A DNA stretch of 64,000 bases. It comes from Halosimplex litoreum. GTDB lineage: Archaea; Halobacteriota; Halobacteria; Halobacteriales; Haloarculaceae. Position numbers and translations under genes: made by a program. Within the stretch, counting starts at the first letter, position 1. Each line of letters starts with the position of its first letter. Below are positions 1-64,000 of the stretch, piece by piece. The DNA lies in assembly GCF_016065055.1 (NCBI RefSeq), contig NZ_CP065856.1, forward strand, positions 124,001 to 188,000, given 5' to 3'. A model generated the notes under the pieces. The model saw nothing but the letters and a program-made list of their open reading frames with translations. It searched no databases and was not told where the DNA came from.

Positions 1-154
1 CCGCGCGATGGCCCTCGGATGCGTCGTCGCCCCGCTGTCGCGCGTATCGCCGGTTGCCGTCCTGGATGACGGCGACGTGACTGGGCGTACCCGACAGCTC
101 CAGTTCGAGCAACCGCTCGTACGCACCGCGTGCCAGCTGCCCCAGTCTCTCCAT
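1..154 (-). CDS. uppS: Polyprenyl diphosphate synthase (UppS family), 5' part only; runs off the left edge
   Basis: Cis-prenyltransferase that extends a polyprenyl diphosphate with isopentenyl diphosphate to make the lipid carrier for glycan assembly. Only the first 51 codons are visible. They contain the family's region [15 protein letters not shown] (residues 26-39, catalytic Asp32), followed by GHR (48-50), as in other haloarchaeal homologues. I chose the ATG at 154. An in-frame ATG at 250 would add 32 residues that look non-coding: the stretch 155-250 is AT-richer and is probably the promoter region shared with the divergent phosphatase gene. The carrier role fits the glycan genes later in the window, although the two regions are far apart. 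Confidence 0.85.
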
Positions 155-279
155 CTGCTTATGTTCTTTCAGGCCGACGATATGAGTTTTGTGTTTAGAA
201 CGAACGGAAGATCCCTCCGAAGCCGTTTTGATGCCCTGTGGTGTATCCATCGGTTGACAGACCGTCGGTCCCGTCCGCC

Positions 280-1203
280 ATGATAGACCTCACTCCCGAC
301 CACGACGACCCGATGCCTCGCGCCGCACGCGACGGCGTCGGCGCGCTCGACGCCGACAGCCCCCGTATCGTCAGTATCAGCGACATCCACGGCTACCTCG
401 ACGCCGCCCGCGCGGCGCTCACAGTCGTCGGCGACCACCCCGACTTCGCCCCGCTCGTCGACGCCGACGAGGACGGCCGGCTCCACTGGGCCGGCGACGA
501 CGAGTCGGTACTCGTGTTCAACGGCGATCTGGTCGACCGCGGCCCCGACAACGCCGCCGTGGTCGCCCTCGTCGAACGCCTCGCTCGCGAGGCCCCGCCC
601 GGCCACGTCCGCGTCACGCTCGGCAACCACGAGTGGGGCGTCCTCTTCCGAGACCTGGTCAACTGGGACGCCTGGTTCTCCGGCAGTCGGTCCGACGTGG
701 AGCGCCGACAGCTCTGTGAAGCGATCGTCGACGGCCACCTCGTCGCCGCCTACGACGGCTACGCGTTCACGTACGCCCACGCCGGCCGCGTCAGCGACTA
801 CGACACCGCACGGTTGAACGACCGGTTCGCCGAAGCGGCCGGTGATCTCCTCGACGCGATCGGGACCGACGACGACGAGTCGACCCAGAAACGGTTGGTC
901 GAAGACTACCGGGAAGTGCTCGGCATCGGCCGTCGTGGCGGCCGTGCCTTCGGTGCCGGCATCGCCTGGCTCGACTTCAAGTTCCTGAGCGATACGGCGC
1001 CACTCCAGGTCGTCGGCCATACACGCCAGGACGAGATCGTCCAGAAGGGTAACGTGATCTGCGAGAACGTGATCCGGGCGAACCTGGAGAACGCGGGTGG
1101 GGAGGCTGTGATGGTGGAGACCGAGTCGGAGTTGGTGGCGCTGGAGCGACGTGGGAACGGGAGCGTCCGGAAGCGGACGTTCGAGATCCCCGACGGAGAC
1201 TGA
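280..1203 (+). CDS. PPP-like metallophosphoesterase
   Basis: Calcineurin-like phosphoesterase of 307 residues. The metal-binding motifs are in order: SDIHG (34-38), GDLVDRG (82-88), GNHE (115-118), and a later GHT near the C-terminus. This set is typical of PPP-type serine/threonine or diadenosine-tetraphosphate phosphatases. The substrate cannot be told from sequence. I place the start at the ATG at 280; an upstream in-frame ATG at 238 and a downstream one at 313 are possible, but the conserved domain begins only around residue 30. It is divergent from uppS and is the last host gene before the left attachment site of the integrated element. Confidence 0.8.
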
Positions 1204-1463
1204 TCGGTCGCGTCGTCGGTCTCGAGTGCCTGCGCTCGACCGGGGCAATGCGGGTCGTCGTGAGTGAACCCCCTCACGACCAAAGCGATAGAACGGAAGG
1301 TGACACCGCGCTCGGGCGCGCCGGTTGGATAAGACTCCTCGAGAGAGCGAAACCCTACGGAGAAGCCGCTAGTGGGTATAATGAAGTGGGACCGCCGAGG
1401 TGAGCGAGTCGCTTTCGGAGGGAGTCATCCCAACGGTCACAGTGGTGTTCCTGTTCCAGTGGT
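1204..1463. other. Intergenic region containing the left element boundary
   Basis: No open reading frame with coding character is seen here. The host-derived part ends at the attL copy (1387-1399). The element side then continues to the integrase stop codon at 1464. Confidence 0.5.
1387..1399 (+). repeat. attL: displaced copy of the tRNA-Pro 3' end
   Basis: TGGGACCGCCGAG, identical to 9309-9321. Read on the minus strand it is the acceptor and T-stem end of tRNA-Pro. The integrase gene ends 65 bases inward. Confidence 0.85.
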
Positions 1464-2540
1464 TCATTCGAGGTAGCTACGTCGCGTTTCCATCCGCTTC
1501 AGCAGATCAGGCTGATCGTAGTGAGTGCGAATGACCTCTGGCGTGGCATTCACGCGCTCAGCGAGTACCTCAGGTGGCCAACCTTCGTCACGATGATTTG
1601 TGATCGAGCCTGTCCGTATCCGGTGGGGTGAACGAGCTGACGGACAGCGCGACTCATAGCCATGTTCACGGGCTTCGCAATCTTCCGGGTCACGATCGTG
1701 CGGGCAAACTCCATATCGGCACGGTTGGGTGATGATATTGAACCGGGAGCGAATCGCTCCCTTCGACATTCGACCCGTTCCCTTCTGACTGGAGAAGAGA
1801 GGTTTCCGGCCGAATTCATCTTCTACGTCCGGTCGAGAAACTTCGATGTATTCCCGAAGTAGCTCACCGATCTCTTCGGAAAGGCCAACCGGTCGCTCAC
1901 CATCTTCCTGATTCTTTAGAGGAGTATCTGAATCCGGACGGTGCCGGAAGTAGATAAACGGAACTTCAACGCTTTCCAGCTCTTCCGGATCGATGTCGTC
2001 CTGGTGAGCAAGTCGTTGGAGATCGTCTTCGACGAGATAGCAGTCACGTAGATCTAGCGAGCGTAGCGCGCCGAGGCGTGCGCCCGTGTGCCACGCGAGA
2101 GCAAATAGAGCGCGGTCCCGGCTAGCGTATTCGTACCTTCTGAGATTTTCAAGAATATTTTCGGCTCGCTTTGTCGATAATTTCTCTTCATTTGCCCGTT
2201 CTGCCTTCGAGAGAGTCGGCACATCCACTTTCGCCGGTAATTCCGGTGGGACAGCCTCAACATCCACACAGAATTCGAGAAAGAGTTTGATAGTCCCGAG
2301 TTGATTATTCAACGCGCTCTTGCTGAGATCATCGGCACGGCGGGCTGAATCGTACCGAAAAACATCGCGCCCTGCCAGTTCATTCAGATTTTGGATTCCT
2401 TCTTCATCGAGCCAGTCGACGAACTGGCGGACTCGATAAAAGTAGCTTTTTACAGTTTCTTCGGACTTCTCAGCCCGCTGCCGGTCGAGCCACATTTCCA
2501 TTGCCTCACGAGGGTCGAGAGGTCGGAGATCTTCGCTCAT
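1464..2540 (-). CDS. Tyrosine recombinase / phage-type integrase
   Basis: Site-specific recombinase of 358 residues with a SAM-like core-binding domain (about 8-95) and a catalytic domain (about 120-350). The catalytic residues are all visible: Arg155 in HTGARLGALR, Lys209 in TPLKN, His306-x-x-Arg309 in SPHRIRTG, His316, and the nucleophile Tyr341 in RTHYD. A four-cysteine insert (Cys274, 279, 288, 299) before the HxxR motif looks like a zinc-binding knuckle, as seen in other haloarchaeal integrases. The ATG at 2540 (MSEDLRP) is preferred to an upstream one at 2579. It lies next to attL and is divergent from the regulator at 2790. It presumably integrates and excises the element. Confidence 0.92.
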   Translation of the reverse strand: MSEDLRPLDPREAMEMWLDRQRAEKSEETVKSYFYRVRQFVDWLDEEGIQNLNELAGRDVFRYDSARRADDLSKSALNNQLGTIKLFLEFCVDVEAVPPELPAKVDVPTLSKAERANEEKLSTKRAENILENLRRYEYASRDRALFALAWHTGARLGALRSLDLRDCYLVEDDLQRLAHQDDIDPEELESVEVPFIYFRHRPDSDTPLKNQEDGERPVGLSEEIGELLREYIEVSRPDVEDEFGRKPLFSSQKGTGRMSKGAIRSRFNIITQPCRYGVCPHDRDPEDCEAREHGYESRCPSARSPHRIRTGSITNHRDEGWPPEVLAERVNATPEVIRTHYDQPDLLKRMETRRSYLE

Positions 2541-2670
2541 GTATTCACCCCAGGTAACGGGCGGCCGCAGTCGACACAACAGGATTCGAGTATACCCCCT
2601 TCCGTCCGAATTTGGCGGGTTTCCAGTGTATCGGGTCGAATCTGTAATTTAGACCGTCTCGTCATATAAT

Positions 2671-2712
2671 ACAGCTAAATGGCTGTTACCATAAAGCTAT
2701 CCCTAATTAGGG
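2671..2712. promoter_or_regulatory. Divergent promoter/operator region with palindromes
   Basis: Between the integrase and the regulator gene lie two symmetric sites: ACAGC-TAAATG-GCTGT (2671-2686) and the perfect 12-bp palindrome CCCTAATTAGGG (2701-2712). The region is AT-rich, with a TATA-like ATATAAT just upstream of the first site. They are good operator candidates for the winged-helix protein encoded at 2790. The assignment is inferred from position. Confidence 0.5.
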
Positions 2713-2789
2713 AACGTTTTTTGGAGAAGGGCAATCAGTGGGGCTTGAACCGGGGTCACTTTTTAGAGAGAGGGACTGTACTGGAGAAT

Positions 2790-3236
2790 ATGGACGACGA
2801 ACCTGACCGGATAGACTGGCTCACCGACATGGACAAGCAGATATTGGAAGTTCTAAGTAGTGAGCTCATCCTGACCCCCGCAATCATCGCAGAGAACATC
2901 GGTCGATCTCGAAAAGGAGTTTCTAACCGTATCAATTCGCTACAGGCAGGTGAGCTAATCGAGAAAATTGACCGCGGCAAGTATCGAATAACCGATGAAG
3001 GCCGATCAGTTCTGGAAAGTTTCAACAAAGAGAAGATTCGGGGAATTCGGTTAGATATAACACAGCGAAGGCTAATCGAGGAAGATTTAGGAGTTACCAG
3101 AGAGGAATACTTGAGGCAAGCCCGGAAGGAGTACGAGCAGATAAGAAAGGATGAAGATATTGAGGAGCCTTTTGAAGAAGCCTTCGAGCGTGTAGAATCC
3201 CGTCTTCGAGAGGATGCAGAAGAAGAATCCAACTAA
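2790..3236 (+). CDS. PhiH1 repressor-like winged-helix regulator
   Basis: A 148-residue DNA-binding protein. Residues about 5-70 form a winged helix: the opening RIDWLTDMDKQILEVL, a recognition-helix region SRKGVSNRINSLQ and a wing ending in YRITDEGR. This is the pattern of the haloarchaeal PhiH1 repressor-like family. The C-terminal half is charged and predicted helical (LREDAEEESN at the end) and may dimerise. The ATG at 2790 follows a GGAG sequence and is preferred to one at 2679. As the only regulator in the element, divergent from the integrase, it is the likely switch between the integrated and mobile states. Confidence 0.75.
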   Translation: MDDEPDRIDWLTDMDKQILEVLSSELILTPAIIAENIGRSRKGVSNRINSLQAGELIEKIDRGKYRITDEGRSVLESFNKEKIRGIRLDITQRRLIEEDLGVTREEYLRQARKEYEQIRKDEDIEEPFEEAFERVESRLREDAEEESN

Positions 3237-3262
3237 GTTCACAAATAGCGCTGGATATCTTA

Positions 3263-3823
3263 TTACATATCCAGGTTGATTTTTTCAATAAATACTTCAA
3301 CTGTCTTTGTGATAGAATCAAGATCGCTGAGTCCGGTGCAGAGAAGTTTTCCACTGGAGAATATGAGAATGACCGCGTTTGACTCAGAGTCACGGTAAAT
3401 CAGGCCTGGGAACTGCTCCGGTTCATACTCGATGCGTTCCAACCCAAGCTGCAGCGCCAATGCTTCGAGATCCACATTCCTATCGAGCGCCGTTGTTACA
3501 ACAATATTGCTTACTTCAGACTCAGGTGTAAAATCAAACTTTAGTATATCCTGCATCACTGCATTCACGCGCCCGACTACATTTTCGAAGTGTTCGACAG
3601 AATCGACTCCAGTGATTGAGCAACGTCCGGATCGATAGAATGCGACATACGTATCATCCGGAGCAAAATATGTTTGTAGCCAGTGATTCTCTGCGGGTTC
3701 ATAGGTGGAGTTGGTAATTTCACTTCGGGTAGCCATTGTGTCGGCTAACTCGCCTAGGTCGAGCTCCTGACGATAATGAACCCACCCCACTACGTTGACA
3801 ACTTCTAAACCCAAGTCATTCAT
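3263..3823 (-). CDS. Element-encoded TATA-binding protein (TBP paralogue)
   Basis: The 186-residue length matches archaeal TBP, as does the two-fold repeat. The second repeat carries the clear family signature: YEPEQFPGLIYR, then AVILIFSSGKLLCTG. The first repeat (about 8-90) is divergent but retains AFYRSGRCSITG in the equivalent place. TBP binds TATA boxes and recruits TFB and RNA polymerase. It lies 48 bases downstream of the restriction-modification gene on the same strand, so the two are probably co-transcribed. Its AT-rich sequence and place inside an integrated element mark it as horizontally acquired. It could redirect transcription towards element promoters; that role is inference. 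Confidence 0.88.
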   Translation of the reverse strand: MNDLGLEVVNVVGWVHYRQELDLGELADTMATRSEITNSTYEPAENHWLQTYFAPDDTYVAFYRSGRCSITGVDSVEHFENVVGRVNAVMQDILKFDFTPESEVSNIVVTTALDRNVDLEALALQLGLERIEYEPEQFPGLIYRDSESNAVILIFSSGKLLCTGLSDLDSITKTVEVFIEKINLDM

Positions 3824-3871
3824 AATAGGATAAGTGTCACCATGAGTATTAACGACGATGGAGAGAGAATC

Positions 3872-6796
3872 TTATGAGAAATCGTCTAATGTGCTGACTC
3901 CGCCCTCATTTTCTCCGCCGAAGTATTCAGATGACCATTCTACTGTAGCATCAAGGTCTTTTAACATGACTTCGGAATCAAATTCACCCTCTAATCGCTG
4001 GTGTGTCATCACTTTCCTCATTGTGGATAGCTCTTCAGGAGTGATGGAATCAAGCCCAACTGCATCAAGAACAGCCTGATTCAGCTGTTGTTCTGCATCA
4101 TCCTCTCCGTTCAATAGAGCATTTGTCGCCGTTTTAATTGACTCTATGTGTTCTTGTTCAAACTCCCGAATATCTGGAACGGGAACGCTCTCTAATTCAT
4201 ACGTCATCAACTGCAATGCGCCGTTCCCCTCTACCCGGCCCCAACATTCGAGTAAAGCTCCGTAGAGGCTCGAATTCATGAGCCCGATGACGACTTTAGA
4301 ATCAATACCTCCCTTGACATAGACACAGTCTACTGCATTTGTTGTAAGCGCTCTCGCACGATTTGAAACCGTAAAGAGTCTCCATTTGAAGAATTTAGGA
4401 TGGAATAACTCTGGCGCTTGTTGCTCACCTAAATCGAACCAAACTCCTCTGTTTGCACAGGTGTTTCGTTTATGAATCTCATCATTTTCACCTTCATTAA
4501 TATACTGGAGTAGAGAATCATATCCATCGCGCTTAAGCGAGGATCGCACGTCTTCTTCTAGTGTCGTATCGGTCCCGAATTTTTTGGTTCGATTTTCCAC
4601 TTTCGTTACATAGTCATGGACATCAAGAATATATTTATCAGCATCTCCTTGCTCAAATACTTCCGAGTCCATTCCTTTAATGCTCTTTACTACTGGTGAC
4701 AAGAATCGCTTGTCAATACCTCTTCTCTCTGCTTCATCTTGATCCAGAATAAAGAATTTATTAGCGCCTGTAACCGGCCCACGAGATATGTCTACAAAAT
4801 TACTAAGGGGGACAAAGTCATCTCGCTCAATAAGGTTAATTAATTTGAGTGGAGCATTCAAGTAGTAGTTGATTTTTTTCGGGCCTGTATCGTGAAGGTA
4901 TTCTTGTCGAACTCCTAGCATACGATAGTTCGGGCGTTCACGAATGTCTATTGGTTCCTGATCGAGCGACATACCAAACGTCACAGTTTCATAAAGATCG
5001 ACAGGTTCCATCTCTTCTTGAACACGAATGAATTTCGTTACGGTTTCTCGTCGAGTTTCTTCATCCTCACACCGCTCAATTAGCAATAAGCAGGTATCTA
5101 CAAATGCATCTTCGAACGCTCGTTCTGCAAATCCGACAACCGCATGGATTTGGTAATGGTCAAATAGGAACTGCTGGAAATCCATTCCATATCGGACACT
5201 CAACCATTTCGGCGGAATGACGAACCCGAGCCGTCCTCCGTCTCTGAGGAATTGCGTAGCATGTGTAACGAAGTATACGTACGCATCGCTTTTCTTACTG
5301 AGTTTCTTCGACCCATCAAGATAGGGTGATGCATTTTCTGGACCGAACCGTGAAAGATGCGCTCTGAATGCGTCTTTATCAGGTATGTCACGGTTCCGGA
5401 TATACGGCGGGTTTCCGACGATCCCGTCGAAGTACCCGACTTCCCCAGTATCCCGGTTATCTAGCCGCGCAGATGTCAGCATTTTCGAGTCTGGTTCGAT
5501 GGCGAAGAATGAGGCGTGGTAAGCGTGTAGTGTATCAATTTCCTCTTCGATGTTTTGACTCGCAAGGTTCAACGCAGTGAGATGCAGCGGGAATTTATTG
5601 ATATCTACAGCGGTGATCGAGTCAAGAATGTCTTGATGCGTGGCGTCCGGGTAGTCACGTTTCAAGTCGGTGTATACTTCGACGGGGAATGTTCCACTAC
5701 CAGACGCTGGGTCAAGGATTTCAGGAAGATCGTATTCTGCTTGTGCGTCGAGAACCCATTCCGAGACGGCATCAGCGATCGTCGGTGGTGTGTAGTACTG
5801 ACCGAGCTTTTTACGTTCAGTTTTCGGAATAAGTTCTTCGAATACGTCACCTAGAAGATCTTCGTCGATTCCAGAAATTTCGCGTTGCTCAATGTTTTCA
5901 GCGAGTGATTGGATATTCTGTAGTGTTTTCTTATTGTGTGGGAACTGTTCGAACAAATCGCTATTTCGGAAGATCGGTTCGTAGTCGATCTTTTCCATGA
6001 TTTCGTCGAATCGCCGGCGGATGTGTTCATCGAGAAAATCGAGACTAGAAACACCGACGAGTGATTGAAGTTTGTTCCCATCGCTTGGTTTGATTGGATC
6101 TGGTGTTTGTTCACGGACGACTTCGTAGAACAGAATTTTATTCGTTAACAGGTACGCATATTGTTTCGCGGCGGTTTCTAACTGTTCATCCGTTGGTAGA
6201 GCGGTGAAGTCGTTTTCTCGAACCCAGCCGTCAAACAGATTGATGAATTTCTCATTACTTTTGTATTTTTGCTGAGCGAGCTCTTTGTATGCCGGCCAAA
6301 TCGTTGAGTGGAATGTTCGGAGTAACCCAACAACTTGTTCTTTCTTTTCCTGTTCAGGAAGTTTCCCATGCTGATAGAGATGATCAACGCCGGAGAGGAG
6401 TTGCGGAACGAATCCGTCAAGTTCCGGGTCAGAGAGGTTGATCGGGCGGAGGTTTGCGTAGTTGTAAGGGACGTTCTGTAGAGTGATTTCTCCGTCGTAG
6501 TTGAAGAGGTAAAAGTCATTACTATTACACGTTGCGAAAAAGTCAGCGCCGATGTCTCGCGTGTAGTCGCGTGCCTGTTTTATTACGTCTTTATCATATG
6601 GGGAGATATCGTCTCGTTTGACCTCGATAACGAGACTACCAGTAAGGTTACTATCAATATGAATGTCTGCCTGTCGCCCCTCAACATCCTTCTCAATAGT
6701 GACCTCCGAGAACTTTGTATCATTATTCTCAACATATCGATAAAGGGCTGAGTAGAGGAGACTATGGAATTTTTGTTCTTTTGGTGTATCAGACAT
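3872..6796 (-). CDS. Type IIG restriction-modification enzyme
   Basis: One 974-residue polypeptide combining nuclease, methyltransferase and specificity regions. The N-terminus has a PD-(D/E)xK-like site (Asp44 in RQADIHID, Glu58 and Lys60 in LVIEVKRD). The N6-adenine methyltransferase core has motif X GQYYTP (332-337), motif I DPASGSGTF (362-370) and motif IV NPPY (462-465). The C-terminal third (about 680-940) fits a target-recognition domain. Such enzymes both cut and methylate and need no separate partner. Codon use and base composition are AT-richer than the host. It starts 164 bases downstream of rep and is followed by the TBP gene. The recognition site cannot be predicted. Confidence 0.85.
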   Translation of the reverse strand: MSDTPKEQKFHSLLYSALYRYVENNDTKFSEVTIEKDVEGRQADIHIDSNLTGSLVIEVKRDDISPYDKDVIKQARDYTRDIGADFFATCNSNDFYLFNYDGEITLQNVPYNYANLRPINLSDPELDGFVPQLLSGVDHLYQHGKLPEQEKKEQVVGLLRTFHSTIWPAYKELAQQKYKSNEKFINLFDGWVRENDFTALPTDEQLETAAKQYAYLLTNKILFYEVVREQTPDPIKPSDGNKLQSLVGVSSLDFLDEHIRRRFDEIMEKIDYEPIFRNSDLFEQFPHNKKTLQNIQSLAENIEQREISGIDEDLLGDVFEELIPKTERKKLGQYYTPPTIADAVSEWVLDAQAEYDLPEILDPASGSGTFPVEVYTDLKRDYPDATHQDILDSITAVDINKFPLHLTALNLASQNIEEEIDTLHAYHASFFAIEPDSKMLTSARLDNRDTGEVGYFDGIVGNPPYIRNRDIPDKDAFRAHLSRFGPENASPYLDGSKKLSKKSDAYVYFVTHATQFLRDGGRLGFVIPPKWLSVRYGMDFQQFLFDHYQIHAVVGFAERAFEDAFVDTCLLLIERCEDEETRRETVTKFIRVQEEMEPVDLYETVTFGMSLDQEPIDIRERPNYRMLGVRQEYLHDTGPKKINYYLNAPLKLINLIERDDFVPLSNFVDISRGPVTGANKFFILDQDEAERRGIDKRFLSPVVKSIKGMDSEVFEQGDADKYILDVHDYVTKVENRTKKFGTDTTLEEDVRSSLKRDGYDSLLQYINEGENDEIHKRNTCANRGVWFDLGEQQAPELFHPKFFKWRLFTVSNRARALTTNAVDCVYVKGGIDSKVVIGLMNSSLYGALLECWGRVEGNGALQLMTYELESVPVPDIREFEQEHIESIKTATNALLNGEDDAEQQLNQAVLDAVGLDSITPEELSTMRKVMTHQRLEGEFDSEVMLKDLDATVEWSSEYFGGENEGGVSTLDDFS

Positions 6797-6960
6797 GGAT
6801 TGTGGTTAGAAATCAGATGTACAAAAAGGTCAGCAATAGCAGGTCCAAACTCACACGACTAATACCGCACATATGGCCTGTATCTCGTTCACCAAAGATA
6901 ATTAACAATTCACAAGTGTTCGATTGAGGATGCATCTTAATCTTCTGCACTGACCATGAC

Positions 6961-8802
6961 CTAAGACCACACATCAATGATTGGTGGGTCCTTGTCCCGA
7001 TTTACGACTGGCATATCGTTACCGTCATCAATGCAGTCCTCTACGATTTCGAGGTTTTGCTGGCGATCGCCCAACTCGTCGCTTGGAAGGTCCCAATACG
7101 CATACGCGCCGATATAGTCGACGATACACTGGAACGCGGTTTCTTCTGGGAGCGTTGAACGCACCTGCGGCTGTTCCACATCCAAGATTGTCCGCTCTAT
7201 AGCGGCATCGAGATCATCGAGGTCATCCCACTGCTGACGCGCGAGAGCATCCCGTATCTCTCCTTCGCTCGCTTTTTGTACAGAGTCAAGTGAACACCAA
7301 CGGACGGCTTCGCGCACGTCAGGATCCTGCGTATGATCGTTCGTGTCTATCCCTTTCGTGATCGCTTTCGAGCAGGACCAGAAGCGCCGGTTCGTCGCCC
7401 AGTATAGTGCGAGCTTCCATGTCGCCGCTTTGTCAGCGTACGACTCCCGGTCGTCATCGCCCGCCTCGAAAGACTCCGTGGCGTCGAGTAGCGAACCGAA
7501 TGTCGCACTCAGATATTTGCCTAAGTATGCGCCAGCAGTCGATTCCATTTCGTGGCTGTCGTCACCAAACTCGATCAACTCGTGTGACCGGGTCCGTTCG
7601 CGTACCCAGTCTTCACCGTTATCGTGGTCGCCGAAACGGTACCAGTCAACGAAACCTTCGTCACTCTGAAATTCCGGTTCTAGATCGTCGAGGTCGTCGC
7701 GATACGTCAGGGGGTACACGTCGACGATCTCGCCCTGTCCGTAGTCGGCCCACTTTGCGGCAATCTCCTGTTTGTCGCATAACCATGGTAGTCCGTCGGA
7801 GTCTCGTTCTGGTACGTCGAAGAACAGCACGTGTAGGTGCGGATAGCCCTTCTCAGTGAACTCCAGCGCCTTAATATAGTCCGGACGCTCTCGTGGCCGC
7901 CCAGTAACGTCGTCGGAGAGATCAGGCCGCCAGCCTGGGACGATGGAGTCGCGGGTGTCGGCTTTGGTTGCCGGGTCAGAGTCAAAATACGATAGCAGAC
8001 GGTTGAAATTTTCGTTGATGGTATCGATGCCGTCGAGTAGTGACGCTTGGCGCTTCGGATCAGTCGTTAGAGTTACCAATACCGCATTGTCTGCATGGTC
8101 GTATCCGTACTCCAGTGCATCATTGAATCGTGCGAACTGCTTGGAAACGCGGCCTTGGTCGTTAAACCGAGTCTTGTAGTCCTTCGTCATCCGTCGGGTC
8201 GTCTCGCCGCCAGTGCGATCTACGAAGTGAACATCGAATAGCAGTTTGTAGTCCTTGATGCGATTGAGATAGGATGTAAAACCGTCTTTCAGTAACTCGC
8301 GTACGGTATCGTCTACAGAGTCTACGCAAGAGAGGTAATTTCGGAGGAATTCCCGGTCGTACGTTAGACCCTCTGTCTGAGCTGTTTGAGTAATGCCTTC
8401 TGTAATCAAGTCAAGAAGGCCCAGGGTGGGGGTTACGAAGAGAACCCCTGATGACCGGGATTTCCGCACGTAGGGGTCATCTGGCTCTTCAAGATCGTTG
8501 ATGAACCGATATGCAAACTGGTAGTCCGGATCAGAGCCTTCGACACGTTCGCAGTTCTCTGGAGTGACACCCTTCACAGCATACGAGACGACGTGAGACA
8601 GCGGTGTACCCTCAGGATGGGCCGCTATGAACTTCGCTATGCGTACGCGCTCCTCGTCGCGTTCGGTCAGAGAACCGTCTATGAGCTGACCGTAGCCGAG
8701 GAGGTCGCGCTCCTCCAGGAGGTCCGCTAAGACGGGAGTGTTACATCTGTCAGTAAGTTCGAGCCCGCCCAGGTGCCCTGGCGGGTCGACACGACTCCTC
8801 AT
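6961..8802 (-). CDS. HUH-family rolling-circle replication initiator (Rep)
   Basis: A 613-residue Rep-like endonuclease. The metal-binding HUH motif is PHLHVLFF (321-328, His322 and His324). The nicking-tyrosine motif is GAYLGKYLS (424-432: Tyr426, Lys429, Tyr430). A beta-strand resembling motif I, AVLVTLTTDP, is at 240-249. Large haloarchaeal Rep proteins of plasmids and pleolipovirus-like elements share this layout. The N-terminal 200 residues look like an extra domain of unknown role. The protein would nick the double-stranded origin and prime rolling-circle replication of the excised circle. The gene is more GC-rich than its TBP and restriction-modification neighbours. The hairpin-rich region immediately upstream is the candidate origin. 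Confidence 0.8.
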   Translation of the reverse strand: MRSRVDPPGHLGGLELTDRCNTPVLADLLEERDLLGYGQLIDGSLTERDEERVRIAKFIAAHPEGTPLSHVVSYAVKGVTPENCERVEGSDPDYQFAYRFINDLEEPDDPYVRKSRSSGVLFVTPTLGLLDLITEGITQTAQTEGLTYDREFLRNYLSCVDSVDDTVRELLKDGFTSYLNRIKDYKLLFDVHFVDRTGGETTRRMTKDYKTRFNDQGRVSKQFARFNDALEYGYDHADNAVLVTLTTDPKRQASLLDGIDTINENFNRLLSYFDSDPATKADTRDSIVPGWRPDLSDDVTGRPRERPDYIKALEFTEKGYPHLHVLFFDVPERDSDGLPWLCDKQEIAAKWADYGQGEIVDVYPLTYRDDLDDLEPEFQSDEGFVDWYRFGDHDNGEDWVRERTRSHELIEFGDDSHEMESTAGAYLGKYLSATFGSLLDATESFEAGDDDRESYADKAATWKLALYWATNRRFWSCSKAITKGIDTNDHTQDPDVREAVRWCSLDSVQKASEGEIRDALARQQWDDLDDLDAAIERTILDVEQPQVRSTLPEETAFQCIVDYIGAYAYWDLPSDELGDRQQNLEIVEDCIDDGNDMPVVNRDKDPPIIDVWS

Positions 8803-9308
8803 CGATGGGACCCCGCACAGGGAGAAACAGCGTTGGTCGGACAGGTGAACGCGGTAACGATTCCCCTCCCCCTTCGGGGTCGGGGGAGACGCTCAGGCTT
8901 CCGGGTCGCCCCACAAGGGGGCGCTTCCGGCTGGTCGAGCAGGTGCGGACCGCGATGGGCGCTCGCGGTCCGGTCCGGGCTGCTCGCTTCGCTGCGCTGC
9001 CGGGCAAACCTGTTCTCCTGTTCCCTCGCTTTCGGTGGTCTGTGAAGGCTGCCGAAGCAGGACGAAAACCACTCACTCGCGCCAGCCCCCGTGAAGGGGA
9101 CTGCCGCGAGGTCGACGAGCAGCGAAAAGACCGACTCACCTTCAGAATGGGTGGGTCGGTAGGTGGGTTGGTAAGACCAGTTAGTGAAACTCTTAGACTG
9201 AGAAAATCGGGTATTTAAATAGTCGCTTAATTTCTTTCCACTTTTGGAAGTAAATTGGACGCTCGCACATCTAAGACCGTAACTGTGGGCATGTGATGAA
9301 ACGCAGGA
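8803..9308. other. Candidate replication origin of the element (hairpin cluster)
   Basis: No convincing gene lies in these 506 bases. There are at least four stem-loops: CTCCCCC/GGGGGAG at 8866-8888, CGCCCC/GGGGCG at 8907-8923, a perfect 9-bp stem CGGACCGCG/CGCGGTCCG at 8946-8972, and CCCC/GGGG at 9087-9099. The last 110 bases become AT-rich and contain TATTTAAATA (9212-9221). Clustered hairpins next to a HUH rep gene suggest double- and single-strand origins. The nick site is not identified. Confidence 0.5.
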
Positions 9309-9321
9309 TGGGACCGCCGAG
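9309..9321 (+). repeat. attR: 3' end of tRNA-Pro
   Basis: TGGGACCGCCGAG, identical to the attL copy at 1387-1399. It overlaps the tRNA 3' end, so integration leaves the tRNA intact. Confidence 0.85.
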
Positions 9322-9379
9322 ATTCGAACTCAGGTCCGACGCACCCCATGCGCCGAGGATACCGCTACCCCACGGTCCC
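9310..9379 (-). tRNA. tRNA-Pro, anticodon GGG
   Basis: On the minus strand the cloverleaf closes fully. The acceptor stem is GGGACCG/CGGTCCC. The anticodon stem GGCGC/GCGTC closes the loop ATGGGGT, which gives anticodon GGG after the invariant T33. The T-stem CTGAG/CTCGG closes the loop TTCGAAT. No CCA is encoded and no intron is seen. It lies 50 bases downstream of the cbf5/truB stop and serves as the integration site of the neighbouring element. Confidence 0.95.
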
Positions 9380-9429
9380 GCGTATCGGCAGACGAGCCTC
9401 CCCTGATTAAGCCCTTCGCTTTCGGTCGG

Positions 9430-10299
9430 TCAGACCAGCACGCGTTCGAGATCGAGTACCACACCGCTGTCGGCCTCGGGGTCGCCCGCGAGCGTCGCGA
9501 GACAGACCGCGGCGTCGTCGGGAGTGTAGCAGGCGACCAGGTCGCCGCGGAACACGTCGTCGACATCGAGCAGACCGGGCGCGTAGACGGGCGCGCCCTC
9601 GGCGACCTGTCGAGCGGCCGACTCGGCGACGATCGCGCTCGGCAGGTCGACGAGCGCCCGCTCGGCGGGCTGGACGACCTCGCGGAGCGGGTCGGTGTCG
9701 CCCTCGTCGGCCCACGCGAGCGCGTCGACGAGGTCGTGCAGCGACACCAGCTCCCGGTCGTCGAACGACCCCGTGGTTGACCGACGGAGGTGGCCCATGT
9801 GCGCGCCGGTCCCCAGGGCGAGCCCGAGGTCGTGACACAGCTTCCGGATGTAGGTCCCGCTCTCGCAGCGGATCCGAAGCAGCGCCCGTCGGTCTTCGAC
9901 CTCTAGCGCGTCGAGGGCGTAGATCTCCCGCGAGCGCAGCCGGCGGACGACCGCGCTCTTCTTCGGCGGTTTCTGATAGATCTCGCCTTCGAACTCCGCG
10001 AGGACCGAGGACAGATCGGCGGGCGTGGGGCCGTGGAGTTCGAGCACGGCGATATACTCCTTGTCGCTGTCGTCGAACACCTGGGCCATCCGGGTCGCGT
10101 CGCCGAGCAGCATCGGCAGACAGCCGGTGACCTTCGGGTCGAGGGTGCCGGCGTGGGCGGCGCGGTCGACGCCGGCCATGTCCCGAACCCAGGCGGCGAC
10201 CTGGTGGGCCGACGGCCCGGGCGGTTTGTCGAGGTTGACGACGCCGAATTCGAGCAGATCGTCGACCGACCGGTCGTCGGGCGGGCCGCGAAGGGACAT
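9430..10299 (-). CDS. truB: tRNA/rRNA pseudouridine synthase Cbf5/TruB family
   Basis: Catalytic subunit of archaeal H/ACA-guided pseudouridylation, which can also modify tRNA U55. It has 289 residues. The catalytic Asp54 sits in AHAGTLDPKVTG. KPPKKSAVVRRLRSREIY and CESGTYIRKLCHDLG are further family blocks, and residues about 215-289 match a C-terminal PUA domain. The ATG at 10299 is chosen because it overlaps the stop of cmk by one base (TGATG), which indicates translational coupling. The order cmk then cbf5/truB is a conserved archaeal arrangement. Confidence 0.92.
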   Translation of the reverse strand: MSLRGPPDDRSVDDLLEFGVVNLDKPPGPSAHQVAAWVRDMAGVDRAAHAGTLDPKVTGCLPMLLGDATRMAQVFDDSDKEYIAVLELHGPTPADLSSVLAEFEGEIYQKPPKKSAVVRRLRSREIYALDALEVEDRRALLRIRCESGTYIRKLCHDLGLALGTGAHMGHLRRSTTGSFDDRELVSLHDLVDALAWADEGDTDPLREVVQPAERALVDLPSAIVAESAARQVAEGAPVYAPGLLDVDDVFRGDLVACYTPDDAAVCLATLAGDPEADSGVVLDLERVLV

Positions 10300-10877
10300 C
10301 AGAAGTCGTAGTCCACGCCGGTGACCGGGGCTCGGCCCTCGTCCTCGCTGGGGTCGTAGGACTCGACGGCGGCGAGGACGATCTCCAGCTCCGCGGCGGG
10401 ACTCCACCGGGAGGTGTTGAGCACGAGGTCGTAGATCGAGCGGTCGTCGATCTCGATGCCGTAGTACTCGGCATAGCGCTTGGCCTCACTCTCGGCTCTG
10501 GCGGTCGTCTCCTCGCGGGCGGTCTCGACGGACTTGTCCTCGCGGTCGGCGATTCGCTCGGCGCGCACGTCCATCGGGGCGTCGAGCCAGATCCGCAGGT
10601 CGGCGTGGTCGCCGGCCATCCATCCGGCGAGGCGCGATTCGAGGACGAGGTCGTCGTTCTCGTCTGCGATCTCGCGGAGCCGACGGTCGAGATCGCGGTC
10701 GACCTGGTCGTCTTCCTCGGCGAGTTCGTTGAACGCGACCAGCGACACGTCCCGCTCGTCGGCCATCTCGCGGAAGATATCGCCGCCACTGACGTGGTCC
10801 ACCTCCAGCGCGTTCGCCAGTGCCGCGGCGAACGTGCTCTTGCCACTTCCGGCCGGGCCGGAAACGGTTATCAACAT
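10299..10877 (-). CDS. cmk: Cytidylate kinase (archaeal type)
   Basis: Phosphorylates CMP and dCMP using ATP. It is 192 residues long. The Walker A motif GPAGSGKST is at residues 7-15. The NMP-binding segment follows with GGDIFREMA, and the LID-like part includes RIADREDKS. The start at 10877 (MLITVSG) directly precedes the P-loop strand; an upstream in-frame ATG at 10934 would add an unlikely basic tail. The gene overlaps cbf5/truB by one base. In many archaea cmk stands close to adk and DUF106. Here the replication origin and orc1 lie between them. Confidence 0.92.
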
Positions 10878-10990
10878 ACCTCGATTCCGTTCGGTCCGTA
10901 AATAGAGGTTGCGGAACCGCTCGTTTCGACCCACTGAGTCCGCACGTCCCGTGCCGGTCTCACCAGGAGATCATATCTCAGGGGAGACAC

Positions 10991-11010
10991 ACACCTGATT
11001 CCGAGTTAGT
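10991..11010 (-). repeat. Origin recognition repeat 1 (reverse orientation)
   Basis: ACACCTGATTCCGAGTTAGT on the plus strand, the exact reverse complement of repeat 3. It is the only copy pointing away from orc1. Confidence 0.8.
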
Positions 11011-11049
11011 GGAGCCGGAGCGGGTGGTGGGCGTCGCTACGCCCCGGGA

Positions 11050-11352
11050 ACTAACTCGGAATCCGGTGTGTCTAGACTAGTTACTAGGTTCTAGAACGAA
11101 CGAGAACGAGACGAAACGAGCACGCGAACGGGAGCTGGTGACCTCCAAAAGTCGTTCACCCCGCTAACACGTCGCAAGTCCGGAGCCGGTTCGGACGCGC
11201 TCTCAGTTAGGCGCTCTCGCCGGCCGACTAACTCGGAATCAGGTGTGTGTGCCACTGTGTGTCCCGAGCCACAACTAACTCGGAATCCGGTGTCCCGGGT
11301 CATCGCCCGGTGATCGACCCACTACGACGGGAACTAACTCGGAATTAGGTGT
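11050..11352 (+). repeat. Origin recognition repeats 2-5
   Basis: Four forward copies at 11050, 11227, 11274 and 11333. They differ only at one or two positions within the GGAATCNGGTGT half. Confidence 0.8.
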
Positions 11353-11511
11353 CCCAGTGCCTATCTCGGGGTCGGAACCAACGTTTGAGCGGAGATGATG
11401 CCACCGGTCACCAGCGAGGTTCCACCGATCGCCGCGGGACTCGAAGGGCCGGACCGACTGGTAGGCCGGGCGGCTCGTCGGAAGTGGTCCAGAAACGCCT
11501 GAAACTGCCGA

Positions 11512-11788
11512 ACTAACTCGGAATCGGGTGTGTCACTCCGAGACGATACCTGTCCGAATTCGGTCGGTTTCACTCGCGGGCGGCGTTCTCGAACGGTATC
11601 GCGCGGGAGACCGCGTCGAGGGCCCGTCGTCGGGCGGCGGTGGGCGGTGAGGGAACAGTGGGGCCGGCGCTACGTCGGCGGCGGTAACTCGGAATCGAGT
11701 GGGGTCGACCGGCTTCGGAGTTACGAGCGAACGACGTGTGGCCCCTATCTGGCCGCTGGTGGGCCGCAACTAACTCGGAGTGCAGTGG
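11512..11788 (+). repeat. Origin recognition repeats 6-8
   Basis: Forward copies at 11512-11531 (good match), 11684-11702 (begins GTAACTCGGAATCGAG) and 11769-11788 (ACTAACTCGGAGTGCAGTGG). The last two are degenerate and lie just before orc1, where bound Orc1 could also regulate its own transcription. Confidence 0.7.
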
Positions 11789-11802
11789 AAACGCTTTTCC
11801 AC
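11785..11802. promoter_or_regulatory. Inverted repeat before orc1
   Basis: GTGGAAA-CGCT-TTTCCAC, 21 bases before the orc1 start. It overlaps the end of origin repeat 8, so it may be an autoregulatory site. Confidence 0.45.
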
Positions 11803-11823
11803 GGGGCAACGAACGGACAACCC

Positions 11824-13074
11824 ATGCAGGAGCACGGCGACGGGTCGGCGGAGGCGGGCGACGAGCTGTTTCAGGCCGTCGAGGAGGGCGGCGGCGACAC
11901 GATCTTCGCGAACCGCGAGCTGCTCAACATCGACCACGTCCCCGACGAGGCGCGGATCGTCGGCCGCGACGAACACATCCGCGACCTGGCCAACGAGGTC
12001 GGCCCCGCGGTGACGGGCTCGCCGCCCAACTCGGTGATCCTCTACGGGAAGACCGGCTCGGGCAAGTCCCTCGTCGCCAACCACGTCATGGAACGGGCGC
12101 GGACGGAGTCCCAACGGCGCTCCAATCGCCTGGCGACCGTTACCGTCGACTGCGCCCAGGCCAAGGGCGAGGCCGACGCCGTCCAGACCATCGCGACCGG
12201 GATCAACGCGCCCGCGACCGGCGTCGACATCCCGACCCGGGGCATCTCGACCAACGAATACTACAACCGCCTCTGGGAGATCCTCGATCGGGAGTACGAC
12301 GCCGCGCTCATCACCCTCGACGAGGTCGACCGACTCGACGACGACAACGTCCTGATGTTGCTCTCGCGCGCCCGCGAGGCCGGGAAAGTCGACGTGCCCA
12401 TCGGCATCATCTCCATCTCGAACAAGGTGAACTTCCGCGAGCAGATGACCGAGCGGGTCAAGTCCAGTCTGGGCCACAACGAGTTCATCTTCGACCCTTA
12501 CGACGGCGAACAGCTCCGACAGATCCTCGAAAACCGGCGCGACGCCTTCTGCGACGACGTGCTCGACGCGGGCGTCATCCCCAAGACCGCGGCGCTGGCC
12601 GCCCAGCGCCACGGCGACGCGCGCAAGGCCATTCGACTCCTCCGACACGCCGGCGACTACGCCAAGAACAACGGATTAGACGAAGTGACCGAGGACCACC
12701 TCGAACGCGCCCAGGAGCAGGCCGAGGTCGAACGACTCAAGGAGCTCATCGCCGGCCTGCCGCCCCACAGCAAGTACGTCCTCTACGCGCTGGCCAACCT
12801 CACCGCCAACACCGGCCCCGAGGAGGACTGGTTCCGAACCACCGTCATCTACGACGTCTACCAGAAAGTCTGCCAGGCCGAGGGCGCCGACGACCTCACG
12901 ACCGACTCGATCCGCGGGCTGCTCAGCGAACTCGCCTTCCTCGAAGTCACCGAGTCCAACCAGGAACACGGCGGCATGGGCAAGGGGACCTACAAGGAAC
13001 ACCGCCTGCTGTGGGAGCCCAGCGTCGTCTTCAAGATGGATCCGGACCCGGCGCAGGTCGACGTAGACCGGTAA
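11824..13074 (+). CDS. orc1: Origin recognition/initiator protein Orc1/Cdc6
   Basis: Archaeal replication initiator, an AAA+ ATPase of 416 residues. Walker A GKTGSGKS is at 75-82 and Walker B LITLDEVDR at 162-170. The C-terminal part (about 300-416) fits the winged-helix domain that reads the origin repeats. The ATG at 11824 is preferred because the conserved protein begins there (MQEHGDGSAE). An in-frame extension to 11530 would run through the origin repeats. The gene immediately follows the repeats it presumably binds. It is not cotranscribed with the genes on either side, both of which are on the minus strand. Confidence 0.93.
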   Translation: MQEHGDGSAEAGDELFQAVEEGGGDTIFANRELLNIDHVPDEARIVGRDEHIRDLANEVGPAVTGSPPNSVILYGKTGSGKSLVANHVMERARTESQRRSNRLATVTVDCAQAKGEADAVQTIATGINAPATGVDIPTRGISTNEYYNRLWEILDREYDAALITLDEVDRLDDDNVLMLLSRAREAGKVDVPIGIISISNKVNFREQMTERVKSSLGHNEFIFDPYDGEQLRQILENRRDAFCDDVLDAGVIPKTAALAAQRHGDARKAIRLLRHAGDYAKNNGLDEVTEDHLERAQEQAEVERLKELIAGLPPHSKYVLYALANLTANTGPEEDWFRTTVIYDVYQKVCQAEGADDLTTDSIRGLLSELAFLEVTESNQEHGGMGKGTYKEHRLLWEPSVVFKMDPDPAQVDVDR

Positions 13075-13125
13075 CCGGCCGACAGAAGCGGTGCGTAACG
13101 ACCGACGAGCGAGTCAAAGTTCGTT

Positions 13126-14097
13126 CTACGACGTCGACGGCGTGGTCTGGACGTCCAGCGCCTTGCGGACGATCTGGGTGAAGCTCATCGAGCAGACGAA
13201 ATACCAGACGATCCACGCCCACATCGGGCCGATGCGCTCGTTCCAGGTGGCGATCTCGCCGATGAGCGGGAGGATCATCACCGGGCCGGCGCCGGCGACC
13301 ATCTCCGGCGTCTGGACCATGAAGTAGATCCAGAGGAACACGGGGATGTTGACGAGCATGATCCACACCATCGGGCGGAACTGCTCTTTGAACATGCCGA
13401 GCTGGTCGCCCATCGCCTCCATCTGCTCCTCCTGGATCTCTTCGAGGGCCTCGTCGTCGCCGCGCTCTTTGGCGTCCTTGCGGCGCTCCTGAATCTCCTG
13501 CATGCGCTCCTGGTACTCGCCCATCTTGTCCATGTTCATCAGCTTGCCCTGCAGCACCGTCGAGCTGAAGCCGGTGAACGTCGCGAGCACGAGGATCATG
13601 ATGTAGAAGGGCAACACGTCCGCGAGCGGGCCGAGCCCGAGGTCGATCACGCCGCCGACGGTGTTGCGGATCGGCGCCTGCGAGTAGCCGAGGAAGAGGG
13701 CGATCGTCGCGACCGCCGCCATCTTGTCCCAGCGGGACCACCCACCTTCGTCGTCGTCCGCGGCCGAGCCGTTCGATGCGGACGAACTCGACCCGCTCGA
13801 CGTCGACGAGCCGCTGCTCGAGGACGTACTCGTCGACCCGGTGTCGTCGGGCGCGTCGTCGCCGAGCGCGTCGCGGACGCCTTCGGGGTCGTCGACGACG
13901 AAGCCCTCGCCGTCGACGTCGACGAGGATGCCCTGTTCGATGAGCCGCCCCCACTCGCCGCTCGTGATGTCGTCGCTGACATCGCCCCACTGGACGGTGC
14001 CCTGGTCGTCGGCGACCGCGAGCACGCGCGCCATCGCGTCGGCCATCGACTGGCTCTCCTCTGCCAGCGACGCCGCCTTTTCTGCCGTCCGTGCCAT
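13126..14097 (-). CDS. DUF106 membrane protein (archaeal Oxa1/EMC3-like)
   Basis: A 323-residue membrane protein. Residues 1-80 form a soluble acidic region, 85-118 a Ser/Thr/Gly/Asp-rich linker, and then hydrophobic segments occur near 128-144, 160-182, 245-264 and 290-312. Between the second and third lies a charged coiled-coil hairpin rich in Glu, Gln and Met (MGEYQERMQEIQERRKDAKE). This is the architecture of the archaeal YidC/Oxa1-like insertases (DUF106), which help insert membrane proteins. It lies 65 bases after adk on the same strand, as in many archaeal genomes. The Ser-rich N-terminal linker is longer than usual. Confidence 0.85.
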   Translation of the reverse strand: MARTAEKAASLAEESQSMADAMARVLAVADDQGTVQWGDVSDDITSGEWGRLIEQGILVDVDGEGFVVDDPEGVRDALGDDAPDDTGSTSTSSSSGSSTSSGSSSSASNGSAADDDEGGWSRWDKMAAVATIALFLGYSQAPIRNTVGGVIDLGLGPLADVLPFYIMILVLATFTGFSSTVLQGKLMNMDKMGEYQERMQEIQERRKDAKERGDDEALEEIQEEQMEAMGDQLGMFKEQFRPMVWIMLVNIPVFLWIYFMVQTPEMVAGAGPVMILPLIGEIATWNERIGPMWAWIVWYFVCSMSFTQIVRKALDVQTTPSTS

Positions 14098-14162
14098 TGC
14101 TATCTATCTCTGTCCTCGGTCGTTATCAACCTTTAATCCTCCCGATCGCTTCCCGGGCGAGG

Positions 14163-14807
14163 TCACGCCTCGGCCTCGACGGCCGCCTTCACGGCTTCCC
14201 AGACCTCGTCGGGCGACTGGTCGCCGTCGATCTCGACGTAGCCGTCGTGGTCGGCGTACAGCTCCAGCACCGGCTCGGTGTTGTCGTGGTAGACCGACAG
14301 CCGGTTGCGCACCGACTCCTCGTCGTCGTCCTCGCGCTGGTAGAGGTCGCCGCCACACTCGTCGCAGACGCCCGCTTCCTCGGGCTGATTGAACTCGACG
14401 TGGTAGTTCGTCCCACAGTCCTCGCAGACCCGACGACCGGTGAGCCGGTCGACAAGCTCCTCCTCGGGTACGTCGAGGACGAGGACGACGTCCAGATCCG
14501 TCATCTCGCGCAGGGCTTCGGCCTGGTCGCCGTTGCGCGGATAGCCGTCGAGGACGAACCCCTCGCGGCCGTCGAGCGCCTCGCCGACCATCGCGTCGAC
14601 GACGACGTCGGGCACCAGGTCGCCCCGGTCCATGTACTCGCCGGGCGTGTCGTACTCGGTGTCCATGTCGCTGATGTCCATCTCCTTGTTCGCCCGTAGC
14701 GCGTCACCCGTCGTGACGTGCTCGACGTCGAACTCGTCGGCGAGACGCCCGCTCTGCGTACCTTTGCCGGCGCCCGGCGGACCGAGGATCAGGATCTTCG
14801 GATTCAT
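14163..14807 (-). CDS. adk: Adenylate kinase
   Basis: Interconverts ATP + AMP and 2 ADP. The length of 214 residues is typical of long-form adenylate kinases. The P-loop GPPGAGKGT is at 9-17, TTGDALR marks the AMP-binding region, and DGYPRN is the conserved nucleotide-contact segment. The LID domain carries a four-cysteine zinc site (CEDCGTNYH, then CDECGG). The gene stands upstream of DUF106 in a probable operon; in many archaea cmk and truB follow directly, but here the origin and orc1 intervene. Confidence 0.95.
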
Positions 14808-14925
14808 ACCGCCGGCTTCGGTGCACCGCCGCTTTATAGTGTCGTTCTCGTCGGCGGCGTCGACCGGTCGTCACCCCTGCGGCCGTCGGCAGGCTTACCG
14901 TCCCGGCGATCCCAGCCCCGTCCGT

Positions 14926-15621
14926 ATGGACGAACGCGTCCGGCGCACGGTCGAGACCTACGAGCGCGTCGCCGACGAGTACGCCGACCGGCACGGCGAC
15001 CGCTCGGTCGTCGCCGACATCGTCGAGGCGTTCGTGACAGCGGTCGACGGGGCGGCGACCGACTCGGCGCGCGTCGACCCGGCGACCCCTGGTGGTGAAC
15101 CGGACCCCGCCGGCCCGCCGCGGGTCCTCGACGTGGGCTGTGGCCCGGGCTGGGAGTCCGCGGCGTTCGCCGAGGCCGACTTCGACACCGTCCCCTTCGA
15201 CCTGACGCGGTCGTTCCTCGACCGGGCTCGCGAGTGCGTCCCCGACGGGACGCCCGTCCGCGGTGACATGCGCGCGCTCCCGTTCGCCGACGGCGGCTTC
15301 GACGGCCTGTGGGCCTGCGCATCATTACTGCACGTGCCCGAGCGCGACGTCCCCGCCACCCTCGCCGAGTTCGAACGGGTGCTCGCCGACGGCGGCGTCG
15401 CACTCGTCTCGCTCGAAGCCGTTGGCGGTCCGGGCGAAGAGATAGACGCGAGCCCCTACGACGACGACCGCCGCCACTTCGAGCGCTACGACCCCGACCG
15501 CGCTCGCGACCTGTTCGAGACCGCTGGGTTCGAGGTCGTCTCCGTCGCGACCGACGACGGCGGGAGCGACGACGATGCCGACGCCGGGGACGACTGGGTC
15601 GCCGTCACCGCCCGCGTGTGA
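14926..15621 (+). CDS. Class I SAM-dependent methyltransferase
   Basis: A 231-residue Rossmann-fold methyltransferase. SAM motif I is VLDVGCGPGWES, followed by DLTRSFLDRAR (motif II), RGDMRALPFADGGFDGLWA (motifs III-IV) and LAEFERVLADGGVALVSL (post-motif). The ATG at 14926 gives a normal methyltransferase N-terminus (MDERVRRTVETYERVADEYA); an upstream in-frame ATG would run into the adk promoter. The substrate is unknown. It is divergent from adk and convergent with the DUF354 gene. Confidence 0.8.
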   Translation: MDERVRRTVETYERVADEYADRHGDRSVVADIVEAFVTAVDGAATDSARVDPATPGGEPDPAGPPRVLDVGCGPGWESAAFAEADFDTVPFDLTRSFLDRARECVPDGTPVRGDMRALPFADGGFDGLWACASLLHVPERDVPATLAEFERVLADGGVALVSLEAVGGPGEEIDASPYDDDRRHFERYDPDRARDLFETAGFEVVSVATDDGGSDDDADAGDDWVAVTARV

Positions 15622-15655
15622 CCGGTCGGGCCGGTCGAAAGACGGGCCCCGAGAG

Positions 15656-16762
15656 TCAGTCCGAAGACGCCGACGTGTCGAAGGTGACCCCACCGATCGA
15701 ACGAGCCGAGAGCGCGCCGCTCCCGGAGACCGACCCGCTCGTCGCGACGTCGACGACGATGTCGGTGAGGTTCGCCTTCGTCGAGAGGTACTCTCGGCGG
15801 CGCCGACGCCACCGCGATTTGGCGTCGTCGTCGGCGACGAGGCGCTCGGCCGTCGAGAGTACGTCGTCGAAATCGGCGAGGTTGCGGACGAGGTCGGCCC
15901 GTTCCAGTTCGAGGAAGTTGCCCATGTCGTCTTCGCCGACGAAGGAGTTCGATCGGACGACGGGGGTCCCGAGCAGCGCGGCCTCCGTGACGATCGTCTG
16001 CGTGTCGGCGACGAGCAGGGCCGACTCCCTGATCGCGTCGTGCATGAGCGCCGGGTGGACGTCGAACTCGCGGGCGGGCAGCGCCGAGAGGTCCATCTCG
16101 CCGCCCTCGTCGGAGACGAAGACGGTCACCTCCTCGGCGAGGCGCTCGACCAGTTCGGCCCGCTCGTCGGGCGCGAAGCCACCCTTCCCCACGTCGTGGT
16201 GGGAGCCGAACGCGTTGAACCGGACGATCGCGTATCGCTCGTCGGAGTCGAGCCCGAACCGCTCGCGGACGTCCGCTCGCGGCGTGTACTCCTCTGGGTG
16301 GAGGTACGCGCACTCTTTGAACCCGGCGAAAGTGAAGTGGTCGTCGCCGAGGTCCTTGCGGAACGCGTCGGGCGTGACGACCGCGTCGGCGAACGGCTGG
16401 GAGATCAGGTGGTCGACCGACGTAGGCTCCGAGTCGAGGATGAGGATCGTCGGCGTTCGCGTGACGAGCCCGGTGTGTGCCGAGTACGACCCCATCCCGA
16501 AGATCAGGTCGGGATCGTACTCGCGAGCCAGTCGGAGCATCCGGGCGTAGTGGCGCGGCAGCTGCCGAACCAGCGACCCCTTCGTGGTGTCACAGCGGCC
16601 GTACACCTCGTAGGAGAGGTCGTACCACTCTAACAGTTCGACCGTACAGCCGTAGTCGCGAGCGAGGACGAGCACGGAGTGGCCTCGCGCTTCGAGCCGT
16701 TCGACCGCGTTGCGATACAGGTGGACGTGGGCGGGCGTGTTCGTGAAAACCAGATATCTCAT
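15656..16762 (-). CDS. DUF354 family, GT-B-fold-like protein
   Basis: A 368-residue protein of the archaeal/bacterial DUF354 family, whose members resemble the GT-B fold of UDP-GlcNAc 2-epimerases and glycosyltransferases. It opens with MRYLVFTNTPAHVHLYRNAVERL and contains GMGSYSAHTG, SEPTSVDHL and VADTQTIVTEAALLGTPVVRSN, the last of which is a family hallmark of the C-terminal half. DUF354 genes often stand beside UDP-GlcNAc 2-epimerase genes in glycan clusters, as here (divergent wecB). The biochemical role is not established. The C-terminal 30 residues are low-complexity Ser/Gly. Confidence 0.75.
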   Translation of the reverse strand: MRYLVFTNTPAHVHLYRNAVERLEARGHSVLVLARDYGCTVELLEWYDLSYEVYGRCDTTKGSLVRQLPRHYARMLRLAREYDPDLIFGMGSYSAHTGLVTRTPTILILDSEPTSVDHLISQPFADAVVTPDAFRKDLGDDHFTFAGFKECAYLHPEEYTPRADVRERFGLDSDERYAIVRFNAFGSHHDVGKGGFAPDERAELVERLAEEVTVFVSDEGGEMDLSALPAREFDVHPALMHDAIRESALLVADTQTIVTEAALLGTPVVRSNSFVGEDDMGNFLELERADLVRNLADFDDVLSTAERLVADDDAKSRWRRRRREYLSTKANLTDIVVDVATSGSVSGSGALSARSIGGVTFDTSASSD

Positions 16763-17098
16763 GGATGGTCGCTCCGGCGTCCTGCCGAGCGTTCACCCCC
16801 TGGTTCCGACGGTCTTCCTATAGTTATGGATCGCTTGACAGGTGTGAAACGGACGTATAATCGCCGCCGAGCGAGTCACGACTCGCGGCCACGACAACTT
16901 CGAAACGGCGGGTTCGCGGGCGGCAGATCAGCCATCGAGCAGCGCGATGGCGGCTGTGACGGGTCGTCTCGATCGATCGATCTGTCACCGGTCCGGAGTC
17001 CAGACGACGGCCGGCTCGGAGATGGCGGGCTCGCCGGGGACGAGCGGTCGTTTAGGCGGAGTATATTGATGGAACTCCGGGGTGGTCTTCGCCGTAGC
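16763..17098. promoter_or_regulatory. Divergent intergenic region with wecB TATA box
   Basis: These 336 bases between the DUF354 and wecB genes hold no convincing gene. A TATA box (TATATT, 17062-17067) lies 32 bases before the wecB start, the right spacing for a near-leaderless transcript. Nothing else specific is seen. Confidence 0.55.
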
Positions 17099-18205
17099 AT
17101 GAAGGTGCTCTCTGTCGTCGGGGCGCGACCGCAGTTCGTCAAGGAGTTCGCGCTCGGCCGAGCACTGGGCGACGACCACGAGGAGGTACTGCTCCACACC
17201 GGCCAACACTACGACGCGGAGCTGTCGGCGGTGTTTTTCGACGAACTGGGTATCCCCGAGCCGGACTATCAGCTGGGGGTTGGCTCCGACACCCACGGCC
17301 GCCAGACGGCCGAGTGCGTCGTGGGCGTCGAGGAGGCGATCGAATCCGAGTCCCCCGACTGCGTGCTGGTGTACGGGGACACGAACTCGACGCTGGGGGC
17401 CGCGGTCGCCGCGTCGAAGTCCGCGCCAGAGCTGGTCCACGTCGAGTCGGGACTCCGGAGTTACGACCGCGAGATGCCCGAGGAGGTCAACAGAGTACTC
17501 ACGGATCACGCCGCGGACGTGCTGTTCGCCCCCTCCGAGCGGGCCGCCGAGACCCTCCGCGAGGAGGGGATCCCGGACGAGCGCGTCCACGTCGTCGGCG
17601 ACGTACAGTACGACGCGATACTGGCCGCGCGGGAGCACGCGCGGAGCGTGTCGACAGTCCTCGACGATATCGGGCTCTCGCCCGGCGAGTTCGTCCTCGC
17701 GACGGTGCATCGACCGCGCAACACCGACGACCCGGAGCGGCTGACGGCGATCCTCGACGCCCTCGCGAGCGCCGACAGTGAGGTCGTCGTGCCGGTGCAT
17801 CCGCGGACCGAGGACCGACTGCGCGGGTACGGCCACTGGGAGGAGTACGCCGAACGGCTCCGGCTCGTCGACCCCGTCGGCTACCTCGATTTCGTCCGGT
17901 TGCTGGACGCCGCAGCGCGCGTCGCGACCGACTCCGGCGGCGTCCAGAAGGAGGCGTTCTTCCTCGACACGTTCTGTCTGACCCTCCGCGAGGAGACCGA
18001 GTGGGTCGAGACGGTCGAGTGCGGGTGGAACGCCCTCGTCGGCGCCGACCCCGACCGGATCGCGACCGGGCTGGCCGCACCGACGCCCGGCGGCTCGAAA
18101 CCGTCGCTGTACGGCGATGGGACGGCCGCGACGCGGATCGTAGACGTCCTCGAAGCCCGCCTGACGCCGGACGAGGTCGACCCGAACCCGATTCGCGACC
18201 GGTGA
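17099..18205 (+). CDS. wecB: UDP-N-acetylglucosamine 2-epimerase
   Basis: Interconverts UDP-GlcNAc and UDP-ManNAc, the entry to ManNAc-type sugars. Its 368 residues match the family length. Conserved blocks are GARPQFVK (8-15), HTGQHYD, VYGDTNSTLGA, HVESGLRSYDREMPEE, NRVLTDH, VGDVQYD, HRPRNTD, HPRTEDRL and TDSGGVQKEAFF near the end. The ATG at 17099 sits 32 bases after a TATA box and precedes the first beta-strand directly. The dehydrogenase that would make UDP-ManNAcA (WecC) is not in the window. Confidence 0.92.
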   Translation: MKVLSVVGARPQFVKEFALGRALGDDHEEVLLHTGQHYDAELSAVFFDELGIPEPDYQLGVGSDTHGRQTAECVVGVEEAIESESPDCVLVYGDTNSTLGAAVAASKSAPELVHVESGLRSYDREMPEEVNRVLTDHAADVLFAPSERAAETLREEGIPDERVHVVGDVQYDAILAAREHARSVSTVLDDIGLSPGEFVLATVHRPRNTDDPERLTAILDALASADSEVVVPVHPRTEDRLRGYGHWEEYAERLRLVDPVGYLDFVRLLDAAARVATDSGGVQKEAFFLDTFCLTLREETEWVETVECGWNALVGADPDRIATGLAAPTPGGSKPSLYGDGTAATRIVDVLEARLTPDEVDPNPIRDR

Positions 18206-18436
18206 CCGCGGCATCGACTCGGACGGACCACCTTCGCCGCTCGAACGGCTACCACCGCCCGAACGACCGTCGCCGACCTGGCGCCGATCCGTCTCCGCTC
18301 TGACTGCCCGAGCATCGTCCGCACGGACGCCCCCCTCAACCCCGCTCTGGCGACGGCTTCTCCCCGAATCGTCGTGTGACGATGGCGTCCAACAGACCGA
18401 CGGTAGCGGGCTTTTTACCCGTCAGATCCTCACCCT

Positions 18437-19474
18437 ATGCGCTCCATTACCAAGTGGATATCAGCGCGATACTCGGGCGGGATGTACGAAGGGAAGACCG
18501 TCGGTGTGGTGGTCCCAGCCCACAACGAAGCGGAGTTCGTCGGGGAGGTGATCACGACGATCCCCGAGTTCGTCGACCGAATTTTCGTGATAGACGACTG
18601 TTCGTCCGACGCGACGTGGGAGCGGATACAGCGCGTGGCCGAGCGGGTGAACGCGTCCCCGAACGTCGCGAAGGCCGACGGCGGACAGGTCCGGCCCCGA
18701 GTGGTTCCCCACCGTCACGAGACCAACGAGGGCGTGGGCGGTGCGATAAAGACGGGCTACGAGTTCGCGGTGGAGGAGGGGCTGGACGTGGTCGCCGTGA
18801 TGAACGGCGACGGCCAGATGGACCCCGACATCCTCGACGAGATCGTCGAGCCAGTCGTATCGGGGCGGGCGGACTACTCGAAGGGGAACCGCCTCTACTC
18901 CGCCGAGCACTACCGTGGGATGTCCCGGTGGCGGTTCACCGGCAACGCGATACTGACGTTCACGACCAAGATCGCCAGCGGATACTGGAAGATGACCGAC
19001 CCGCAGAACGGCTACACGGCGATCTCACGGGAGGCACTGGAAGCGCTGGACATCGACGACCTCTACGACGACTACGGCTTTCTTAACGACCTCATCGTGA
19101 AACTGAACGTCCACGGGTTCCGGATCGCCGACGTGGAGATGCGAGCGGTGTACGGTGACGAGGAGAGCGGGATCGAGTACAGCTCGTTCGTCCCGAAGCT
19201 ATCGAAGCTCCTGCTGGTTCGATTCCTCTGGCGGCTCAAAGCCAGGTACCTCGTCACGGACTTCCACCCCCTGGTCTTCCTCTACGGGCTCGGGCCGCTC
19301 GGCGTGGTCGCCGGACTCGCGTCGATCGGCTGGGCTGCCCTCGACGGCGGATTGACCGTTCTCTCGGCTCAGATCGGGATCTTGGTCGTCCTGTTTAGCT
19401 GTTTCGTCACCGTGGTGGCGATGGCGATGGACGTGGAACACGACGACGCCATGGAACGAAATCCCCGCTTCTGA
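18437..19474 (+). CDS. Family 2 glycosyltransferase, polyprenyl-phosphate sugar synthase type
   Basis: A 345-residue GT2 with a GT-A domain and two C-terminal membrane segments (about 273-295 and 303-328). Motifs are VVVPAHNEAEFVGEV, VIDDCSSDATW, a NGDGQMDPD metal-binding site and DPQNGYTAISREALEAL. This resembles dolichol-phosphate mannose/glucose synthases, which load a sugar on a polyprenyl phosphate. The start could be 18437 or the ATG at 18482 (MYEGKTVG); the latter leaves the normal short N-terminus, and the former adds 15 residues. Its TGA lies at the start of the 17-bp tandem repeat array. Confidence 0.85.
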   Translation: MRSITKWISARYSGGMYEGKTVGVVVPAHNEAEFVGEVITTIPEFVDRIFVIDDCSSDATWERIQRVAERVNASPNVAKADGGQVRPRVVPHRHETNEGVGGAIKTGYEFAVEEGLDVVAVMNGDGQMDPDILDEIVEPVVSGRADYSKGNRLYSAEHYRGMSRWRFTGNAILTFTTKIASGYWKMTDPQNGYTAISREALEALDIDDLYDDYGFLNDLIVKLNVHGFRIADVEMRAVYGDEESGIEYSSFVPKLSKLLLVRFLWRLKARYLVTDFHPLVFLYGLGPLGVVAGLASIGWAALDGGLTVLSAQIGILVVLFSCFVTVVAMAMDVEHDDAMERNPRF

Positions 19475-19642
19475 CCGCGACTCCGATCCGACCGCGACTC
19501 CGACCCGACCGCGACTCCGATCCGACCGCGACTCCGACCCGACCGCGACTCCGACCCGACCGCGACTCCGACCCGACCGCGACTCCGACCCGACCGCGAC
19601 TCCGACCCGACCGCGACTCCGACCCGACCGCGACTCCGACCC
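19473..19642 (+). repeat. Tandem array: 10 copies of a 17-bp unit
   Basis: Ten head-to-tail copies of GACCGCGACTCCGAYCC exactly fill 170 bases between the convergent GT2 and cheF genes. Copies 1 and 3 have T at the Y position, and the rest appear to have C. The array overlaps the stop codon of the GT2 gene and ends 5 bases before the cheF stop codon. A clean minisatellite of this kind is expected to vary in copy number. No function is evident. Confidence 0.95.
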
Positions 19643-19647
19643 GACAG

Positions 19648-20508
19648 CTACTGCTCGCCCATCCGTTCGCCGGCGACCGAGCGTCCGCGTGCGGTCATCT
19701 CCACCTCGGTGCGCTCGCGGACCACCTCGATCACGTCGAGTTCGATGAGTCGGTCGTAGATCGCCTCGATGTCTTCGACCTCGCTGTCGACGAAATCGGG
19801 GATCTCGAACGGTGAGACACCGGAGTGAAGGGCCATGACGACCTGCTCCTCGACGGGTCCCAGATCGAGGTCGGCGCGGTTGCGCTCGACGCCCTCTTCG
19901 AGCACCTGCCAGAGGACAGAGAGGTCGTACTCGCCGCCGGTGATGTGGGTCTCGACGCTGATCTCCCCCTGGCTGTGTTCGACCTCGATGACACGTCGCT
20001 GCTCGCCGGCGGCTTGGCGTTCGTCCTCCTCGACCTCGCCGATGTCGTCGCGCTCGATGACGACGCGCTCACCGTCGGCCAGCGCCAGGCGGATGTCGTC
20101 GTCGGTGATGCGGATGCGGGCTTTCGTCCAGTCGGTGCCCTGGACGACGCCCCCCTCGACGGCGGGGTGGTCGACGAACAGCACCTCGCCGTTGAGACAG
20201 GCGTGATAGAAGTCCGTCTCGAACTCGTCGTGGTCGGCGCCCGAGACCAGCACCACGTCGTCGCCGACGGTGAGGCCGAGGTAGCTCGCCACGCCGGCGG
20301 CCCGCTGGTTCACGTCGTAGCGCTCGCCGATCTCGTCGATCTCGGCGAGCGGGACGGTGAGCTTCCCGTCGGCGACGAGCACCAGCCGCTCGGTGGTCAG
20401 GACGATCCGACAGGACTGCCAGCCGGCGTCGTCGCGCTGGCGCCCTTCGGCGACGGGCTGCATGTACCGTCCCTGCATGTCCGTCACTTTCTTCTCCGAG
20501 TTGCTCAT
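19648..20508 (-). CDS. cheF1: Archaeal taxis protein CheF (copy 1)
   Basis: CheF proteins link the bacterial-type Che system (CheY, CheC/D) to the archaellum motor. This 286-residue protein has the family layout: an N-terminal beta-rich, PH-like region (about 10-195, with RIVLTTERLVLVADGKLTVPL and GGVVQGTDWTKARIRI) and a C-terminal helical, winged-helix-like part (about 215-280, with EEQVVMALHSGVSPFEIPDFV). A second copy lies 1 kb away with the same blocks. No other che or arl gene is in this window. The start ATG at 20508 is followed by the short Ser/Lys leader typical of the family. Confidence 0.85.
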   Translation of the reverse strand: MSNSEKKVTDMQGRYMQPVAEGRQRDDAGWQSCRIVLTTERLVLVADGKLTVPLAEIDEIGERYDVNQRAAGVASYLGLTVGDDVVLVSGADHDEFETDFYHACLNGEVLFVDHPAVEGGVVQGTDWTKARIRITDDDIRLALADGERVVIERDDIGEVEEDERQAAGEQRRVIEVEHSQGEISVETHITGGEYDLSVLWQVLEEGVERNRADLDLGPVEEQVVMALHSGVSPFEIPDFVDSEVEDIEAIYDRLIELDVIEVVRERTEVEMTARGRSVAGERMGEQ

Positions 20509-20858
20509 GGGGGATCGACCGCGATTGGCGGGAGTTCCCGGCCGCCCACAATAGGCATTGCGGGCCGATTATCGGCTGTGGAACTGTGCGACCGCGCCGA
20601 CGGTCGCCGTTCGTTCGTCGGCCCAGGTCGACAGCAGCGCCCAGCGGGGGCCACCTGCTTCGACACGACGACGCGAGACAGGCGGTCTCGAACGGAGAAA
20701 GGTGTGGATAACAATACGATCGACGGCGAAAGGTGCCCGCGTGAAGACGGTCTCAACGGCGTATCACGGGATGGGTGCGGAGCGACCGGTCGACGCCGCC
20801 ATCGACGACAGCTCGCGACGGACCCGGACCGCCGACCGGCCGTCGACGGGACGCTGAG
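20509..20858. other. Intergenic region, no recognised content
   Basis: These 350 GC-rich bases separate cheF1 (minus) from the DUF457 gene (plus) and should hold both promoters. Reading frames here lack a recognisable protein, and no RNA gene or clear TATA box was found. Confidence 0.4.
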
Positions 20859-21449
20859 ATGTGGCCCTGGGAGCACCTCTCGGTCGGGTACCTGTTGTAC
20901 TCCGTCGTGACGCGGACGCTGTACCGCCGACCACCGGGCGACCTCGGTACCGTCGCCGTCGTCCTCGGGACGCAGTTCCCGGACCTGGTCGACAAACCCG
21001 GCGGCTGGGTGTTCGGCGTCCTCCCCAGCGGGACTTCAGTCGCGCACTCGGCGTTCGTCGCCGTCCCGGTGAGCCTCCTCGTCGTCGCGGTCGCCCGCCG
21101 GCGCGGCGCCCCCGAACCCGGTGTCGCGTTCGCCGTCGGATACCTCACTCACCTGGCGGGGGACGTGTTCTTCTCCGTGCTCATCGGCGGGGGGCCGGCG
21201 TTCGGCGCCGTCCTCTGGCCCCTCGGTGAGGAACCCGCCGGCGGAACCGTCTCCGTCCTCGCGCTCGTCTCGCGGCTGTTGGCCCGCTGGGTCGAGTACC
21301 TGGCCAGCCCCGCCGGCATCGGCTACGTCCTCTTCGAGGTCGGGCTGTTGGCGGTCGCGGTCGCGGTCTGGGTCCGCGACGGGACGCCGGGGCCCGGTGC
21401 GCTCGGCCGCGCCCGGCGGCTCTGGGAACGGCGGACCGAACGGGGGTAG
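20859..21449 (+). CDS. DUF457/YdjM-like membrane-bound metal-dependent hydrolase
   Basis: A 196-residue integral membrane protein of the DUF457 type. It opens with MWPWEHLSVGYLLYS, in which the His is conserved, continues with LGTQFPDLVDKP (the conserved Asp) and VAHSAFV, and has a further His/Asp pair in YLTHLAGD. These residues form the family's predicted metal site within about four membrane segments. The substrate is not known. The ATG at 20859 is chosen because the domain starts at once. The gene sits between two cheF copies that run the other way, and no functional link to taxis is known. Confidence 0.75.
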   Translation: MWPWEHLSVGYLLYSVVTRTLYRRPPGDLGTVAVVLGTQFPDLVDKPGGWVFGVLPSGTSVAHSAFVAVPVSLLVVAVARRRGAPEPGVAFAVGYLTHLAGDVFFSVLIGGGPAFGAVLWPLGEEPAGGTVSVLALVSRLLARWVEYLASPAGIGYVLFEVGLLAVAVAVWVRDGTPGPGALGRARRLWERRTERG

Positions 21450-21488
21450 TGAATCGGCGGAGGGGCTGATCCGGGCCGACGGCGACTG

Positions 21489-22358
21489 TCACTGCTCGCT
21501 CATCGCTTCGCTCGCGAGGTTCCGCCCGTGGGCGTTGAGCGACACCTCGGTGCGCACGCGGACTTCGTCGACGGCGTCCATCTCCAGCAGCTTCCCGTAG
21601 ATCTCCTCGACCTCCTCGACACTGATGCCGACGAAGTCGCTCATCTCGAAGGGTGAAACGCCCGAGTACAGGGCCATCAACACCTGGTTCTCGGTCTCGG
21701 TGAGTTCGTACTCCTCGCTTCCACGGTCGGAGACGACGGCCTCGAACAGGTGGGTCAGCGCGCGGCAGTGGGCGTCGGTGCCCGAGAAGTGCGTCTCGAC
21801 GCTGCGGCCCTCCTCGTCGGTGTGTTCGAGCTGGACGACCCGGCGCTGGGCGCCCATGACGCCCTGGCTGGCCGTCTCGACGGTGCCCACGTCCGCCACC
21901 GGGAACGAGGTGCTGCCCCCGCCGGGCAGGGCGAGCCTGACGGTGTCGTCGGCGAAGCGAAAGCGGGCCTTCGACCACTCGGTGTCCTGGACGACGCCGC
22001 CGACGACCGCCGGATGTTTGACGAGGATGACCTCGGCGTCCAGCGCCGCCCGACAGTACTCTCGGTCGAAGGCCTCGACGTCGGGGGCGTCGACGAGGAG
22101 CGCGTGGTTGCCGGCCCGGAGTGCGGTTGCGCCGTCGGCGGGGAATCCCTCGGGGACGACGCTCTCGGAGTCGTCGACGAGTTCGACGGCGTCGTGGGGG
22201 AACGACTGGTTGCCGTCGGCGTCGACGAACACCAGCCGCTCGCTGGTGAGGACGACCCGCGAGGAGCGCCAGCGCGGCTCCGCGACGGTCTCGCCGTCCC
22301 TGACGACGAACGCGTAATCGCCCGACGTGTCCAGAAGTTTCGCTTCGTCCCCGCTCAT
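21489..22358 (-). CDS. cheF2: Archaeal taxis protein CheF (copy 2)
   Basis: A 289-residue paralogue of the cheF gene at 19648. Shared blocks are SSRVVLTSERLVFVDADGN, HPAVVGGVVQDTEWSKAR and ENQVLMALYSGVSPFEMSDF, all in the same order. The ATG at 22358 (MSGDEAKLLDTSG) is supported by a TATA box 33-38 bases upstream (22391-22396) on the minus strand; an in-frame start at 22589 would run through that promoter. Haloarchaea commonly carry two CheF proteins that work together between Che and the archaellum. Confidence 0.85.
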   Translation of the reverse strand: MSGDEAKLLDTSGDYAFVVRDGETVAEPRWRSSRVVLTSERLVFVDADGNQSFPHDAVELVDDSESVVPEGFPADGATALRAGNHALLVDAPDVEAFDREYCRAALDAEVILVKHPAVVGGVVQDTEWSKARFRFADDTVRLALPGGGSTSFPVADVGTVETASQGVMGAQRRVVQLEHTDEEGRSVETHFSGTDAHCRALTHLFEAVVSDRGSEEYELTETENQVLMALYSGVSPFEMSDFVGISVEEVEEIYGKLLEMDAVDEVRVRTEVSLNAHGRNLASEAMSEQ

Positions 22359-22390
22359 GGCGCGACTGTACGGTGGTTGTGGCTCCGACG

Positions 22391-22396
22391 TATATA
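22391..22396 (-). promoter_or_regulatory. TATA box of cheF2
   Basis: TATATA, 33 bases before the start codon at 22358 on the minus strand, the spacing expected for a leaderless haloarchaeal transcript. Confidence 0.6.
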
Positions 22397-22593
22397 ACTT
22401 CCACTGGGTGCGACGGCCGACGCCGACCGAGCGAACGGTCACTCCCTCCGTGGGACGAGACCGGCCGGACCGTGCCGGACTACGACCGGTGAATCGACGA
22501 ACTCGTGGGTCTCTGAGCGCTCTCCACCCATTCGGGCCGGCCTCGGTCCGGGAGCTGGGGACGGTGTGCTCCGGGGAGAGTCGCGACACAGCG

Positions 22594-22600
22594 TTTATAT
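22594..22600 (+). promoter_or_regulatory. TATA box of the sugar transferase gene
   Basis: TTTATAT, 25 bases before the ATG at 22625. It fits a leaderless transcript. Confidence 0.6.
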
Positions 22601-22624
22601 CGGTTTGTTCGAGAATACAGGACG

Positions 22625-24037
22625 ATGAACTCGCGGTGGCAGTATCGCGTCGCGAGCGTCGGGGCGACGCTGGTCCTGACGCTCGGTGCGCTCGCCGTCG
22701 CGAACCACCCGTTGGTCCAGGACCTGTTCGCGCTGGTCCCCTACTTCGGGCGGCCGGCGCCGGCGGTCCTCGCCGGCCCGAAACGCACCGTCGCGGTCCT
22801 GACGACCGTCGGTGTCGTGGCCGGTGCGATGTGGCCCGTGTTCAAACCCCGTCCGCGGCGGATCCTCGACACGATCCTCCTGACCCAGAAGCGGGTCCTG
22901 CTGGCGATGGTCGGCCTCGCCGCGCTGGGCTACTACAACTACACCTACAGGCTCCCGCGGTCGACGCTGATGATCGTGACGGGCCTGCTGTTCGTCGGCC
23001 TCCCGGTGGCGATGGTGGCGATCCGACGGCGGCCGTCGGGCAGCGAGCGGGCCGTCGTCGTCGGTGACGACCCCGAGACGATGGCGGACGTGCTGGCGAC
23101 GACGGACCTCGACGTAGTCGGCTACGTCTCGCCGCTGGCCGGTCGAGGCGGCCGTTCGAGTGACGCCGGGGCCGGCCACACCGACGGCGGCGTCGTCGTC
23201 GGAGCGGAACCGCTCGCGGACCTGGAGTGTCTGGGCGGACTCGCGCGACTCGAAGAGGTGCTGGTCGCCTACGATATCGATACGGCGGTGCTGGCGTTCG
23301 GTGACGCCGACCGCGTGTCGTTTTTCGGCACGCTCGACAGTTGCTACGAGCACGGCGTCGTCGCGAAGGCTCACCGCGACCACGCCGACAACGTGCTCAC
23401 CGAACGCGCCCCGGACGAGACGCTCGTCGACATCGACCTGGAACCCTGGGACACCCAGGACTACATCGTCAAGCGGGTCTTCGACGTGGCCTTCGCCGCC
23501 ACGGGCCTCCTCGCGCTCTCGCCGGTCATCGCCGGCATCGCGGTGGCGATCAGACTCGACAGTCGGGGCCCGATTCTCTACAGCCAGGAGCGGACCGCGG
23601 AGTTCGGCGGTACCTTCCGGATCTACAAGTTCCGGAGCATGTTCCCCGATAGCGAGGACGTCACGCCGGTCGACGACGACGACAACGACGCGATCACTCG
23701 CGTCGGTCGGTTCCTGCGGACGACCCATCTCGACGAGATCCCACAGCTGTGGACGATTCTCGTCGGGCGGATGAGCGTCGTCGGTCCGCGGGCGGTCTGG
23801 ACCGACGAGGAGAGGTACCTGGAGGAGACCACCGACCGCTGGCGCAAGCGCTGGTTCGTCAAACCCGGACTCACCGGGTTCGCCCAGATCAGCGGCGCCT
23901 CCAGCACCGACCCGGAGACGAAGCTCCGCTACGACTTGGAGTACATCCGCCGCCAGTCGTTCTGGCTGGACGTCCGCATCGTCATCCGACAGTGCTGGAT
24001 GGTCCTGACCGACCTCGTCTCCGTCCTCCGCGACTGA
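22625..24037 (+). CDS. Polyprenyl-phosphate sugar-1-phosphate transferase (initiating enzyme)
   Basis: A 470-residue membrane protein of the WbaP/exopolysaccharide glycosyl-phosphotransferase type. It moves a sugar-1-phosphate from a nucleotide sugar to polyprenyl phosphate, the first step of many glycan pathways. There are four or so N-terminal membrane segments (about 10-145), a soluble CoA-binding-like region (about 150-265), one more membrane segment (about 285-310), and the catalytic Bac_transf domain with VKRVFDVAFAATGLL, YKFRSMF, THLDEIPQLW and FVKPGLTGFAQISG. A TATA box lies 25 bases upstream. It begins a plus-strand run with a GT4 gene 44 bases after it. Confidence 0.9.
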   Translation: MNSRWQYRVASVGATLVLTLGALAVANHPLVQDLFALVPYFGRPAPAVLAGPKRTVAVLTTVGVVAGAMWPVFKPRPRRILDTILLTQKRVLLAMVGLAALGYYNYTYRLPRSTLMIVTGLLFVGLPVAMVAIRRRPSGSERAVVVGDDPETMADVLATTDLDVVGYVSPLAGRGGRSSDAGAGHTDGGVVVGAEPLADLECLGGLARLEEVLVAYDIDTAVLAFGDADRVSFFGTLDSCYEHGVVAKAHRDHADNVLTERAPDETLVDIDLEPWDTQDYIVKRVFDVAFAATGLLALSPVIAGIAVAIRLDSRGPILYSQERTAEFGGTFRIYKFRSMFPDSEDVTPVDDDDNDAITRVGRFLRTTHLDEIPQLWTILVGRMSVVGPRAVWTDEERYLEETTDRWRKRWFVKPGLTGFAQISGASSTDPETKLRYDLEYIRRQSFWLDVRIVIRQCWMVLTDLVSVLRD

Positions 24038-24081
24038 TCGAACAGTACACCTAACATCGACGGGGTGGAGGTGAGAGACGA

Positions 24082-25209
24082 ATGCGTATCCTCCGGGCCG
24101 CACAGAAGGTCTATCCCGACGTCAAGGGGGGTGGCCCCTACCACGTCCACGCGATGAGCCGCGACCAGGCCGCGATGGGGCACGACGTGACGGTGCTGAC
24201 GGTCGACGCCGACGAGGGAGGAGACGAAGCCGAGACCGAAGATCGCCCACACGTCGAGGAGCGCGAGGGGTACACGGTCGTCCGCTATCCCGCGACGGCC
24301 GAACCGCTCGGCAACGCTGTCTCTGCCGGCGTCGCGCAGTTCCTCCGCCGTGCCGGCGAGTACGACGTGGTCCACGCTCACTCGCACCTCTACTTCTCGA
24401 CCAATCTGGCGGCGATCGCCCGTCGGCTGTCGGAGACGCCGCTGGCGGTCACGAACCACGGCCTGTACTCCCAGACCGCGCCGAAGTGGGTCTTCGACGG
24501 CTATCTCCGGACCGTCGGTCGGTGGACGTTCGACAGCGCGGACGTGGCCTTTTGTTACACCGACGAGGACCGGGATCGGCTCCGTGAACTCGGAGTTTCG
24601 GTACCGGTCGCCGTCGTCTCCAACGGGATCGATACGGATCGATTCACTCCGTGCGGACCGGAAGACGAACGCGTCACCGGCGATCCAGCGGTCCTCTTCG
24701 TCGGTCGACTGGTCGAGGGCAAGCGCCCGTCGGACGCGCTCGCGGCGTTCGAACGGCTCCGAGAGCGAGCGCCGGACGCCGGGCTCACGGTCTGTGGCGA
24801 CGGGCCGCTTCGAGAGAGACTGGAGCGGTCGGTCCGCGAGCGGGGTCTGGACGAGGCGGTGGAGTTCCTCGGTCACGTCGCCTACGAGGAGATGCCGGCG
24901 GTCTACCGGGCGGCGGACGCGCTCGTGCTGTCCAGCGAGGCCGAGGGGCTACCGCGGACGGTGTTGGAAGCGATGGCGACCGACGTGCCCGTCGTCACCA
25001 GCGCGCTCGACCAGCTCACCGGCGTCGTCGACGGCGGCGGTGAGACGGTCCCAGTCGGCGACATTACCGGGTTCGCGGACGCGTTGGAGACGGTGACCGC
25101 GGAATCCGGTGCGTACGCGCCACGTGCGGTCGTCGAAGGCGAATACGACTGGGCGACGACCGTCGAGCGAACGACCGAACGGTGCCGAGCGATCGCGGAG
25201 GACGGATGA
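24082..25209 (+). CDS. GT4 family glycosyltransferase
   Basis: A 375-residue GT-B retaining glycosyltransferase. The glycine-rich N-terminal site is VYPDVKGGGPYHVHAMSRDQ. The donor-binding half contains VSNGIDTDRF, FVGRLVEGKRP and VCGDGPLRE, and the E-x7-E motif lies in EAEGLPRTVLEAM. It probably adds a sugar to the lipid-linked glycan started by the upstream transferase. Its TGA overlaps the ATG of the next small gene (ATGA), showing translational coupling. Confidence 0.88.
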   Translation: MRILRAAQKVYPDVKGGGPYHVHAMSRDQAAMGHDVTVLTVDADEGGDEAETEDRPHVEEREGYTVVRYPATAEPLGNAVSAGVAQFLRRAGEYDVVHAHSHLYFSTNLAAIARRLSETPLAVTNHGLYSQTAPKWVFDGYLRTVGRWTFDSADVAFCYTDEDRDRLRELGVSVPVAVVSNGIDTDRFTPCGPEDERVTGDPAVLFVGRLVEGKRPSDALAAFERLRERAPDAGLTVCGDGPLRERLERSVRERGLDEAVEFLGHVAYEEMPAVYRAADALVLSSEAEGLPRTVLEAMATDVPVVTSALDQLTGVVDGGGETVPVGDITGFADALETVTAESGAYAPRAVVEGEYDWATTVERTTERCRAIAEDG

Positions 25210-25376
25210 AGCCGTCCGGTCGTGCGGTCGCGGTGCTCTGCGGGCTCTGGCTCACCGTTAGCGTCGTCGCGACGCTGTGGTCGCGGCCGGAGGAAGCGTT
25301 CGCGTTCGGGAGTTTCTGTGTCGCGGTTGCCGCGATCGTCCCGCTGGCCTGGCGCGTGACGGATCCGAACGAGTAG
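25206..25376 (+). CDS. Small two-segment membrane protein
   Basis: A 56-residue protein with two predicted membrane segments (about 7-24 and 31-48) joined by a short loop, and a charged end, TDPNE. The ATG overlaps the stop codon of the glycosyltransferase in ATGA, which argues that it is a real, coupled gene. It matches no family I recognise. It may help anchor or regulate the glycosyltransferase, but this is inferred only from the coupling. Confidence 0.65.
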   Translation: MKPSGRAVAVLCGLWLTVSVVATLWSRPEEAFAFGSFCVAVAAIVPLAWRVTDPNE

Positions 25377-25387
25377 GGAGACGGTAA

Positions 25388-26350
25388 CTACGCGCGAAAC
25401 AGCTCGTGAATACTGTCTTCGACCGAATTCTCGACCGACCATCCTAACTCCTCGCGAGCGCGAGTCGTATCCACCTCGAACTCGCTGACGAGCGTCTCGT
25501 CGCGCGGGTTCTCCAGCAGTTCGATATCCGGTTCGAAGTCGATCTCCTCGGCGGCGATATCCCGGACGATCTCGGCGACGGTCGTGATACCGGGGTCCTC
25601 GTCGCTGGCGATCTCGTACTTCTCGACGCCCGTCTCGCCGGCGTCGAGCTGGTCGACCAGCCGCTCGGCGCTGCGGACGTACGCGTGGGCCACGTCCACG
25701 ACGTGGACGTAGTTGCGCGCCTGGTCGCCGGGCTCGTAGACGGTCAGGTTCTCACCGTCCTTCGCGCGGCCGACGAAGAAGTTGATGACCGTGCCCTTGG
25801 AGACGGTCTGGCCGTCGATCTGGTGTTCACCGTACAGATTCGACTTGAGGAACAGGTGCGCGGGGAACTCGCCCTCGGCGAAGGTCTCGATGGCGCGCTC
25901 GCTGAGCAGCTTCGTCCGGCCGTACCAGTTCATCGGGTCGCGCGGGTGGTCGGCGGTGATCGGGAAGTCGACGGGGTCGCCCAGCACCGCCATCGAGTAG
26001 GGGAAGACGAGCGCCGCGCCGGTCTTCCGACAGAACCACGCGACGTTGTTCGTCCCCTGAACGTTGACCTCGTAGGCCAGGTCCCGGTTCTCCTCGCAGT
26101 CGTCGACGCCCGAGACCGCCGCGAGGTGCATCACGATATCCGCTCCGTCCAGCGCCTCTTCCAGCCGGTCGCGGTCGCGCACGTCGACGTGCTCGACGCT
26201 CACGTCCCCTATCTCCCGTACGTCACCGAGGTAGAAGTTGTCGAGTGCGGTGATCTCCCAGTCGGGGTGGGCCTGCTGGAGTTCGGAAACGACGCGACTG
26301 CCGATGAATCCCGCCGCGCCAGTGACGGCGACGGTACGTTGGTCTGTCAT
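25388..26350 (-). CDS. NAD-dependent sugar-nucleotide epimerase/dehydratase (SDR)
   Basis: A 320-residue extended short-chain dehydrogenase. The NAD-binding motif GAAGFIG is at 11-17 and LAAVSGVDDC follows. The catalytic triad region is FPYSMAVLGD with Tyr143 and Lys147 in YGRTK. The C-terminal half holds the substrate-binding block QARNYVHVVDVAHAY. It is likely to act on a nucleotide sugar (4-epimerase or 4,6-dehydratase type); the substrate cannot be fixed. It is the third gene of a minus-strand run of SDR enzymes, after 27486 and 26508, with 157 bases between it and the second. Confidence 0.85.
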   Translation of the reverse strand: MTDQRTVAVTGAAGFIGSRVVSELQQAHPDWEITALDNFYLGDVREIGDVSVEHVDVRDRDRLEEALDGADIVMHLAAVSGVDDCEENRDLAYEVNVQGTNNVAWFCRKTGAALVFPYSMAVLGDPVDFPITADHPRDPMNWYGRTKLLSERAIETFAEGEFPAHLFLKSNLYGEHQIDGQTVSKGTVINFFVGRAKDGENLTVYEPGDQARNYVHVVDVAHAYVRSAERLVDQLDAGETGVEKYEIASDEDPGITTVAEIVRDIAAEEIDFEPDIELLENPRDETLVSEFEVDTTRAREELGWSVENSVEDSIHELFRA

Positions 26351-26507
26351 AGTTCGTGTGTCCTGTCTATCGAGTGATATCGGTCGTCGGTTGCTGTTCG
26401 GCGGGCGATACGCGTAGTATTACGTCGGATCGAAACCGACGTAATATCCGTTACGCTGGAACGAAGCGGCGTACCGCGAAGGGCTGTTCCGGTGGGGACG
26501 CGGGCGG

Positions 26508-27482
26508 TCATCGATCGGAGTCGACCGTACCGACGGCCGAGCGCGCGTTCACGTCCGAATCGCGGAACCGCCCAGCCAGATCGCGGACGCCCTCGCGGAG
26601 GGTGTGTTCGGTCTCGAAGCCCGTCCCGCCCAGCCGGTCGAAGTTGACGTGATACGAGGGGCCTGGGTGTTCGTCTTCGAGGTAGGTGATGTCGACGGGG
26701 CCAACCTCGTCGCGGACGACCTCGGCGATCTCCTCGATCCGGTAGTTCCCGTCGTTCGAGCCGACGTTGTACACCAGCTCGTCCCACGCGTCAGGCTCGC
26801 GGACGGCCGCCTCGTACGCTCGCGCGGCGTCGTCGACGTGGACGAACGGGCGCCAGTTCGAGCCGTCGCCGTAGACGGTGAGCGGCCGTCCCGTCACTGC
26901 GCGGAAGACGAAGTGATTCACCACGAGGTTGAACCGGACCGCCGGCGAGTAGCCGAAGTTCGTGGCCATCCGCAGGGCGGTGCCGGTCATGTCGTACTCC
27001 TCGCAGTACTCTGCCAGCAGGTCTTCCGACTGGTACTTCGTCTCGGCGTAGGGGTTGATCGGGTCGGGGTCGACGGACTCGTCGATGTCCGTGCTCGTCG
27101 CGCGGCCGTAGATGTTACACGAGGAGGCGAAGACGACGTGGTCGACGCCGAGCTTGCCCGCGGCGGTCAGGACGTTCTCGGTGCCGTCGTAGTTGACGGC
27201 GAAGGTCTCCTCGCGGCGGTCGTGGGTGCTCGCCGCGCCCGTGATGGCGGCGAGGTGGACCACTCGATCGACGTCGCGCATCGCGCTCTCGACGTCGCCG
27301 TACTCGCGCACGTCGCCCCGGCGGAAGTCCAGCCCGTCGTCGAAACAGCCGAACAAGGCGCGGGGCGACCCGGAGACGAGGCTGTCCAGGACGACCACGC
27401 GGTCGACGTCGTCGTCGGCCTGCAGCTTCGGGACGAGGTGGCTGCCGATGTAGCCACACCCGCCGGTGACGAGCACGTCCAC
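26508..27482 (-). CDS. NAD-dependent sugar-nucleotide epimerase (SDR)
   Basis: A 324-residue extended SDR. GGCGYIG (7-13) binds NAD, HLAAITGAAS follows, and the active site is FASSCNIYGR with YAETK (Tyr/Lys). The distal block is RPFVHVDDAARAY. The pattern resembles UDP-glucose 4-epimerase-like and CDP-sugar-type enzymes, with the substrate unknown. It begins 3 bases after the stop of the UDP-sulfoquinovose synthase-like gene, so they form one operon. Its C-terminus carries a short acidic extension. Confidence 0.85.
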   Translation of the reverse strand: MDVLVTGGCGYIGSHLVPKLQADDDVDRVVVLDSLVSGSPRALFGCFDDGLDFRRGDVREYGDVESAMRDVDRVVHLAAITGAASTHDRREETFAVNYDGTENVLTAAGKLGVDHVVFASSCNIYGRATSTDIDESVDPDPINPYAETKYQSEDLLAEYCEEYDMTGTALRMATNFGYSPAVRFNLVVNHFVFRAVTGRPLTVYGDGSNWRPFVHVDDAARAYEAAVREPDAWDELVYNVGSNDGNYRIEEIAEVVRDEVGPVDITYLEDEHPGPSYHVNFDRLGGTGFETEHTLREGVRDLAGRFRDSDVNARSAVGTVDSDR

Positions 27483-27485
27483 GGC

Positions 27486-28670
27486 TTACTCCTCTGCGTC
27501 CCAGTCGTCGAGGACGCCCGGGAGGAAGCGGTCCTCGTGGGCCGCGATGGTGTCGGCCTGCTCGGTGAGCGACTCGAACACGTCACGGATGCCGCTCTCG
27601 AAGTCCTGGGCCTGCTCGCCGATGAGGTCAGCGTAGCGGTCGTCCTCGATCTCCATCTTGTGGGTCTCGTCCTCGTCGCGCGGGTTCTCGAAGTGCTCGA
27701 CCGCGACGTCGAGGTCGAACTCCGAGCCGACGCCCGCGATGGTCTCGGCGATCTCGACGATGGAGATCGCGCGGGTGACCTGGTTGTACACCGTCAGATC
27801 GTCCGGGCGCTCCTCGTGGTCCTGCAAGGCGAGGTTCGCCAGACCCTCGACGGCGTCCTCCAGCGAGATGAACGGCTTGCGCTGCTCGCCCTTGCCGTAG
27901 ACGGTGACCGGGTACCCCGCGACGGCCTGAGCGGCGAATCGGTGAGCCACGGTCCCGAAGTAGTAGTCGAAGTCGAAGCGGGTCTTGAGCGCGTCGTACT
28001 CGCGGGTCTCCTCGGTCTCGGTGCCGTACGTGATGGCCGTGCGCACGTCCGAGATCGGGATGTCGAACTGCTGGTGGGCCAGCCGCATGTTGGCGGCGTC
28101 GTGGCTCTTGGTGAGGTGGTACCACGAGCCCGCCATCGCCGGGAACGGCACCTCGTCGCGCTCGTCCTGGTTCTCCATGGCCGCACCGCCCTCGGGGATC
28201 GGGAACTCGGGCGCACCGTAGACGCCAGTGGTGGTGGTCTCGATGAAGTGGGTGTCGGTGAGGTCGTGCTCTTCGAGGCCCCACAGCAGGTTCCGCGTGG
28301 ACTGCATGTTGTTGTGCTGGGTGTAGTTGGCCCGCTCGCCGTTGATCTGCGAATACGGCGCGGAGGGCTGTGCGGCCGCGTGGACGACGACTTCCGGTTC
28401 GTGGACGGCCAGCAGCTCGTCGACGAACGACTTCTCGACGAGGTCGCCCTCGACGAAGGACATGTTGCCGATGCCGAAGACCTCCTCGGCCGCGTCGAGG
28501 CGCTGGTCGATGCCCGCGATGGGCGTCGCGCTCTTCGAGCCGACCTCCTCGACCCACTCGCGGCGGGCGAAGTTGTCGACGAGCAGCACGCGGTCGTCCG
28601 TCCGATTCGCGATGCGCAGGGCGGTCGGCCAGCCGATGTAGCCATCGGCGCCGGTGACGAGGATCGTCAT
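27486..28670 (-). CDS. UDP-sulfoquinovose synthase-like SDR (SQD1 family)
   Basis: A 394-residue SDR, longer than ordinary epimerases and typical of the SQD1 family. Family features are GADGYIGWPTALRIA and VDNFARREWVEE near the N-terminus, AQPSAPYSQING with YTQHNNMQSTRNLLWG, the active-site region ETTTTGVYGAPEFPIPEG, and WYHLTKSHDAANM holding the Tyr/Lys pair. SQD1 enzymes join sulfite to UDP-glucose to make UDP-sulfoquinovose, a donor used for sulfolipids in plants and for N-glycans in Sulfolobus (Agl3). It heads a three-gene SDR run. A TATA box and an inverted repeat precede it. Confidence 0.8.
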   Translation of the reverse strand: MTILVTGADGYIGWPTALRIANRTDDRVLLVDNFARREWVEEVGSKSATPIAGIDQRLDAAEEVFGIGNMSFVEGDLVEKSFVDELLAVHEPEVVVHAAAQPSAPYSQINGERANYTQHNNMQSTRNLLWGLEEHDLTDTHFIETTTTGVYGAPEFPIPEGGAAMENQDERDEVPFPAMAGSWYHLTKSHDAANMRLAHQQFDIPISDVRTAITYGTETEETREYDALKTRFDFDYYFGTVAHRFAAQAVAGYPVTVYGKGEQRKPFISLEDAVEGLANLALQDHEERPDDLTVYNQVTRAISIVEIAETIAGVGSEFDLDVAVEHFENPRDEDETHKMEIEDDRYADLIGEQAQDFESGIRDVFESLTEQADTIAAHEDRFLPGVLDDWDAEE

Positions 28671-28673
28671 TGA

Positions 28674-28694
28674 GTTACTCAGATTGTGAGTAAC
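28674..28694. promoter_or_regulatory. Perfect inverted repeat at the SDR operon start
   Basis: GTTACTCA-GATTG-TGAGTAAC, 3 bases upstream of the start codon at 28670 and just downstream of the TATA box at 28704-28709. This is where a repressor would block transcription initiation, or where the transcript's 5' end would form a hairpin. Confidence 0.6.
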
Positions 28695-28703
28695 CTCGAA
28701 GCG

Positions 28704-28709
28704 TTATAT
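28704..28709 (-). promoter_or_regulatory. TATA box of the SDR operon
   Basis: TTATAT on the plus strand (ATATAA on minus), 34 bases before the start codon at 28670. Confidence 0.55.
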
Positions 28710-28792
28710 GTTTTTTCATCGGACGGAGTAGAAAAGACACCAGGCTGTCGAGGAGAAATATTCATTGTGGAAGGAACGAGCGTAGGATTCGT

Positions 28793-29995
28793 ATGTCGGA
28801 CGGAGGGCCGATCGTTCCGAGTCGGCGGGTCAAATGGGGCGTCTTGCTGGTGTTTTGTGTTCCGCTGGTTGTTGTGGCGGTCCGTCTCGGATGGCGCCCG
28901 CTTGCCGCCTGGCAGTCGGCTGGGTTCGATCAATCCAGCGACCCCGACAATATCGTCCGCGCGGCGCTTCTGGTCGCCGACACTAGAAACATATACGCGA
29001 CTGTCGATCCACCGCTACGGTATCTCCCCCTCGCAACGGTGTTCGCGATCGTTGATCCCACGGCCGGCACGGCTGCACGTATCACACAGATCTTCGCGAC
29101 AGGCGCTAGCTTCGTCGCGCTCCCGCTGACGGTTGTGGGACTGTTTTGGCGCGTCGCCGACTGGCGGACCGGATTCCTCACTCTTCTCAGCTTCGGAGCC
29201 TGGCGTGCGCTTGGGATTACGGAGAACGCGTACTACGATGGATTCTGGCATTACGCGTTCGTGTTGCCGCTGGTCTTTCTCGTCCTCGTTTCGATTCACG
29301 AAACCATCCAGAGTCCATCGGGGCAGCGTCGTACGGAGACACTCGCTGCAGTTACAGGGATCGGTATCGGACTTATCGGGCTCCAGCAGTACGTGTTCGC
29401 TGGTTTCGTCGCTGCTACGGCAACCGTCGCGTTCCTTTCCAATCGATGCTACCGGGAACTGCTCGTCGTGGGTGTTGTAGGCGCACTGGCCGGGACGCCA
29501 TTATTATTCGTCTCCCGCGAGGCCCGGACGTTCGTCGCAGACTCCGCCGTCAGTCGGCTCGGAATCGGTCAGTGGACCGTATCGACGGTCTTGGCCGGAG
29601 TCGGAGACGTATTCACGACATCGGCCTACCTCATGTTGTTCGCGGCCGTCGTCGCTACGGGTTGCTGGCTCGCGATCAGTCCCCGTCGGGTTTCCGAGAC
29701 GCTCGTCGTCGAGAGTGCTCTTGCAGTGTTCGGAACAGTCGGTGTCGTGTGTACGCTACTGGTCGAACCACGATGGTTCGCACAGTTGGCGGCGTACGTG
29801 TTTCAGTACCTGTTTCTTGGAACCGTCGTCCAACAGTCGCTCGCGTTCGCGAAGGCAAATCGGTTCCCCTTGTGGGGACAGATCGCCGGCGCGTTCGAGA
29901 ACCCATCGTCACCTCGACAATACGGTTTCTGGACACTCGTCTGGCTCGTGTTCACTCTGATAGTCTTGTTCGCGATTCCGTCTCAGGCTCCCTGA
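28793..29995 (+). CDS. Polytopic membrane protein of unknown function
   Basis: A 400-residue protein with about nine to ten predicted membrane segments. Between the first two lies an extracytoplasmic loop with DQSSDPDNIVRAALLVADTRN and PPLRYLPLA, and a Glu-Asn-Ala-Tyr-Tyr motif (ITENAYYDGFWHY) follows the third or fourth. The layout resembles GT-C-type glycosyltransferases or polysaccharide membrane proteins, but I do not recognise a family. The context (SDR enzymes and glycosyltransferases on both sides) supports a glycan role. It overlaps the convergent gene at 29983 by 13 bases. Confidence 0.6.
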   Translation: MSDGGPIVPSRRVKWGVLLVFCVPLVVVAVRLGWRPLAAWQSAGFDQSSDPDNIVRAALLVADTRNIYATVDPPLRYLPLATVFAIVDPTAGTAARITQIFATGASFVALPLTVVGLFWRVADWRTGFLTLLSFGAWRALGITENAYYDGFWHYAFVLPLVFLVLVSIHETIQSPSGQRRTETLAAVTGIGIGLIGLQQYVFAGFVAATATVAFLSNRCYRELLVVGVVGALAGTPLLFVSREARTFVADSAVSRLGIGQWTVSTVLAGVGDVFTTSAYLMLFAAVVATGCWLAISPRRVSETLVVESALAVFGTVGVVCTLLVEPRWFAQLAAYVFQYLFLGTVVQQSLAFAKANRFPLWGQIAGAFENPSSPRQYGFWTLVWLVFTLIVLFAIPSQAP

Positions 29996-31221
29996 CGGGC
30001 GCTCCCGATCTGCAGTCTAGCGATGGCTTCCACGAGGGGCTGCCACCGCTGTTCGATGACCGGTGCCGCGAGGACGACCAGCAGCACGACGAACGGGATC
30101 CGGTGGCGGACGGTCGTTCCGAAGTTCGCGTCGACGAGTCCGTACCCCATCGTACCCCCGACGAGCACCAGACCGAGGAGCGCACCGACGGGTGTCGACC
30201 AGTCGCGAGCGCGGAGCGAGCGCGCGGCGGCGACGGTCAGGAAGACCAGCAGCGGGAGCTCGAGGAGTGCTACGAGATCGAACACTCCGTCGACGTGGGT
30301 CGGGAACGGGGCATACAGGAAGTACATCGCACGGACGGGCGCAGCGAGAAACACGTCCACCCACGACTCGTACTGAAACGGCGTGAGATAGGCCGCGCCG
30401 CCCACACCCCGGACCCGAAGTTGGTAGTTCAGCGTGCCCAGGTCGTATCGGCGCGCGAACGGGACGACACCGATCAAACCCGTCGCGCCGACACCGGCGA
30501 CCAGCGACGGAACCGACACTGTTCGGTCTGTGTACCGCTGTACGGCGAACACGACGATCCCGAGCAGGGCCCCCACGAAGACGAGTCCAGCCAGTTCTAC
30601 CCGAATCAGTGCGAGGGCACCGACGACCGGAACGGCTGCGAGTCCGAGCAGGGGTCGGCCGGTCAGCGCTCGGGCACCTAGCGCGAGCGCCGTGACGAAC
30701 AGCGCGAGCGCCAGCGTGTCACGCATCGGGATACTCAGGAACAGCACGGAGAGCGGGAGGAAGAGCACGAGCGTTCTGACGCCGTCGAGGTCGTCGAGCG
30801 TCGGGTACAGTGAGTGTGCGAGGGCGGCGACCGGGAGCGGGATCAGGACCGCGAGCAGCGAGTTGAACACTGCGACGACGAGCACGTCGGGTTGGAACAC
30901 CGTGTAGAGTCCCGCCTGAACCCACCCGAAGGCGATTGTCGAGGTGCTCCCGTCGGGCTGCTGCCAGGCGAGCAGGGCCATCGCAGTCTCGTGGTAGGTG
31001 CCGATGTCCCAGTTGTAGGGGAGGTATTGGAGCGCAGCGACGCCGGCAGTGACGTGACCGACGAACGCGGCAGATGCCGTCGCAGTGTATACCCGGTTAC
31101 CGACCGCTCGGCAGACCGCCGCCAACAACAGCGATGCCGCGACGAGCACAGCGAACACGCCCGGTGCTTCCCGGTCGAACAGTAAATAGGCCCGGCTCGA
31201 GGAAGCGGAGCCAGTAGACAT
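29983..31221 (-). CDS. Polytopic membrane protein, EpsG/polymerase-like
   Basis: A 412-residue protein with about ten to eleven membrane segments. A long early loop holds YLPYNWDIGTYHETAMALL, and the segment LFLPLSVLFLSIPMRDTLALALF contains the PxRD motif frequently seen in EpsG-like and related polysaccharide polymerase or export proteins. Such proteins join or move repeat units at the membrane. The evidence is topology and context, not a strong family match. It is divergent from the GT4 gene at 31249 and its 3' end overlaps the neighbour at 28793 by 13 bases. Confidence 0.6.
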   Translation of the reverse strand: MSTGSASSSRAYLLFDREAPGVFAVLVAASLLLAAVCRAVGNRVYTATASAAFVGHVTAGVAALQYLPYNWDIGTYHETAMALLAWQQPDGSTSTIAFGWVQAGLYTVFQPDVLVVAVFNSLLAVLIPLPVAALAHSLYPTLDDLDGVRTLVLFLPLSVLFLSIPMRDTLALALFVTALALGARALTGRPLLGLAAVPVVGALALIRVELAGLVFVGALLGIVVFAVQRYTDRTVSVPSLVAGVGATGLIGVVPFARRYDLGTLNYQLRVRGVGGAAYLTPFQYESWVDVFLAAPVRAMYFLYAPFPTHVDGVFDLVALLELPLLVFLTVAAARSLRARDWSTPVGALLGLVLVGGTMGYGLVDANFGTTVRHRIPFVVLLVVLAAPVIEQRWQPLVEAIARLQIGSARQGA

Positions 31222-31248
31222 AATATCGGAGGCGACAGAGGAGCCTTC

Positions 31249-32373
31249 GTGTCGAACGGATCCGCCGATGACCCCGTGACGGTCTGGTTCCTCATCGGGC
31301 GGCTCGATGTCGGCGGCGCCGAGCGAACGCTTCTCGACCTCGTCTCCGGGCTGGGCGAGCGGTTCGACCCGACGATCTGGACGATCGAGTCCGGCGGGCC
31401 GTTGGCCGACGAGGTGCCGTCGGACGTATCGGTCCGATCACTCGACGCCGGGTCGAAGTTCGACGCGCCCGCGGTGGCCAAGTTCGTCCGCACGCTCCGG
31501 CGTGAGCGGCCAGCTCTTCTCCAGTCGTTCCTGTTCTTCGACAACACGCTCGCCCGGTTGGCCGGACTCACCAGTCGGGAGACAGTCGTCATAACCGGCG
31601 TCCGGGCGGTCCCCAACGACCGGCCGCGCCACCGGATGCTCGTCGACCGACTGACGATGCCGCTATCGGACGCTGTGGTCTCGAACTCTGCTGCGGGCGC
31701 CGAGTGGGTCGTTGACCAGGGCGCGTCGGCCGCACGGGTTTCGGTAATCCGCAACGGCCGAGACACGAGTCGGTACGATCAGATGGCACCCGACAGCTAC
31801 CGCGAACGACTCGGGATTCCGCCGGGACCTATCGTCGGGACTATCGGGCGGCTCATCGAACGGAAGGGCCACCACGACCTGCTCGACGCGTGGCCGACGA
31901 TTCGGGCGACCCACGACGACGCACAGCTGGTCGTCGTCGGAGACGGCCCCGAACGGGAGGCCCTACACCGGCACGCCCAACGCGTCGGCTGCCGCGACTC
32001 CGTCCACTTCCTCGGCCGTCGGGACGACGTGCCTCTACTGTTGGATCTGTTCGATGTATTCGCGTTCCCGTCGCATTTCGAGGGGCTTCCCGGTGCGCTT
32101 CTCGAAGCGATGTGCGCCGGGCTCCCCATTGTCACGACGCCCGTCGACGGCTGTTCCGAGTTGGTCCTCGACGGCGAACACGGGACCCATGTCCCGGTGA
32201 GTGCCCCCGACGCGCTGGCGAACGCGATCGTCGAGTATCTCTCCGGTCCTGACATAGCGCGGACGCACGGGCGTGCAGCGAAACGGCGGGCGAACGCGGA
32301 TTTCAGCCTCGAGGCGATGGTCGACGCGTTCGAGTCACTATACGATGAACTACTCGCTGAGGAGCGGACGTAA
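31249..32373 (+). CDS. GT4 family glycosyltransferase
   Basis: A 374-residue GT-B glycosyltransferase starting with GTG after a purine-rich GGAGGCGACAGAGGAG stretch. Motifs are GRLDVGGAERTLLDLV (acceptor side), IRNGRDTSRY, IGRLIERKGHHDLLDAW, VVGDGPEREAL, and the E-x7-E motif in EGLPGALLEAMCAGLPIV. It belongs to the glycan island and probably adds one sugar; donor and acceptor are unknown. It converges with the AsnB-type gene, leaving 34 bases between the stop codons. Confidence 0.88.
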   Translation: MSNGSADDPVTVWFLIGRLDVGGAERTLLDLVSGLGERFDPTIWTIESGGPLADEVPSDVSVRSLDAGSKFDAPAVAKFVRTLRRERPALLQSFLFFDNTLARLAGLTSRETVVITGVRAVPNDRPRHRMLVDRLTMPLSDAVVSNSAAGAEWVVDQGASAARVSVIRNGRDTSRYDQMAPDSYRERLGIPPGPIVGTIGRLIERKGHHDLLDAWPTIRATHDDAQLVVVGDGPEREALHRHAQRVGCRDSVHFLGRRDDVPLLLDLFDVFAFPSHFEGLPGALLEAMCAGLPIVTTPVDGCSELVLDGEHGTHVPVSAPDALANAIVEYLSGPDIARTHGRAAKRRANADFSLEAMVDAFESLYDELLAEERT

Positions 32374-32407
32374 CGATCGTTTTGAAGTCGACAAACTCTC
32401 GACGGAC

Positions 32408-34279
32408 TCATAGGGGCGGGTCGATAAACTGGTCGAACCACTCTTCGAGGACGACCAGATCCCAGAGCCGAAACCCGTGGTCGGCGCCGTCGAGGTGGTC
32501 CTCGAACAGACGGGATATCCCCGGGCCGTCGAACCGGTCGCGGCGACCGAGGCTATCGAGCCGGTCGCGAGCGAAACCACGGAGTTCGGTCCGGAACCAC
32601 TCGTCGACTGGGACGCTGAAGCCCTGTTTGTCTCGGGACGTGACCGACGAAGGGAGCGTGTCGGCGAAGGCTCGTTTCAGGATCAGTTTCCCGGACGACC
32701 GCCGACGCTTCTGTGCGGCTGGGATCCGTGCGGCGAACTCGACGAGTTCGTGGTCGAGAAACGGTGACCGGACCTCTAGCGAGTGGGCCATGCTCGCCCG
32801 GTCGACTTTCACGAGCAGGTCGTCCGGCAGGTACGTCTGGAAGTCGACATGCAACAGTCGATCGAGTCGAGTCGGCCCGTCCGCGGCGGTGAACGCCTGG
32901 TCAAGATGGGCAAGTTCGTCCTGAACGGGTTCGTCTCGCTGCCCATGGCCGTCCCAGACCGCCGCCACCTCTTCGCCCAAGCCGTGGCAGATGAACGTCG
33001 CATACCGGCCGGTCGGGTCGCGGCTGGCCGTTTCGAGCAGCGTCTTCGGATACCTGATGGCCGGGTGGTGCTCGAATTGTGACGGGGTCGTATCAAGGGC
33101 GCCGACGCCAACTCTTCGAGCGGGCGACGGGAGCTGCGAGAGCCACCCAGCGATCTGGTCCCACCAGTAGCGGTCGTACCCCGCGAAGTTCTCGTCGCCG
33201 GCGTCACCACCGAGGACGACAGTCACGTCGTCGCTCGCTGCCTGCGAAACGTAGTAGGTCGGGAGTGCCGACGGGTCACCGAACGGCATCTCGTACTCGG
33301 CGACTAACTGGGGGAGCACCCCCGCCGCGTCGGGCGTGGCGGTGTATTCGTGATGGTCCGTCCCGTACGCTTCCGAGACGGTCCGGGCATGCGAGAGCTC
33401 GTCGTACGCCGCCTCGTCGAACCCGACAGAATACGTCTTCACGGGATCGTCGGCGATATCCGACATCAGCGCGGTCACGATGGACGAGTCGACGCCACCC
33501 GAAAGGAACACGCCCAGCGGCACGTCACTGCGCATCCGGAGACGCGTCACCTCCCGGAGTTTCGACCGGAGTCGATCGGCGAGTCGATCCGGTGAAGCCG
33601 ACGACTGCTCGGTGAACGACAGTGACCAGTACTGCTCGCGCGTGATCCCGTCGGCGTTGACGACGGCATACTCCGCCGGGCGCAACTGCTCGATCCCTTC
33701 AAATCCGGTGGCGGGGTGGGGGACGTACTGGTAGGTGAGGAACTGTCGGATCGCGTCATAGTCCGGTTCGACCGGGACGCTCTCGTCGGAGGTTATCGCA
33801 CCGATCGTCGACCCAAACCAGGTCGTGTCGCCCTCGGTACTGAGATACAGCGGCTTCTGTCCGAGCCGGTCCCGCGCCAGGAACAATCGTTCGCGTTCCT
33901 CGTCGTAAATCCCGAACGCGAACATCCCGCGGAGGTACTGGAGACAGTCGGTCCCATACTCCTCGTAGAGGTGGAGGAGGACCTCGGTATCTGTCTCCGA
34001 CTGGAACCGGTAGTCGTCGACGCGCTCACGGAGCTCTCGGTAGTTGTAGATCTCGCCGTTGAAAACGATGTGGACGGTGTCGTCGGTGTTCGCCATCGGC
34101 TGGCGACCGGCTGGGGAGGGATCGAGGATTGCGAGGCGACAGTGGGCCAAGACGGCTGGTCCGTTCGCGTAGATCCCGGAGGCGTCGGGGCCTCGGTGGG
34201 TCATCCGATCGGTCATGCGTTCGGCAACGGCCGTGTCAGGTCGGTCCGAGAACGACACTTTTCCGCCGATACCGCACAT
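32408..34279 (-). CDS. asnB: Asparagine synthase (glutamine-hydrolysing) type amidotransferase
   Basis: A 623-residue class II amidotransferase. The mature N-terminus is the nucleophilic Cys of MCGIGGKVSF, which fixes the start at 34279; the ATG four codons earlier would bury it. The glutaminase domain (1-220) includes NGEIYNYRELR and the synthetase domain holds the PP-loop SGGVDSS (260-266). It would transfer ammonia from glutamine to an activated carboxyl. In glycan clusters such homologues often amidate sugar carboxyl groups rather than aspartate, so the classical gene symbol is tentative. Confidence 0.85.
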   Translation of the reverse strand: MCGIGGKVSFSDRPDTAVAERMTDRMTHRGPDASGIYANGPAVLAHCRLAILDPSPAGRQPMANTDDTVHIVFNGEIYNYRELRERVDDYRFQSETDTEVLLHLYEEYGTDCLQYLRGMFAFGIYDEERERLFLARDRLGQKPLYLSTEGDTTWFGSTIGAITSDESVPVEPDYDAIRQFLTYQYVPHPATGFEGIEQLRPAEYAVVNADGITREQYWSLSFTEQSSASPDRLADRLRSKLREVTRLRMRSDVPLGVFLSGGVDSSIVTALMSDIADDPVKTYSVGFDEAAYDELSHARTVSEAYGTDHHEYTATPDAAGVLPQLVAEYEMPFGDPSALPTYYVSQAASDDVTVVLGGDAGDENFAGYDRYWWDQIAGWLSQLPSPARRVGVGALDTTPSQFEHHPAIRYPKTLLETASRDPTGRYATFICHGLGEEVAAVWDGHGQRDEPVQDELAHLDQAFTAADGPTRLDRLLHVDFQTYLPDDLLVKVDRASMAHSLEVRSPFLDHELVEFAARIPAAQKRRRSSGKLILKRAFADTLPSSVTSRDKQGFSVPVDEWFRTELRGFARDRLDSLGRRDRFDGPGISRLFEDHLDGADHGFRLWDLVVLEEWFDQFIDPPL

Positions 34280-34318
34280 TATCCATCTCAAACAGTATCG
34301 TAGTCCTAACGTTGTCGA

Positions 34319-35428
34319 TCAGTCGAGGCCATCTAACACCGCTGCGTAGTTCGACACCAGCGTTTCGACAGTATACTCGGTCTCAAAGGCCGCGCGGCAC
34401 TGCTCGGTGACGGCCGCTCTAAAGTCCTCGTCGACGACGATCCGTCTCACTTGTTCGGCAAGCTTCTCCATCGATCCGTCGGCAAAGCCAGTCCACTCGA
34501 CATCGATGTCGATGAACCGGCTGGGATCAACATCAAGGCTTGCGACTGCAGTTTCGGCACGCCAGGCCTCCAAAAACGTGTTCGGGAATCCCTCGACCGC
34601 CGCGGTGTTCACGTATGCGAGCGCCCGATCGTAGTAGTCGTGTATCTCTCCGGGTGGGACCGTGCCGACGTACTTTAGATTCGGAGTGTCCTCGATGCGT
34701 GCCGTCAGTCGCTGTCTGTAAGCATCAGGCGCCTCCCAAGGTCCGATCATCGTAAACTGAATTTCAGGACATGCGGACGCGAGGTCGACGAACAAATGCG
34801 GACGCTTCTCGTCGGGTTCCAGCCGCCCGACCCAGAGAACGAACTCCCGCTTCGATTGAGCCATGACCTCTTCGGCTGCAGGGTAGCCGTTCGGGACAAC
34901 AATTGACGTGGTACCATACTCCTCAGCGACGACACGTTGCTGGCGGTTCGTCTGCGCGATAATGGCGTCCGCATGAGTGAGCGCAGCCCGGTAGAGTCGT
35001 CCGAACGGACCGCTAACGTACCGCTCGGGGGTCTCGATGTGACCGTCGCTCGCAACGTGATAAACCCATTTCCCGCCTAATAATCGCGCCAGTGCCCGGA
35101 CAACGCTGGCGAGCCGCGGGTTCCCACGGGAAACATAAATATCCGCATCGGCAGCCCGCATCGCCGCCGCCAGCCGTCGGAGCTGTCCGGCCTGCTCTAT
35201 CGGGTTTGCCACAGTTTCCGGTGTGTACGCCCGGTGGAGGGTCACGCCGTCGTGGACGACGCGTGACGGCTGTCCATAGTCACCTACTATCATGTGGACA
35301 TCGTATCTCTCGGCCAGTTCCCGACTCAAGAGGTAGAACTGGCGCTGTGCACCGCCGCCAGCTATCTCCGGGTCGTCGACGAAGTAGCCGTACGCCGACA
35401 GTGAGACGAAACAGAGCCGCGTACTCAT
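34319..35428 (-). CDS. GT4 family glycosyltransferase
   Basis: A 369-residue GT-B glycosyltransferase. It shows GGGAQRQFYLLSRELAERY near the N-terminus, VPNGYPAAEEV, WVGRLEPDEKRPHLFVDLA, and the E-x7-E motif in VEGFPNTFLEAWRAE. Its ATG overlaps the stop codon of the methyltransferase gene upstream (ATGA on the minus strand), so the two are translated together. Substrates are unknown. Confidence 0.87.
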   Translation of the reverse strand: MSTRLCFVSLSAYGYFVDDPEIAGGGAQRQFYLLSRELAERYDVHMIVGDYGQPSRVVHDGVTLHRAYTPETVANPIEQAGQLRRLAAAMRAADADIYVSRGNPRLASVVRALARLLGGKWVYHVASDGHIETPERYVSGPFGRLYRAALTHADAIIAQTNRQQRVVAEEYGTTSIVVPNGYPAAEEVMAQSKREFVLWVGRLEPDEKRPHLFVDLASACPEIQFTMIGPWEAPDAYRQRLTARIEDTPNLKYVGTVPPGEIHDYYDRALAYVNTAAVEGFPNTFLEAWRAETAVASLDVDPSRFIDIDVEWTGFADGSMEKLAEQVRRIVVDEDFRAAVTEQCRAAFETEYTVETLVSNYAAVLDGLD

Positions 35429-36150
35429 CGCTTACACCCGCGGCTCGGCTCACGACACTCGTACGCCGCGTGCGGATACAATAACTCGAACAGCCACCCG
35501 GCTGGCGGGAACCGAGTGAGTAGCGTAATCAGGAGCAGGAGCTTCGCAAACACCTTCGTCCCTTTCCCCAGTGTGTAGACTAGGTCGTCGACATCTCCAA
35601 GGAAGATCGGTCGGTACGCCACTTTCTGACGGGGCGTCACGTACTCGACCGATTCGAAGTGCGCGTGCACTGCTCGGCGTGCAATAACCGGCGACAGGTT
35701 ATAGACGTAGTCTCTGTAGTAGCGTTCTTGATCCGAGTCGAGGAGAGACTGTGCGAGACGGAGACCGAGCGGCCGCGGCAGAAGCGAGTAGTACCCGGGC
35801 GGGCTGTGTGGCCGGTCCGGAAACAACCGGTTCGGTAAGTCGAGGAAGGCCGCGCCCTCCGGTTTCAGCACGCGGCTAATCTCGGCGACGAACGCCCTAG
35901 TCTGTGGGATGTATTCGAACACCTGGCAACAGGAGACGTAGTCGAACGTGTCCGCCTGGAACGGGAGCGGGAACCCGTCGGCCCGGACGTACGCCAGTCC
36001 CTTGTGTATAGGCTGGAGTTCGATGTTGACCGCGACGACGTTCGCGTCTATGTGGGCGGCTTTGTTTCCGTGTTTACTCCCAGGGTCGAAAACTCGATCG
36101 TCCGGGACAACTCGGGAGTCGATATCCCGTCGTAGCATTTTATTCCACAT
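35425..36150 (-). CDS. SAM-dependent methyltransferase (type 11)
   Basis: A 241-residue methyltransferase-like protein. FDPGSKHGNKAAHIDANVVAV replaces the usual glycine-rich motif I, followed by LPFQADTFDYVSCCQVFEYI and ISRVLKPEGAAFLDLPNRL, which are clear class I blocks. The C-terminal part carries a hydrophobic stretch (about 205-230), so it may be membrane-associated. It could methylate a glycan or a lipid-linked sugar. It is coupled to the downstream GT4 gene by a 4-base overlap. Confidence 0.7.
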   Translation of the reverse strand: MWNKMLRRDIDSRVVPDDRVFDPGSKHGNKAAHIDANVVAVNIELQPIHKGLAYVRADGFPLPFQADTFDYVSCCQVFEYIPQTRAFVAEISRVLKPEGAAFLDLPNRLFPDRPHSPPGYYSLLPRPLGLRLAQSLLDSDQERYYRDYVYNLSPVIARRAVHAHFESVEYVTPRQKVAYRPIFLGDVDDLVYTLGKGTKVFAKLLLLITLLTRFPPAGWLFELLYPHAAYECREPSRGCKR

Positions 36151-36238
36151 ATTACCGTATCAGTAATTGTATATTCTGCCCAAATTACATGAGAGGAACT
36201 ATATTATTTTATTTAACATCTCCAATTTCAGGTCACTT

Positions 36239-37276
36239 TCATTGTGGAGATGAAAGGATTGACCGAAGTTCTTCGGCCCGTTGATCTGTCCAGAAATGGT
36301 TCTCTTCGATTGATTCGACAGCACTCTCGGCAAACCGCTCACGACGCTTTCGGTTTTCAATTAGGTCCGAGAGACAGTCGAACCACTCTGAATCATCAGC
36401 CGGACAGTATCCATTTGACCCATCTTCAACGATCGAGGATAACATCCCGACTGGCGAGGCAACAACAGGGACCCCCATCGCTAGGCACTGAACAACGGAC
36501 GTGTACCCACCTTTTCCGCGGGTCCATTCATCGTCTGTAAGGGGCCGGATCGCGATATCGAATTCAGAGACAAGGGCCAATTCTTCGTCAAGCGACCATT
36601 CCTGGTAGAACACGTCTTTTCCGACGCGTTTCTCGAATGGGACCTGCTCGTTTCCCGCAGTCACGACGTGCAACTCAACCTCTGGATAAGTTTCGAGAAG
36701 TTCGGAAATCACGTTTTCACGTTGTTCCAAATACCACAGGTTCTCAGGATTCCCGATCCAGCCAAGAATGACAGTGTCGTCGGTTCTATGCTCCTCTAAA
36801 CGTGCTTTAGTGTACTCGTCTCTAGGGACCGAAGTCGGAAGGGTATGAATATTATCAGTGTAATCTCGGGCGTATTCCGTGAGAATAGGACTACCAGTTA
36901 TAACCGTTGAAGCCGCCTTTAGCATCTCGTTTAACATCCGGGTCCGATTTGAGGTGTCTGTCTGCTCCCACGGAGCCGACGTATAAATCGCATCGTCAAA
37001 GTCATAGATAACTTTACAAAACCGATTAAGTATCGTAACAAACCGAGAGGGAAGGAGCAACTTTTGAATATAGATAATATCGTACACCAACGCGGATAAA
37101 AGTAAATACGTAGTATATGCCGGCTTATCAACCTTCGAAAACTCAGTAAAATGCCGGTCCTTGCGGAGGTCAACGCGTGTCTCGAACGAGAGATAGGGGA
37201 GATAATTCAAAATACGATAGCGAGTACTCGCTGTCTGCTCGTCACCAAAGGCGACAAACAAGACACGGAGTGTCAT
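36239..37276 (-). CDS. GT-B fold glycosyltransferase
   Basis: A 345-residue protein with the two Rossmann-like halves of GT-B enzymes. It starts MTLRVLFVAFGDEQTASTRY, contains VIYDFDDAIY and VITGSPILTEYA, then LGWIGNPENLWYL and FDIAIRPLTDDEWTRGKGGY, and ends the fold with CLAMGVPVVASPVGM. The usual E-x7-E motif is replaced by the RGKGGYTSVVQCLAMG segment, as in some divergent group 1 transferases. The ATG at 37276 is chosen over 37309 because it opens directly into the first beta-strand. The gene is AT-richer than most neighbours. Confidence 0.78.
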   Translation of the reverse strand: MTLRVLFVAFGDEQTASTRYRILNYLPYLSFETRVDLRKDRHFTEFSKVDKPAYTTYLLLSALVYDIIYIQKLLLPSRFVTILNRFCKVIYDFDDAIYTSAPWEQTDTSNRTRMLNEMLKAASTVITGSPILTEYARDYTDNIHTLPTSVPRDEYTKARLEEHRTDDTVILGWIGNPENLWYLEQRENVISELLETYPEVELHVVTAGNEQVPFEKRVGKDVFYQEWSLDEELALVSEFDIAIRPLTDDEWTRGKGGYTSVVQCLAMGVPVVASPVGMLSSIVEDGSNGYCPADDSEWFDCLSDLIENRKRRERFAESAVESIEENHFWTDQRAEELRSILSSPQ

Positions 37277-37366
37277 ACGCCAGTAAATGATGGTCGTTAT
37301 CAAAGGCATTACGACTCCGCAGACTGAAAGGGATGATGCCGAAGCTGCAAAGGAGCATACTAAAAG

Positions 37367-38209
37367 ATGCCCTCTAAAGATATTGTAGTATATAAAGCCA
37401 TATTCGATGATTATGACATTCTCACTGATCCGGAAGTAACGTCAAACAATATTAAGTACGTCTGCTTCACTGACGATGAGAAACTAGAGTCTGTAGTGTG
37501 GGATATCAGGGTCCTCAAGGATGCTACCACTTCTCCAAACATTCATAATAGACGCCTAAAAATGAAACCCCACGAGTTGTTTCCAGAGTTTGAATATAGT
37601 GTATATCTTGATGGGAATATTCATATTGTCGGAAATATTGAAACCCTGATTAAGAGAACGATGACAGACGGTCCACTCGCGGCACCAAGTCACCCGTCTC
37701 GAGAGAGTGTGGCGGAAGAAGCCAGAAAGTGTATCGATGCTGGACTGGCTCCTAAGAACCGTGTCAATGAGCAACTTAAACGGTACCGACAGCTGGGGTT
37801 CCCCGACGAGGAGGGGCTTACCGAGAATTCGGTACTAATACGAGAGCACAATGATTCTGATGTTGTTAGTGTGATGGAAGACTGGTGGCAAGAACTCGGT
37901 ACTGAGACCGAAAGGGATCAGCTGAGTCTCCAATACACGCTCTGGAAGAACGACGTAGAGTGCACCAGACTACCAGTAGATGCCCGGTGGTCTAGTCACT
38001 TCCGTCGGTATCCCCATACGCCAGACGATTGGCGTAAGTTGTTCTGGCGGTCTTGGATAGACATATATCTCCATCGAGGACGAGGTAGCTACCGGAATAT
38101 GTTCAATTCAATATTGTACTATACAGTCATATGCAGCAATATCGTTCTACAAGACGGCCCCCTAGAATTATTAAGGCGGACGGAAAATTTTATTAGAGAA
38201 CGAGTATAG
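37367..38209 (+). CDS. DUF616 (TOD1/MUCI70-like) glycosyltransferase
   Basis: A 280-residue protein of the DUF616 family, whose plant members TOD1 and MUCI70 act in glycan synthesis. Family features are VVYKAIFDDYDIL, YVCFTDDE, HNRRLKMKPHELFPE, the YSVYLDGNIHI segment with a likely metal-binding Asp, and DQLSLQYTLWKN. The sequence is AT-rich compared with the rest of the window, suggesting recent transfer. It lies divergent from the GT-B gene and upstream of a small methyltransferase gene. Confidence 0.75.
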   Translation: MPSKDIVVYKAIFDDYDILTDPEVTSNNIKYVCFTDDEKLESVVWDIRVLKDATTSPNIHNRRLKMKPHELFPEFEYSVYLDGNIHIVGNIETLIKRTMTDGPLAAPSHPSRESVAEEARKCIDAGLAPKNRVNEQLKRYRQLGFPDEEGLTENSVLIREHNDSDVVSVMEDWWQELGTETERDQLSLQYTLWKNDVECTRLPVDARWSSHFRRYPHTPDDWRKLFWRSWIDIYLHRGRGSYRNMFNSILYYTVICSNIVLQDGPLELLRRTENFIRERV

Positions 38210-38268
38210 TGTTCTATATACGAATTCTATGAACTGGTTTCATAATGGCTTAGCATTTGGCTTGATCA

Positions 38269-38850
38269 ATGAGTAACCACAAGAAGTCGCTCAACATTGG
38301 GGCAGGTAAGAGGTCACATGCTGATATAGACCTTGATATATCTCCACTAGATGGAATTGACGTACTTGGAGATATGCATCAATTGCCGTTTGATGATAAC
38401 ACATTTTCAGAAGTCTATCTAGAACACGTACTAGAGCACTCAGTAGATGTGCTTGCGGTACTGAACGAAATTCACCGGATCTCAAAAGAAGAAGCGCTAG
38501 TGTACATACGCGTTCCCCACGGACTCACGATCCGAGGTATTCGGGATCCGACTCATGAACAGTATTTTTCGCTCAGGTCAATAGAACATTTTTGCACAGA
38601 CAACAACCTACTCCCAAGTTGGTACTTCGATAAAAGGTTCTCACTCGTCAGCGCCGAACTCAAGACAAAACAGCCGAATAAAATGACGGACGGGGGAAAG
38701 CTACAAGATGTAATTAGAAGAGTTGGGTATATATTCAATAGGGCAGTTTCAATAGTTGCAAACAAGGAACCGGAAGTGTTTGAGCCGATCGTCTCGCTCA
38801 CATCGTATATTGATATTGAGTGGAATCTCAAAGTCATATGTAAAAAGTGA
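38269..38850 (+). CDS. SAM-dependent methyltransferase-like protein
   Basis: A 193-residue protein with LNIGAGKRSHADIDLDI as a shortened motif I, LPFDDNTFSEVYLEHVLEH and LNEIHRISKEEALVYIRVPHG, which are the usual class I blocks. It is short for the class and lacks a clear N-terminal helix region. It is AT-rich and appears acquired together with the DUF616 gene 59 bases upstream, with which it may be co-transcribed. The target is unknown. Confidence 0.7.
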   Translation: MSNHKKSLNIGAGKRSHADIDLDISPLDGIDVLGDMHQLPFDDNTFSEVYLEHVLEHSVDVLAVLNEIHRISKEEALVYIRVPHGLTIRGIRDPTHEQYFSLRSIEHFCTDNNLLPSWYFDKRFSLVSAELKTKQPNKMTDGGKLQDVIRRVGYIFNRAVSIVANKEPEVFEPIVSLTSYIDIEWNLKVICKK

Positions 38851-38897
38851 TCGCACGTTTGAATTCTTTTCCCTACTTCATAGAGATTTATTTCGGT

Positions 38898-39036
38898 TAT
38901 AACGGCTCTGTTGAATAGCGGTATTGGTCGAAGTGGTCAAAATTTGAGTCAGCTTGTTAATGGCTGACGCTAGAGTTGCCAAGATCACTATCGTCTCATT
39001 GTGCCTCAGAGGCCGCTATTCAACGCGGCAGTTATA
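38898..39036. mobile_element. MITE-like element with 24-bp inverted ends
   Basis: The ends at 38898-38921 and 39013-39036 are imperfect inverted repeats. Both share TATAAC at the outside and GTTGAATAGCGG at the inside. The 139-base element has no coding capacity. Its centre has a small hairpin, GTCAGC/GCTGAC, at about 38948-38968. It lies in the 360-base gap after the methyltransferase gene. The end sequence resembles ends of haloarchaeal DDE-type IS elements as I recall them, but I cannot assign a family from sequence alone. Confidence 0.7.
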
Positions 39037-39210
39037 GCGGAATTTGAATCAACGGGAACGCTGTCTCGTGCTAGCCAGACTGCTACCCGGTGTGAATGGA
39101 AGCGGTTTGAATACATGATTGTGTATTATAATTAGTTAATATATTATAGCTGCTGATTCTCCAATTACTTATAAGTAAATACTAAGCCACATAGTATAAA
39201 TATTTTTATA
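39037..39210. other. AT-rich intergenic remainder
   Basis: AT-rich sequence between the MITE and the rfbB stop. No gene or hairpin terminator is evident. Confidence 0.4.
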
Positions 39211-40134
39211 CTATTCAATATAATGATCGTGTGTCAATTTAAGTGCGTCTTCGAACGAGTATCTTGGTTCCCAACCCAGTGCCTCAATCTTCTCAGTGTT
39301 CAACGCATATCGCTGGTCGTGGCCGGCCCGGTCGTCAACGAACTCGATCAGTTCTTCCGATGCACCGACAGTATCGAGAATCGCTTCGGTGACTTCGAGA
39401 TTTGTCCTCTCCGTTCGGGTCCCGATATTGTACACTTCGCCGAGATCACCGGTCCGCAGGACTAGATCGATCGCTCGACAGTTGTCATCGACGTAAATCC
39501 ATTCGCGAACGTTTGATCCGTCACCGTATACAGGCAATGGCTGGCCTGCACTGGCACGTTGGATGAACTTCGGGACGAGTTTCTCCGGGTGTTGTCGCGG
39601 CCCAAAGTTGTTGCATGAGCGTGTGACGATGACAGGGACATCGTGGGTCGCTTGGAAGCTTTGTGCGAGTAGGTCTGCCCCAGCTTTCGTCGCAGCGTAG
39701 GGGTTTCGGGGATGAAGAGGGTCCTCCTCCGTGAATTGTCCGTTGAGCGTCTGTCCATACACTTCGTCGGTCGAGATCTGCAGGAACCGATCGAGGTCTG
39801 TGTCTTTGGCAGCATCCAAGAGCGTCTGAGTCCCCTGTACGTTTGTCGCGACGAACGGCTTTGCTCCCTCGATGGACCGGTCAACGTGAGACTCTGCCGC
39901 AAAGTTGACGACAGCATCGACATCGTTAATGAGATCTGCCACGAGATTAATGTCGCGAATACTTCCTTCGACAAATTCATGTCTTGGGTGGTCGAGAACT
40001 CCATTAAGGTTCTGTCGGGACCCGGCGTAGGTCAACGCGTCCAACGTGACGACAATGTCGTCACGTTCATTGAGTAGGTAGTGTACAAAGTTCGAACCGA
40101 TGAATCCAGCACCGCCAGTCACTAAAACTCGCAT
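39211..40134 (-). CDS. rfbB: dTDP-glucose 4,6-dehydratase
   Basis: Second step of dTDP-L-rhamnose synthesis: dTDP-glucose to dTDP-4-keto-6-deoxyglucose. It is a 307-residue SDR with GGAGFIGSNF (7-16), LDALTYAGSRQNL, NFAAESHVDRSI, STDEVYGQ, YAATKAGAD (catalytic Tyr/Lys) and the family block RSCNNFGPRQHPEKL. The motif THVD-like region and the Asp-Glu pair after STDE support the dehydratase rather than an epimerase. The divergent promoter with rfbD is at 40160-40167. All four rhamnose genes lie within 4 kb. Confidence 0.92.
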   Translation of the reverse strand: MRVLVTGGAGFIGSNFVHYLLNERDDIVVTLDALTYAGSRQNLNGVLDHPRHEFVEGSIRDINLVADLINDVDAVVNFAAESHVDRSIEGAKPFVATNVQGTQTLLDAAKDTDLDRFLQISTDEVYGQTLNGQFTEEDPLHPRNPYAATKAGADLLAQSFQATHDVPVIVTRSCNNFGPRQHPEKLVPKFIQRASAGQPLPVYGDGSNVREWIYVDDNCRAIDLVLRTGDLGEVYNIGTRTERTNLEVTEAILDTVGASEELIEFVDDRAGHDQRYALNTEKIEALGWEPRYSFEDALKLTHDHYIE

Positions 40135-40159
40135 ACGAGTTTCTTAGCGACAGTACTTA

Positions 40160-40167
40160 TTTATATT
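40160..40167. promoter_or_regulatory. TATA element shared by rfbB and rfbD
   Basis: TTTATATT in the 52-base divergent gap. It is 20 bases before the rfbD start and 26 bases before the rfbB start on the other strand, so it could serve either or both. Confidence 0.5.
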
Positions 40168-40186
40168 ATTGCCTGGATCCTGCAGT

Positions 40187-41077
40187 ATGAACCTGCTGGT
40201 AGTCGGTGCGAACGGCCTACTTGGCAGTAACGTAATACGTGTGGGGTTGGAGAGGGGATGGAATGTCAGTGGAACGTACAACTCGGTGCGACCAAGATTC
40301 GATATTCCCCTATTACAGTTCGATCTCGAGGAATATGAGTTATTTAATCAAGTAATCGTAGAACACGAACCAGATGTAGTAGTTAATTGTGCAGCAATGA
40401 CGGATGTCAACACATGTGAGATTGAATCAAAGAAAGCTAATTTACTCAACGGCGAGGCACCGGGTGGAATAGCTGCAGATTGCAAGACATACGGCATTGA
40501 CTTTGTGCATGTCTCAACTGATTACGTCTTCAATGGCGAAGCCGATCAACCGTACGACGAAATTGCGTCGCCCGACCCGCTACAGGCGTACGGGAAATCG
40601 AAGCTAGCAGGCGAACAGGCTGTGAACCTGGAGTACCCGACCGCCCTTGTAGCACGTCTATCGTTCGTCTGGGGAATACACCGAAATACGGGAGCGCTTG
40701 CGGGCTTTCCATCATGGGTGCGCACGAAGATAAATTCCGAAGAACCGGTTTCACTGTACACGGATCAGTGGGTGACGCCAACGCGCGCCGGACAGGCGGC
40801 GGAGACGCTGCTTGATCTCGTTGAGAAGGACAGAGACAAATATTATCACATGGCCTGCCAGTCTTGTGTGACACCGTATGAGTTCGGCGCCGTCATTGCT
40901 GATCAGATGGGGAAGAACACGGACCTCCTAAGTGAGGGATCAGTGGACGAAACTGATCAGGTGGCACCTCGACCGACGTATACCTGTATGGATGTTGATA
41001 GAGTTGAGGATGCGCTCGGAAGGGAACAACCGACATTACAGGACGATGTTGATGCTGTTTGGGATAGAGTCAGCTAG
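40187..41077 (+). CDS. rfbD: dTDP-4-dehydrorhamnose reductase
   Basis: Last step of dTDP-L-rhamnose synthesis, reducing the 4-keto group with NAD(P)H. It has 296 residues, with GANGLLGSNV near the N-terminus, NCAAMTDVNTCE, STDYVFNGEADQPYDE and the catalytic YGKSKLAGE. The distal blocks RLSFVWG and DQWVTPT are also family-typical. The ATG at 40187 (MNLLVVGANG) is chosen over 40169. Its stop codon overlaps the 3' end of the small zinc-ribbon gene on the opposite strand by 4 bases. Confidence 0.92.
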   Translation: MNLLVVGANGLLGSNVIRVGLERGWNVSGTYNSVRPRFDIPLLQFDLEEYELFNQVIVEHEPDVVVNCAAMTDVNTCEIESKKANLLNGEAPGGIAADCKTYGIDFVHVSTDYVFNGEADQPYDEIASPDPLQAYGKSKLAGEQAVNLEYPTALVARLSFVWGIHRNTGALAGFPSWVRTKINSEEPVSLYTDQWVTPTRAGQAAETLLDLVEKDRDKYYHMACQSCVTPYEFGAVIADQMGKNTDLLSEGSVDETDQVAPRPTYTCMDVDRVEDALGREQPTLQDDVDAVWDRVS

Positions 41078-41253
41078 AGTCTATAGCGATCCATGTGCTC
41101 AAGAAAGTATTCTTGGGCCTCCTTGGGAAGGTTGTCGAAACGGATAATTGCCTGACAGTCCAACCCAGGACACTTCATTACCCGATTCGATTCGAGTTCG
41201 TTCGCTGCGATCACGGTTCCACAGGACGGACAGGTGTATGTTATGATCCGCAT
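41074..41253 (-). CDS. Small zinc-ribbon protein
   Basis: A 59-residue protein reading MRIITYTCPSCGTVIAAN at its start. Two pairs of cysteines, CPSC (8-11) and CPGLDC (28-33), would hold one zinc ion. The rest is a short helical tail ending in HMDRYRL. It stands between rfbD (converging, 4-base overlap) and the rfbA stop, 2 bases beyond its start, so it could be co-transcribed with rfbC and rfbA. The function is unknown; such ribbons often bind nucleic acid or protein. Coding nature is supported by the intact frame and the Cys spacing. Confidence 0.7.
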   Translation of the reverse strand: MRIITYTCPSCGTVIAANELESNRVMKCPGLDCQAIIRFDNLPKEAQEYFLEHMDRYRL

Positions 41254-41255
41254 TC

Positions 41256-42329
41256 CTAAAGCCAGAGTTGGGAGTTCTCCCCGACCACTAGACGTTGACC
41301 CTCCGGAAGTAGTTTTGCCGCACCCTCAACGGTCACGTTTTGACCAAGCAGGCTGTCGACGATTCGACCCGAAGTAGTGATCTGTGAGTCTCCGATGACA
41401 ACGCTGTTCTCGATATGGATTTCCTGAAGCGTGGTATTTGGACCAATAGATGTGTACGGTCCCACGTAGGTCCCGTTCTTGATCGTGGTGTTCTCGGCGA
41501 CGGAGACTGGACCTCGGACGACTGCACCCTCTTTTATTGTCGATGACTCCGCGAGTTCGATGCACCCCTGCGTTTCGGCGCCCGCTTCCACGATACCGCT
41601 GGTGACGAGCTCCCGCTCTTCGAGGACGAGCCGGTTGGCCTCCAGAATATCTTTGGGTTTACCAGTATCTTTCCACCACCCGGTAACGGTGTGTGAGTCG
41701 ATGGCATAACCACCCTCAAGCAGAGCCTGAATCGCGTCGGTGATCTCCAGTTCACCTCGCCAAGACGGTTTCAGGCGTTCGATAACATCGAATACCTCTG
41801 GCGAGAAAACGTACATACCGATGAGTGCAAGATTTGTCGGGGGTTCGTCGGGTTTTTCAATGAGTGCTGTAACGTTTCCTTGACTGTCGATATCCGCGAT
41901 GCCGAACTGCTCAGGGTTCTCCACTTTTTGAAGCGCGATTCCGGCACCGTACTTACCGTTCTTAAAACTCTCGACGAGTTCCACGACACCGTCTTTGAGA
42001 ATGTTATCGCCGAGATACACCACAAAGTCATCATCACCGACAAAATCTTGAGCACAACCTGTGGCGTGCGCGATTCCAAGTGGATTACCTTGAATGATAT
42101 ACGTAATCTCGACGCCGTAGCTGGACCCGTCCCCGAGGAGATCTTGAATCTCTACACGACCTTTGTTGCCGAGAACTATCCCGATCTCAGTTATACCCGC
42201 ATCCCTGAGGTCCTCAACGGCATACTCAAGTACTGGCTTGTTCGCGACGGGGACCAGTTGCTTCGGACCAGTGTGTGTGATCGGCCGGAGTCGAGAACCA
42301 GTTCCGCCGGACAACAGAACACCTTTCAT
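41256..42329 (-). CDS. rfbA: Glucose-1-phosphate thymidylyltransferase, long archaeal form
   Basis: First step of dTDP-rhamnose synthesis: glucose-1-phosphate + dTTP. It has 357 residues. The nucleotidyltransferase domain (1-235) carries LSGGTGSRLRPITHTGPKQL, YLGDNIL and IEKPDEPP. The C-terminal part (about 245-357) is a left-handed beta-helix of hexapeptide repeats (such as IKEGAVVRGPVSVAENTTIKNG), absent from the short bacterial RmlA and usual in archaeal enzymes. The gene is followed by the zinc-ribbon gene and preceded 3 bases upstream by rfbC. Confidence 0.92.
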   Translation of the reverse strand: MKGVLLSGGTGSRLRPITHTGPKQLVPVANKPVLEYAVEDLRDAGITEIGIVLGNKGRVEIQDLLGDGSSYGVEITYIIQGNPLGIAHATGCAQDFVGDDDFVVYLGDNILKDGVVELVESFKNGKYGAGIALQKVENPEQFGIADIDSQGNVTALIEKPDEPPTNLALIGMYVFSPEVFDVIERLKPSWRGELEITDAIQALLEGGYAIDSHTVTGWWKDTGKPKDILEANRLVLEERELVTSGIVEAGAETQGCIELAESSTIKEGAVVRGPVSVAENTTIKNGTYVGPYTSIGPNTTLQEIHIENSVVIGDSQITTSGRIVDSLLGQNVTVEGAAKLLPEGQRLVVGENSQLWL

Positions 42330-42332
42330 TGA

Positions 42333-42797
42333 TTATCCACTCACCTCTTCGTCCCAATCTAAAGGGATTCTATCCGTGTCGTATGGTAGGCGTTCCTCGT
42401 CCGGGTTGTCATAATCGTAGAGGGTCGTCGGGAAGTTAAGCAAAAAGGCGGGTTCGTCCCCGATCGCTTTGAACCCGTGCCAGCAGTCTCCCGGGATCCG
42501 GACGACCTGCTGGCTGTGTTCTCCTATGATGAACGTCTCCAACTCCCCTTGGGTCGGAGAACCGTCTCGGTCGTCGTAGATCCCGATTTTAATCCGGCCG
42601 TTCGGACAGACGAAGTGGTCGATCTGACCGTAGTTGTGTCGGTGCCAGGCCCTGGTAATCCCCGGATACGTCATAGAGTAGTACGACATGGCTGGTTCTG
42701 GATCATATTCATCCCAGTCTCTCCGGAATACTTCGACCAGATGCCCGCGCTCGTCAGCATTCACTTTCAATTCTCGAGCCTCAACGCCGTCGATCAT
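42333..42797 (-). CDS. rfbC: dTDP-4-dehydrorhamnose 3,5-epimerase
   Basis: Third step of dTDP-rhamnose synthesis. A 154-residue cupin of the RmlC type. Blocks seen are KVNADERGHLVEVFRRDWDE, ITRAWHRHNYGQIDHFVCPNG (His pair of the active site) and IPGDCWHGFKAIGDEPAFLLN. It is slightly shorter than the common 180-residue enzyme but keeps the catalytic His. It is the first gene of the minus-strand run rfbC-rfbA-zinc ribbon, with an AT-rich promoter region upstream containing TATATT next to the start codon and ATTATT around 42810. Confidence 0.88.
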   Translation of the reverse strand: MIDGVEARELKVNADERGHLVEVFRRDWDEYDPEPAMSYYSMTYPGITRAWHRHNYGQIDHFVCPNGRIKIGIYDDRDGSPTQGELETFIIGEHSQQVVRIPGDCWHGFKAIGDEPAFLLNFPTTLYDYDNPDEERLPYDTDRIPLDWDEEVSG

Positions 42798-42912
42798 ATA
42801 TTGACAATAATCATATTACACTCATCCCCTTTTCGGTGCCTATCTGGGTGCTGTCTTTCTCTCTACCCAGCGCACTTGATCCCGAACCGGTTCTTGCTGT
42901 GACCACCCATTC

Positions 42913-43021
42913 ATAGTGATTACTGCGAATAGTTTTCTGGATGGTCTCGATAGACGCCTGTTCTGCGGTTCACACCACGGACACCATCGTCACAGAGGTA
43001 AAGAATCGCAGTAATCACTAT
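42913..43021. mobile_element. Short MITE-like element with perfect 16-bp inverted ends
   Basis: ATAGTGATTACTGCGA at 42913-42928 is repeated in exact reverse complement at 43006-43021. The 109-base unit lacks coding capacity and lies in the gap between rfbC and the ABC transporter gene. The long perfect ends suggest a recent non-autonomous transposon. The mobilising transposase is not in the window. Confidence 0.65.
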
Positions 43022-43045
43022 CAGGGTCGGGTTCGGCATATCGGT

Positions 43046-44842
43046 TCAATTGCTCTGTGCCTGAGTTACATATAGATCCGCGTACGTCCCGTCGTCTTCA
43101 ACTAGCTCGGTGTGCGTCCCCGTCTCCGAGATCTCACCATCCTCGACTGTGTAGATCCGATCCGCGTTCACGATCGTCGACAACCGGTGGGCGATCACGA
43201 ACATCGCGTAGTCACGGTCCATCGCCTCGATGGCTTGATGAACCGTTTCTTCGATGTTGGAGTCCAGATCGCTCGTCGCTTCGTCCAGCACGAGGAAGTC
43301 GGCGTCTTTCAGTAGTGCCCGCGCCAGTGCTACTCGCTGTTTCTGGCCACCAGACAACCGAACACCATCATCGCCCAATTGCGTCTCGTAGCCGTTCGGG
43401 AGGTCGTTCAGGAACTCCGTAACTTGGGCGATCTCGCAGACGCGTTCGATCTCCCGGCGACTCGCTTGCCGGTCAGCTACAGTCACGTTCGCCCGGAGGG
43501 TATCGTTGAAGATGTAGGGATGTTGGCGAACAACCGACACGCGCTCGCGCCATTCGTCCACATCCATCTCGTCTATCGGCCGGCCGTCGGCCAGGATCCG
43601 GCCATCATCGGGTTCGTACATCCGAGTCAGCAACGAGACGACTGTCGACTTACCGGCGCCGGAGGGGCCAACGAACGCGACGAACTCGCCGCGGTCGGCC
43701 GAGAACGAGAGGCCATCGAAAATCTGCTCACCGGTGTCGTAGGAGAACTCCACGCCCTGGAAATCTACCGTGTCGACGGGATTCGGGACTGGAGCGTCAT
43801 CGCCTACCGACTCCCGACGCGCGTCAAGTTCATCGATGAATGACTGGGTCCGAGCGAGGTGCGGCAGGTCACTCTCGATCTGATAGACGATGTTGTTGAG
43901 CGTGCTGACCCGAGGTGCAAGCCGAAACATCGCAAACAGGAACACACCGAGCGAGGCCAGGGACATCGAGGCGATTGCGAGCGCGGCGTAGATCAACACG
44001 AACACCGTGATCGCAGTGAGCAACTGGTAGATGTTGTCCAATGCGGCCTCATTACGCCGAAGTTTGATCTGTGACCCGGCAACCTGGTCGGCCGCGGCGT
44101 GAAAATCCGAGAACAGTTCGCCGGTCATCCCAAACAACTTCACGTCGCGAACCCCCTGGGTCCCAGCCTGAGCGGCAGTCTGTAGCCGTTCGTTGGCTTC
44201 AGCGACGCGGCTGCCGATGTCGTATCCCGACTCGACCACCGACCGGAGCACGAACGTGATCAGACCGAGCACGATCGCTGCGGCGACAGTCAAGCCTGGC
44301 GCGAGGTACAGTGCGACGCCGAGGTATATCAGGCTGAGCAACCCTTGCTCGACGAACCGAATTATCCGCTGTATTACCCGCCCAGCGTAGCTCGCCTGCG
44401 TGACGATCGCGTTCAGGATCTCGTCGGATCCCTGCTGGTCGAAATAGCTGACCTCGGCGTCAAGCGCCCTCTCGAAGGACATCGTCTGTAGCTCCCTGAC
44501 GTAATCGGTCCGTAGCGCTGCTCTGAGCCAGTGAACGAGAAAGCTCGACGTGTACCGCAACGTCATCACGACTGCGACGCCGACCACGACAGTCTCCAAG
44601 GTCAGCGGCAGTCCGACGACCTCGTAGGCGGTAACGAACACACGTAGGATCCCGTCGGCCGACTCCACAGCGGCCGGGTCGCGTGCGAGTTCGATGATCG
44701 GCAGCAGGAAACTCAGTCCGATCCCTTCGAGCACCGCGGCGAAGAAACTGACGAGGAGGATACCGGTAGAGAAGGCAGGCCTGTACAGGGCCACGCGGTA
44801 CAGCGCCCGCAGTTTGTCTCGAATGGGGAGTTCGTCGCTCAT
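43046..44842 (-). CDS. ABC transporter (fused permease-ATPase), lipid-linked glycan flippase candidate
   Basis: A 598-residue ABC half-transporter of the MsbA/PglK type. A six-segment membrane domain (about 22-325) is followed by an ATPase domain with Walker A GPSGAGKST (392-400), signature LSGGQ (496-500), Walker B LVLDEATSD (517-525) and the H-loop AHRLS. It would act as a homodimer. Among glycan genes the likely task is flipping lipid-linked oligosaccharides across the membrane, as PglK does; this is inference from context. The ATG at 44842 (MSDELPIRDK) is preferred to that at 44926. Confidence 0.88.
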   Translation of the reverse strand: MSDELPIRDKLRALYRVALYRPAFSTGILLVSFFAAVLEGIGLSFLLPIIELARDPAAVESADGILRVFVTAYEVVGLPLTLETVVVGVAVVMTLRYTSSFLVHWLRAALRTDYVRELQTMSFERALDAEVSYFDQQGSDEILNAIVTQASYAGRVIQRIIRFVEQGLLSLIYLGVALYLAPGLTVAAAIVLGLITFVLRSVVESGYDIGSRVAEANERLQTAAQAGTQGVRDVKLFGMTGELFSDFHAAADQVAGSQIKLRRNEAALDNIYQLLTAITVFVLIYAALAIASMSLASLGVFLFAMFRLAPRVSTLNNIVYQIESDLPHLARTQSFIDELDARRESVGDDAPVPNPVDTVDFQGVEFSYDTGEQIFDGLSFSADRGEFVAFVGPSGAGKSTVVSLLTRMYEPDDGRILADGRPIDEMDVDEWRERVSVVRQHPYIFNDTLRANVTVADRQASRREIERVCEIAQVTEFLNDLPNGYETQLGDDGVRLSGGQKQRVALARALLKDADFLVLDEATSDLDSNIEETVHQAIEAMDRDYAMFVIAHRLSTIVNADRIYTVEDGEISETGTHTELVEDDGTYADLYVTQAQSN

Positions 44843-44944
44843 CGATAGTTGGAGCGTCTGTATGTGGTCGAATGCAGTTAATAAGCGATGTGATTGTGCC
44901 GTTTGAATCCACTCGGCAACCGCCATAGACCTCTCAGAGACCGG

Positions 44945-46753
44945 CTACTCGACCGTCACGCTCTTGGCCAGGTTCCGCGGCTTGTCGATCGACCGTCCGA
45001 GCTTGTCCGCCACGTGGTACGACACCAGCTGCAACTGCACGTTGGCCAACACGGCAGCCGCTTGCGGATGCGTCTCGGGCACCTCTAACACCGCATCGGC
45101 GTACCGACCCACGTCGGACTGCCCGTCCGTAACCGCAACCACCGGAGCGTCCCGAGCTTCCACTTCCTTCACGTTCCCGATGGTCTTGCGGGCCATCTCC
45201 CCGTCGCCGGTAACGACCGCGAACACGGGCGTCTCTCCCGTCACCAGCGCCAGCGGCCCGTGCTTCAACTCTCCGGCGGCGAACCCTTCGGCGTGCTTGT
45301 AGGTGATCTCCTTCATTTTCAGCGCGCCCTCGAGCGCCACGGGGTACTGCAGGCCGCGGCCGATGAAGAAGTAGGCGTCGCTGTCGACGTACTCGCCGGC
45401 CACGGACTCCGCGCGCGAATCGTCTAGGATCGCCTGGATGTTGCTGGGCAGGTCGCGCAACGCGCCGATGACCTCACGCACGTCGTCCACCCGCGTCGTC
45501 CCCAGAGAAAAGAGGTTCAGAGCGACCAGCTGCGACGCGAACGTCTTCGACGCCGCGACGCCGATCTCCGGGCCGGCCCTGATATACAGCGCGTGGTCGC
45601 ACTCCCGCGCCGCGGTCGACCCCACGGTGTTCGTCACGGCGAGCGTCCGCGCGCCACGCTTGCGCGCCTCCCGGAGCGCCGAGAGCGTGTCGGCGGTCTC
45701 GCCGCTCTGGGTCACACCGACCACGAGCGCGTCGCCGATCGGCGGCGGCGAGGTGGCGTACTCGCTAGCGAGGAACGCGTGGGCCGGGATCCCCGCGTCG
45801 CGCAGCAACTGCGCGCCGTAGAGCGCGGCGTGATAGGAGGTCCCGCAGGCGACGAACTGGACGCCCGTGGGCGACAGATCCCCGAGGTCGCCGATATCGA
45901 CCTGGGCGGTCATCTCGTCGACGCGCCCGCGGAGACACTGCCGGATAGCCCGCGGTTGCTCGTGGATCTCCTTGAGCATGAAGTGGTCGTAGCCGCTCTT
46001 GCCGGTCTCCTCGGGGTCCCAGTCGACGGTGTCGACGTCCTTGTCGACCGTCGTCCCGTCGACGTCCGAGACACGCCACCCCTCGGCCGAGAGCGTCGCG
46101 AACTCGCCGTCGGCGAGGTACACCACCCGGTCGGTGAAGTCACGGAAGGCAGGCACGTCGCTGGCGAGGTAGTACGCGGGCTCGCTCTCCGCGTCACCAT
46201 CGTCGATCCCGAGCACGAGCGGCGAGTCGTTGCGCGCGGCGTAGATGGTGTCGTCGCCCGAGACGACGACGGCGACCGCGTAGCTCCCCTCGAGCCGCGA
46301 GATGGCTTCGCGGACGGCGGCTTCGTTGTCCAGCCCGTCGGCCAGCGCGTCCTCGACGAGGTGGGGGACGACTTCGGTGTCGGTGTCGCTCTTGAACGTG
46401 TGGCCCGCGGTGGCGAGCTCGTCGCGGAGCGACTGGTAGTTCTCGATGATGCCGTTGTGGACGACGGCCACGTCGCCCGTACAGTCGAGGTGCGGGTGGG
46501 CGTTTGCGTCGGTGGGCGGACCGTGGGTCGACCAGCGGGTGTGACCGATGCCGGCCGCGCCGTCGATGGACCGGGATTCGAGCGCGCGCTTCAGGTCGTC
46601 GATCTCCCCGGATTTCTTGCAGACGTCGACGCGCTCGCCCGAGAGGGCGACGCCCGCCGAGTCGTAGCCGCGGTACTCCAGTTTCGAGAGGCCGTGGACG
46701 AGCACGTCCAGTGTCTCGTCTTCACGGCCCACACAGCCGATGATGCCACACAT
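44945..46753 (-). CDS. glmS: Glutamine-fructose-6-phosphate aminotransferase (isomerising)
   Basis: Makes glucosamine-6-phosphate from fructose-6-phosphate and glutamine, the start of UDP-GlcNAc synthesis. It has 602 residues. The glutaminase domain begins with the nucleophile Cys of MCGIIGCVG, which fixes the start at 46753, and includes GHTRWSTHG and VVHNGIIENY. Two SIS domains follow, with ACGTSYHAAL, TQSGETADT and GRGLQYPVALEGALKMKE. The C-terminus SIDKPRNLAKSVTVE is the family's catalytic tail. The ATG overlaps the glmU stop by one base (TGATG), so the two are coupled. Confidence 0.95.
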   Translation of the reverse strand: MCGIIGCVGREDETLDVLVHGLSKLEYRGYDSAGVALSGERVDVCKKSGEIDDLKRALESRSIDGAAGIGHTRWSTHGPPTDANAHPHLDCTGDVAVVHNGIIENYQSLRDELATAGHTFKSDTDTEVVPHLVEDALADGLDNEAAVREAISRLEGSYAVAVVVSGDDTIYAARNDSPLVLGIDDGDAESEPAYYLASDVPAFRDFTDRVVYLADGEFATLSAEGWRVSDVDGTTVDKDVDTVDWDPEETGKSGYDHFMLKEIHEQPRAIRQCLRGRVDEMTAQVDIGDLGDLSPTGVQFVACGTSYHAALYGAQLLRDAGIPAHAFLASEYATSPPPIGDALVVGVTQSGETADTLSALREARKRGARTLAVTNTVGSTAARECDHALYIRAGPEIGVAASKTFASQLVALNLFSLGTTRVDDVREVIGALRDLPSNIQAILDDSRAESVAGEYVDSDAYFFIGRGLQYPVALEGALKMKEITYKHAEGFAAGELKHGPLALVTGETPVFAVVTGDGEMARKTIGNVKEVEARDAPVVAVTDGQSDVGRYADAVLEVPETHPQAAAVLANVQLQLVSYHVADKLGRSIDKPRNLAKSVTVE

Positions 46754-47958
46754 CAGCGAGTCACCTCCGCGCGGCTCGCGATGCGGCCGCTCGCGCGGAC
46801 GCTGGTCCCGATGTGCGCGCCGGGGCCGACGAGCGTCCCCGGCGAGAAACTCGCGTCGCCCTCGGCGGTGACGCGGTCGGCGACGACGGCACCGAGGCGC
46901 TGGTCCTCGAACACCTGGCGGCCGACGCGCACGTCCGCGGGACCGCCCGGGACGACGGTCCCGGCGCCGAGGGTCACGTCCTGGCCCGTCACCGCGTCGA
47001 TGAGCGTCGAGCCCGACTCGACGCGGGTGTCCGTGTCGAGGACGGAGTTCCGGACCGTCGCGTTCGCGCCGACGGTCACGTTCTGGCCCAGCGCCGCGTT
47101 CGGCCCGACGACGGCGCCGGGACCGACCTCGCAGTCCGGTCCGACCACGACCGGTCCCTGGAGGACTGCCGTGTCGTGGACGGTCGCCACGGGATCGACC
47201 CACACGCCGGCGTCACGGCCGCCGTCGCCGCTCGCGGGTTCGTCGACGTGCCCGCGGGCGAGCACTTCGTCGGCCACCGCCAGCAGGTCCCAGGGGTAGG
47301 TCGCGTCGACCCACATCCCCTCGGTCCGGATACCGCGCACCCGGCCGTCGTCCATCAGCCGGCCGATCGTGTCGGTCAGCGCGAGTTCGCCGTCCGAACG
47401 CTCGGTCGCGTCGATGGCGTCGAATACCGACGACTCGAAGGCGTAGACGCCGGCGTTGATCAGTCGGTATTCGTCGGTCTCGGGCTTCTCGACGAGTTCG
47501 GCCACGTCGCCCTCGTGGAGGACGACCGCGCCGTACTGGCTGGTCTCGGGCCGTTCGAGGACGGCCATCGACGGGTCGCCGCTGCGCTCGAACTCGTCGA
47601 CCACGTCGCGGACGATGTCGGCGTCGACGACCCGGTCGCCGTTGACGACCAGCGCCGGCCCGTCGACGACTTCGCGAGCCTGGAGGAGGGCGTGCCCGCT
47701 GCCGAGTTGCTTGTGCTGGGTGACATACTCGATCTCGACCCCCTCGTAGGCCGGCCCGAAGTGGTCCTGTACCCGACCGCGCTTGTACCCCACCACGACC
47801 ACGATCTCCCGCACGTCCGCCGAGACCAGCGCGTCGAAGACGTACTCCAGGATCGGCCGGTTGGCCGCGGGTAACATCGGCTTGGGCCGGTTGCGCGTCA
47901 GCGGCCGCAACCGCGTCCCCTCACCCGCCGCGAGGACCACCGCCGTATCGATGCTCAT
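46753..47958 (-). CDS. glmU: Bifunctional GlmU-type nucleotidyltransferase/acetyltransferase
   Basis: A 401-residue sugar nucleotidyltransferase with a C-terminal left-handed beta-helix. The first domain (1-230) has LAAGEGTRLRPLTRNRPKPML, VVNGDRVVD and VEKPETDEYRL. The hexapeptide-repeat part (about 255-401) includes VVVGPDCEVGPGAVVGPNAA. In archaea such proteins make UDP-GlcNAc from glucosamine-1-phosphate, or act as glucose-1-phosphate uridylyl/thymidylyltransferases. The coupling to glmS favours the GlmU role. Start at 47958 (MSIDTAVVLAAGEG); longer in-frame starts lie in non-coding-looking sequence. Confidence 0.85.
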   Translation of the reverse strand: MSIDTAVVLAAGEGTRLRPLTRNRPKPMLPAANRPILEYVFDALVSADVREIVVVVGYKRGRVQDHFGPAYEGVEIEYVTQHKQLGSGHALLQAREVVDGPALVVNGDRVVDADIVRDVVDEFERSGDPSMAVLERPETSQYGAVVLHEGDVAELVEKPETDEYRLINAGVYAFESSVFDAIDATERSDGELALTDTIGRLMDDGRVRGIRTEGMWVDATYPWDLLAVADEVLARGHVDEPASGDGGRDAGVWVDPVATVHDTAVLQGPVVVGPDCEVGPGAVVGPNAALGQNVTVGANATVRNSVLDTDTRVESGSTLIDAVTGQDVTLGAGTVVPGGPADVRVGRQVFEDQRLGAVVADRVTAEGDASFSPGTLVGPGAHIGTSVRASGRIASRAEVTR

Positions 47959-48206
47959 ACAGAGTGGTCGTGGTCGCCCACTTTCAAGTTTCTGGGCCGA
48001 GGATCCCACGCCCGTCGGGGATCCCCTCCCGTTTCGCCCCAGAACGACGGTCTCACGTCGTCCCACTCGTCGACCAGCCGAGATGCTCCCGAGCCCGTCG
48101 GTACCGCTTTCGAACCGGTCGATACCGCCCCAGTCAGGAGAGTCTCACCTGTACTGCTTGTGTTTCCAAAGACACAGTTCATCCTGTCCGCGATACGAGA
48201 CTCCGC

Positions 48207-48788
48207 ATGGCATCGTTTCTCGTCGCCTACGGAACGGGGGAGGGGCAGACAGCCAAGGTGGCCGACCGGATCGTCGCGACGCTCGGCGACCGCGGTCACG
48301 ACGCGACGGCGGTGAACATCACGGCGGGGGCCGAGGACGTGGACGCTACAGAGTACGACGCGGTGCTGGTCGGGGCGTCGGTTCGCGTCGGGAAACACCA
48401 AGGAGCGGTCGTCGACTTCGTGACCGACGAGCGCGAGGCGCTCTCGGCGCGGCCGACCGCGTTCTTTCAGGTCTCGCTGGCCTCGGCGTCCGACCGAGGC
48501 GTCGAGCAGGCCGCGGAGTACGTCGAGTCGTTCTGCTCGGAGACGGGGTGGAACCCCGACCGGATCGCGCAGTTCGGCGGCGCGCTGCGATTCTCGGAGT
48601 ACGGCTTCCTCACGCGGCTCGCGATGAAACTGATCGCGAAACGACGGCTGCCGGGGGTCGACACGACCCGGGATTCGGAGTTTACCGACTGGCACGCGGC
48701 GGCGGACTTCGCCGACGACGTCGCCGCCTTCGTCGAGGGTCGCCACGGTATCGACGCACCGAACGTCGACGCGTCGGAGGGGCGATGA
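48207..48788 (+). CDS. Flavodoxin-domain protein, HemG-like
   Basis: A 193-residue flavodoxin-like protein similar to menaquinone-dependent protoporphyrinogen oxidase (HemG). It has VAYGTGEGQTAKVADRIV as the FMN phosphate-binding loop, VLVGASVRVGKHQGAVVDFV, FFQVSLASAS and FGGALRFSEYGFLTRLAMKLIAKR, all in HemG-like order. It may oxidise protoporphyrinogen IX or another quinone-linked substrate. The ATG at 48207 is chosen because the flavodoxin fold starts directly. It is divergent from glmU, with 248 bases between them, and not obviously tied to the glycan genes. Confidence 0.75.
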   Translation: MASFLVAYGTGEGQTAKVADRIVATLGDRGHDATAVNITAGAEDVDATEYDAVLVGASVRVGKHQGAVVDFVTDEREALSARPTAFFQVSLASASDRGVEQAAEYVESFCSETGWNPDRIAQFGGALRFSEYGFLTRLAMKLIAKRRLPGVDTTRDSEFTDWHAAADFADDVAAFVEGRHGIDAPNVDASEGR

Positions 48789-49003
48789 CAACCGGCTGAG
48801 TTCCACGGGCAGCCTGCGAAATCGATCAGGTACAGCCGACGACGAGTGAATTTTGAGCGTCGAACAAGAGTTAATCTCCCTAATGGGTCTCGGTAACGGG
48901 AGAGGGCTTCTTGAGTTGAGGAACCGAGCGTTCGAACTCGGACCCGCGATTCGATGCCGACAGCGAGAGGACAGCGAAAATCAGTATGCTGGTCCGTGGA
49001 TTC

Positions 49004-49009
49004 ATATAC
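49004..49009 (+). promoter_or_regulatory. TATA box of the HTH/TumE-like pair
   Basis: ATATAC, 24 bases before the ATG at 49033, consistent with a leaderless transcript of the two-gene operon. The rest of the 244-base gap after the flavodoxin gene shows no gene. Confidence 0.5.
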
Positions 49010-49032
49010 TTGTGCAGCCTACCGTACCGTAG

Positions 49033-49641
49033 ATGCCCGAAGACGAACCACGGGGTCGTCCCCAGGAAAGCGGGGGCGCTGATACGCGGGACGTGAACGA
49101 GGCCGTCGAAGCGGAGTGGGTCGACGAAACGACGCCGTTCGAACGAGTATACGAAGTCGTTCGACGGACGTACGAAGCCGAATCGGCCGACGAACTCGCC
49201 GATCGCGCCCGCGTCTCTCCGACGACCGCGCGAAAGCACCTTCGAACGCTCACCGATGCCGGCGAGGTCACGACGACCGAAGACGGGGGGACGACGCTGT
49301 ACCGGCGGTCGGAGACGGCCATCGTGACGGAACACGCCCAGACACTCCTACAGGAGCGGTCGCCCGAAGCGATCAGCACCGGGATCGCCGAAATGAAGGC
49401 GACGATCCGGGGGTGGCGCGAGGAGTACGGCGTCGACTCGCCCGAGGAGTTCGCCCGCGAGTTGGCCGTGGCCGACGCCGACGGCGAACACGGGTCCGTA
49501 CTCACCGAGTGGCAGACGACTCGGCGCAATCTCGCGCTCGCACAGGCGGCGTTAGCGATCGCCGACGCGCAACGCGACGGCCACCTCACGGGAACGGACG
49601 ACGGAGACGGCGGCCACGGCGACTCCTCGCTGCCGGTATGA
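49033..49641 (+). CDS. Winged-helix DNA-binding protein, likely antitoxin
   Basis: A 202-residue acidic protein. Residues about 35-95 are a winged helix (FERVYEVVRRTYEAESADELADRA, then SPTTARKHLRTLTDAGEVTTTE and a YRRSE wing). The C-terminal half is helical (MKATIRGWREEYGV; TTRRNLALAQAALAIADAQ). It matches a haloarchaeal HTH family (DUF7342-type, as I recall it) commonly found before small TumE-like genes. The stop overlaps the ATG of the following gene (ATGA), as in toxin-antitoxin operons. Confidence 0.65.
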   Translation: MPEDEPRGRPQESGGADTRDVNEAVEAEWVDETTPFERVYEVVRRTYEAESADELADRARVSPTTARKHLRTLTDAGEVTTTEDGGTTLYRRSETAIVTEHAQTLLQERSPEAISTGIAEMKATIRGWREEYGVDSPEEFARELAVADADGEHGSVLTEWQTTRRNLALAQAALAIADAQRDGHLTGTDDGDGGHGDSSLPV

Positions 49642-50114
49642 CTGAAGACGGTCCGACAGCGGACGATACGGACGGACACTCCGAAGTGTTCGGTCCGATC
49701 GACGCCAGCGCACTCCGCGAGATCCGTGATCTGTTCCTCGACCACGAACCGCTCGTCGAAACCGCGTCACTGGACGACCCGCTGAACCCACAGACGCTGT
49801 CGATCGAACTCGCCGACGGTATCGGGGAGGCGGCGACCGCCAGGTTCGACGTGCGCTGGAGCCTCTCCGACAATTACGCGTTCCACTACAGGGACGCGCT
49901 CGGCCGAGATCTCCGGTTCGACTGCCATCCCAAACCCGACGCGCCGGCGCGGCATTTCCATCTGCCTCCGAACGCCCCGAGTCGACCGGTCGAACCCTCC
50001 TGTATCACCGTCATCGAAGTGTCACTGGTCGCTCGTGCAGTCGTTCGACTGTGGCGTGATGCCTACGAACGCGGTAGCCTAGACGGGATCAACGACGCGG
50101 AGAATCCGCCCTGA
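49638..50114 (+). CDS. TumE/DUF6516-like protein, candidate toxin
   Basis: A 158-residue protein. The central block RFDVRWSLSDNYAFHYRDAL, then DCHPKPDAPARHFHLPPNAP, with its His/Pro-rich segment, resembles haloarchaeal TumE/DUF6516 proteins, proposed toxin partners of HTH proteins. Its ATG overlaps the stop of the HTH gene. It is convergent with the broken RelE-type gene at 50122, only 7 bases away. Toxicity is not shown by sequence; the alternative is a regulatory pair of other function. Confidence 0.55.
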   Translation: MTEDGPTADDTDGHSEVFGPIDASALREIRDLFLDHEPLVETASLDDPLNPQTLSIELADGIGEAATARFDVRWSLSDNYAFHYRDALGRDLRFDCHPKPDAPARHFHLPPNAPSRPVEPSCITVIEVSLVARAVVRLWRDAYERGSLDGINDAENPP

Positions 50115-50121
50115 GATCCGT

Positions 50122-50349
50122 TCAGTCGTCATCAGCTGTGTACGCGCCTTCGCGTTTCCGGACGCTCTCGACGCGGAGTGTCTTCGACTCGTGGAGTAGG
50201 CGACAGCCCACTCGATATCCACCGACCCGAAGTTTTCGGTAAGGAGACCCCGTTAGCGGTTCGAGAAAATCGCTCGGCTCGCGCCACTCGGAGGAGACTA
50301 CCTCGTCCAGCTTGTCCATGATCCTGTCCTGCGTGGACGGGTCTATCTT
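50122..50349 (-). pseudogene. RelE/ParE-type toxin, 3' portion, cut off by a TnpB element
   Basis: The reading frame gives KIDPSTQDRIMDKLDEV at 50299-50349 and goes on through EWREPSDFLEPLTGSPYRKL, RVGGYRVGCRLLHESKTLRV and ESVRKREGAYTADDD, which is the body and end of a haloarchaeal RelE-like toxin. There is an in-frame ATG at 50319 (65 residues), but the match extends ten codons upstream to Lys, where a TAA follows at the edge of the IS element. About 15-20 N-terminal residues are missing. The missing start appears to lie on the far side of the element near 52110, after the RHH gene. Confidence 0.7.
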
Positions 50350-50535
50350 TTAACAGCGAGAGAATCCCGCCGTCGACGGCGCTTCGCGCCGTCTGCCCGT
50401 GGCGTCTTCGACGCCACGCTGTTCACGGCGGGCGTGAATCGCGTCACTCCACTACGCAAACCACGAGCGACAGCCCTCTGAATACCCCACGCCAACACGA
50501 ACCATTAAGATACGAAGAAACGTACTGAAAAACGG

Positions 50536-50673
50536 ATGCGGGTTGACATCGCCATCGACCGTAGAAGCGACCTCCACGAACGAGTGAAAGAATACTCTCG
50601 TGAGAACGGACTGCGAATGGACTTCGCATACGCCGAACTCGTCGAAGAAGGACTCGATACTGTTGAAGAATGA
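50536..50673 (+). CDS. Small protein upstream of tnpB (ribbon-helix-helix-like)
   Basis: A 45-residue protein, MRVDIAIDRRSDLHERVKEY at its start, ending in EEGLDTVEE. A beta-strand followed by two helices, the size and the alternating MRVDIAID opening fit a ribbon-helix-helix fold. The stop codon overlaps the tnpB start (ATGA), so it is translationally coupled to tnpB. I recall similar small genes before tnpB in other haloarchaeal elements. A role in controlling tnpB expression is possible but inferred. Confidence 0.6.
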   Translation: MRVDIAIDRRSDLHERVKEYSRENGLRMDFAYAELVEEGLDTVEE

Positions 50674-51989
50674 GTGAGGAATGCAAGACGCTCGAAGCGT
50701 ATCTTGCTACACCCACTCAGCACAAGCAGCGCAAACTCCACGACGAACACGACCGATACGAAGCGTTGCTCCGAGAGAGCTTCAACGACGAGTGTGACAC
50801 GATGACTGCCGTCAACGAGGTCGTCACAGGTGAAGACCTCAACTGGCACTCCAAAAATGCACTCAAACAATACGTACCAAACCTCCTTGACGAGGACACG
50901 TACAACGCGAGTCAACTCGCAGACACCCATCCAATCCGCTACGCCAACACCGCAGCCGTCTTCGACCACGATGACAACCGCCACCACGAGATCTGCTGGG
51001 AAGTCCCTCTTCCCGGTCGTGGAACGAACGTCTGGATACCGCTCCAGTTGAACCCAGAGCAAGAAGACTGGTGGCACTCTCTGATTGACGACGAAGACGG
51101 CAGCGTGTGCGCGGGCGAACTCCGTCTGCAACGCGACGGCAACCGTTGGGTGTTGCACGTCACGGCGAACTACGAAGTTGAACCAGACCACTCGTGTTCG
51201 CGCGTGAGTGACGACGTGACGCCAGTCGGGTTCGACGTGGGTGAGTCGAAACTCTTGGTGGGCTGTGCCCTCCGAGACGACACGCCCGTTGACCCGTTGT
51301 TCGTGGATGGTGGTCGCGTTCGACACCTCCGACAAAAACAAGCGAGCGCTGAAGACCGCTTGAAATCACGGTATGCTTCGAAACTCCTCGATGACCTCGT
51401 GTGGGGGCGGTGGCAAGGCACCATCGAAGATGAAATCGAGAAAGCCTCCAGACAGGCTGTCGAATACACCTCTCAGTTCGAGAACCCAGTTATTGTCCTC
51501 GAATACCTCGACGGAATCACCGACGAGGACATCGGGAAGTACTGGAACCGACGCCTCGGCAAGTGGCTGTTCTCCCGCTTACAGTCACGCATTGAGGATA
51601 AGGCAGCGGATCACGGCATTCCTGTGGAATACGTGTATCCGCATCACACGTCGAAGACGTGCCACGCCTGTCAACACATCGGGTACAGGCCGCATCAGGG
51701 CACGTTCAAGTGTACGAACGAGGAGTGTTGGGTGTCGGAGTATCAAGCGGATTTGAACGCAGCTGCGAACATAGCCAACCGGCTGAATCCGTGGGGAGAG
51801 AGCCTGCCCGTGAAATGGGTGGGCGATGACTCGCCACGGAGTGGGGGCCAGTGGCAGGCCCACGAAGACACGTCACCGAGAGAGGGACTCCTGTCCGAGA
51901 GGCGGGCTTCCGATGACAAGGTTTCGTCTAGCTCACCAGCAGTGGGAGCAGGGGCGGAGCCGGAGACCGGTGACGCGAACACGTCTTGA
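50670..51989 (+). CDS. tnpB: TnpB RNA-guided nuclease of an IS605-type element
   Basis: A 439-residue TnpB. All three RuvC acidic residues are present: Asp189 in VGFDVGES, Glu278 in VIVLEYLDG and Asp361 in YQADLNAAANIA. The zinc finger is intact (Cys331, Cys334, Cys348, Cys353). Known TnpB proteins are programmed by an omegaRNA from the right end of the element and cut DNA next to a short target motif, which favours element retention. The N-terminus is short and the C-terminal 60 residues are Ser/Gly/Glu-rich and extend past the catalytic core; their DNA probably also encodes the guide RNA scaffold. Confidence 0.92.
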   Translation: MSEECKTLEAYLATPTQHKQRKLHDEHDRYEALLRESFNDECDTMTAVNEVVTGEDLNWHSKNALKQYVPNLLDEDTYNASQLADTHPIRYANTAAVFDHDDNRHHEICWEVPLPGRGTNVWIPLQLNPEQEDWWHSLIDDEDGSVCAGELRLQRDGNRWVLHVTANYEVEPDHSCSRVSDDVTPVGFDVGESKLLVGCALRDDTPVDPLFVDGGRVRHLRQKQASAEDRLKSRYASKLLDDLVWGRWQGTIEDEIEKASRQAVEYTSQFENPVIVLEYLDGITDEDIGKYWNRRLGKWLFSRLQSRIEDKAADHGIPVEYVYPHHTSKTCHACQHIGYRPHQGTFKCTNEECWVSEYQADLNAAANIANRLNPWGESLPVKWVGDDSPRSGGQWQAHEDTSPREGLLSERRASDDKVSSSSPAVGAGAEPETGDANTS

Positions 51990-52055
51990 AACCTCAATCC
52001 AGCATCTTGCTGGTATTCCACCTGCGGTGGAAGCCCCGGCGTTCACGCCGGGCGA
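51900..52055 (+). ncRNA. Candidate omegaRNA (TnpB guide RNA)
   Basis: In characterised IS605-type elements the guide RNA is made from the 3' end of tnpB through the right end, with the variable guide lying just outside. Here the right end shows three consecutive stem-loops (51999-52052), a suitable scaffold. If so, the guide would be read from the host sequence after about 52055-52075. This is placement by analogy; the exact ends are not visible. Confidence 0.45.
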
Positions 52056-52075
52056 GGATGTCACCTGTGCGAACT

Positions 52076-52110
52076 GGGATTCTCCGCGCGGAGAGAACTT
52101 CCAGGTCCAC
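52076..52110 (-). pseudogene. RelE/ParE-type toxin, 5' fragment
   Basis: Six bases after the RHH gene stop, a GTG at 52110 opens VDLEVLSA, a normal start for a RelE-like toxin, before running into the right end of the TnpB element. The rest of the toxin is at 50122-50349. The two pieces flank the element in the right order and strand. The short length makes this assignment depend on the context. Confidence 0.5.
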
Positions 52111-52116
52111 CCGTCG

Positions 52117-52392
52117 TCACTCGGCGTCTGTCCCATACTTCTCCCGCATCTCCTCGCTCGAAGTCCCCTCACCCTTGTCGAACTGCGCTTCACTGATCGC
52201 CAGATCCTTCCAGACGCCCGCTCCCTCGGGATGATTTACGGAGTCGCGGAGCGCATAGCGAATAAACTCACTCCGGCTGTTGAATCCACGTTCGCGCCAC
52301 GTCTCGTCGACCACGTCGAGAAACGACCGTGAAATTCGGAGATTGATCCGGTCGATCTCGGGATCGTTTCCGTCCGAATCGGTTTTCGACAT
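52117..52392 (-). CDS. Ribbon-helix-helix (CopG-type) antitoxin
   Basis: A 91-residue protein. Residues about 14-55 form a ribbon-helix-helix: INLRISRSFLDVVDETWRERG, then SRSEFIRYALRDSV. The C-terminal tail (KDLAISEAQFDKGEGTSSEE) would wrap a toxin. The ATG at 52392 (MSKTDSDGND) is preferred over 52419. It stands directly before the broken RelE-type toxin gene, so it is the orphaned antitoxin of that pair, and is likely a DNA-binding autorepressor. Confidence 0.75.
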   Translation of the reverse strand: MSKTDSDGNDPEIDRINLRISRSFLDVVDETWRERGFNSRSEFIRYALRDSVNHPEGAGVWKDLAISEAQFDKGEGTSSEEMREKYGTDAE

Positions 52393-52661
52393 ACGTTCGT
52401 ACGTCGGACGCACACACACAAACCACTACTGGCGCTCCCGGGACCCTCTGTCCGCCTGTCTCTTCGCTGGCGACTGGGTTCCCGTGAGTCGGTGTCCCAC
52501 CCTCAGGACGCTTGCGGATATCCCGTCGATCATATCCACTCACTGCTCGCCCAACGGTTCGCCGGTGCGGATCGCTTTCGAGAGCCCTCGTATGGACTCT
52601 ATAATTAAGCAGTCCATGCGCCACCTCTCGATCCGAACGAGCACACTCGGACGGATCCCCA

Positions 52662-53582
52662 ATGAGCGATAGCGAACACGAGTTCGGTCTGTGTCTCACG
52701 CACGACGTGGACCGGCCGTACAAGACCTGGGCGCACGCGCTGTTCTACACCGCGCTGGAGCGAGACCCGAGCCACCTCAGCGCGCTCCGGTACGAGAGAA
52801 ACCCCTACTGGCAGTTCGACCGGATCGCCCGACTCGAAGACGACCTCGGCGTCCGCTCGGCGTTTTACTTCCTCTCGGAGCCGTCGCTGCGCTCGAAATC
52901 CGCGTCACAGCTCCGCGACTGGAACGAGTGGGTCCAGCTGCTCTTCCGGTACGACCTCACCCAGCCGGAGCTCGCGGAGGCGATGTGGAAACTCGCCGAC
53001 GGCGGCTGGGAGGTTGGCCTCCACGGTTCGTACGACTCCTACGACGACCGCGAGCGGCTGGCCCACGAGAAAGAGCGCATCGAACGCACCCTCGGCGAGG
53101 AGATCACGGGCGGTCGCCAGCACTACCTCAACCTCGACCCGCCCGCGTCGTGGCGCCACCACCGGGCGATCGGGCTCGACTACGACGCGAGCCTCGGCGC
53201 CGACACCTACGGCTTCCAGCACGGCTACGACGTGCGACGGCCGTTCGACGACGAGTTCGTCGTCTTCCCGCTGACGTTCATGGAGACGGACCTCCCCGAC
53301 CCAGGTGAGTCGTTCGAGGCGGCGTGGGCCGTCTGCGCGGAGCTGCTCGAGGAGGCCGCGGCCAACGACGCCGTGATGACCGTCCTCTGGCACCCCCGCT
53401 ACTTCGCGACCGACGAGTTTCCCGGCCACGCGCGGCTGTATCGCCGACTGATCGAGACGGCCGAGGAGATGGGCGCCTGGGTCGGGTCGCCCGGCGCGTA
53501 CTACGAGCGATATCTCTCGGGCGAAGACGAGCGCGAGCGAGCCACGGCGACCGACGACCGAGCGGAGACGGCCGACGACTGA
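52662..53582 (+). CDS. Polysaccharide deacetylase-like protein
   Basis: A 306-residue cytoplasmic-looking protein without a signal sequence. It shows the NodB-type features LTHDVDRPYKTW (Asp-Val-Asp metal site), VRSAFYFLSE, the WEVGLHGSYDSYDD segment with a conserved His, SWRHHRAIGLDYDASLG, and LWHPRYF with the final His. The H-x3-H motif is reduced to one His, as in the divergent deacetylase branch found in archaeal glycan clusters. The likely action is on N- or O-acetyl sugars; the substrate is unknown. The acidic C-terminus (ERATATDDRAETADD) is low-complexity. Confidence 0.75.
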   Translation: MSDSEHEFGLCLTHDVDRPYKTWAHALFYTALERDPSHLSALRYERNPYWQFDRIARLEDDLGVRSAFYFLSEPSLRSKSASQLRDWNEWVQLLFRYDLTQPELAEAMWKLADGGWEVGLHGSYDSYDDRERLAHEKERIERTLGEEITGGRQHYLNLDPPASWRHHRAIGLDYDASLGADTYGFQHGYDVRRPFDDEFVVFPLTFMETDLPDPGESFEAAWAVCAELLEEAAANDAVMTVLWHPRYFATDEFPGHARLYRRLIETAEEMGAWVGSPGAYYERYLSGEDERERATATDDRAETADD

Positions 53583-53697
53583 GCTAAGGCGACCGACGAC
53601 TGAGTGGAAGCCATCGACGACCGAGCGGAACGGTTTCTCGACGGCCGCGGACTGCGGTGGGAGAAACCCCTCGGAGCGGCGGCGTCGCGCTCGACGT

Positions 53698-54948
53698 CTA
53701 TGCGGGCGGCTCGTCGGTGGCCGTCCCGGCGACGTACTGTCTGCCACCGGACTCGTCCGAGGAGAGGGCGTTTCGGACGGCGTCGACGAAAAACTGCGGG
53801 TCGTCGAGTCGGATGTTGTCGAATCGAGGGTCCACGACGCACGAGGTGGCGATGTTCAGGAGCGTCTGTCCGAACGCCGGGCGGTCGAGGAACGGCGAGT
53901 CGTCGGTGCGGATGCTCAGCAGGTGCGAGAGTTCACCGTAGGCCATGTGCGTCCCGACCCCGGTCTCGTACGTCGGGTCGATCGCTTCGGGTCGACCCTG
54001 CGCCCGAAGCCAGTAGTAGTACGGGAAGTCGGCGTTCGCGCGGGTGGCGGCGGGCAGCGACTGCCAGACCCGCGGATTGAGTTCGAGGAACTTCCACTCG
54101 CCGGTCTCCTCGTCTCTGGCGTACTCCGCACAGACCAGGCCGTGCCAGTCGAGGTGCGAGAGCAGCCGGGTCGCCACCCGGTTGACCTCCTGGGAGTACG
54201 CGGACACGCGGTAGACCGCCCCGCCGCCGACCCAGGAGTTACTCCGGATCTGCTTGTGCTGGGACGACGCCAGCGGCTCCCCGTGGTCCCACAGCCCGCA
54301 GTACAGATACCGGTCGCTCTCGTGGATGTAGTCCTGGACGATGGGGTCGTGAGCCATCTCGGCGCGGATCGCATCCGGGTCGGGTTCCTCGCCCGCCCGG
54401 AGGAATCGGACGCTCCGGGACTCCTCGGCGTCGTCGGCCGACAGCGAGTCGACGTAGTCGCTCGTCAGCAGGTTGTACCGGGACTTGATCACCACGTCCG
54501 AGTCCCACTCGTCGACGTCGGAGAGCCGGCGCGTCCGCGCCTGCGGGACGCCCGCTCGTCGCGCCTCCTCGGAGAGCCGCATCCGGTCCTGGGCCTTCCC
54601 CAGGGTGTCGAGGTCGGGGGTCACGAGCGAGACGTACTCCTCGAACCGATCCCGGTACTTCGCGAAGAGATACGTGTCGCACTCCCGGATGGGGAGGATC
54701 GTCTCGACGTCCGACCGGGCGGCGATATCCAGCAGCGCGTCCCTGTAGGCGGTCAGCTCTTCGGGAGCCGCCGACAGCTGTACCTGTTCGGAACAGTACT
54801 GTGAGGCGAAATGAGGGATCTGCTCGTGCTCGGACGCCACGACCGTCCGGACGCCCCGCTGGGCGAGCGACCGCATGCACGCGTAACTCTTCATCTGTCG
54901 CGCCGTCGGGATGAGCACCGCGCCCTCCGAGTGCCGTCCGGTTGCCAT
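53698..54948 (-). CDS. ATP-grasp ligase
   Basis: A 416-residue ATP-grasp protein resembling the large-subunit carbamoyl-phosphate synthase type. The N-terminal region is Rossmann-like (MKSYACMRSLAQRGVRTVVAS). ATP-binding segments follow (VVIKSRYNLL; VQDYIHESDRYLYCGLWDHG) and the catalytic metal block is EWKFLELNPRVWQSLPAA. Such enzymes join a carboxylate to an amine or thiol. Homologues occur in polysaccharide clusters, possibly adding amino acids or amides to sugars. It is divergent from the gene at 55151. Confidence 0.8.
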   Translation of the reverse strand: MATGRHSEGAVLIPTARQMKSYACMRSLAQRGVRTVVASEHEQIPHFASQYCSEQVQLSAAPEELTAYRDALLDIAARSDVETILPIRECDTYLFAKYRDRFEEYVSLVTPDLDTLGKAQDRMRLSEEARRAGVPQARTRRLSDVDEWDSDVVIKSRYNLLTSDYVDSLSADDAEESRSVRFLRAGEEPDPDAIRAEMAHDPIVQDYIHESDRYLYCGLWDHGEPLASSQHKQIRSNSWVGGGAVYRVSAYSQEVNRVATRLLSHLDWHGLVCAEYARDEETGEWKFLELNPRVWQSLPAATRANADFPYYYWLRAQGRPEAIDPTYETGVGTHMAYGELSHLLSIRTDDSPFLDRPAFGQTLLNIATSCVVDPRFDNIRLDDPQFFVDAVRNALSSDESGGRQYVAGTATDEPPA

Positions 54949-55150
54949 GTTCGATAGGGGAGAAATCCTCGCACGCGGATATCAGTATACAGCCGCTAAC
55001 GGGGCGTACTCGGTCGCTGTGGTCCGGGTGCAGGCAAGCTATAACAAAGTGCGAGAGCCGAAGATAGCCGGCCGAGACCCAGATGACCGATCCACGAGCC
55101 CGACGGGCGAGCCCGGAGGCGATTCCGTCGACCGGGAGCACTGAGCGACC

Positions 55151-56410
55151 ATGAGCGGCCAGCGGGACCCTCCGGCGTCGGACCGCGAGCGCGAGGGACG
55201 GAACACCGGCGAGCGCGGTGTCGACACCGGTGGTCGAGACGTCGTGCGACCGACCTTCGAGGACACGCTGGCCTACGCCCGGGAACGCGACTACACCGGC
55301 TGGGACCTCTACGACGGCGAGAGCAGCCGGATCCTGCGAGCGCTCCCGGTCGACAGCAAGTGGCTCAACCTCGCCTTCCAGCAGTCGGTCCGTCGCTCGC
55401 CCGTGAACGTCCGGCCGCTGTTGTTCGTCGAACAGCGGCCCAATCCGATGGGGACCGCGCTGTTCTCGATGGCGAATCTCACCGCATACGACGTGACGGG
55501 CGACGAGCGCTACCGCGCCGACGCCCGCCGGCTCGCCGACTGGGTCGTCGAGAACCAGGTCGACGGCTACGGCGGGTTTTGCGTCGGCCACAGCCACCCC
55601 CTGCAGGGGCTCTCGAAGCGCACGACACCGGATATCCCCGGGGTCGTCGGGACGTCGTGGGCGACGAAAGCGCTGATCGCGGCCGGCGACCGCTTCGACG
55701 GGCCGTATCACGAGGTTGCGCGTAGCGCCGCCGACTTCGTGTTCGAGAGCCTCGACTACGGCGAGGCGCCCACCGGTGCGCGGATCGACTACAAGGCGAC
55801 CGACACGGGCGACCACTACACGCTCAACGCCAACGCGCTCGGGGCGCGACTGCTGGTCGACCTCTACGACGCCTTCGGCGACGCGACACACCGGGCCCGC
55901 GCCGAGCGCATCCTCGAATACGTGGCCGCCCAGCAGACCGACCGCGGCGGCTGGATGTACCGCGACCCCCCGGAGGCCTCGCACCTCTCGATGGACAACT
56001 TCCACAACGGGTTCATCGTCCAGTCGTTCCTCCGGTACCGCGAGGTCTGCGACCCGGAAGCGTTCGCGACGACCGTCGACGACGCGGTCGCGTTCTACCG
56101 GGAACTGTTCACCGCCGACGGCGCGCCCCACTTCGACGAATCGAACGTCTACCCCCGGGACGTCCACTCCTCTTCCCAGGGGGCGATCGTCTTCTCGATG
56201 CTCGGCGAGTTCGACCGCGCCGAGACGATCCTCCGGTGGGCACGCGAAAATCTCTCGGACGGTCAGGGGCGATTCTTCCACGAGCAGCGGCGCTTCTACA
56301 CCGACCGCACGACGCTGATGCGCTGGTGTCAAGCCTGGATGGCCTACGCGATGGGGGAGTATCTCCGCCGGTCGGAGACGGCGACCGCGAGCGGGCGCGT
56401 TCCGGCCTGA
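55151..56410 (+). CDS. Alpha/alpha-toroid (six-hairpin glycosidase-like) protein
   Basis: A 419-residue protein made of repeated helical hairpins: NPMGTALFSMANLTAYDVTG, GVVGTSWATKALIAAGDRF, HYTLNANALGARLLVDLYDA, MDNFHNGFIVQSFLRYREV and SSQGAIVFSMLGEF. This is the pattern of alpha/alpha-toroid enzymes such as uronyl epimerases and glycoside hydrolases. No signal peptide is seen. It might act on uronic acid-containing glycans (compare heparosan/alginate-type epimerases), but no catalytic residues can be fixed. It is followed 134 bases later by a glycosyltransferase gene on the same strand. Confidence 0.6.
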   Translation: MSGQRDPPASDREREGRNTGERGVDTGGRDVVRPTFEDTLAYARERDYTGWDLYDGESSRILRALPVDSKWLNLAFQQSVRRSPVNVRPLLFVEQRPNPMGTALFSMANLTAYDVTGDERYRADARRLADWVVENQVDGYGGFCVGHSHPLQGLSKRTTPDIPGVVGTSWATKALIAAGDRFDGPYHEVARSAADFVFESLDYGEAPTGARIDYKATDTGDHYTLNANALGARLLVDLYDAFGDATHRARAERILEYVAAQQTDRGGWMYRDPPEASHLSMDNFHNGFIVQSFLRYREVCDPEAFATTVDDAVAFYRELFTADGAPHFDESNVYPRDVHSSSQGAIVFSMLGEFDRAETILRWARENLSDGQGRFFHEQRRFYTDRTTLMRWCQAWMAYAMGEYLRRSETATASGRVPA

Positions 56411-56543
56411 CGTGACTGGGCGCGGGCCCGCGAGTCTCCGCCCGACGCGACCGCGCAGGCAGCGGCGGAAAGGGGGCGACGCGGACCGCGCGGGACCGGA
56501 ATGGCGTCCATAACAAAAGTTCGCTCCCGAGAGGGCCCGATCG

Positions 56544-57725
56544 ATGTCAGACAGTTCGGCGGGTGAGACGGTCCGGGCCGAAACGGTCGCCGGCGGGTCG
56601 TCCGAGGGCGTCCGACGACCGGGGGACGACCCCATCGAGTCGGACGCCGACCGAGCGGCGCCACGCATCCCCGATGGCTTCGAGGTACTGGTCGTCGGCC
56701 CGACCTACGGCGGCGGGATAGTGAGTTACATCTCCGAGCAGACCGAGCGGTTGGCCGAGTACCTGACGGTCACCGTTCACGACTCGGGCGCGCCGCCGGC
56801 GGGGTCGGGGATACGCCGGGTCCTCTACGGGCTGGTGATGGCGGTCGTCGCGCTCGCCCGATTCGCCACCCGTTCGCCTCCAGATATCGTCCACGTACAC
56901 GCCTCACACCACTTTTCGTTCTACCGGAAGGGTCCGTACGTCTTCTTCGCGAGGCACGTCTGGGACGTGCCCGTCGTCGTCCACGTCCACGGGTCCGGGT
57001 TCGACGACTTCGTCGAGACGGATTCCCGAGCGGTCGCCGGGTATCAGCGGGCCGTGTTCGGCGCGTGCGACGAGATCGTCGTCCTCTCGGAGTCCTGGAA
57101 AGATATCGTGGCCGCCCGTACGTCCAGGTCGAAACTGCGCGTGATCCCCAACGCCGTCGACCCCGAGGACTACCGGGCAGAGCCGACCGACGACCACCCT
57201 CACTTCGTGTTCATTTCGAACCTGATCGAACGGAAGGGGACCGAGGAGTTCGCGTCGGCGGTCGAGACGCTGGCCGATCGCCACCCGGGAGCGTTCCGCG
57301 TCTCCATCGCGGGCGATGGCCCGCTGTCGGATCGGATCGAAGCGCTGGCCGCGGCCCACGACGAAGTCACGTATCACGGCTACGTCTCCGAGCAGCGAAA
57401 GCGGGAACTGCTCTCCGAGGGGTCGGTGTTCGTCCTCCCGACCTACGCGGAGGGGCTCCCGATCGCGATGCTGGAGGGAATGGCGGGTGCGAACGCCGTC
57501 GTCTCGACGGACGTCGCCGCGATCCCGGAAGTAATCGACGACGACCGTGGGGTCCTCGTCGACCCCGGCGACGTTCCAGCGCTGGTCGACGCAATCGAAG
57601 CGTTGCTGATCGACCCCGACCGGCGGACCCAGATGGCCGAGACCAACAGACGAACCGTCGAAGCCGAGTACTCCTGGCAATCGGCTGTCGACGAGCTCCT
57701 CCGGATGTACGCGAGCTACGCGTGA
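56544..57725 (+). CDS. GT4 family glycosyltransferase
   Basis: A 393-residue GT-B glycosyltransferase after a 50-residue acidic N-terminal tail. It has VVGPTYGGGIVSYISEQ (acceptor-side loop), VIPNAVDPEDYRA, ISNLIERKGTEEFA, IAGDGPLSDRI and the E-x7-E motif in EGLPIAMLEGMAGANAVVS. It forms part of the second glycan cluster, downstream of the toroid protein and upstream of the exported beta-helix protein. The sugar specificity is unknown. Confidence 0.87.
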   Translation: MSDSSAGETVRAETVAGGSSEGVRRPGDDPIESDADRAAPRIPDGFEVLVVGPTYGGGIVSYISEQTERLAEYLTVTVHDSGAPPAGSGIRRVLYGLVMAVVALARFATRSPPDIVHVHASHHFSFYRKGPYVFFARHVWDVPVVVHVHGSGFDDFVETDSRAVAGYQRAVFGACDEIVVLSESWKDIVAARTSRSKLRVIPNAVDPEDYRAEPTDDHPHFVFISNLIERKGTEEFASAVETLADRHPGAFRVSIAGDGPLSDRIEALAAAHDEVTYHGYVSEQRKRELLSEGSVFVLPTYAEGLPIAMLEGMAGANAVVSTDVAAIPEVIDDDRGVLVDPGDVPALVDAIEALLIDPDRRTQMAETNRRTVEAEYSWQSAVDELLRMYASYA

Positions 57726-58068
57726 CTCCTCGCCCGTCCCACGCGGGTTCACCGCCCCCTATCTCGCGAACCGGGTAGTCGCGCCGACCCCGTCTGTCCC
57801 TATCCTCGATCCACGGGGACGACCGCCCTCGACCGTCGGAAACAGGAGATTACCGCTGGAACCGGTCGGGAAAGCAGTTCCTAACGCCCGTGTTCGACGG
57901 TTTCGGACCGGACGGCCGCGGTAGACAGAGTGGGCTGTATCCGGGTACAATTTGGCTCGTTTCCGAGAGCAACTCACACGTTTGCGTGTATTATCCTGGG
58001 GTAACCGGAGCGAGAACGACACAGTTACCGAAAGAAGGGTTAATTCAGTATGGTAGGGATACCGGGCC
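57726..58068. promoter_or_regulatory. Intergenic region before the exported beta-helix gene
   Basis: 343 bases without a gene. There is a small inverted repeat, ACACG-TTTG-CGTGT (57976-57989), followed by ATTATCC, and TTAATTC lies about 24 bases before the start at 58069, a possible TATA-like element. The first 200 bases are GC-rich and show nothing specific. Confidence 0.4.
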
Positions 58069-60543
58069 ATGTCGCCTCACAACGGCGAGGGTCACGGGCG
58101 CGATCGGAACGGGTACGATTACCCTACCGACGACGAGGAGGAGTACACACAGCATACCGAGAACGGGGCCGGGTTCGATCGGCGGTCGTTTCTGAAGTTC
58201 GCGGGGGTCGCCACGGCGGGGCTGGCCGCGACTGGGCTGTCCGGGACGGCCGGCGCCGTCCCGACGCGGGACAGTTTCTCTTTCGACCGAGTGGTGAACG
58301 CGGTCGAGGACCTGGGGATGGACCCGAACGGGAACACCCCTATCGACGACGCCCTCGACGGGGCGCTCCAGTCGGGGACGCTCGTCGAGTTCCCGCCGGG
58401 GACGTACTTCGTCCAGAACACCCACTCGATCGCCGGGATGTCGAACGTCGGGATCCGCGGGACCGGCGAGAACTGGCGCGACGTGACGTTTCGCTCCCCA
58501 CAGGGGCGGGCGACCGGTCTGCTGTCGACCGGTGGGTCGGGCGGTCGAAACGTGCTCGTCGAGAACCTCTCCGTCGACAACAGAAACGACGACTCGACGC
58601 TCGTGTGGTTCCGCCTCAGCTGTCAGGGAGGGGTACTCGTCCGCGACGTGGAGTGGCTCGGGCGGACACCACCGGACGACGACAAGGGGTACAACCTCAC
58701 CGTCGAGGCGTTCGACCGCGACGGCGTGAATCTCGTCGAGAACGTCCGCACTGGGCTCGACGCGTCGGCGACCACCGTCGAGTACCCGGACGGCGTTCAG
58801 TTCGTCCGCGGGGGCCCCTCGCACAAGGGTGAGACCGTCATCCGCGACGCGAAGATCCACAACCACAACTCGGCGGCCATGCGGTACACGCAGGGTGGCG
58901 TCGTCACGGTCGAGAACTCGGAGTTCGTGAACAACCAGAACGCCAACCTCCGGTTCACGGGCGGCGACCACCCCGACAAGCACTCCAGCGCGACCGGCTG
59001 TTACGTGAAAGTCGACGACAGCGCCACGGACGTCGGGGACGCGATCCGCGTCGACTCCTCCGGACAGGGACAGTCCGGCGCGGTGTTCCGGGATATCGTG
59101 ATCGAGTGGGACGACCAGAGCGGCCGCGGCGTGATCGCCTTCCCGAGCTGGGGCGACCACGGGCGCGCGGAGTTCTACAACTGTGTCGTCCGCAACGACA
59201 GTCCCTCCGCCACCGTCAACGCCACCTCGACCTCGGCCTCCGACGACGCGGTCGTCTTCGAGAACTGCAGCTTCACGGGTGACGGCGGCGGTTTCTTCGC
59301 CGACGACCGGCCCGGTTCGGTCATCCGCGACTCCTGTATCGGCATCCCGGACGCGACGATCGAAGGGTTCGAGACGGAGAACGTGAGCGATTCCGCGTGC
59401 CGAACCCCCTCAGATGTCGAGGGAAACGGTAGCGGCGGTGACGAAACGTCCGACGAGACCGACGGGTCGGCAGAGACCGACAGCACCGACGAGACCACCG
59501 ACCTCCCTAACGAACTCGTCGTCCAGGGGACGGGGACGGCGACGCGGTACGCGTTCACCGTCTCGGAGGAGTTAGCGCCTGTCGCGAGTACCATCGAGAG
59601 CCACGACACCGTCGACGGGTCGACCGTCGAGGCCTGGGTGACCACGTCATCGCACGTCGACGAGTTCGCGTTTGCCGGGTCGATCACGGCGTTCGAGTAC
59701 CTCGAAGGCGGTCCCGCCGAGATCACGCTGAACGGCGAGTCGGTCGCGGCCGAAGACCTCGTCGACACCAACGATGGACCGACCGCCGAGGTGACCGTGA
59801 CCGAGACCGACGGACTGACCGCGGAGCTGTCCGCCGAGGAGTCCTCGGACCCCGACGGCTCGATCGAATCCTACGAGTGGGCGGTCGGCGACGAGACCTA
59901 CGCGGGGAGTACGGCCACGCACACGTTCGGCGACGCCGGGACCTACGCCGTCTCGCTGACCGTCAGCGACGACGACGGCGCGAGCGCCAGCGCCACGACC
60001 GACGTGTCCGTCAGCGACGAGTCCCGGCTGCGCATCCAGGGGGCGGGCACGCCCACGCAGGTCTTCGTCGAGGTCAGCGGCGAACTCACCGCCGTCGAGG
60101 ACACTATCGAACCCTGGGACGAAGTCGGCGACGCCAGCGCCACCGTCTGGGTGACCGACTCCGAGGACGTCGACGAGTTCACGTTCACCGGCGAACTCAC
60201 CACCGTCGAGTTCGACGGGGGCGACGCCGACATCTTCCTCGACGGGAGCGCCGTCGACCCCTCCTCGGTCGGCTCGACCGACGAGACGCCCAAAGACCTC
60301 GAGATCCGCGGGACCGGCGCGCCGACGCAGGTCGCCGTCGCAGTCGACGGCGAACTCACCGCCGTCGAGGACACCATCGAGGAGTGGGACGAAGTCGGCG
60401 ATACCAGCGCGACAGTCTGGGTGACCGACGGCGATGACGTCGACCGGTTCACCTTCACGGGCGAGCTCACGACCCTCGAGTTCATCGAGGGGGAAGCCGC
60501 GGTCGCCGTCGACGGGACCGCAGTCGAGCCCTCCGAGCTGTAG
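58069..60543 (+). CDS. Tat-exported beta-helix protein with PKD and repeat modules
   Basis: An 824-residue secreted protein. The twin-arginine signal DRRSFLKFAGVATAGLAATG is at 37-56, with likely cleavage after AGA (about 63). Residues 70-450 are a right-handed parallel beta-helix of the pectate-lyase type (repeats such as VLVENLSVDNRND, VRDVEWLG, VRNDSPSATVN). A Thr/Asp/Glu-rich linker (450-480) leads to a module of about 80 residues at 481-565, a PKD domain (571-651), and two further copies of the module (654-735, 741-824) sharing GELTAVEDTIE and SATVWVTD. It probably binds or cleaves a surface polysaccharide. No catalytic residues are certain. Confidence 0.82.
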   Translation: MSPHNGEGHGRDRNGYDYPTDDEEEYTQHTENGAGFDRRSFLKFAGVATAGLAATGLSGTAGAVPTRDSFSFDRVVNAVEDLGMDPNGNTPIDDALDGALQSGTLVEFPPGTYFVQNTHSIAGMSNVGIRGTGENWRDVTFRSPQGRATGLLSTGGSGGRNVLVENLSVDNRNDDSTLVWFRLSCQGGVLVRDVEWLGRTPPDDDKGYNLTVEAFDRDGVNLVENVRTGLDASATTVEYPDGVQFVRGGPSHKGETVIRDAKIHNHNSAAMRYTQGGVVTVENSEFVNNQNANLRFTGGDHPDKHSSATGCYVKVDDSATDVGDAIRVDSSGQGQSGAVFRDIVIEWDDQSGRGVIAFPSWGDHGRAEFYNCVVRNDSPSATVNATSTSASDDAVVFENCSFTGDGGGFFADDRPGSVIRDSCIGIPDATIEGFETENVSDSACRTPSDVEGNGSGGDETSDETDGSAETDSTDETTDLPNELVVQGTGTATRYAFTVSEELAPVASTIESHDTVDGSTVEAWVTTSSHVDEFAFAGSITAFEYLEGGPAEITLNGESVAAEDLVDTNDGPTAEVTVTETDGLTAELSAEESSDPDGSIESYEWAVGDETYAGSTATHTFGDAGTYAVSLTVSDDDGASASATTDVSVSDESRLRIQGAGTPTQVFVEVSGELTAVEDTIEPWDEVGDASATVWVTDSEDVDEFTFTGELTTVEFDGGDADIFLDGSAVDPSSVGSTDETPKDLEIRGTGAPTQVAVAVDGELTAVEDTIEEWDEVGDTSATVWVTDGDDVDRFTFTGELTTLEFIEGEAAVAVDGTAVEPSEL

Positions 60544-60735
60544 GCTTCGGTTCCCGATCGGTCGCCCCCGCGTCGGATGCGATAGGCGATCGACCGGCAC
60601 CGCGTCGGTACGGCCGTTCACTCTCAGCTAGCCGGGCTGACTGGATAGCGTTCCCACGGATCTCGCACGAGAGACGTTCGCATCCAGTTATAGGGAGCAT
60701 TACAATGGGAACGATCGGTAATTATTCGAATCGAA

Positions 60736-61941
60736 ATGAGACGGCGTTCGTTTCTGAGAGCGGTTCCGGCGGTCGCGGTCGGTGGGTGTGTCTCGCAACC
60801 GAACACGGCCGGGCAGGCGATCCCTTCGGCCGCCCCGACCGACGAGCGACCGCGGGAGCTGGCGGCTGGGCGTCTCGATAGCTTCGCAGACCTCTCGCGG
60901 TGGTCGGCGATGGACGGGTCGGTCGCGGGCGACGCCGAGCGAACGGTGAGCGGTCCGCAATCGGCCCACCTGCGTGCGGGCGCGACCGACTCACGCGCTC
61001 GGATCGCCCGGCGGTTCGAACGGCCGATCGACATCAGCGACATGGGGATCAGGTTGTCGGCTCGCGCGAACCGGAGTATCAACCCGTACGTCCAGGTGTT
61101 CGACGTCGACGGGAACAAGATCAACTTCCGGGCGCCGATCCGCGGCGGGCTCTCGTTCCAGCCCTTCGACTTCGGGATCAGCAAGGTGGGCGGGTCGCCC
61201 GACCTCTCGGCGGTGGAAGAGATCCGGATCACGGTCTGGGCAGGGGAGGGACAGGCGGTCGACGTGTGGTGTGACGACCTGGCGCTCGTCGAGCGCTCCG
61301 AGACGGGGACCGTCGTCGTCCAGTTCGACGACGGGAATCTGACCGATTACAGCGAGGCGTTCCCCGTGCTGGAGGAACACGGGTTCACCGCGTCGACGTT
61401 CGTCTGTCCGGGATCGATCGGAGCGGACGGCAAACTCGGCCTCTCGGAGCTCTCGGAGTTGCGGGACGCCGGGTGGGACGTCGCCAGCCACACCGTCGAC
61501 CACGAACACCTGTCGGCGCTGGACGAGGCGGCCCAGGAGGCGCAGATCGCGGGCGCCAAAGACTGGCTGGTCGACCACGGGTTCGAACGCGGTGCCGAGT
61601 ACCTCGTCTACCCGTTCGGCGAGTACGACCAGACGACGCTGAACCTGGCCGACCGATATCACGAACTCTCGTTCGCCGGTGGCTACCCAGGGTACGGCCG
61701 ACCGACGAACCGTCACGTGATCCAGCGCGTCTCCTCGCCGGATGTCGAGACGGCGACCAGAGCGATCGATATCGCCGCCGCCTACGACGGGATCACCGTG
61801 CTGTTCTATCACCAGCTCACTGCGAACTCCGAACCGACGCGATCGGCGTTCGCGTCGACCATGTCGCACCTCGCCGACCGGGAATCGAACGGCGACCTGC
61901 GGGTCGTCCCCGCGCGGGATCTCGAATCGATTGTCGTCTAA
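60736..61941 (+). CDS. Tat-type lipoprotein polysaccharide deacetylase
   Basis: A 401-residue exported protein. MRRRSFLRAVPAVAVGGC combines a twin-arginine motif with a lipobox (Cys18), so it should be lipid-anchored outside the cell. Residues about 40-195 form a beta-sandwich carbohydrate-binding-like domain (QVFDVDGNKINFRAP; VDVWCDDLALVE). The NodB domain (195-401) has VVQFDDGN (metal Asp pair), STFVCPGSIG, SHTVDHEHL (H-x3-H) and YLVYPFGEYD. It would remove N- or O-acetyl groups from a surface glycan. The promoter region is AT-rich. It follows the beta-helix gene by 192 bases. Confidence 0.85.
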   Translation: MRRRSFLRAVPAVAVGGCVSQPNTAGQAIPSAAPTDERPRELAAGRLDSFADLSRWSAMDGSVAGDAERTVSGPQSAHLRAGATDSRARIARRFERPIDISDMGIRLSARANRSINPYVQVFDVDGNKINFRAPIRGGLSFQPFDFGISKVGGSPDLSAVEEIRITVWAGEGQAVDVWCDDLALVERSETGTVVVQFDDGNLTDYSEAFPVLEEHGFTASTFVCPGSIGADGKLGLSELSELRDAGWDVASHTVDHEHLSALDEAAQEAQIAGAKDWLVDHGFERGAEYLVYPFGEYDQTTLNLADRYHELSFAGGYPGYGRPTNRHVIQRVSSPDVETATRAIDIAAAYDGITVLFYHQLTANSEPTRSAFASTMSHLADRESNGDLRVVPARDLESIVV

Positions 61942-62104
61942 GAAATTCCTCCGACACCCGCACAGAGCACCGCTGTTCTGAAAACCGGTCGAACCACCGA
62001 GCCCACGGGGGCGACCGGACCGAGACCGATCCCGCCCAGCGGGCGCGAGATCCACACCCTCTGAACTGGGGTGACGAAGCGGCAATCGGCCGACCGAATC
62101 ACGG

Positions 62105-63895
62105 TCAGTCGAAGTGCCGTTGCAGCCAGAGCTCGATCGTCGTGATCGAACAGAGCGCGCTCGACTCGTCGCTCTCGCCGTCGAGGTGGCGCTGGCGGCG
62201 GTCCTCGACGGCGACGCCGTCGAGGAACCAGCGGTCGCGCGCGTCGTCGATCAGGTCGTCGAGCCGCGACTGAATTTCGTCGTGATCCCTGTACCACTGG
62301 CCGGCCATCGAAGTGCCGCCGTAGGTCGGGTCGCCGAGCAGGTGCGAGAGGCCGGTGCTGGCGAAGAAGCCGGCGACGTGGAGCGGGTACGGGAGACTCG
62401 GCTTCAACCGCGACCGTTCGTAGGGGATCTCGGCGAGGTCGGCGTCCAGCAAGCGTATCATCCCGATTTTCGGCTTGACGACGCCGAAGATCAGCTCGCC
62501 GTCGGAGCCGGGAAGCGCGCCCATCCGCCACGAGGGCGGGAGCCGCGCGGCGCTCTCGAGGAAGTCGCCGTCGGCGTAGGCGACGCGGGTCCCGCTCCGG
62601 CCGCGGGCGACGGGGTTGCTCGCGTGCGCGAGGCGAGGATAGTAGTTCTGGAAGTGGGCGTCCACGACCGCCTGTTCGAAGTCGGTCTCCTCGGTTCGGG
62701 CCGCTTCGCGTCGATACGAGCCCATCGGGTCCACGTCGGCGTCGACGATGTCCGTCACCTCCTCGGCCGGCAGCGACGCCTCGCTGTGGTACATCGAGTC
62801 GACGAGCGACGACGCCTCCTGCAGGTGATACCGGCTGAGGTGCTGGCCCAACAGTTCGCCGACGATCCCCTCCATGAGGACGTTCGGCTCGCGGCCGTCG
62901 ATGTTGTCGGTCGCGGTCAGGTTGAGCGCGAAGTTCCAGTTGACCAGCCCGTCGGTGGCGTCCACGGTCTTCTCCAGCGTCGGGAGGAATCGGTCGGGCG
63001 TCAACGGGACCGTCTCGTTGGGCAGTTCCAGCGTCTCCGCGACGTCCTCGGCGAGGCGGACGTTGATGCCGCCGCCGGGGTTGGCGTCGTACGTGTAGGT
63101 GGTCAGCGAGTCGAAGGCGTCACGCTCGCGCTGGACGCGCGCGAACTCGCTCACCGTCGCGCGGCTGTCGAGCCCCCCCGAGAGCCAGATCCCCACGTCG
63201 CCCGAGACGGTGTTGGCAGTCCGGTCGACCGTCCGCTTGAACTCCGCGGTCAGGTCGTGGAAGTACTCCGTCGTCGGTTCGGCGGGGTCGTAGTCCGGCC
63301 GCCAGTAGCGTCGCCCGGTCACCTCGCCGCCGTGATACTCGACGACAGTCCCCGGGTGAACCGACTTGACCCCCTCCAGCAGCGTCGTGTCGCTCCACAT
63401 GTGGCCCATCAGGATCAGGTCGCTCACGCCCTGGGGGTCCACGCTGGGGTCGTCGAGCGCGGGCATGAGCTGTGAGGTCCCTGAGGCGAAGGAGAATCCG
63501 TCGTCGTGTCGGTACACCGGCGGCCGGCTGCCGATCTTGTCGGTGGCGAGCAGGACCCGGTCCTCGCTCGCGTCGACCGCGGCGATCGTGAACGGCCCGT
63601 CCAGCGTTTCGAGCGTCGGGTCGGGCGCCTGGAGCAGCCGCTCGAAGATCGTCTCCGTGTCCCACCCGAGTTCGGCGCGGTTCGAGACCGCACCGTCGAT
63701 CACGCCCGCGGCCTGTCCGTCGCGCCAGAACGTATGCCCCTCCGGGTCCTTCTCGCCGTGGTGGCGGATCCCCACGCCGTGGGACCCGGTGTCGAAGCGG
63801 TCGGTCCCGTACCAGGACTCCCGGGCCATGGTGTCCAGCATGTCGTCGAGGACCGACTCGCCGACGGTGCCGCCGACGATCCCCGTCAGTGCCAT
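62105..63895 (-). CDS. Asparagine synthetase homologue lacking the glutaminase cysteine
   Basis: A 596-residue AsnB-like protein. Its N-terminal domain keeps the amidotransferase fold, but MALTGIVGG replaces the usual MCGI start, so the nucleophilic Cys is absent and glutamine cannot be cleaved by the known mechanism. The synthetase domain is intact at its PP-loop SGGLDS (239-244), with PKIGMIRLLDADLAEIPYERSR further on. It could use free ammonia, or form an amide or other bond using an adenylated intermediate, as beta-lactam synthetase-like relatives do. It lies in the second glycan cluster and is convergent with the deacetylase gene. Confidence 0.78.
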   Translation of the reverse strand: MALTGIVGGTVGESVLDDMLDTMARESWYGTDRFDTGSHGVGIRHHGEKDPEGHTFWRDGQAAGVIDGAVSNRAELGWDTETIFERLLQAPDPTLETLDGPFTIAAVDASEDRVLLATDKIGSRPPVYRHDDGFSFASGTSQLMPALDDPSVDPQGVSDLILMGHMWSDTTLLEGVKSVHPGTVVEYHGGEVTGRRYWRPDYDPAEPTTEYFHDLTAEFKRTVDRTANTVSGDVGIWLSGGLDSRATVSEFARVQRERDAFDSLTTYTYDANPGGGINVRLAEDVAETLELPNETVPLTPDRFLPTLEKTVDATDGLVNWNFALNLTATDNIDGREPNVLMEGIVGELLGQHLSRYHLQEASSLVDSMYHSEASLPAEEVTDIVDADVDPMGSYRREAARTEETDFEQAVVDAHFQNYYPRLAHASNPVARGRSGTRVAYADGDFLESAARLPPSWRMGALPGSDGELIFGVVKPKIGMIRLLDADLAEIPYERSRLKPSLPYPLHVAGFFASTGLSHLLGDPTYGGTSMAGQWYRDHDEIQSRLDDLIDDARDRWFLDGVAVEDRRQRHLDGESDESSALCSITTIELWLQRHFD

Positions 63896-64000
63896 CGCCG
63901 CCCCTCGGTCGTCGCGCCGCCGGCCTGTCTCCTGTCCCGCTCGTACGCAGTTCCCGTCATCGCCCCGAAGGTATCCGGCAGTGGGCTTTGGTATACGCCT
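63896..64000. other. Right edge, no gene seen
   Basis: The last 105 bases lie upstream of the gene at 62105 (minus strand). GTATAC near 63992 could be a TATA element. No other feature is visible before the edge. Confidence 0.4.

Follow-up and report, generated by a model that had tools for sequence, protein, structure and literature searches.

Bacterial C proteins are small helix-turn-helix (HTH) regulators that are encoded with restriction-modification (R-M) genes and move with them. Proteins with a TATA-binding protein (TBP) domain are also found in bacterial conflict systems of the TOTE/TALON type, in which they can hardly be basal factors (PMC12458937, citing Aravind et al. 2022). Among haloarchaeal TBPs, the TbpC-like proteins lack the N-terminal phenylalanine (Phe) pair and were described by Becker et al. 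2014 as 'nonfunctional or very specialized' (PMC4230888). TbpC was reported to be untranscribed in laboratory growth (PMC4230888), and the deletion of tbpC in NRC-1 gave no apparent phenotype (PMC2121645). A search of open-access full texts returned no description of an association between haloarchaeal TBPs and defence genes. The family-wide association described below therefore appears to be undescribed before.

Here we describe a TBP gene in a stretch of 64,000 nucleotides from Halosimplex litoreum (contig NZ_CP065856.1, positions 124,001 to 188,000; the window). The encoded protein resembles the TbpC-like TBPs of PMC4230888 in having lost the N-terminal Phe pair while keeping the C-terminal pair, and in being separate from the main, TbpE-type TBP.

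The TBP gene and the element that carries it

The gene lies in a 7.9 kb element that is integrated in a tRNA-Pro gene and bounded by a 13-bp direct repeat (Table 1). The initial annotation had placed the TBP inside an integrated element, 48 bases downstream of a type IIG enzyme. Both statements hold. The two genes share the minus strand and are 48 bp apart, and the element is delimited by the repeat pair, its tRNA-Pro end, the integrase and an uninterrupted site in a genome of the same genus (G006, L284). In that genome the matching order is phosphoesterase, approximately 190 bp, tRNA-Pro and TruB.

Table 1. Features of the integrated element (positions in the window)
Feature	Position	Strand	Evidence or remark
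att direct repeat, far element end	1387..1399	+	TGGGACCGCCGAG, identical to 9309-9321
Tyrosine recombinase (integrase) of the element	1464..2579	-	Pfam Phage_int_SAM_1 1e-8, Phage_integrase 1.2e-5
Winged-helix protein, convergent with the TBP	2679..3236	+	weak wHTH Pfam matches, all below cut-off; best HVO_A0261_N 6.6e-6
Divergent (TbpC-like) TATA-binding protein	3263..3823	-	186 aa, complete; Pfam PF00352, AF2 model and tree
Intergenic TBP leader	3824..3871	-	conserved GTTAATAC(T/C) ~30 nt before the ATG
Type IIG restriction-modification enzyme	3872..6796	-	974 aa; Pfam Eco57I, N6_Mtase; PADLOC
Putative replication-initiator-like protein of the element	6961..8802	-	weak Pfam REP_ORF2-G2P and Rep_1 matches, below cut-off
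tRNA-Pro(GGG), integration target	9309..9379	-	ARAGORN; 3' end 9309-9321 is the second att copy, TGGGACCGCCGAG

The type IIG gene looks intact. It encodes a single chain with nuclease and adenine methyltransferase motifs (PD-(D/E)xK-like D44/E58xK60, LDPASGSG and NPPY), which PADLOC matched to MTase_II (7.6e-55) and REase_MTase_IIG (6.5e-32). In the closest relative (G005, L063:4932-9448) a 474-aa ORF, apparently inserted, interrupts the IIG gene, and the adjoining TBP ORF is still open. The winged-helix gene of the element could encode a second regulator. Elsewhere in the window, 34319-42797 is a region of low GC (0.42-0.53 at ~36-43 kb) with glycosyltransferase-like, dTDP-sugar-type and ABC-transporter ORFs; it is probably a surface-glycan island unrelated to the TBP element.

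The product of the TBP gene matches PF00352 over both repeats (E=8.9e-34; 115.6 bits against a cut-off of 22.9). Its AlphaFold2 model has a complete fold with a pLDDT of 92.7, and aligns structurally with the archaeal TBPs 1mp9 (Z 20.9 over 176 residues) and 1ais (Z 19.5). The host genome encodes two TBPs, the main TBP and the window TBP, and the two are 35% identical.

A well-kept second repeat and a divergent first repeat had been noted at the outset, and the key residues agree with that description (residue numbers are those of yeast TBP, whose sequence was checked at nine key positions). The second-repeat Phe pair (F190 and F207) is present, and the C-terminal stirrup, EYEPEQFPGLIYR, carries the TFIIB/TFB-contact residues E186 and E188. 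The first-repeat pair (F99 and F116) is replaced, with Tyr at the F116 position, such that the window TBP, like the TbpC-like subfamily, does not have all four intercalating Phe. The N-terminal-half stirrup is altered to ENHWLQ. This motif is conserved within the window clade, so the first repeat is regarded as remodelled and not decayed. With the DNA and TFB contacts of the second repeat in place the protein looks functional, and the inactivity that a loss of DNA-contacting residues would have shown is not indicated.

The same pattern recurs in a set of 70 divergent TBPs. E186, E188, Phe190 and Phe207 are each kept in 65-68 of the 70 (E186 in 65, E188 in 68). Tyr takes the place of F116 in 55/70, and Phe occurs at the F99 position in only 8/70. 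Where dN/dS could be computed it was approximately 0.06-0.17, with the constraint on repeat 1 usually at least as strong as that on repeat 2.

Divergent TBPs and methylation-based defence genes

In the tree, the window TBP falls within a 19-row clade (support 100/98) with TBPs of another genome of the genus (G005) and of two genomes from another family (G353 and G211). It groups with the TBPs of L063, L064 and L065 and away from the main TBP of its host, the placement that the initial annotation had asked a phylogeny to decide. Main and main-like TBPs, including those from outside the haloarchaea, share a separate 40-row fork. The distribution over hosts points to horizontal spread.

The NRC-1 TBP at 112 kb of pNRC100 (VNG_RS12735), which from accession order is taken to be tbpC, is among the divergent TBPs. 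Its gene and the end of a helicase gene overlap, and DNA methyltransferase genes precede the helicase gene. Both this TBP and the window TBP are outside the 40-row main-like fork, with the bootstrap unsettled and the deep order of the divergent subclades unsupported. TbpD of NRC-1, the deletion of which changed 413 genes, was considered as the defence-linked TBP and rejected. Accession order and the tree indicate TbpC, so the TbpD transcriptome is not used as support here.

The neighbourhoods of TBPs were surveyed in regions of up to 20 kb gathered by TBP sequence alone, and defence genes were scored within 6 kb. TBPs with less than 47% identity to the main TBP were called divergent, and those with at least 50%, accessory ones included, main-like. 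An R-M-type gene was found within 6 kb of 70/78 divergent TBPs with the first reference set, in which some references came from divergent-TBP loci themselves (most of them PADLOC-checked). The extended set raised this to 76/78, a count that is partly circular because methyltransferases from initially negative loci joined the set after PADLOC or Pfam confirmation; 70/78 is the stricter figure. One locus, L200, is positive with the extended set alone and is uncertain. By comparison, none of the 26 main-like TBPs had such a gene within 6 kb, and none of the 34 control windows elsewhere on the same contigs had defence genes; both groups were screened with the same tblastn references.

The result was similar in 43 genomes picked blind to the neighbours, where 15/19 divergent TBPs were linked with the first set and 17/19 with the extended set (Fisher p=2.5e-10), against 0/25 main-like TBPs. 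In a second draw, of named genomes and partly overlapping the first sample, all divergent haloarchaeal TBPs on long-enough contigs were linked and no main-like TBP was. The peptide patterns used to scan genome contigs also match ordinary TBPs, and the matches listed served only as a second sample. The association between divergent haloarchaeal TBPs and defence genes is thus strong. The link suspected from a single element is real and far wider than that element.

The 78 divergent TBPs are associated with type I systems (25), DISARM-like systems (21), small IIG enzymes (9), BREX (6), SNF2 plus IIG pairs (5), large IIG enzymes (4) and other systems (6); two have none. The closest relatives of the window TBP (73-78%) come from three genomes; in two of these they adjoin the same IIG gene, in the third an SNF2 and IIG pair. 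TBPs at 52-62% are mostly found beside type I hsdM-S-R-SprT operons and otherwise beside IIG or SNF2 plus IIG genes, and the more distant ones in DISARM-like and BREX type-5-like loci. The correspondence between TBP clades and R-M type is only partial, and partners have therefore been exchanged; in G211, for example, a TBP close to the window type adjoins another system. Relatives of the window IIG enzyme also occur without a TBP (82% and 47% identical). The description of the TBP as cargo of an element is accordingly retained in part: the gene is mobile, but its partners are R-M, BREX or DISARM cassettes on chromosomes, plasmids and viruses alike and not the element generally.

Neighbours within 100 bp of a divergent TBP gene are on the same strand in 32/36 cases. 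Many divergent TBP genes are convergent with the defence operon or point away from it. At least two divergent TBPs occur in 14/61 loci. In many defence loci there are two divergent TBPs that differ from each other and frequently belong to distinct subclades (L035, L036, L066, L067, L069, L074, L081, L185, L221 and L236). TBP 'C' of Halorientalis litorea (L216 / L278) lies between DUF1156/DUF499 methyltransferase-type genes and McrBC. A Methanomethylophilus TBP (L105), 60% identical to the haloarchaeal main TBP, is 4.7 kb from an HsdM-like gene; it is the sole case among 62 non-haloarchaeal loci and probably due to chance.

Two haloviruses carry comparable pairs. HRTV-9 encodes a type IIG enzyme (gp40) and a TBP (gp39) 16 bp apart on the same strand, and HJTV-2 encodes a TBP with a methyltransferase and an Eco29kI-type nuclease (gp106-gp101). 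As in the window, the TBP is beside a defence gene, although the viral TBPs belong to other subclades and the setting is a virus and not an integrated element. No mention of the linkage was found in the main text of the paper describing these haloviruses.

Promoter motifs, a candidate mechanism and its alternatives

Part of the leader upstream of the window TBP is conserved. The block GTTAATAC(T/C) is common to L063 and L065 and has the form GTTTATACTT in L064, and the flanking bases differ. An unusual TATA-like motif is often found approximately 33 nt upstream of the start of window-clade TBP genes (GGACTTATACCC, GGACTTTTCCCC and GTCTTTTTACTC), with C at positions where ordinary haloarchaeal boxes carry A or T. 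Its likelihood was 43.3; ten shuffles reached no more than 36.4. The window gene has the TATA-like site GTTAATACT at -30, which the fitted clade motif did not pick. Main TBP promoters, in comparison, have the textbook GAACCTTTATAA. These features suggest that window-clade TBPs may regulate themselves with an altered specificity. No clear shared motif emerged from the pooled promoters of 61 non-redundant divergent TBPs (the likelihood was 53, and 28-44 for shuffles, with low information and scattered positions). The initial annotation had proposed a search for non-standard TATA boxes upstream of the element genes; the unusual motif is often found before the window-clade TBP genes themselves, but it is not consistently present before the partner operons of the clade. 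Scoring defence and control genes for canonical TATA boxes was uninformative because the controls scored no better than shuffles. Co-linkage of a TFB gene with divergent TBPs was not seen as a rule, which leaves a private TBP-TFB pair unsupported.

The reading that we favour, and place narrowly on the probable side, is that the window TBP serves as a portable, promoter-selective basal factor that would act together with the TFB of the host in expressing or timing its defence cassette. It would travel with a DNA-methylation-based cassette, here the type IIG enzyme. The two Phe of the intact C-terminal half-saddle would enter the upstream half-site of a TATA-like element, and the conserved EPEQF stirrup would recruit host TFB. 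The remodelled N-terminal half, with the first Phe replaced, the second usually Tyr, and ENHWLQ, would read an altered downstream half-site. A window-type TBP would then prefer sites of the TTAATAC or TTATACCC type over the canonical TTTATA. The subset of promoters served or occluded would include that of the TBP itself and presumably that of the cassette, which could be expressed or timed (methylation, then restriction) in any host with a usable TFB and RNA polymerase. Several observations weigh against this reading: the inconsistent presence of the motif before the partner operons of the window clade, the orientation of the many TBP genes that converge with the defence operon or face away from it, and the reports that TbpC is untranscribed in laboratory growth (PMC4230888) and that its deletion has no apparent phenotype (PMC2121645). 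The bacterial TOTE/TALON TBPs, hardly basal factors themselves, make a direct part in defence possible as well (PMC12458937).

Instead of a transcription factor, the TBP might be a subunit of the defence apparatus that bends or senses DNA and so loads the methyltransferase, helicase or nuclease or directs it to its target, in the manner of a TOTE/TALON TBP. The tight, operon-like packing of close same-strand neighbours at many loci would suit such a subunit, and so would the bacterial conflict systems described with a TBP domain (PMC12458937) and the fact that DNA is the common target of R-M, BREX and DISARM. A single subunit role is nevertheless hard to reconcile with partners as structurally unrelated as type I, IIG, BREX and DISARM-like systems, which agree better with a general function, for example in the control of expression. 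Nor is the TBP an obligatory enzyme subunit, because IIG relatives as close as 82% do without it, and nearly all members keep a TFB-contact stirrup that a non-transcriptional role does not require. For these reasons a transcriptional role is the likelier, and the subunit role seems unlikely to us, if by no means far-fetched. A transcriptional role could also be a negative one, in which the TBP occupies TATA boxes or captures TFB non-productively and so silences a toxic cassette or viral transcription. The lost N-terminal Phe pair could mean non-productive binding, and TbpC was reported to yield no transcripts during normal growth (PMC4230888). The retained TFB-binding surface, however, fits recruitment at least equally well, and we consider a repressor or decoy improbable.

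Two further explanations would remove the functional tie or the function. Accessory TBPs and defence genes might simply have been gathered into the same defence islands, as all are mobile and the TBP clades track R-M type loosely (G211 again). Such hitch-hiking is very improbable given the empty same-contig windows and a main-like set that includes accessory TBPs, also often plasmid-borne, with no linkage among them; the spacing, moreover, is often below 100 bp, and the pairing recurs in many lineages and two viruses. The TBP might otherwise be a degenerating, functionless paralogue, as was raised in 2014 for TbpC-like proteins, whose N-terminal half has lost its intercalating Phe pair (PMC4230888). 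To this we give almost no credence, because the dN/dS values, the strong conservation of the rebuilt first repeat within the clade and the confident, complete model all make decay unlikely. As judged from sequence, one half of the protein appears to have been retained for DNA and TFB and the other rebuilt and then conserved. Purifying selection, together with a C-terminal half whose TFB-binding surface is intact and an N-terminal half that is remodelled yet conserved, argues for a working factor, in keeping with the promoter-selective role favoured above.

Comparison with known systems

The 2014 description of TbpC-like TBPs (PMC4230888) did not include genomic context. The present analysis links these TBPs to defence loci, shows them to be under purifying selection and places the window TBP in a distinct ENHWLQ subclade. 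This suggests a likely role for a haloarchaeal family that has had no assigned function, and TbpC-like genes may be used as a sequence marker of unrecognised defence loci. If the proposed mechanism holds, a general transcription factor has been captured by immune cassettes, which would give the R-M, BREX and DISARM systems of archaea a further level of regulation. More tentatively, and somewhat short of what we would call probable, the methylation-based defence systems of haloarchaea (type I, IIG, BREX-5 and DISARM-like) may have repeatedly gained dedicated TBPs, in which one half-saddle is kept to engage the TFB of the host and the other has been rebuilt to read private promoters. This would amount to a parallel initiation system for immunity genes, and an archaeal counterpart of C proteins and alternative sigma factors.

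The TOTE/TALON systems (PMC12458937) resemble the haloarchaeal loci in having a TBP-fold protein in a defence operon. They differ in being bacterial and in having TPR-CSD partners and effectors, whereas the haloarchaeal TBPs keep an archaeal TFB-binding surface and have methylation-based partners. No TPR-CSD (TPR-OB) gene is present beside the window TBP, the neighbours being the IIG, wHTH, integrase and Rep-like genes. Like the window TBP, the C proteins are small DNA-binding proteins that are encoded with R-M genes and travel with them, and a timing role is proposed for both. The C proteins are HTH regulators, whereas the window protein has the TBP fold of a general factor that would need TFB, and the likeness would thus be one of proposed role only.
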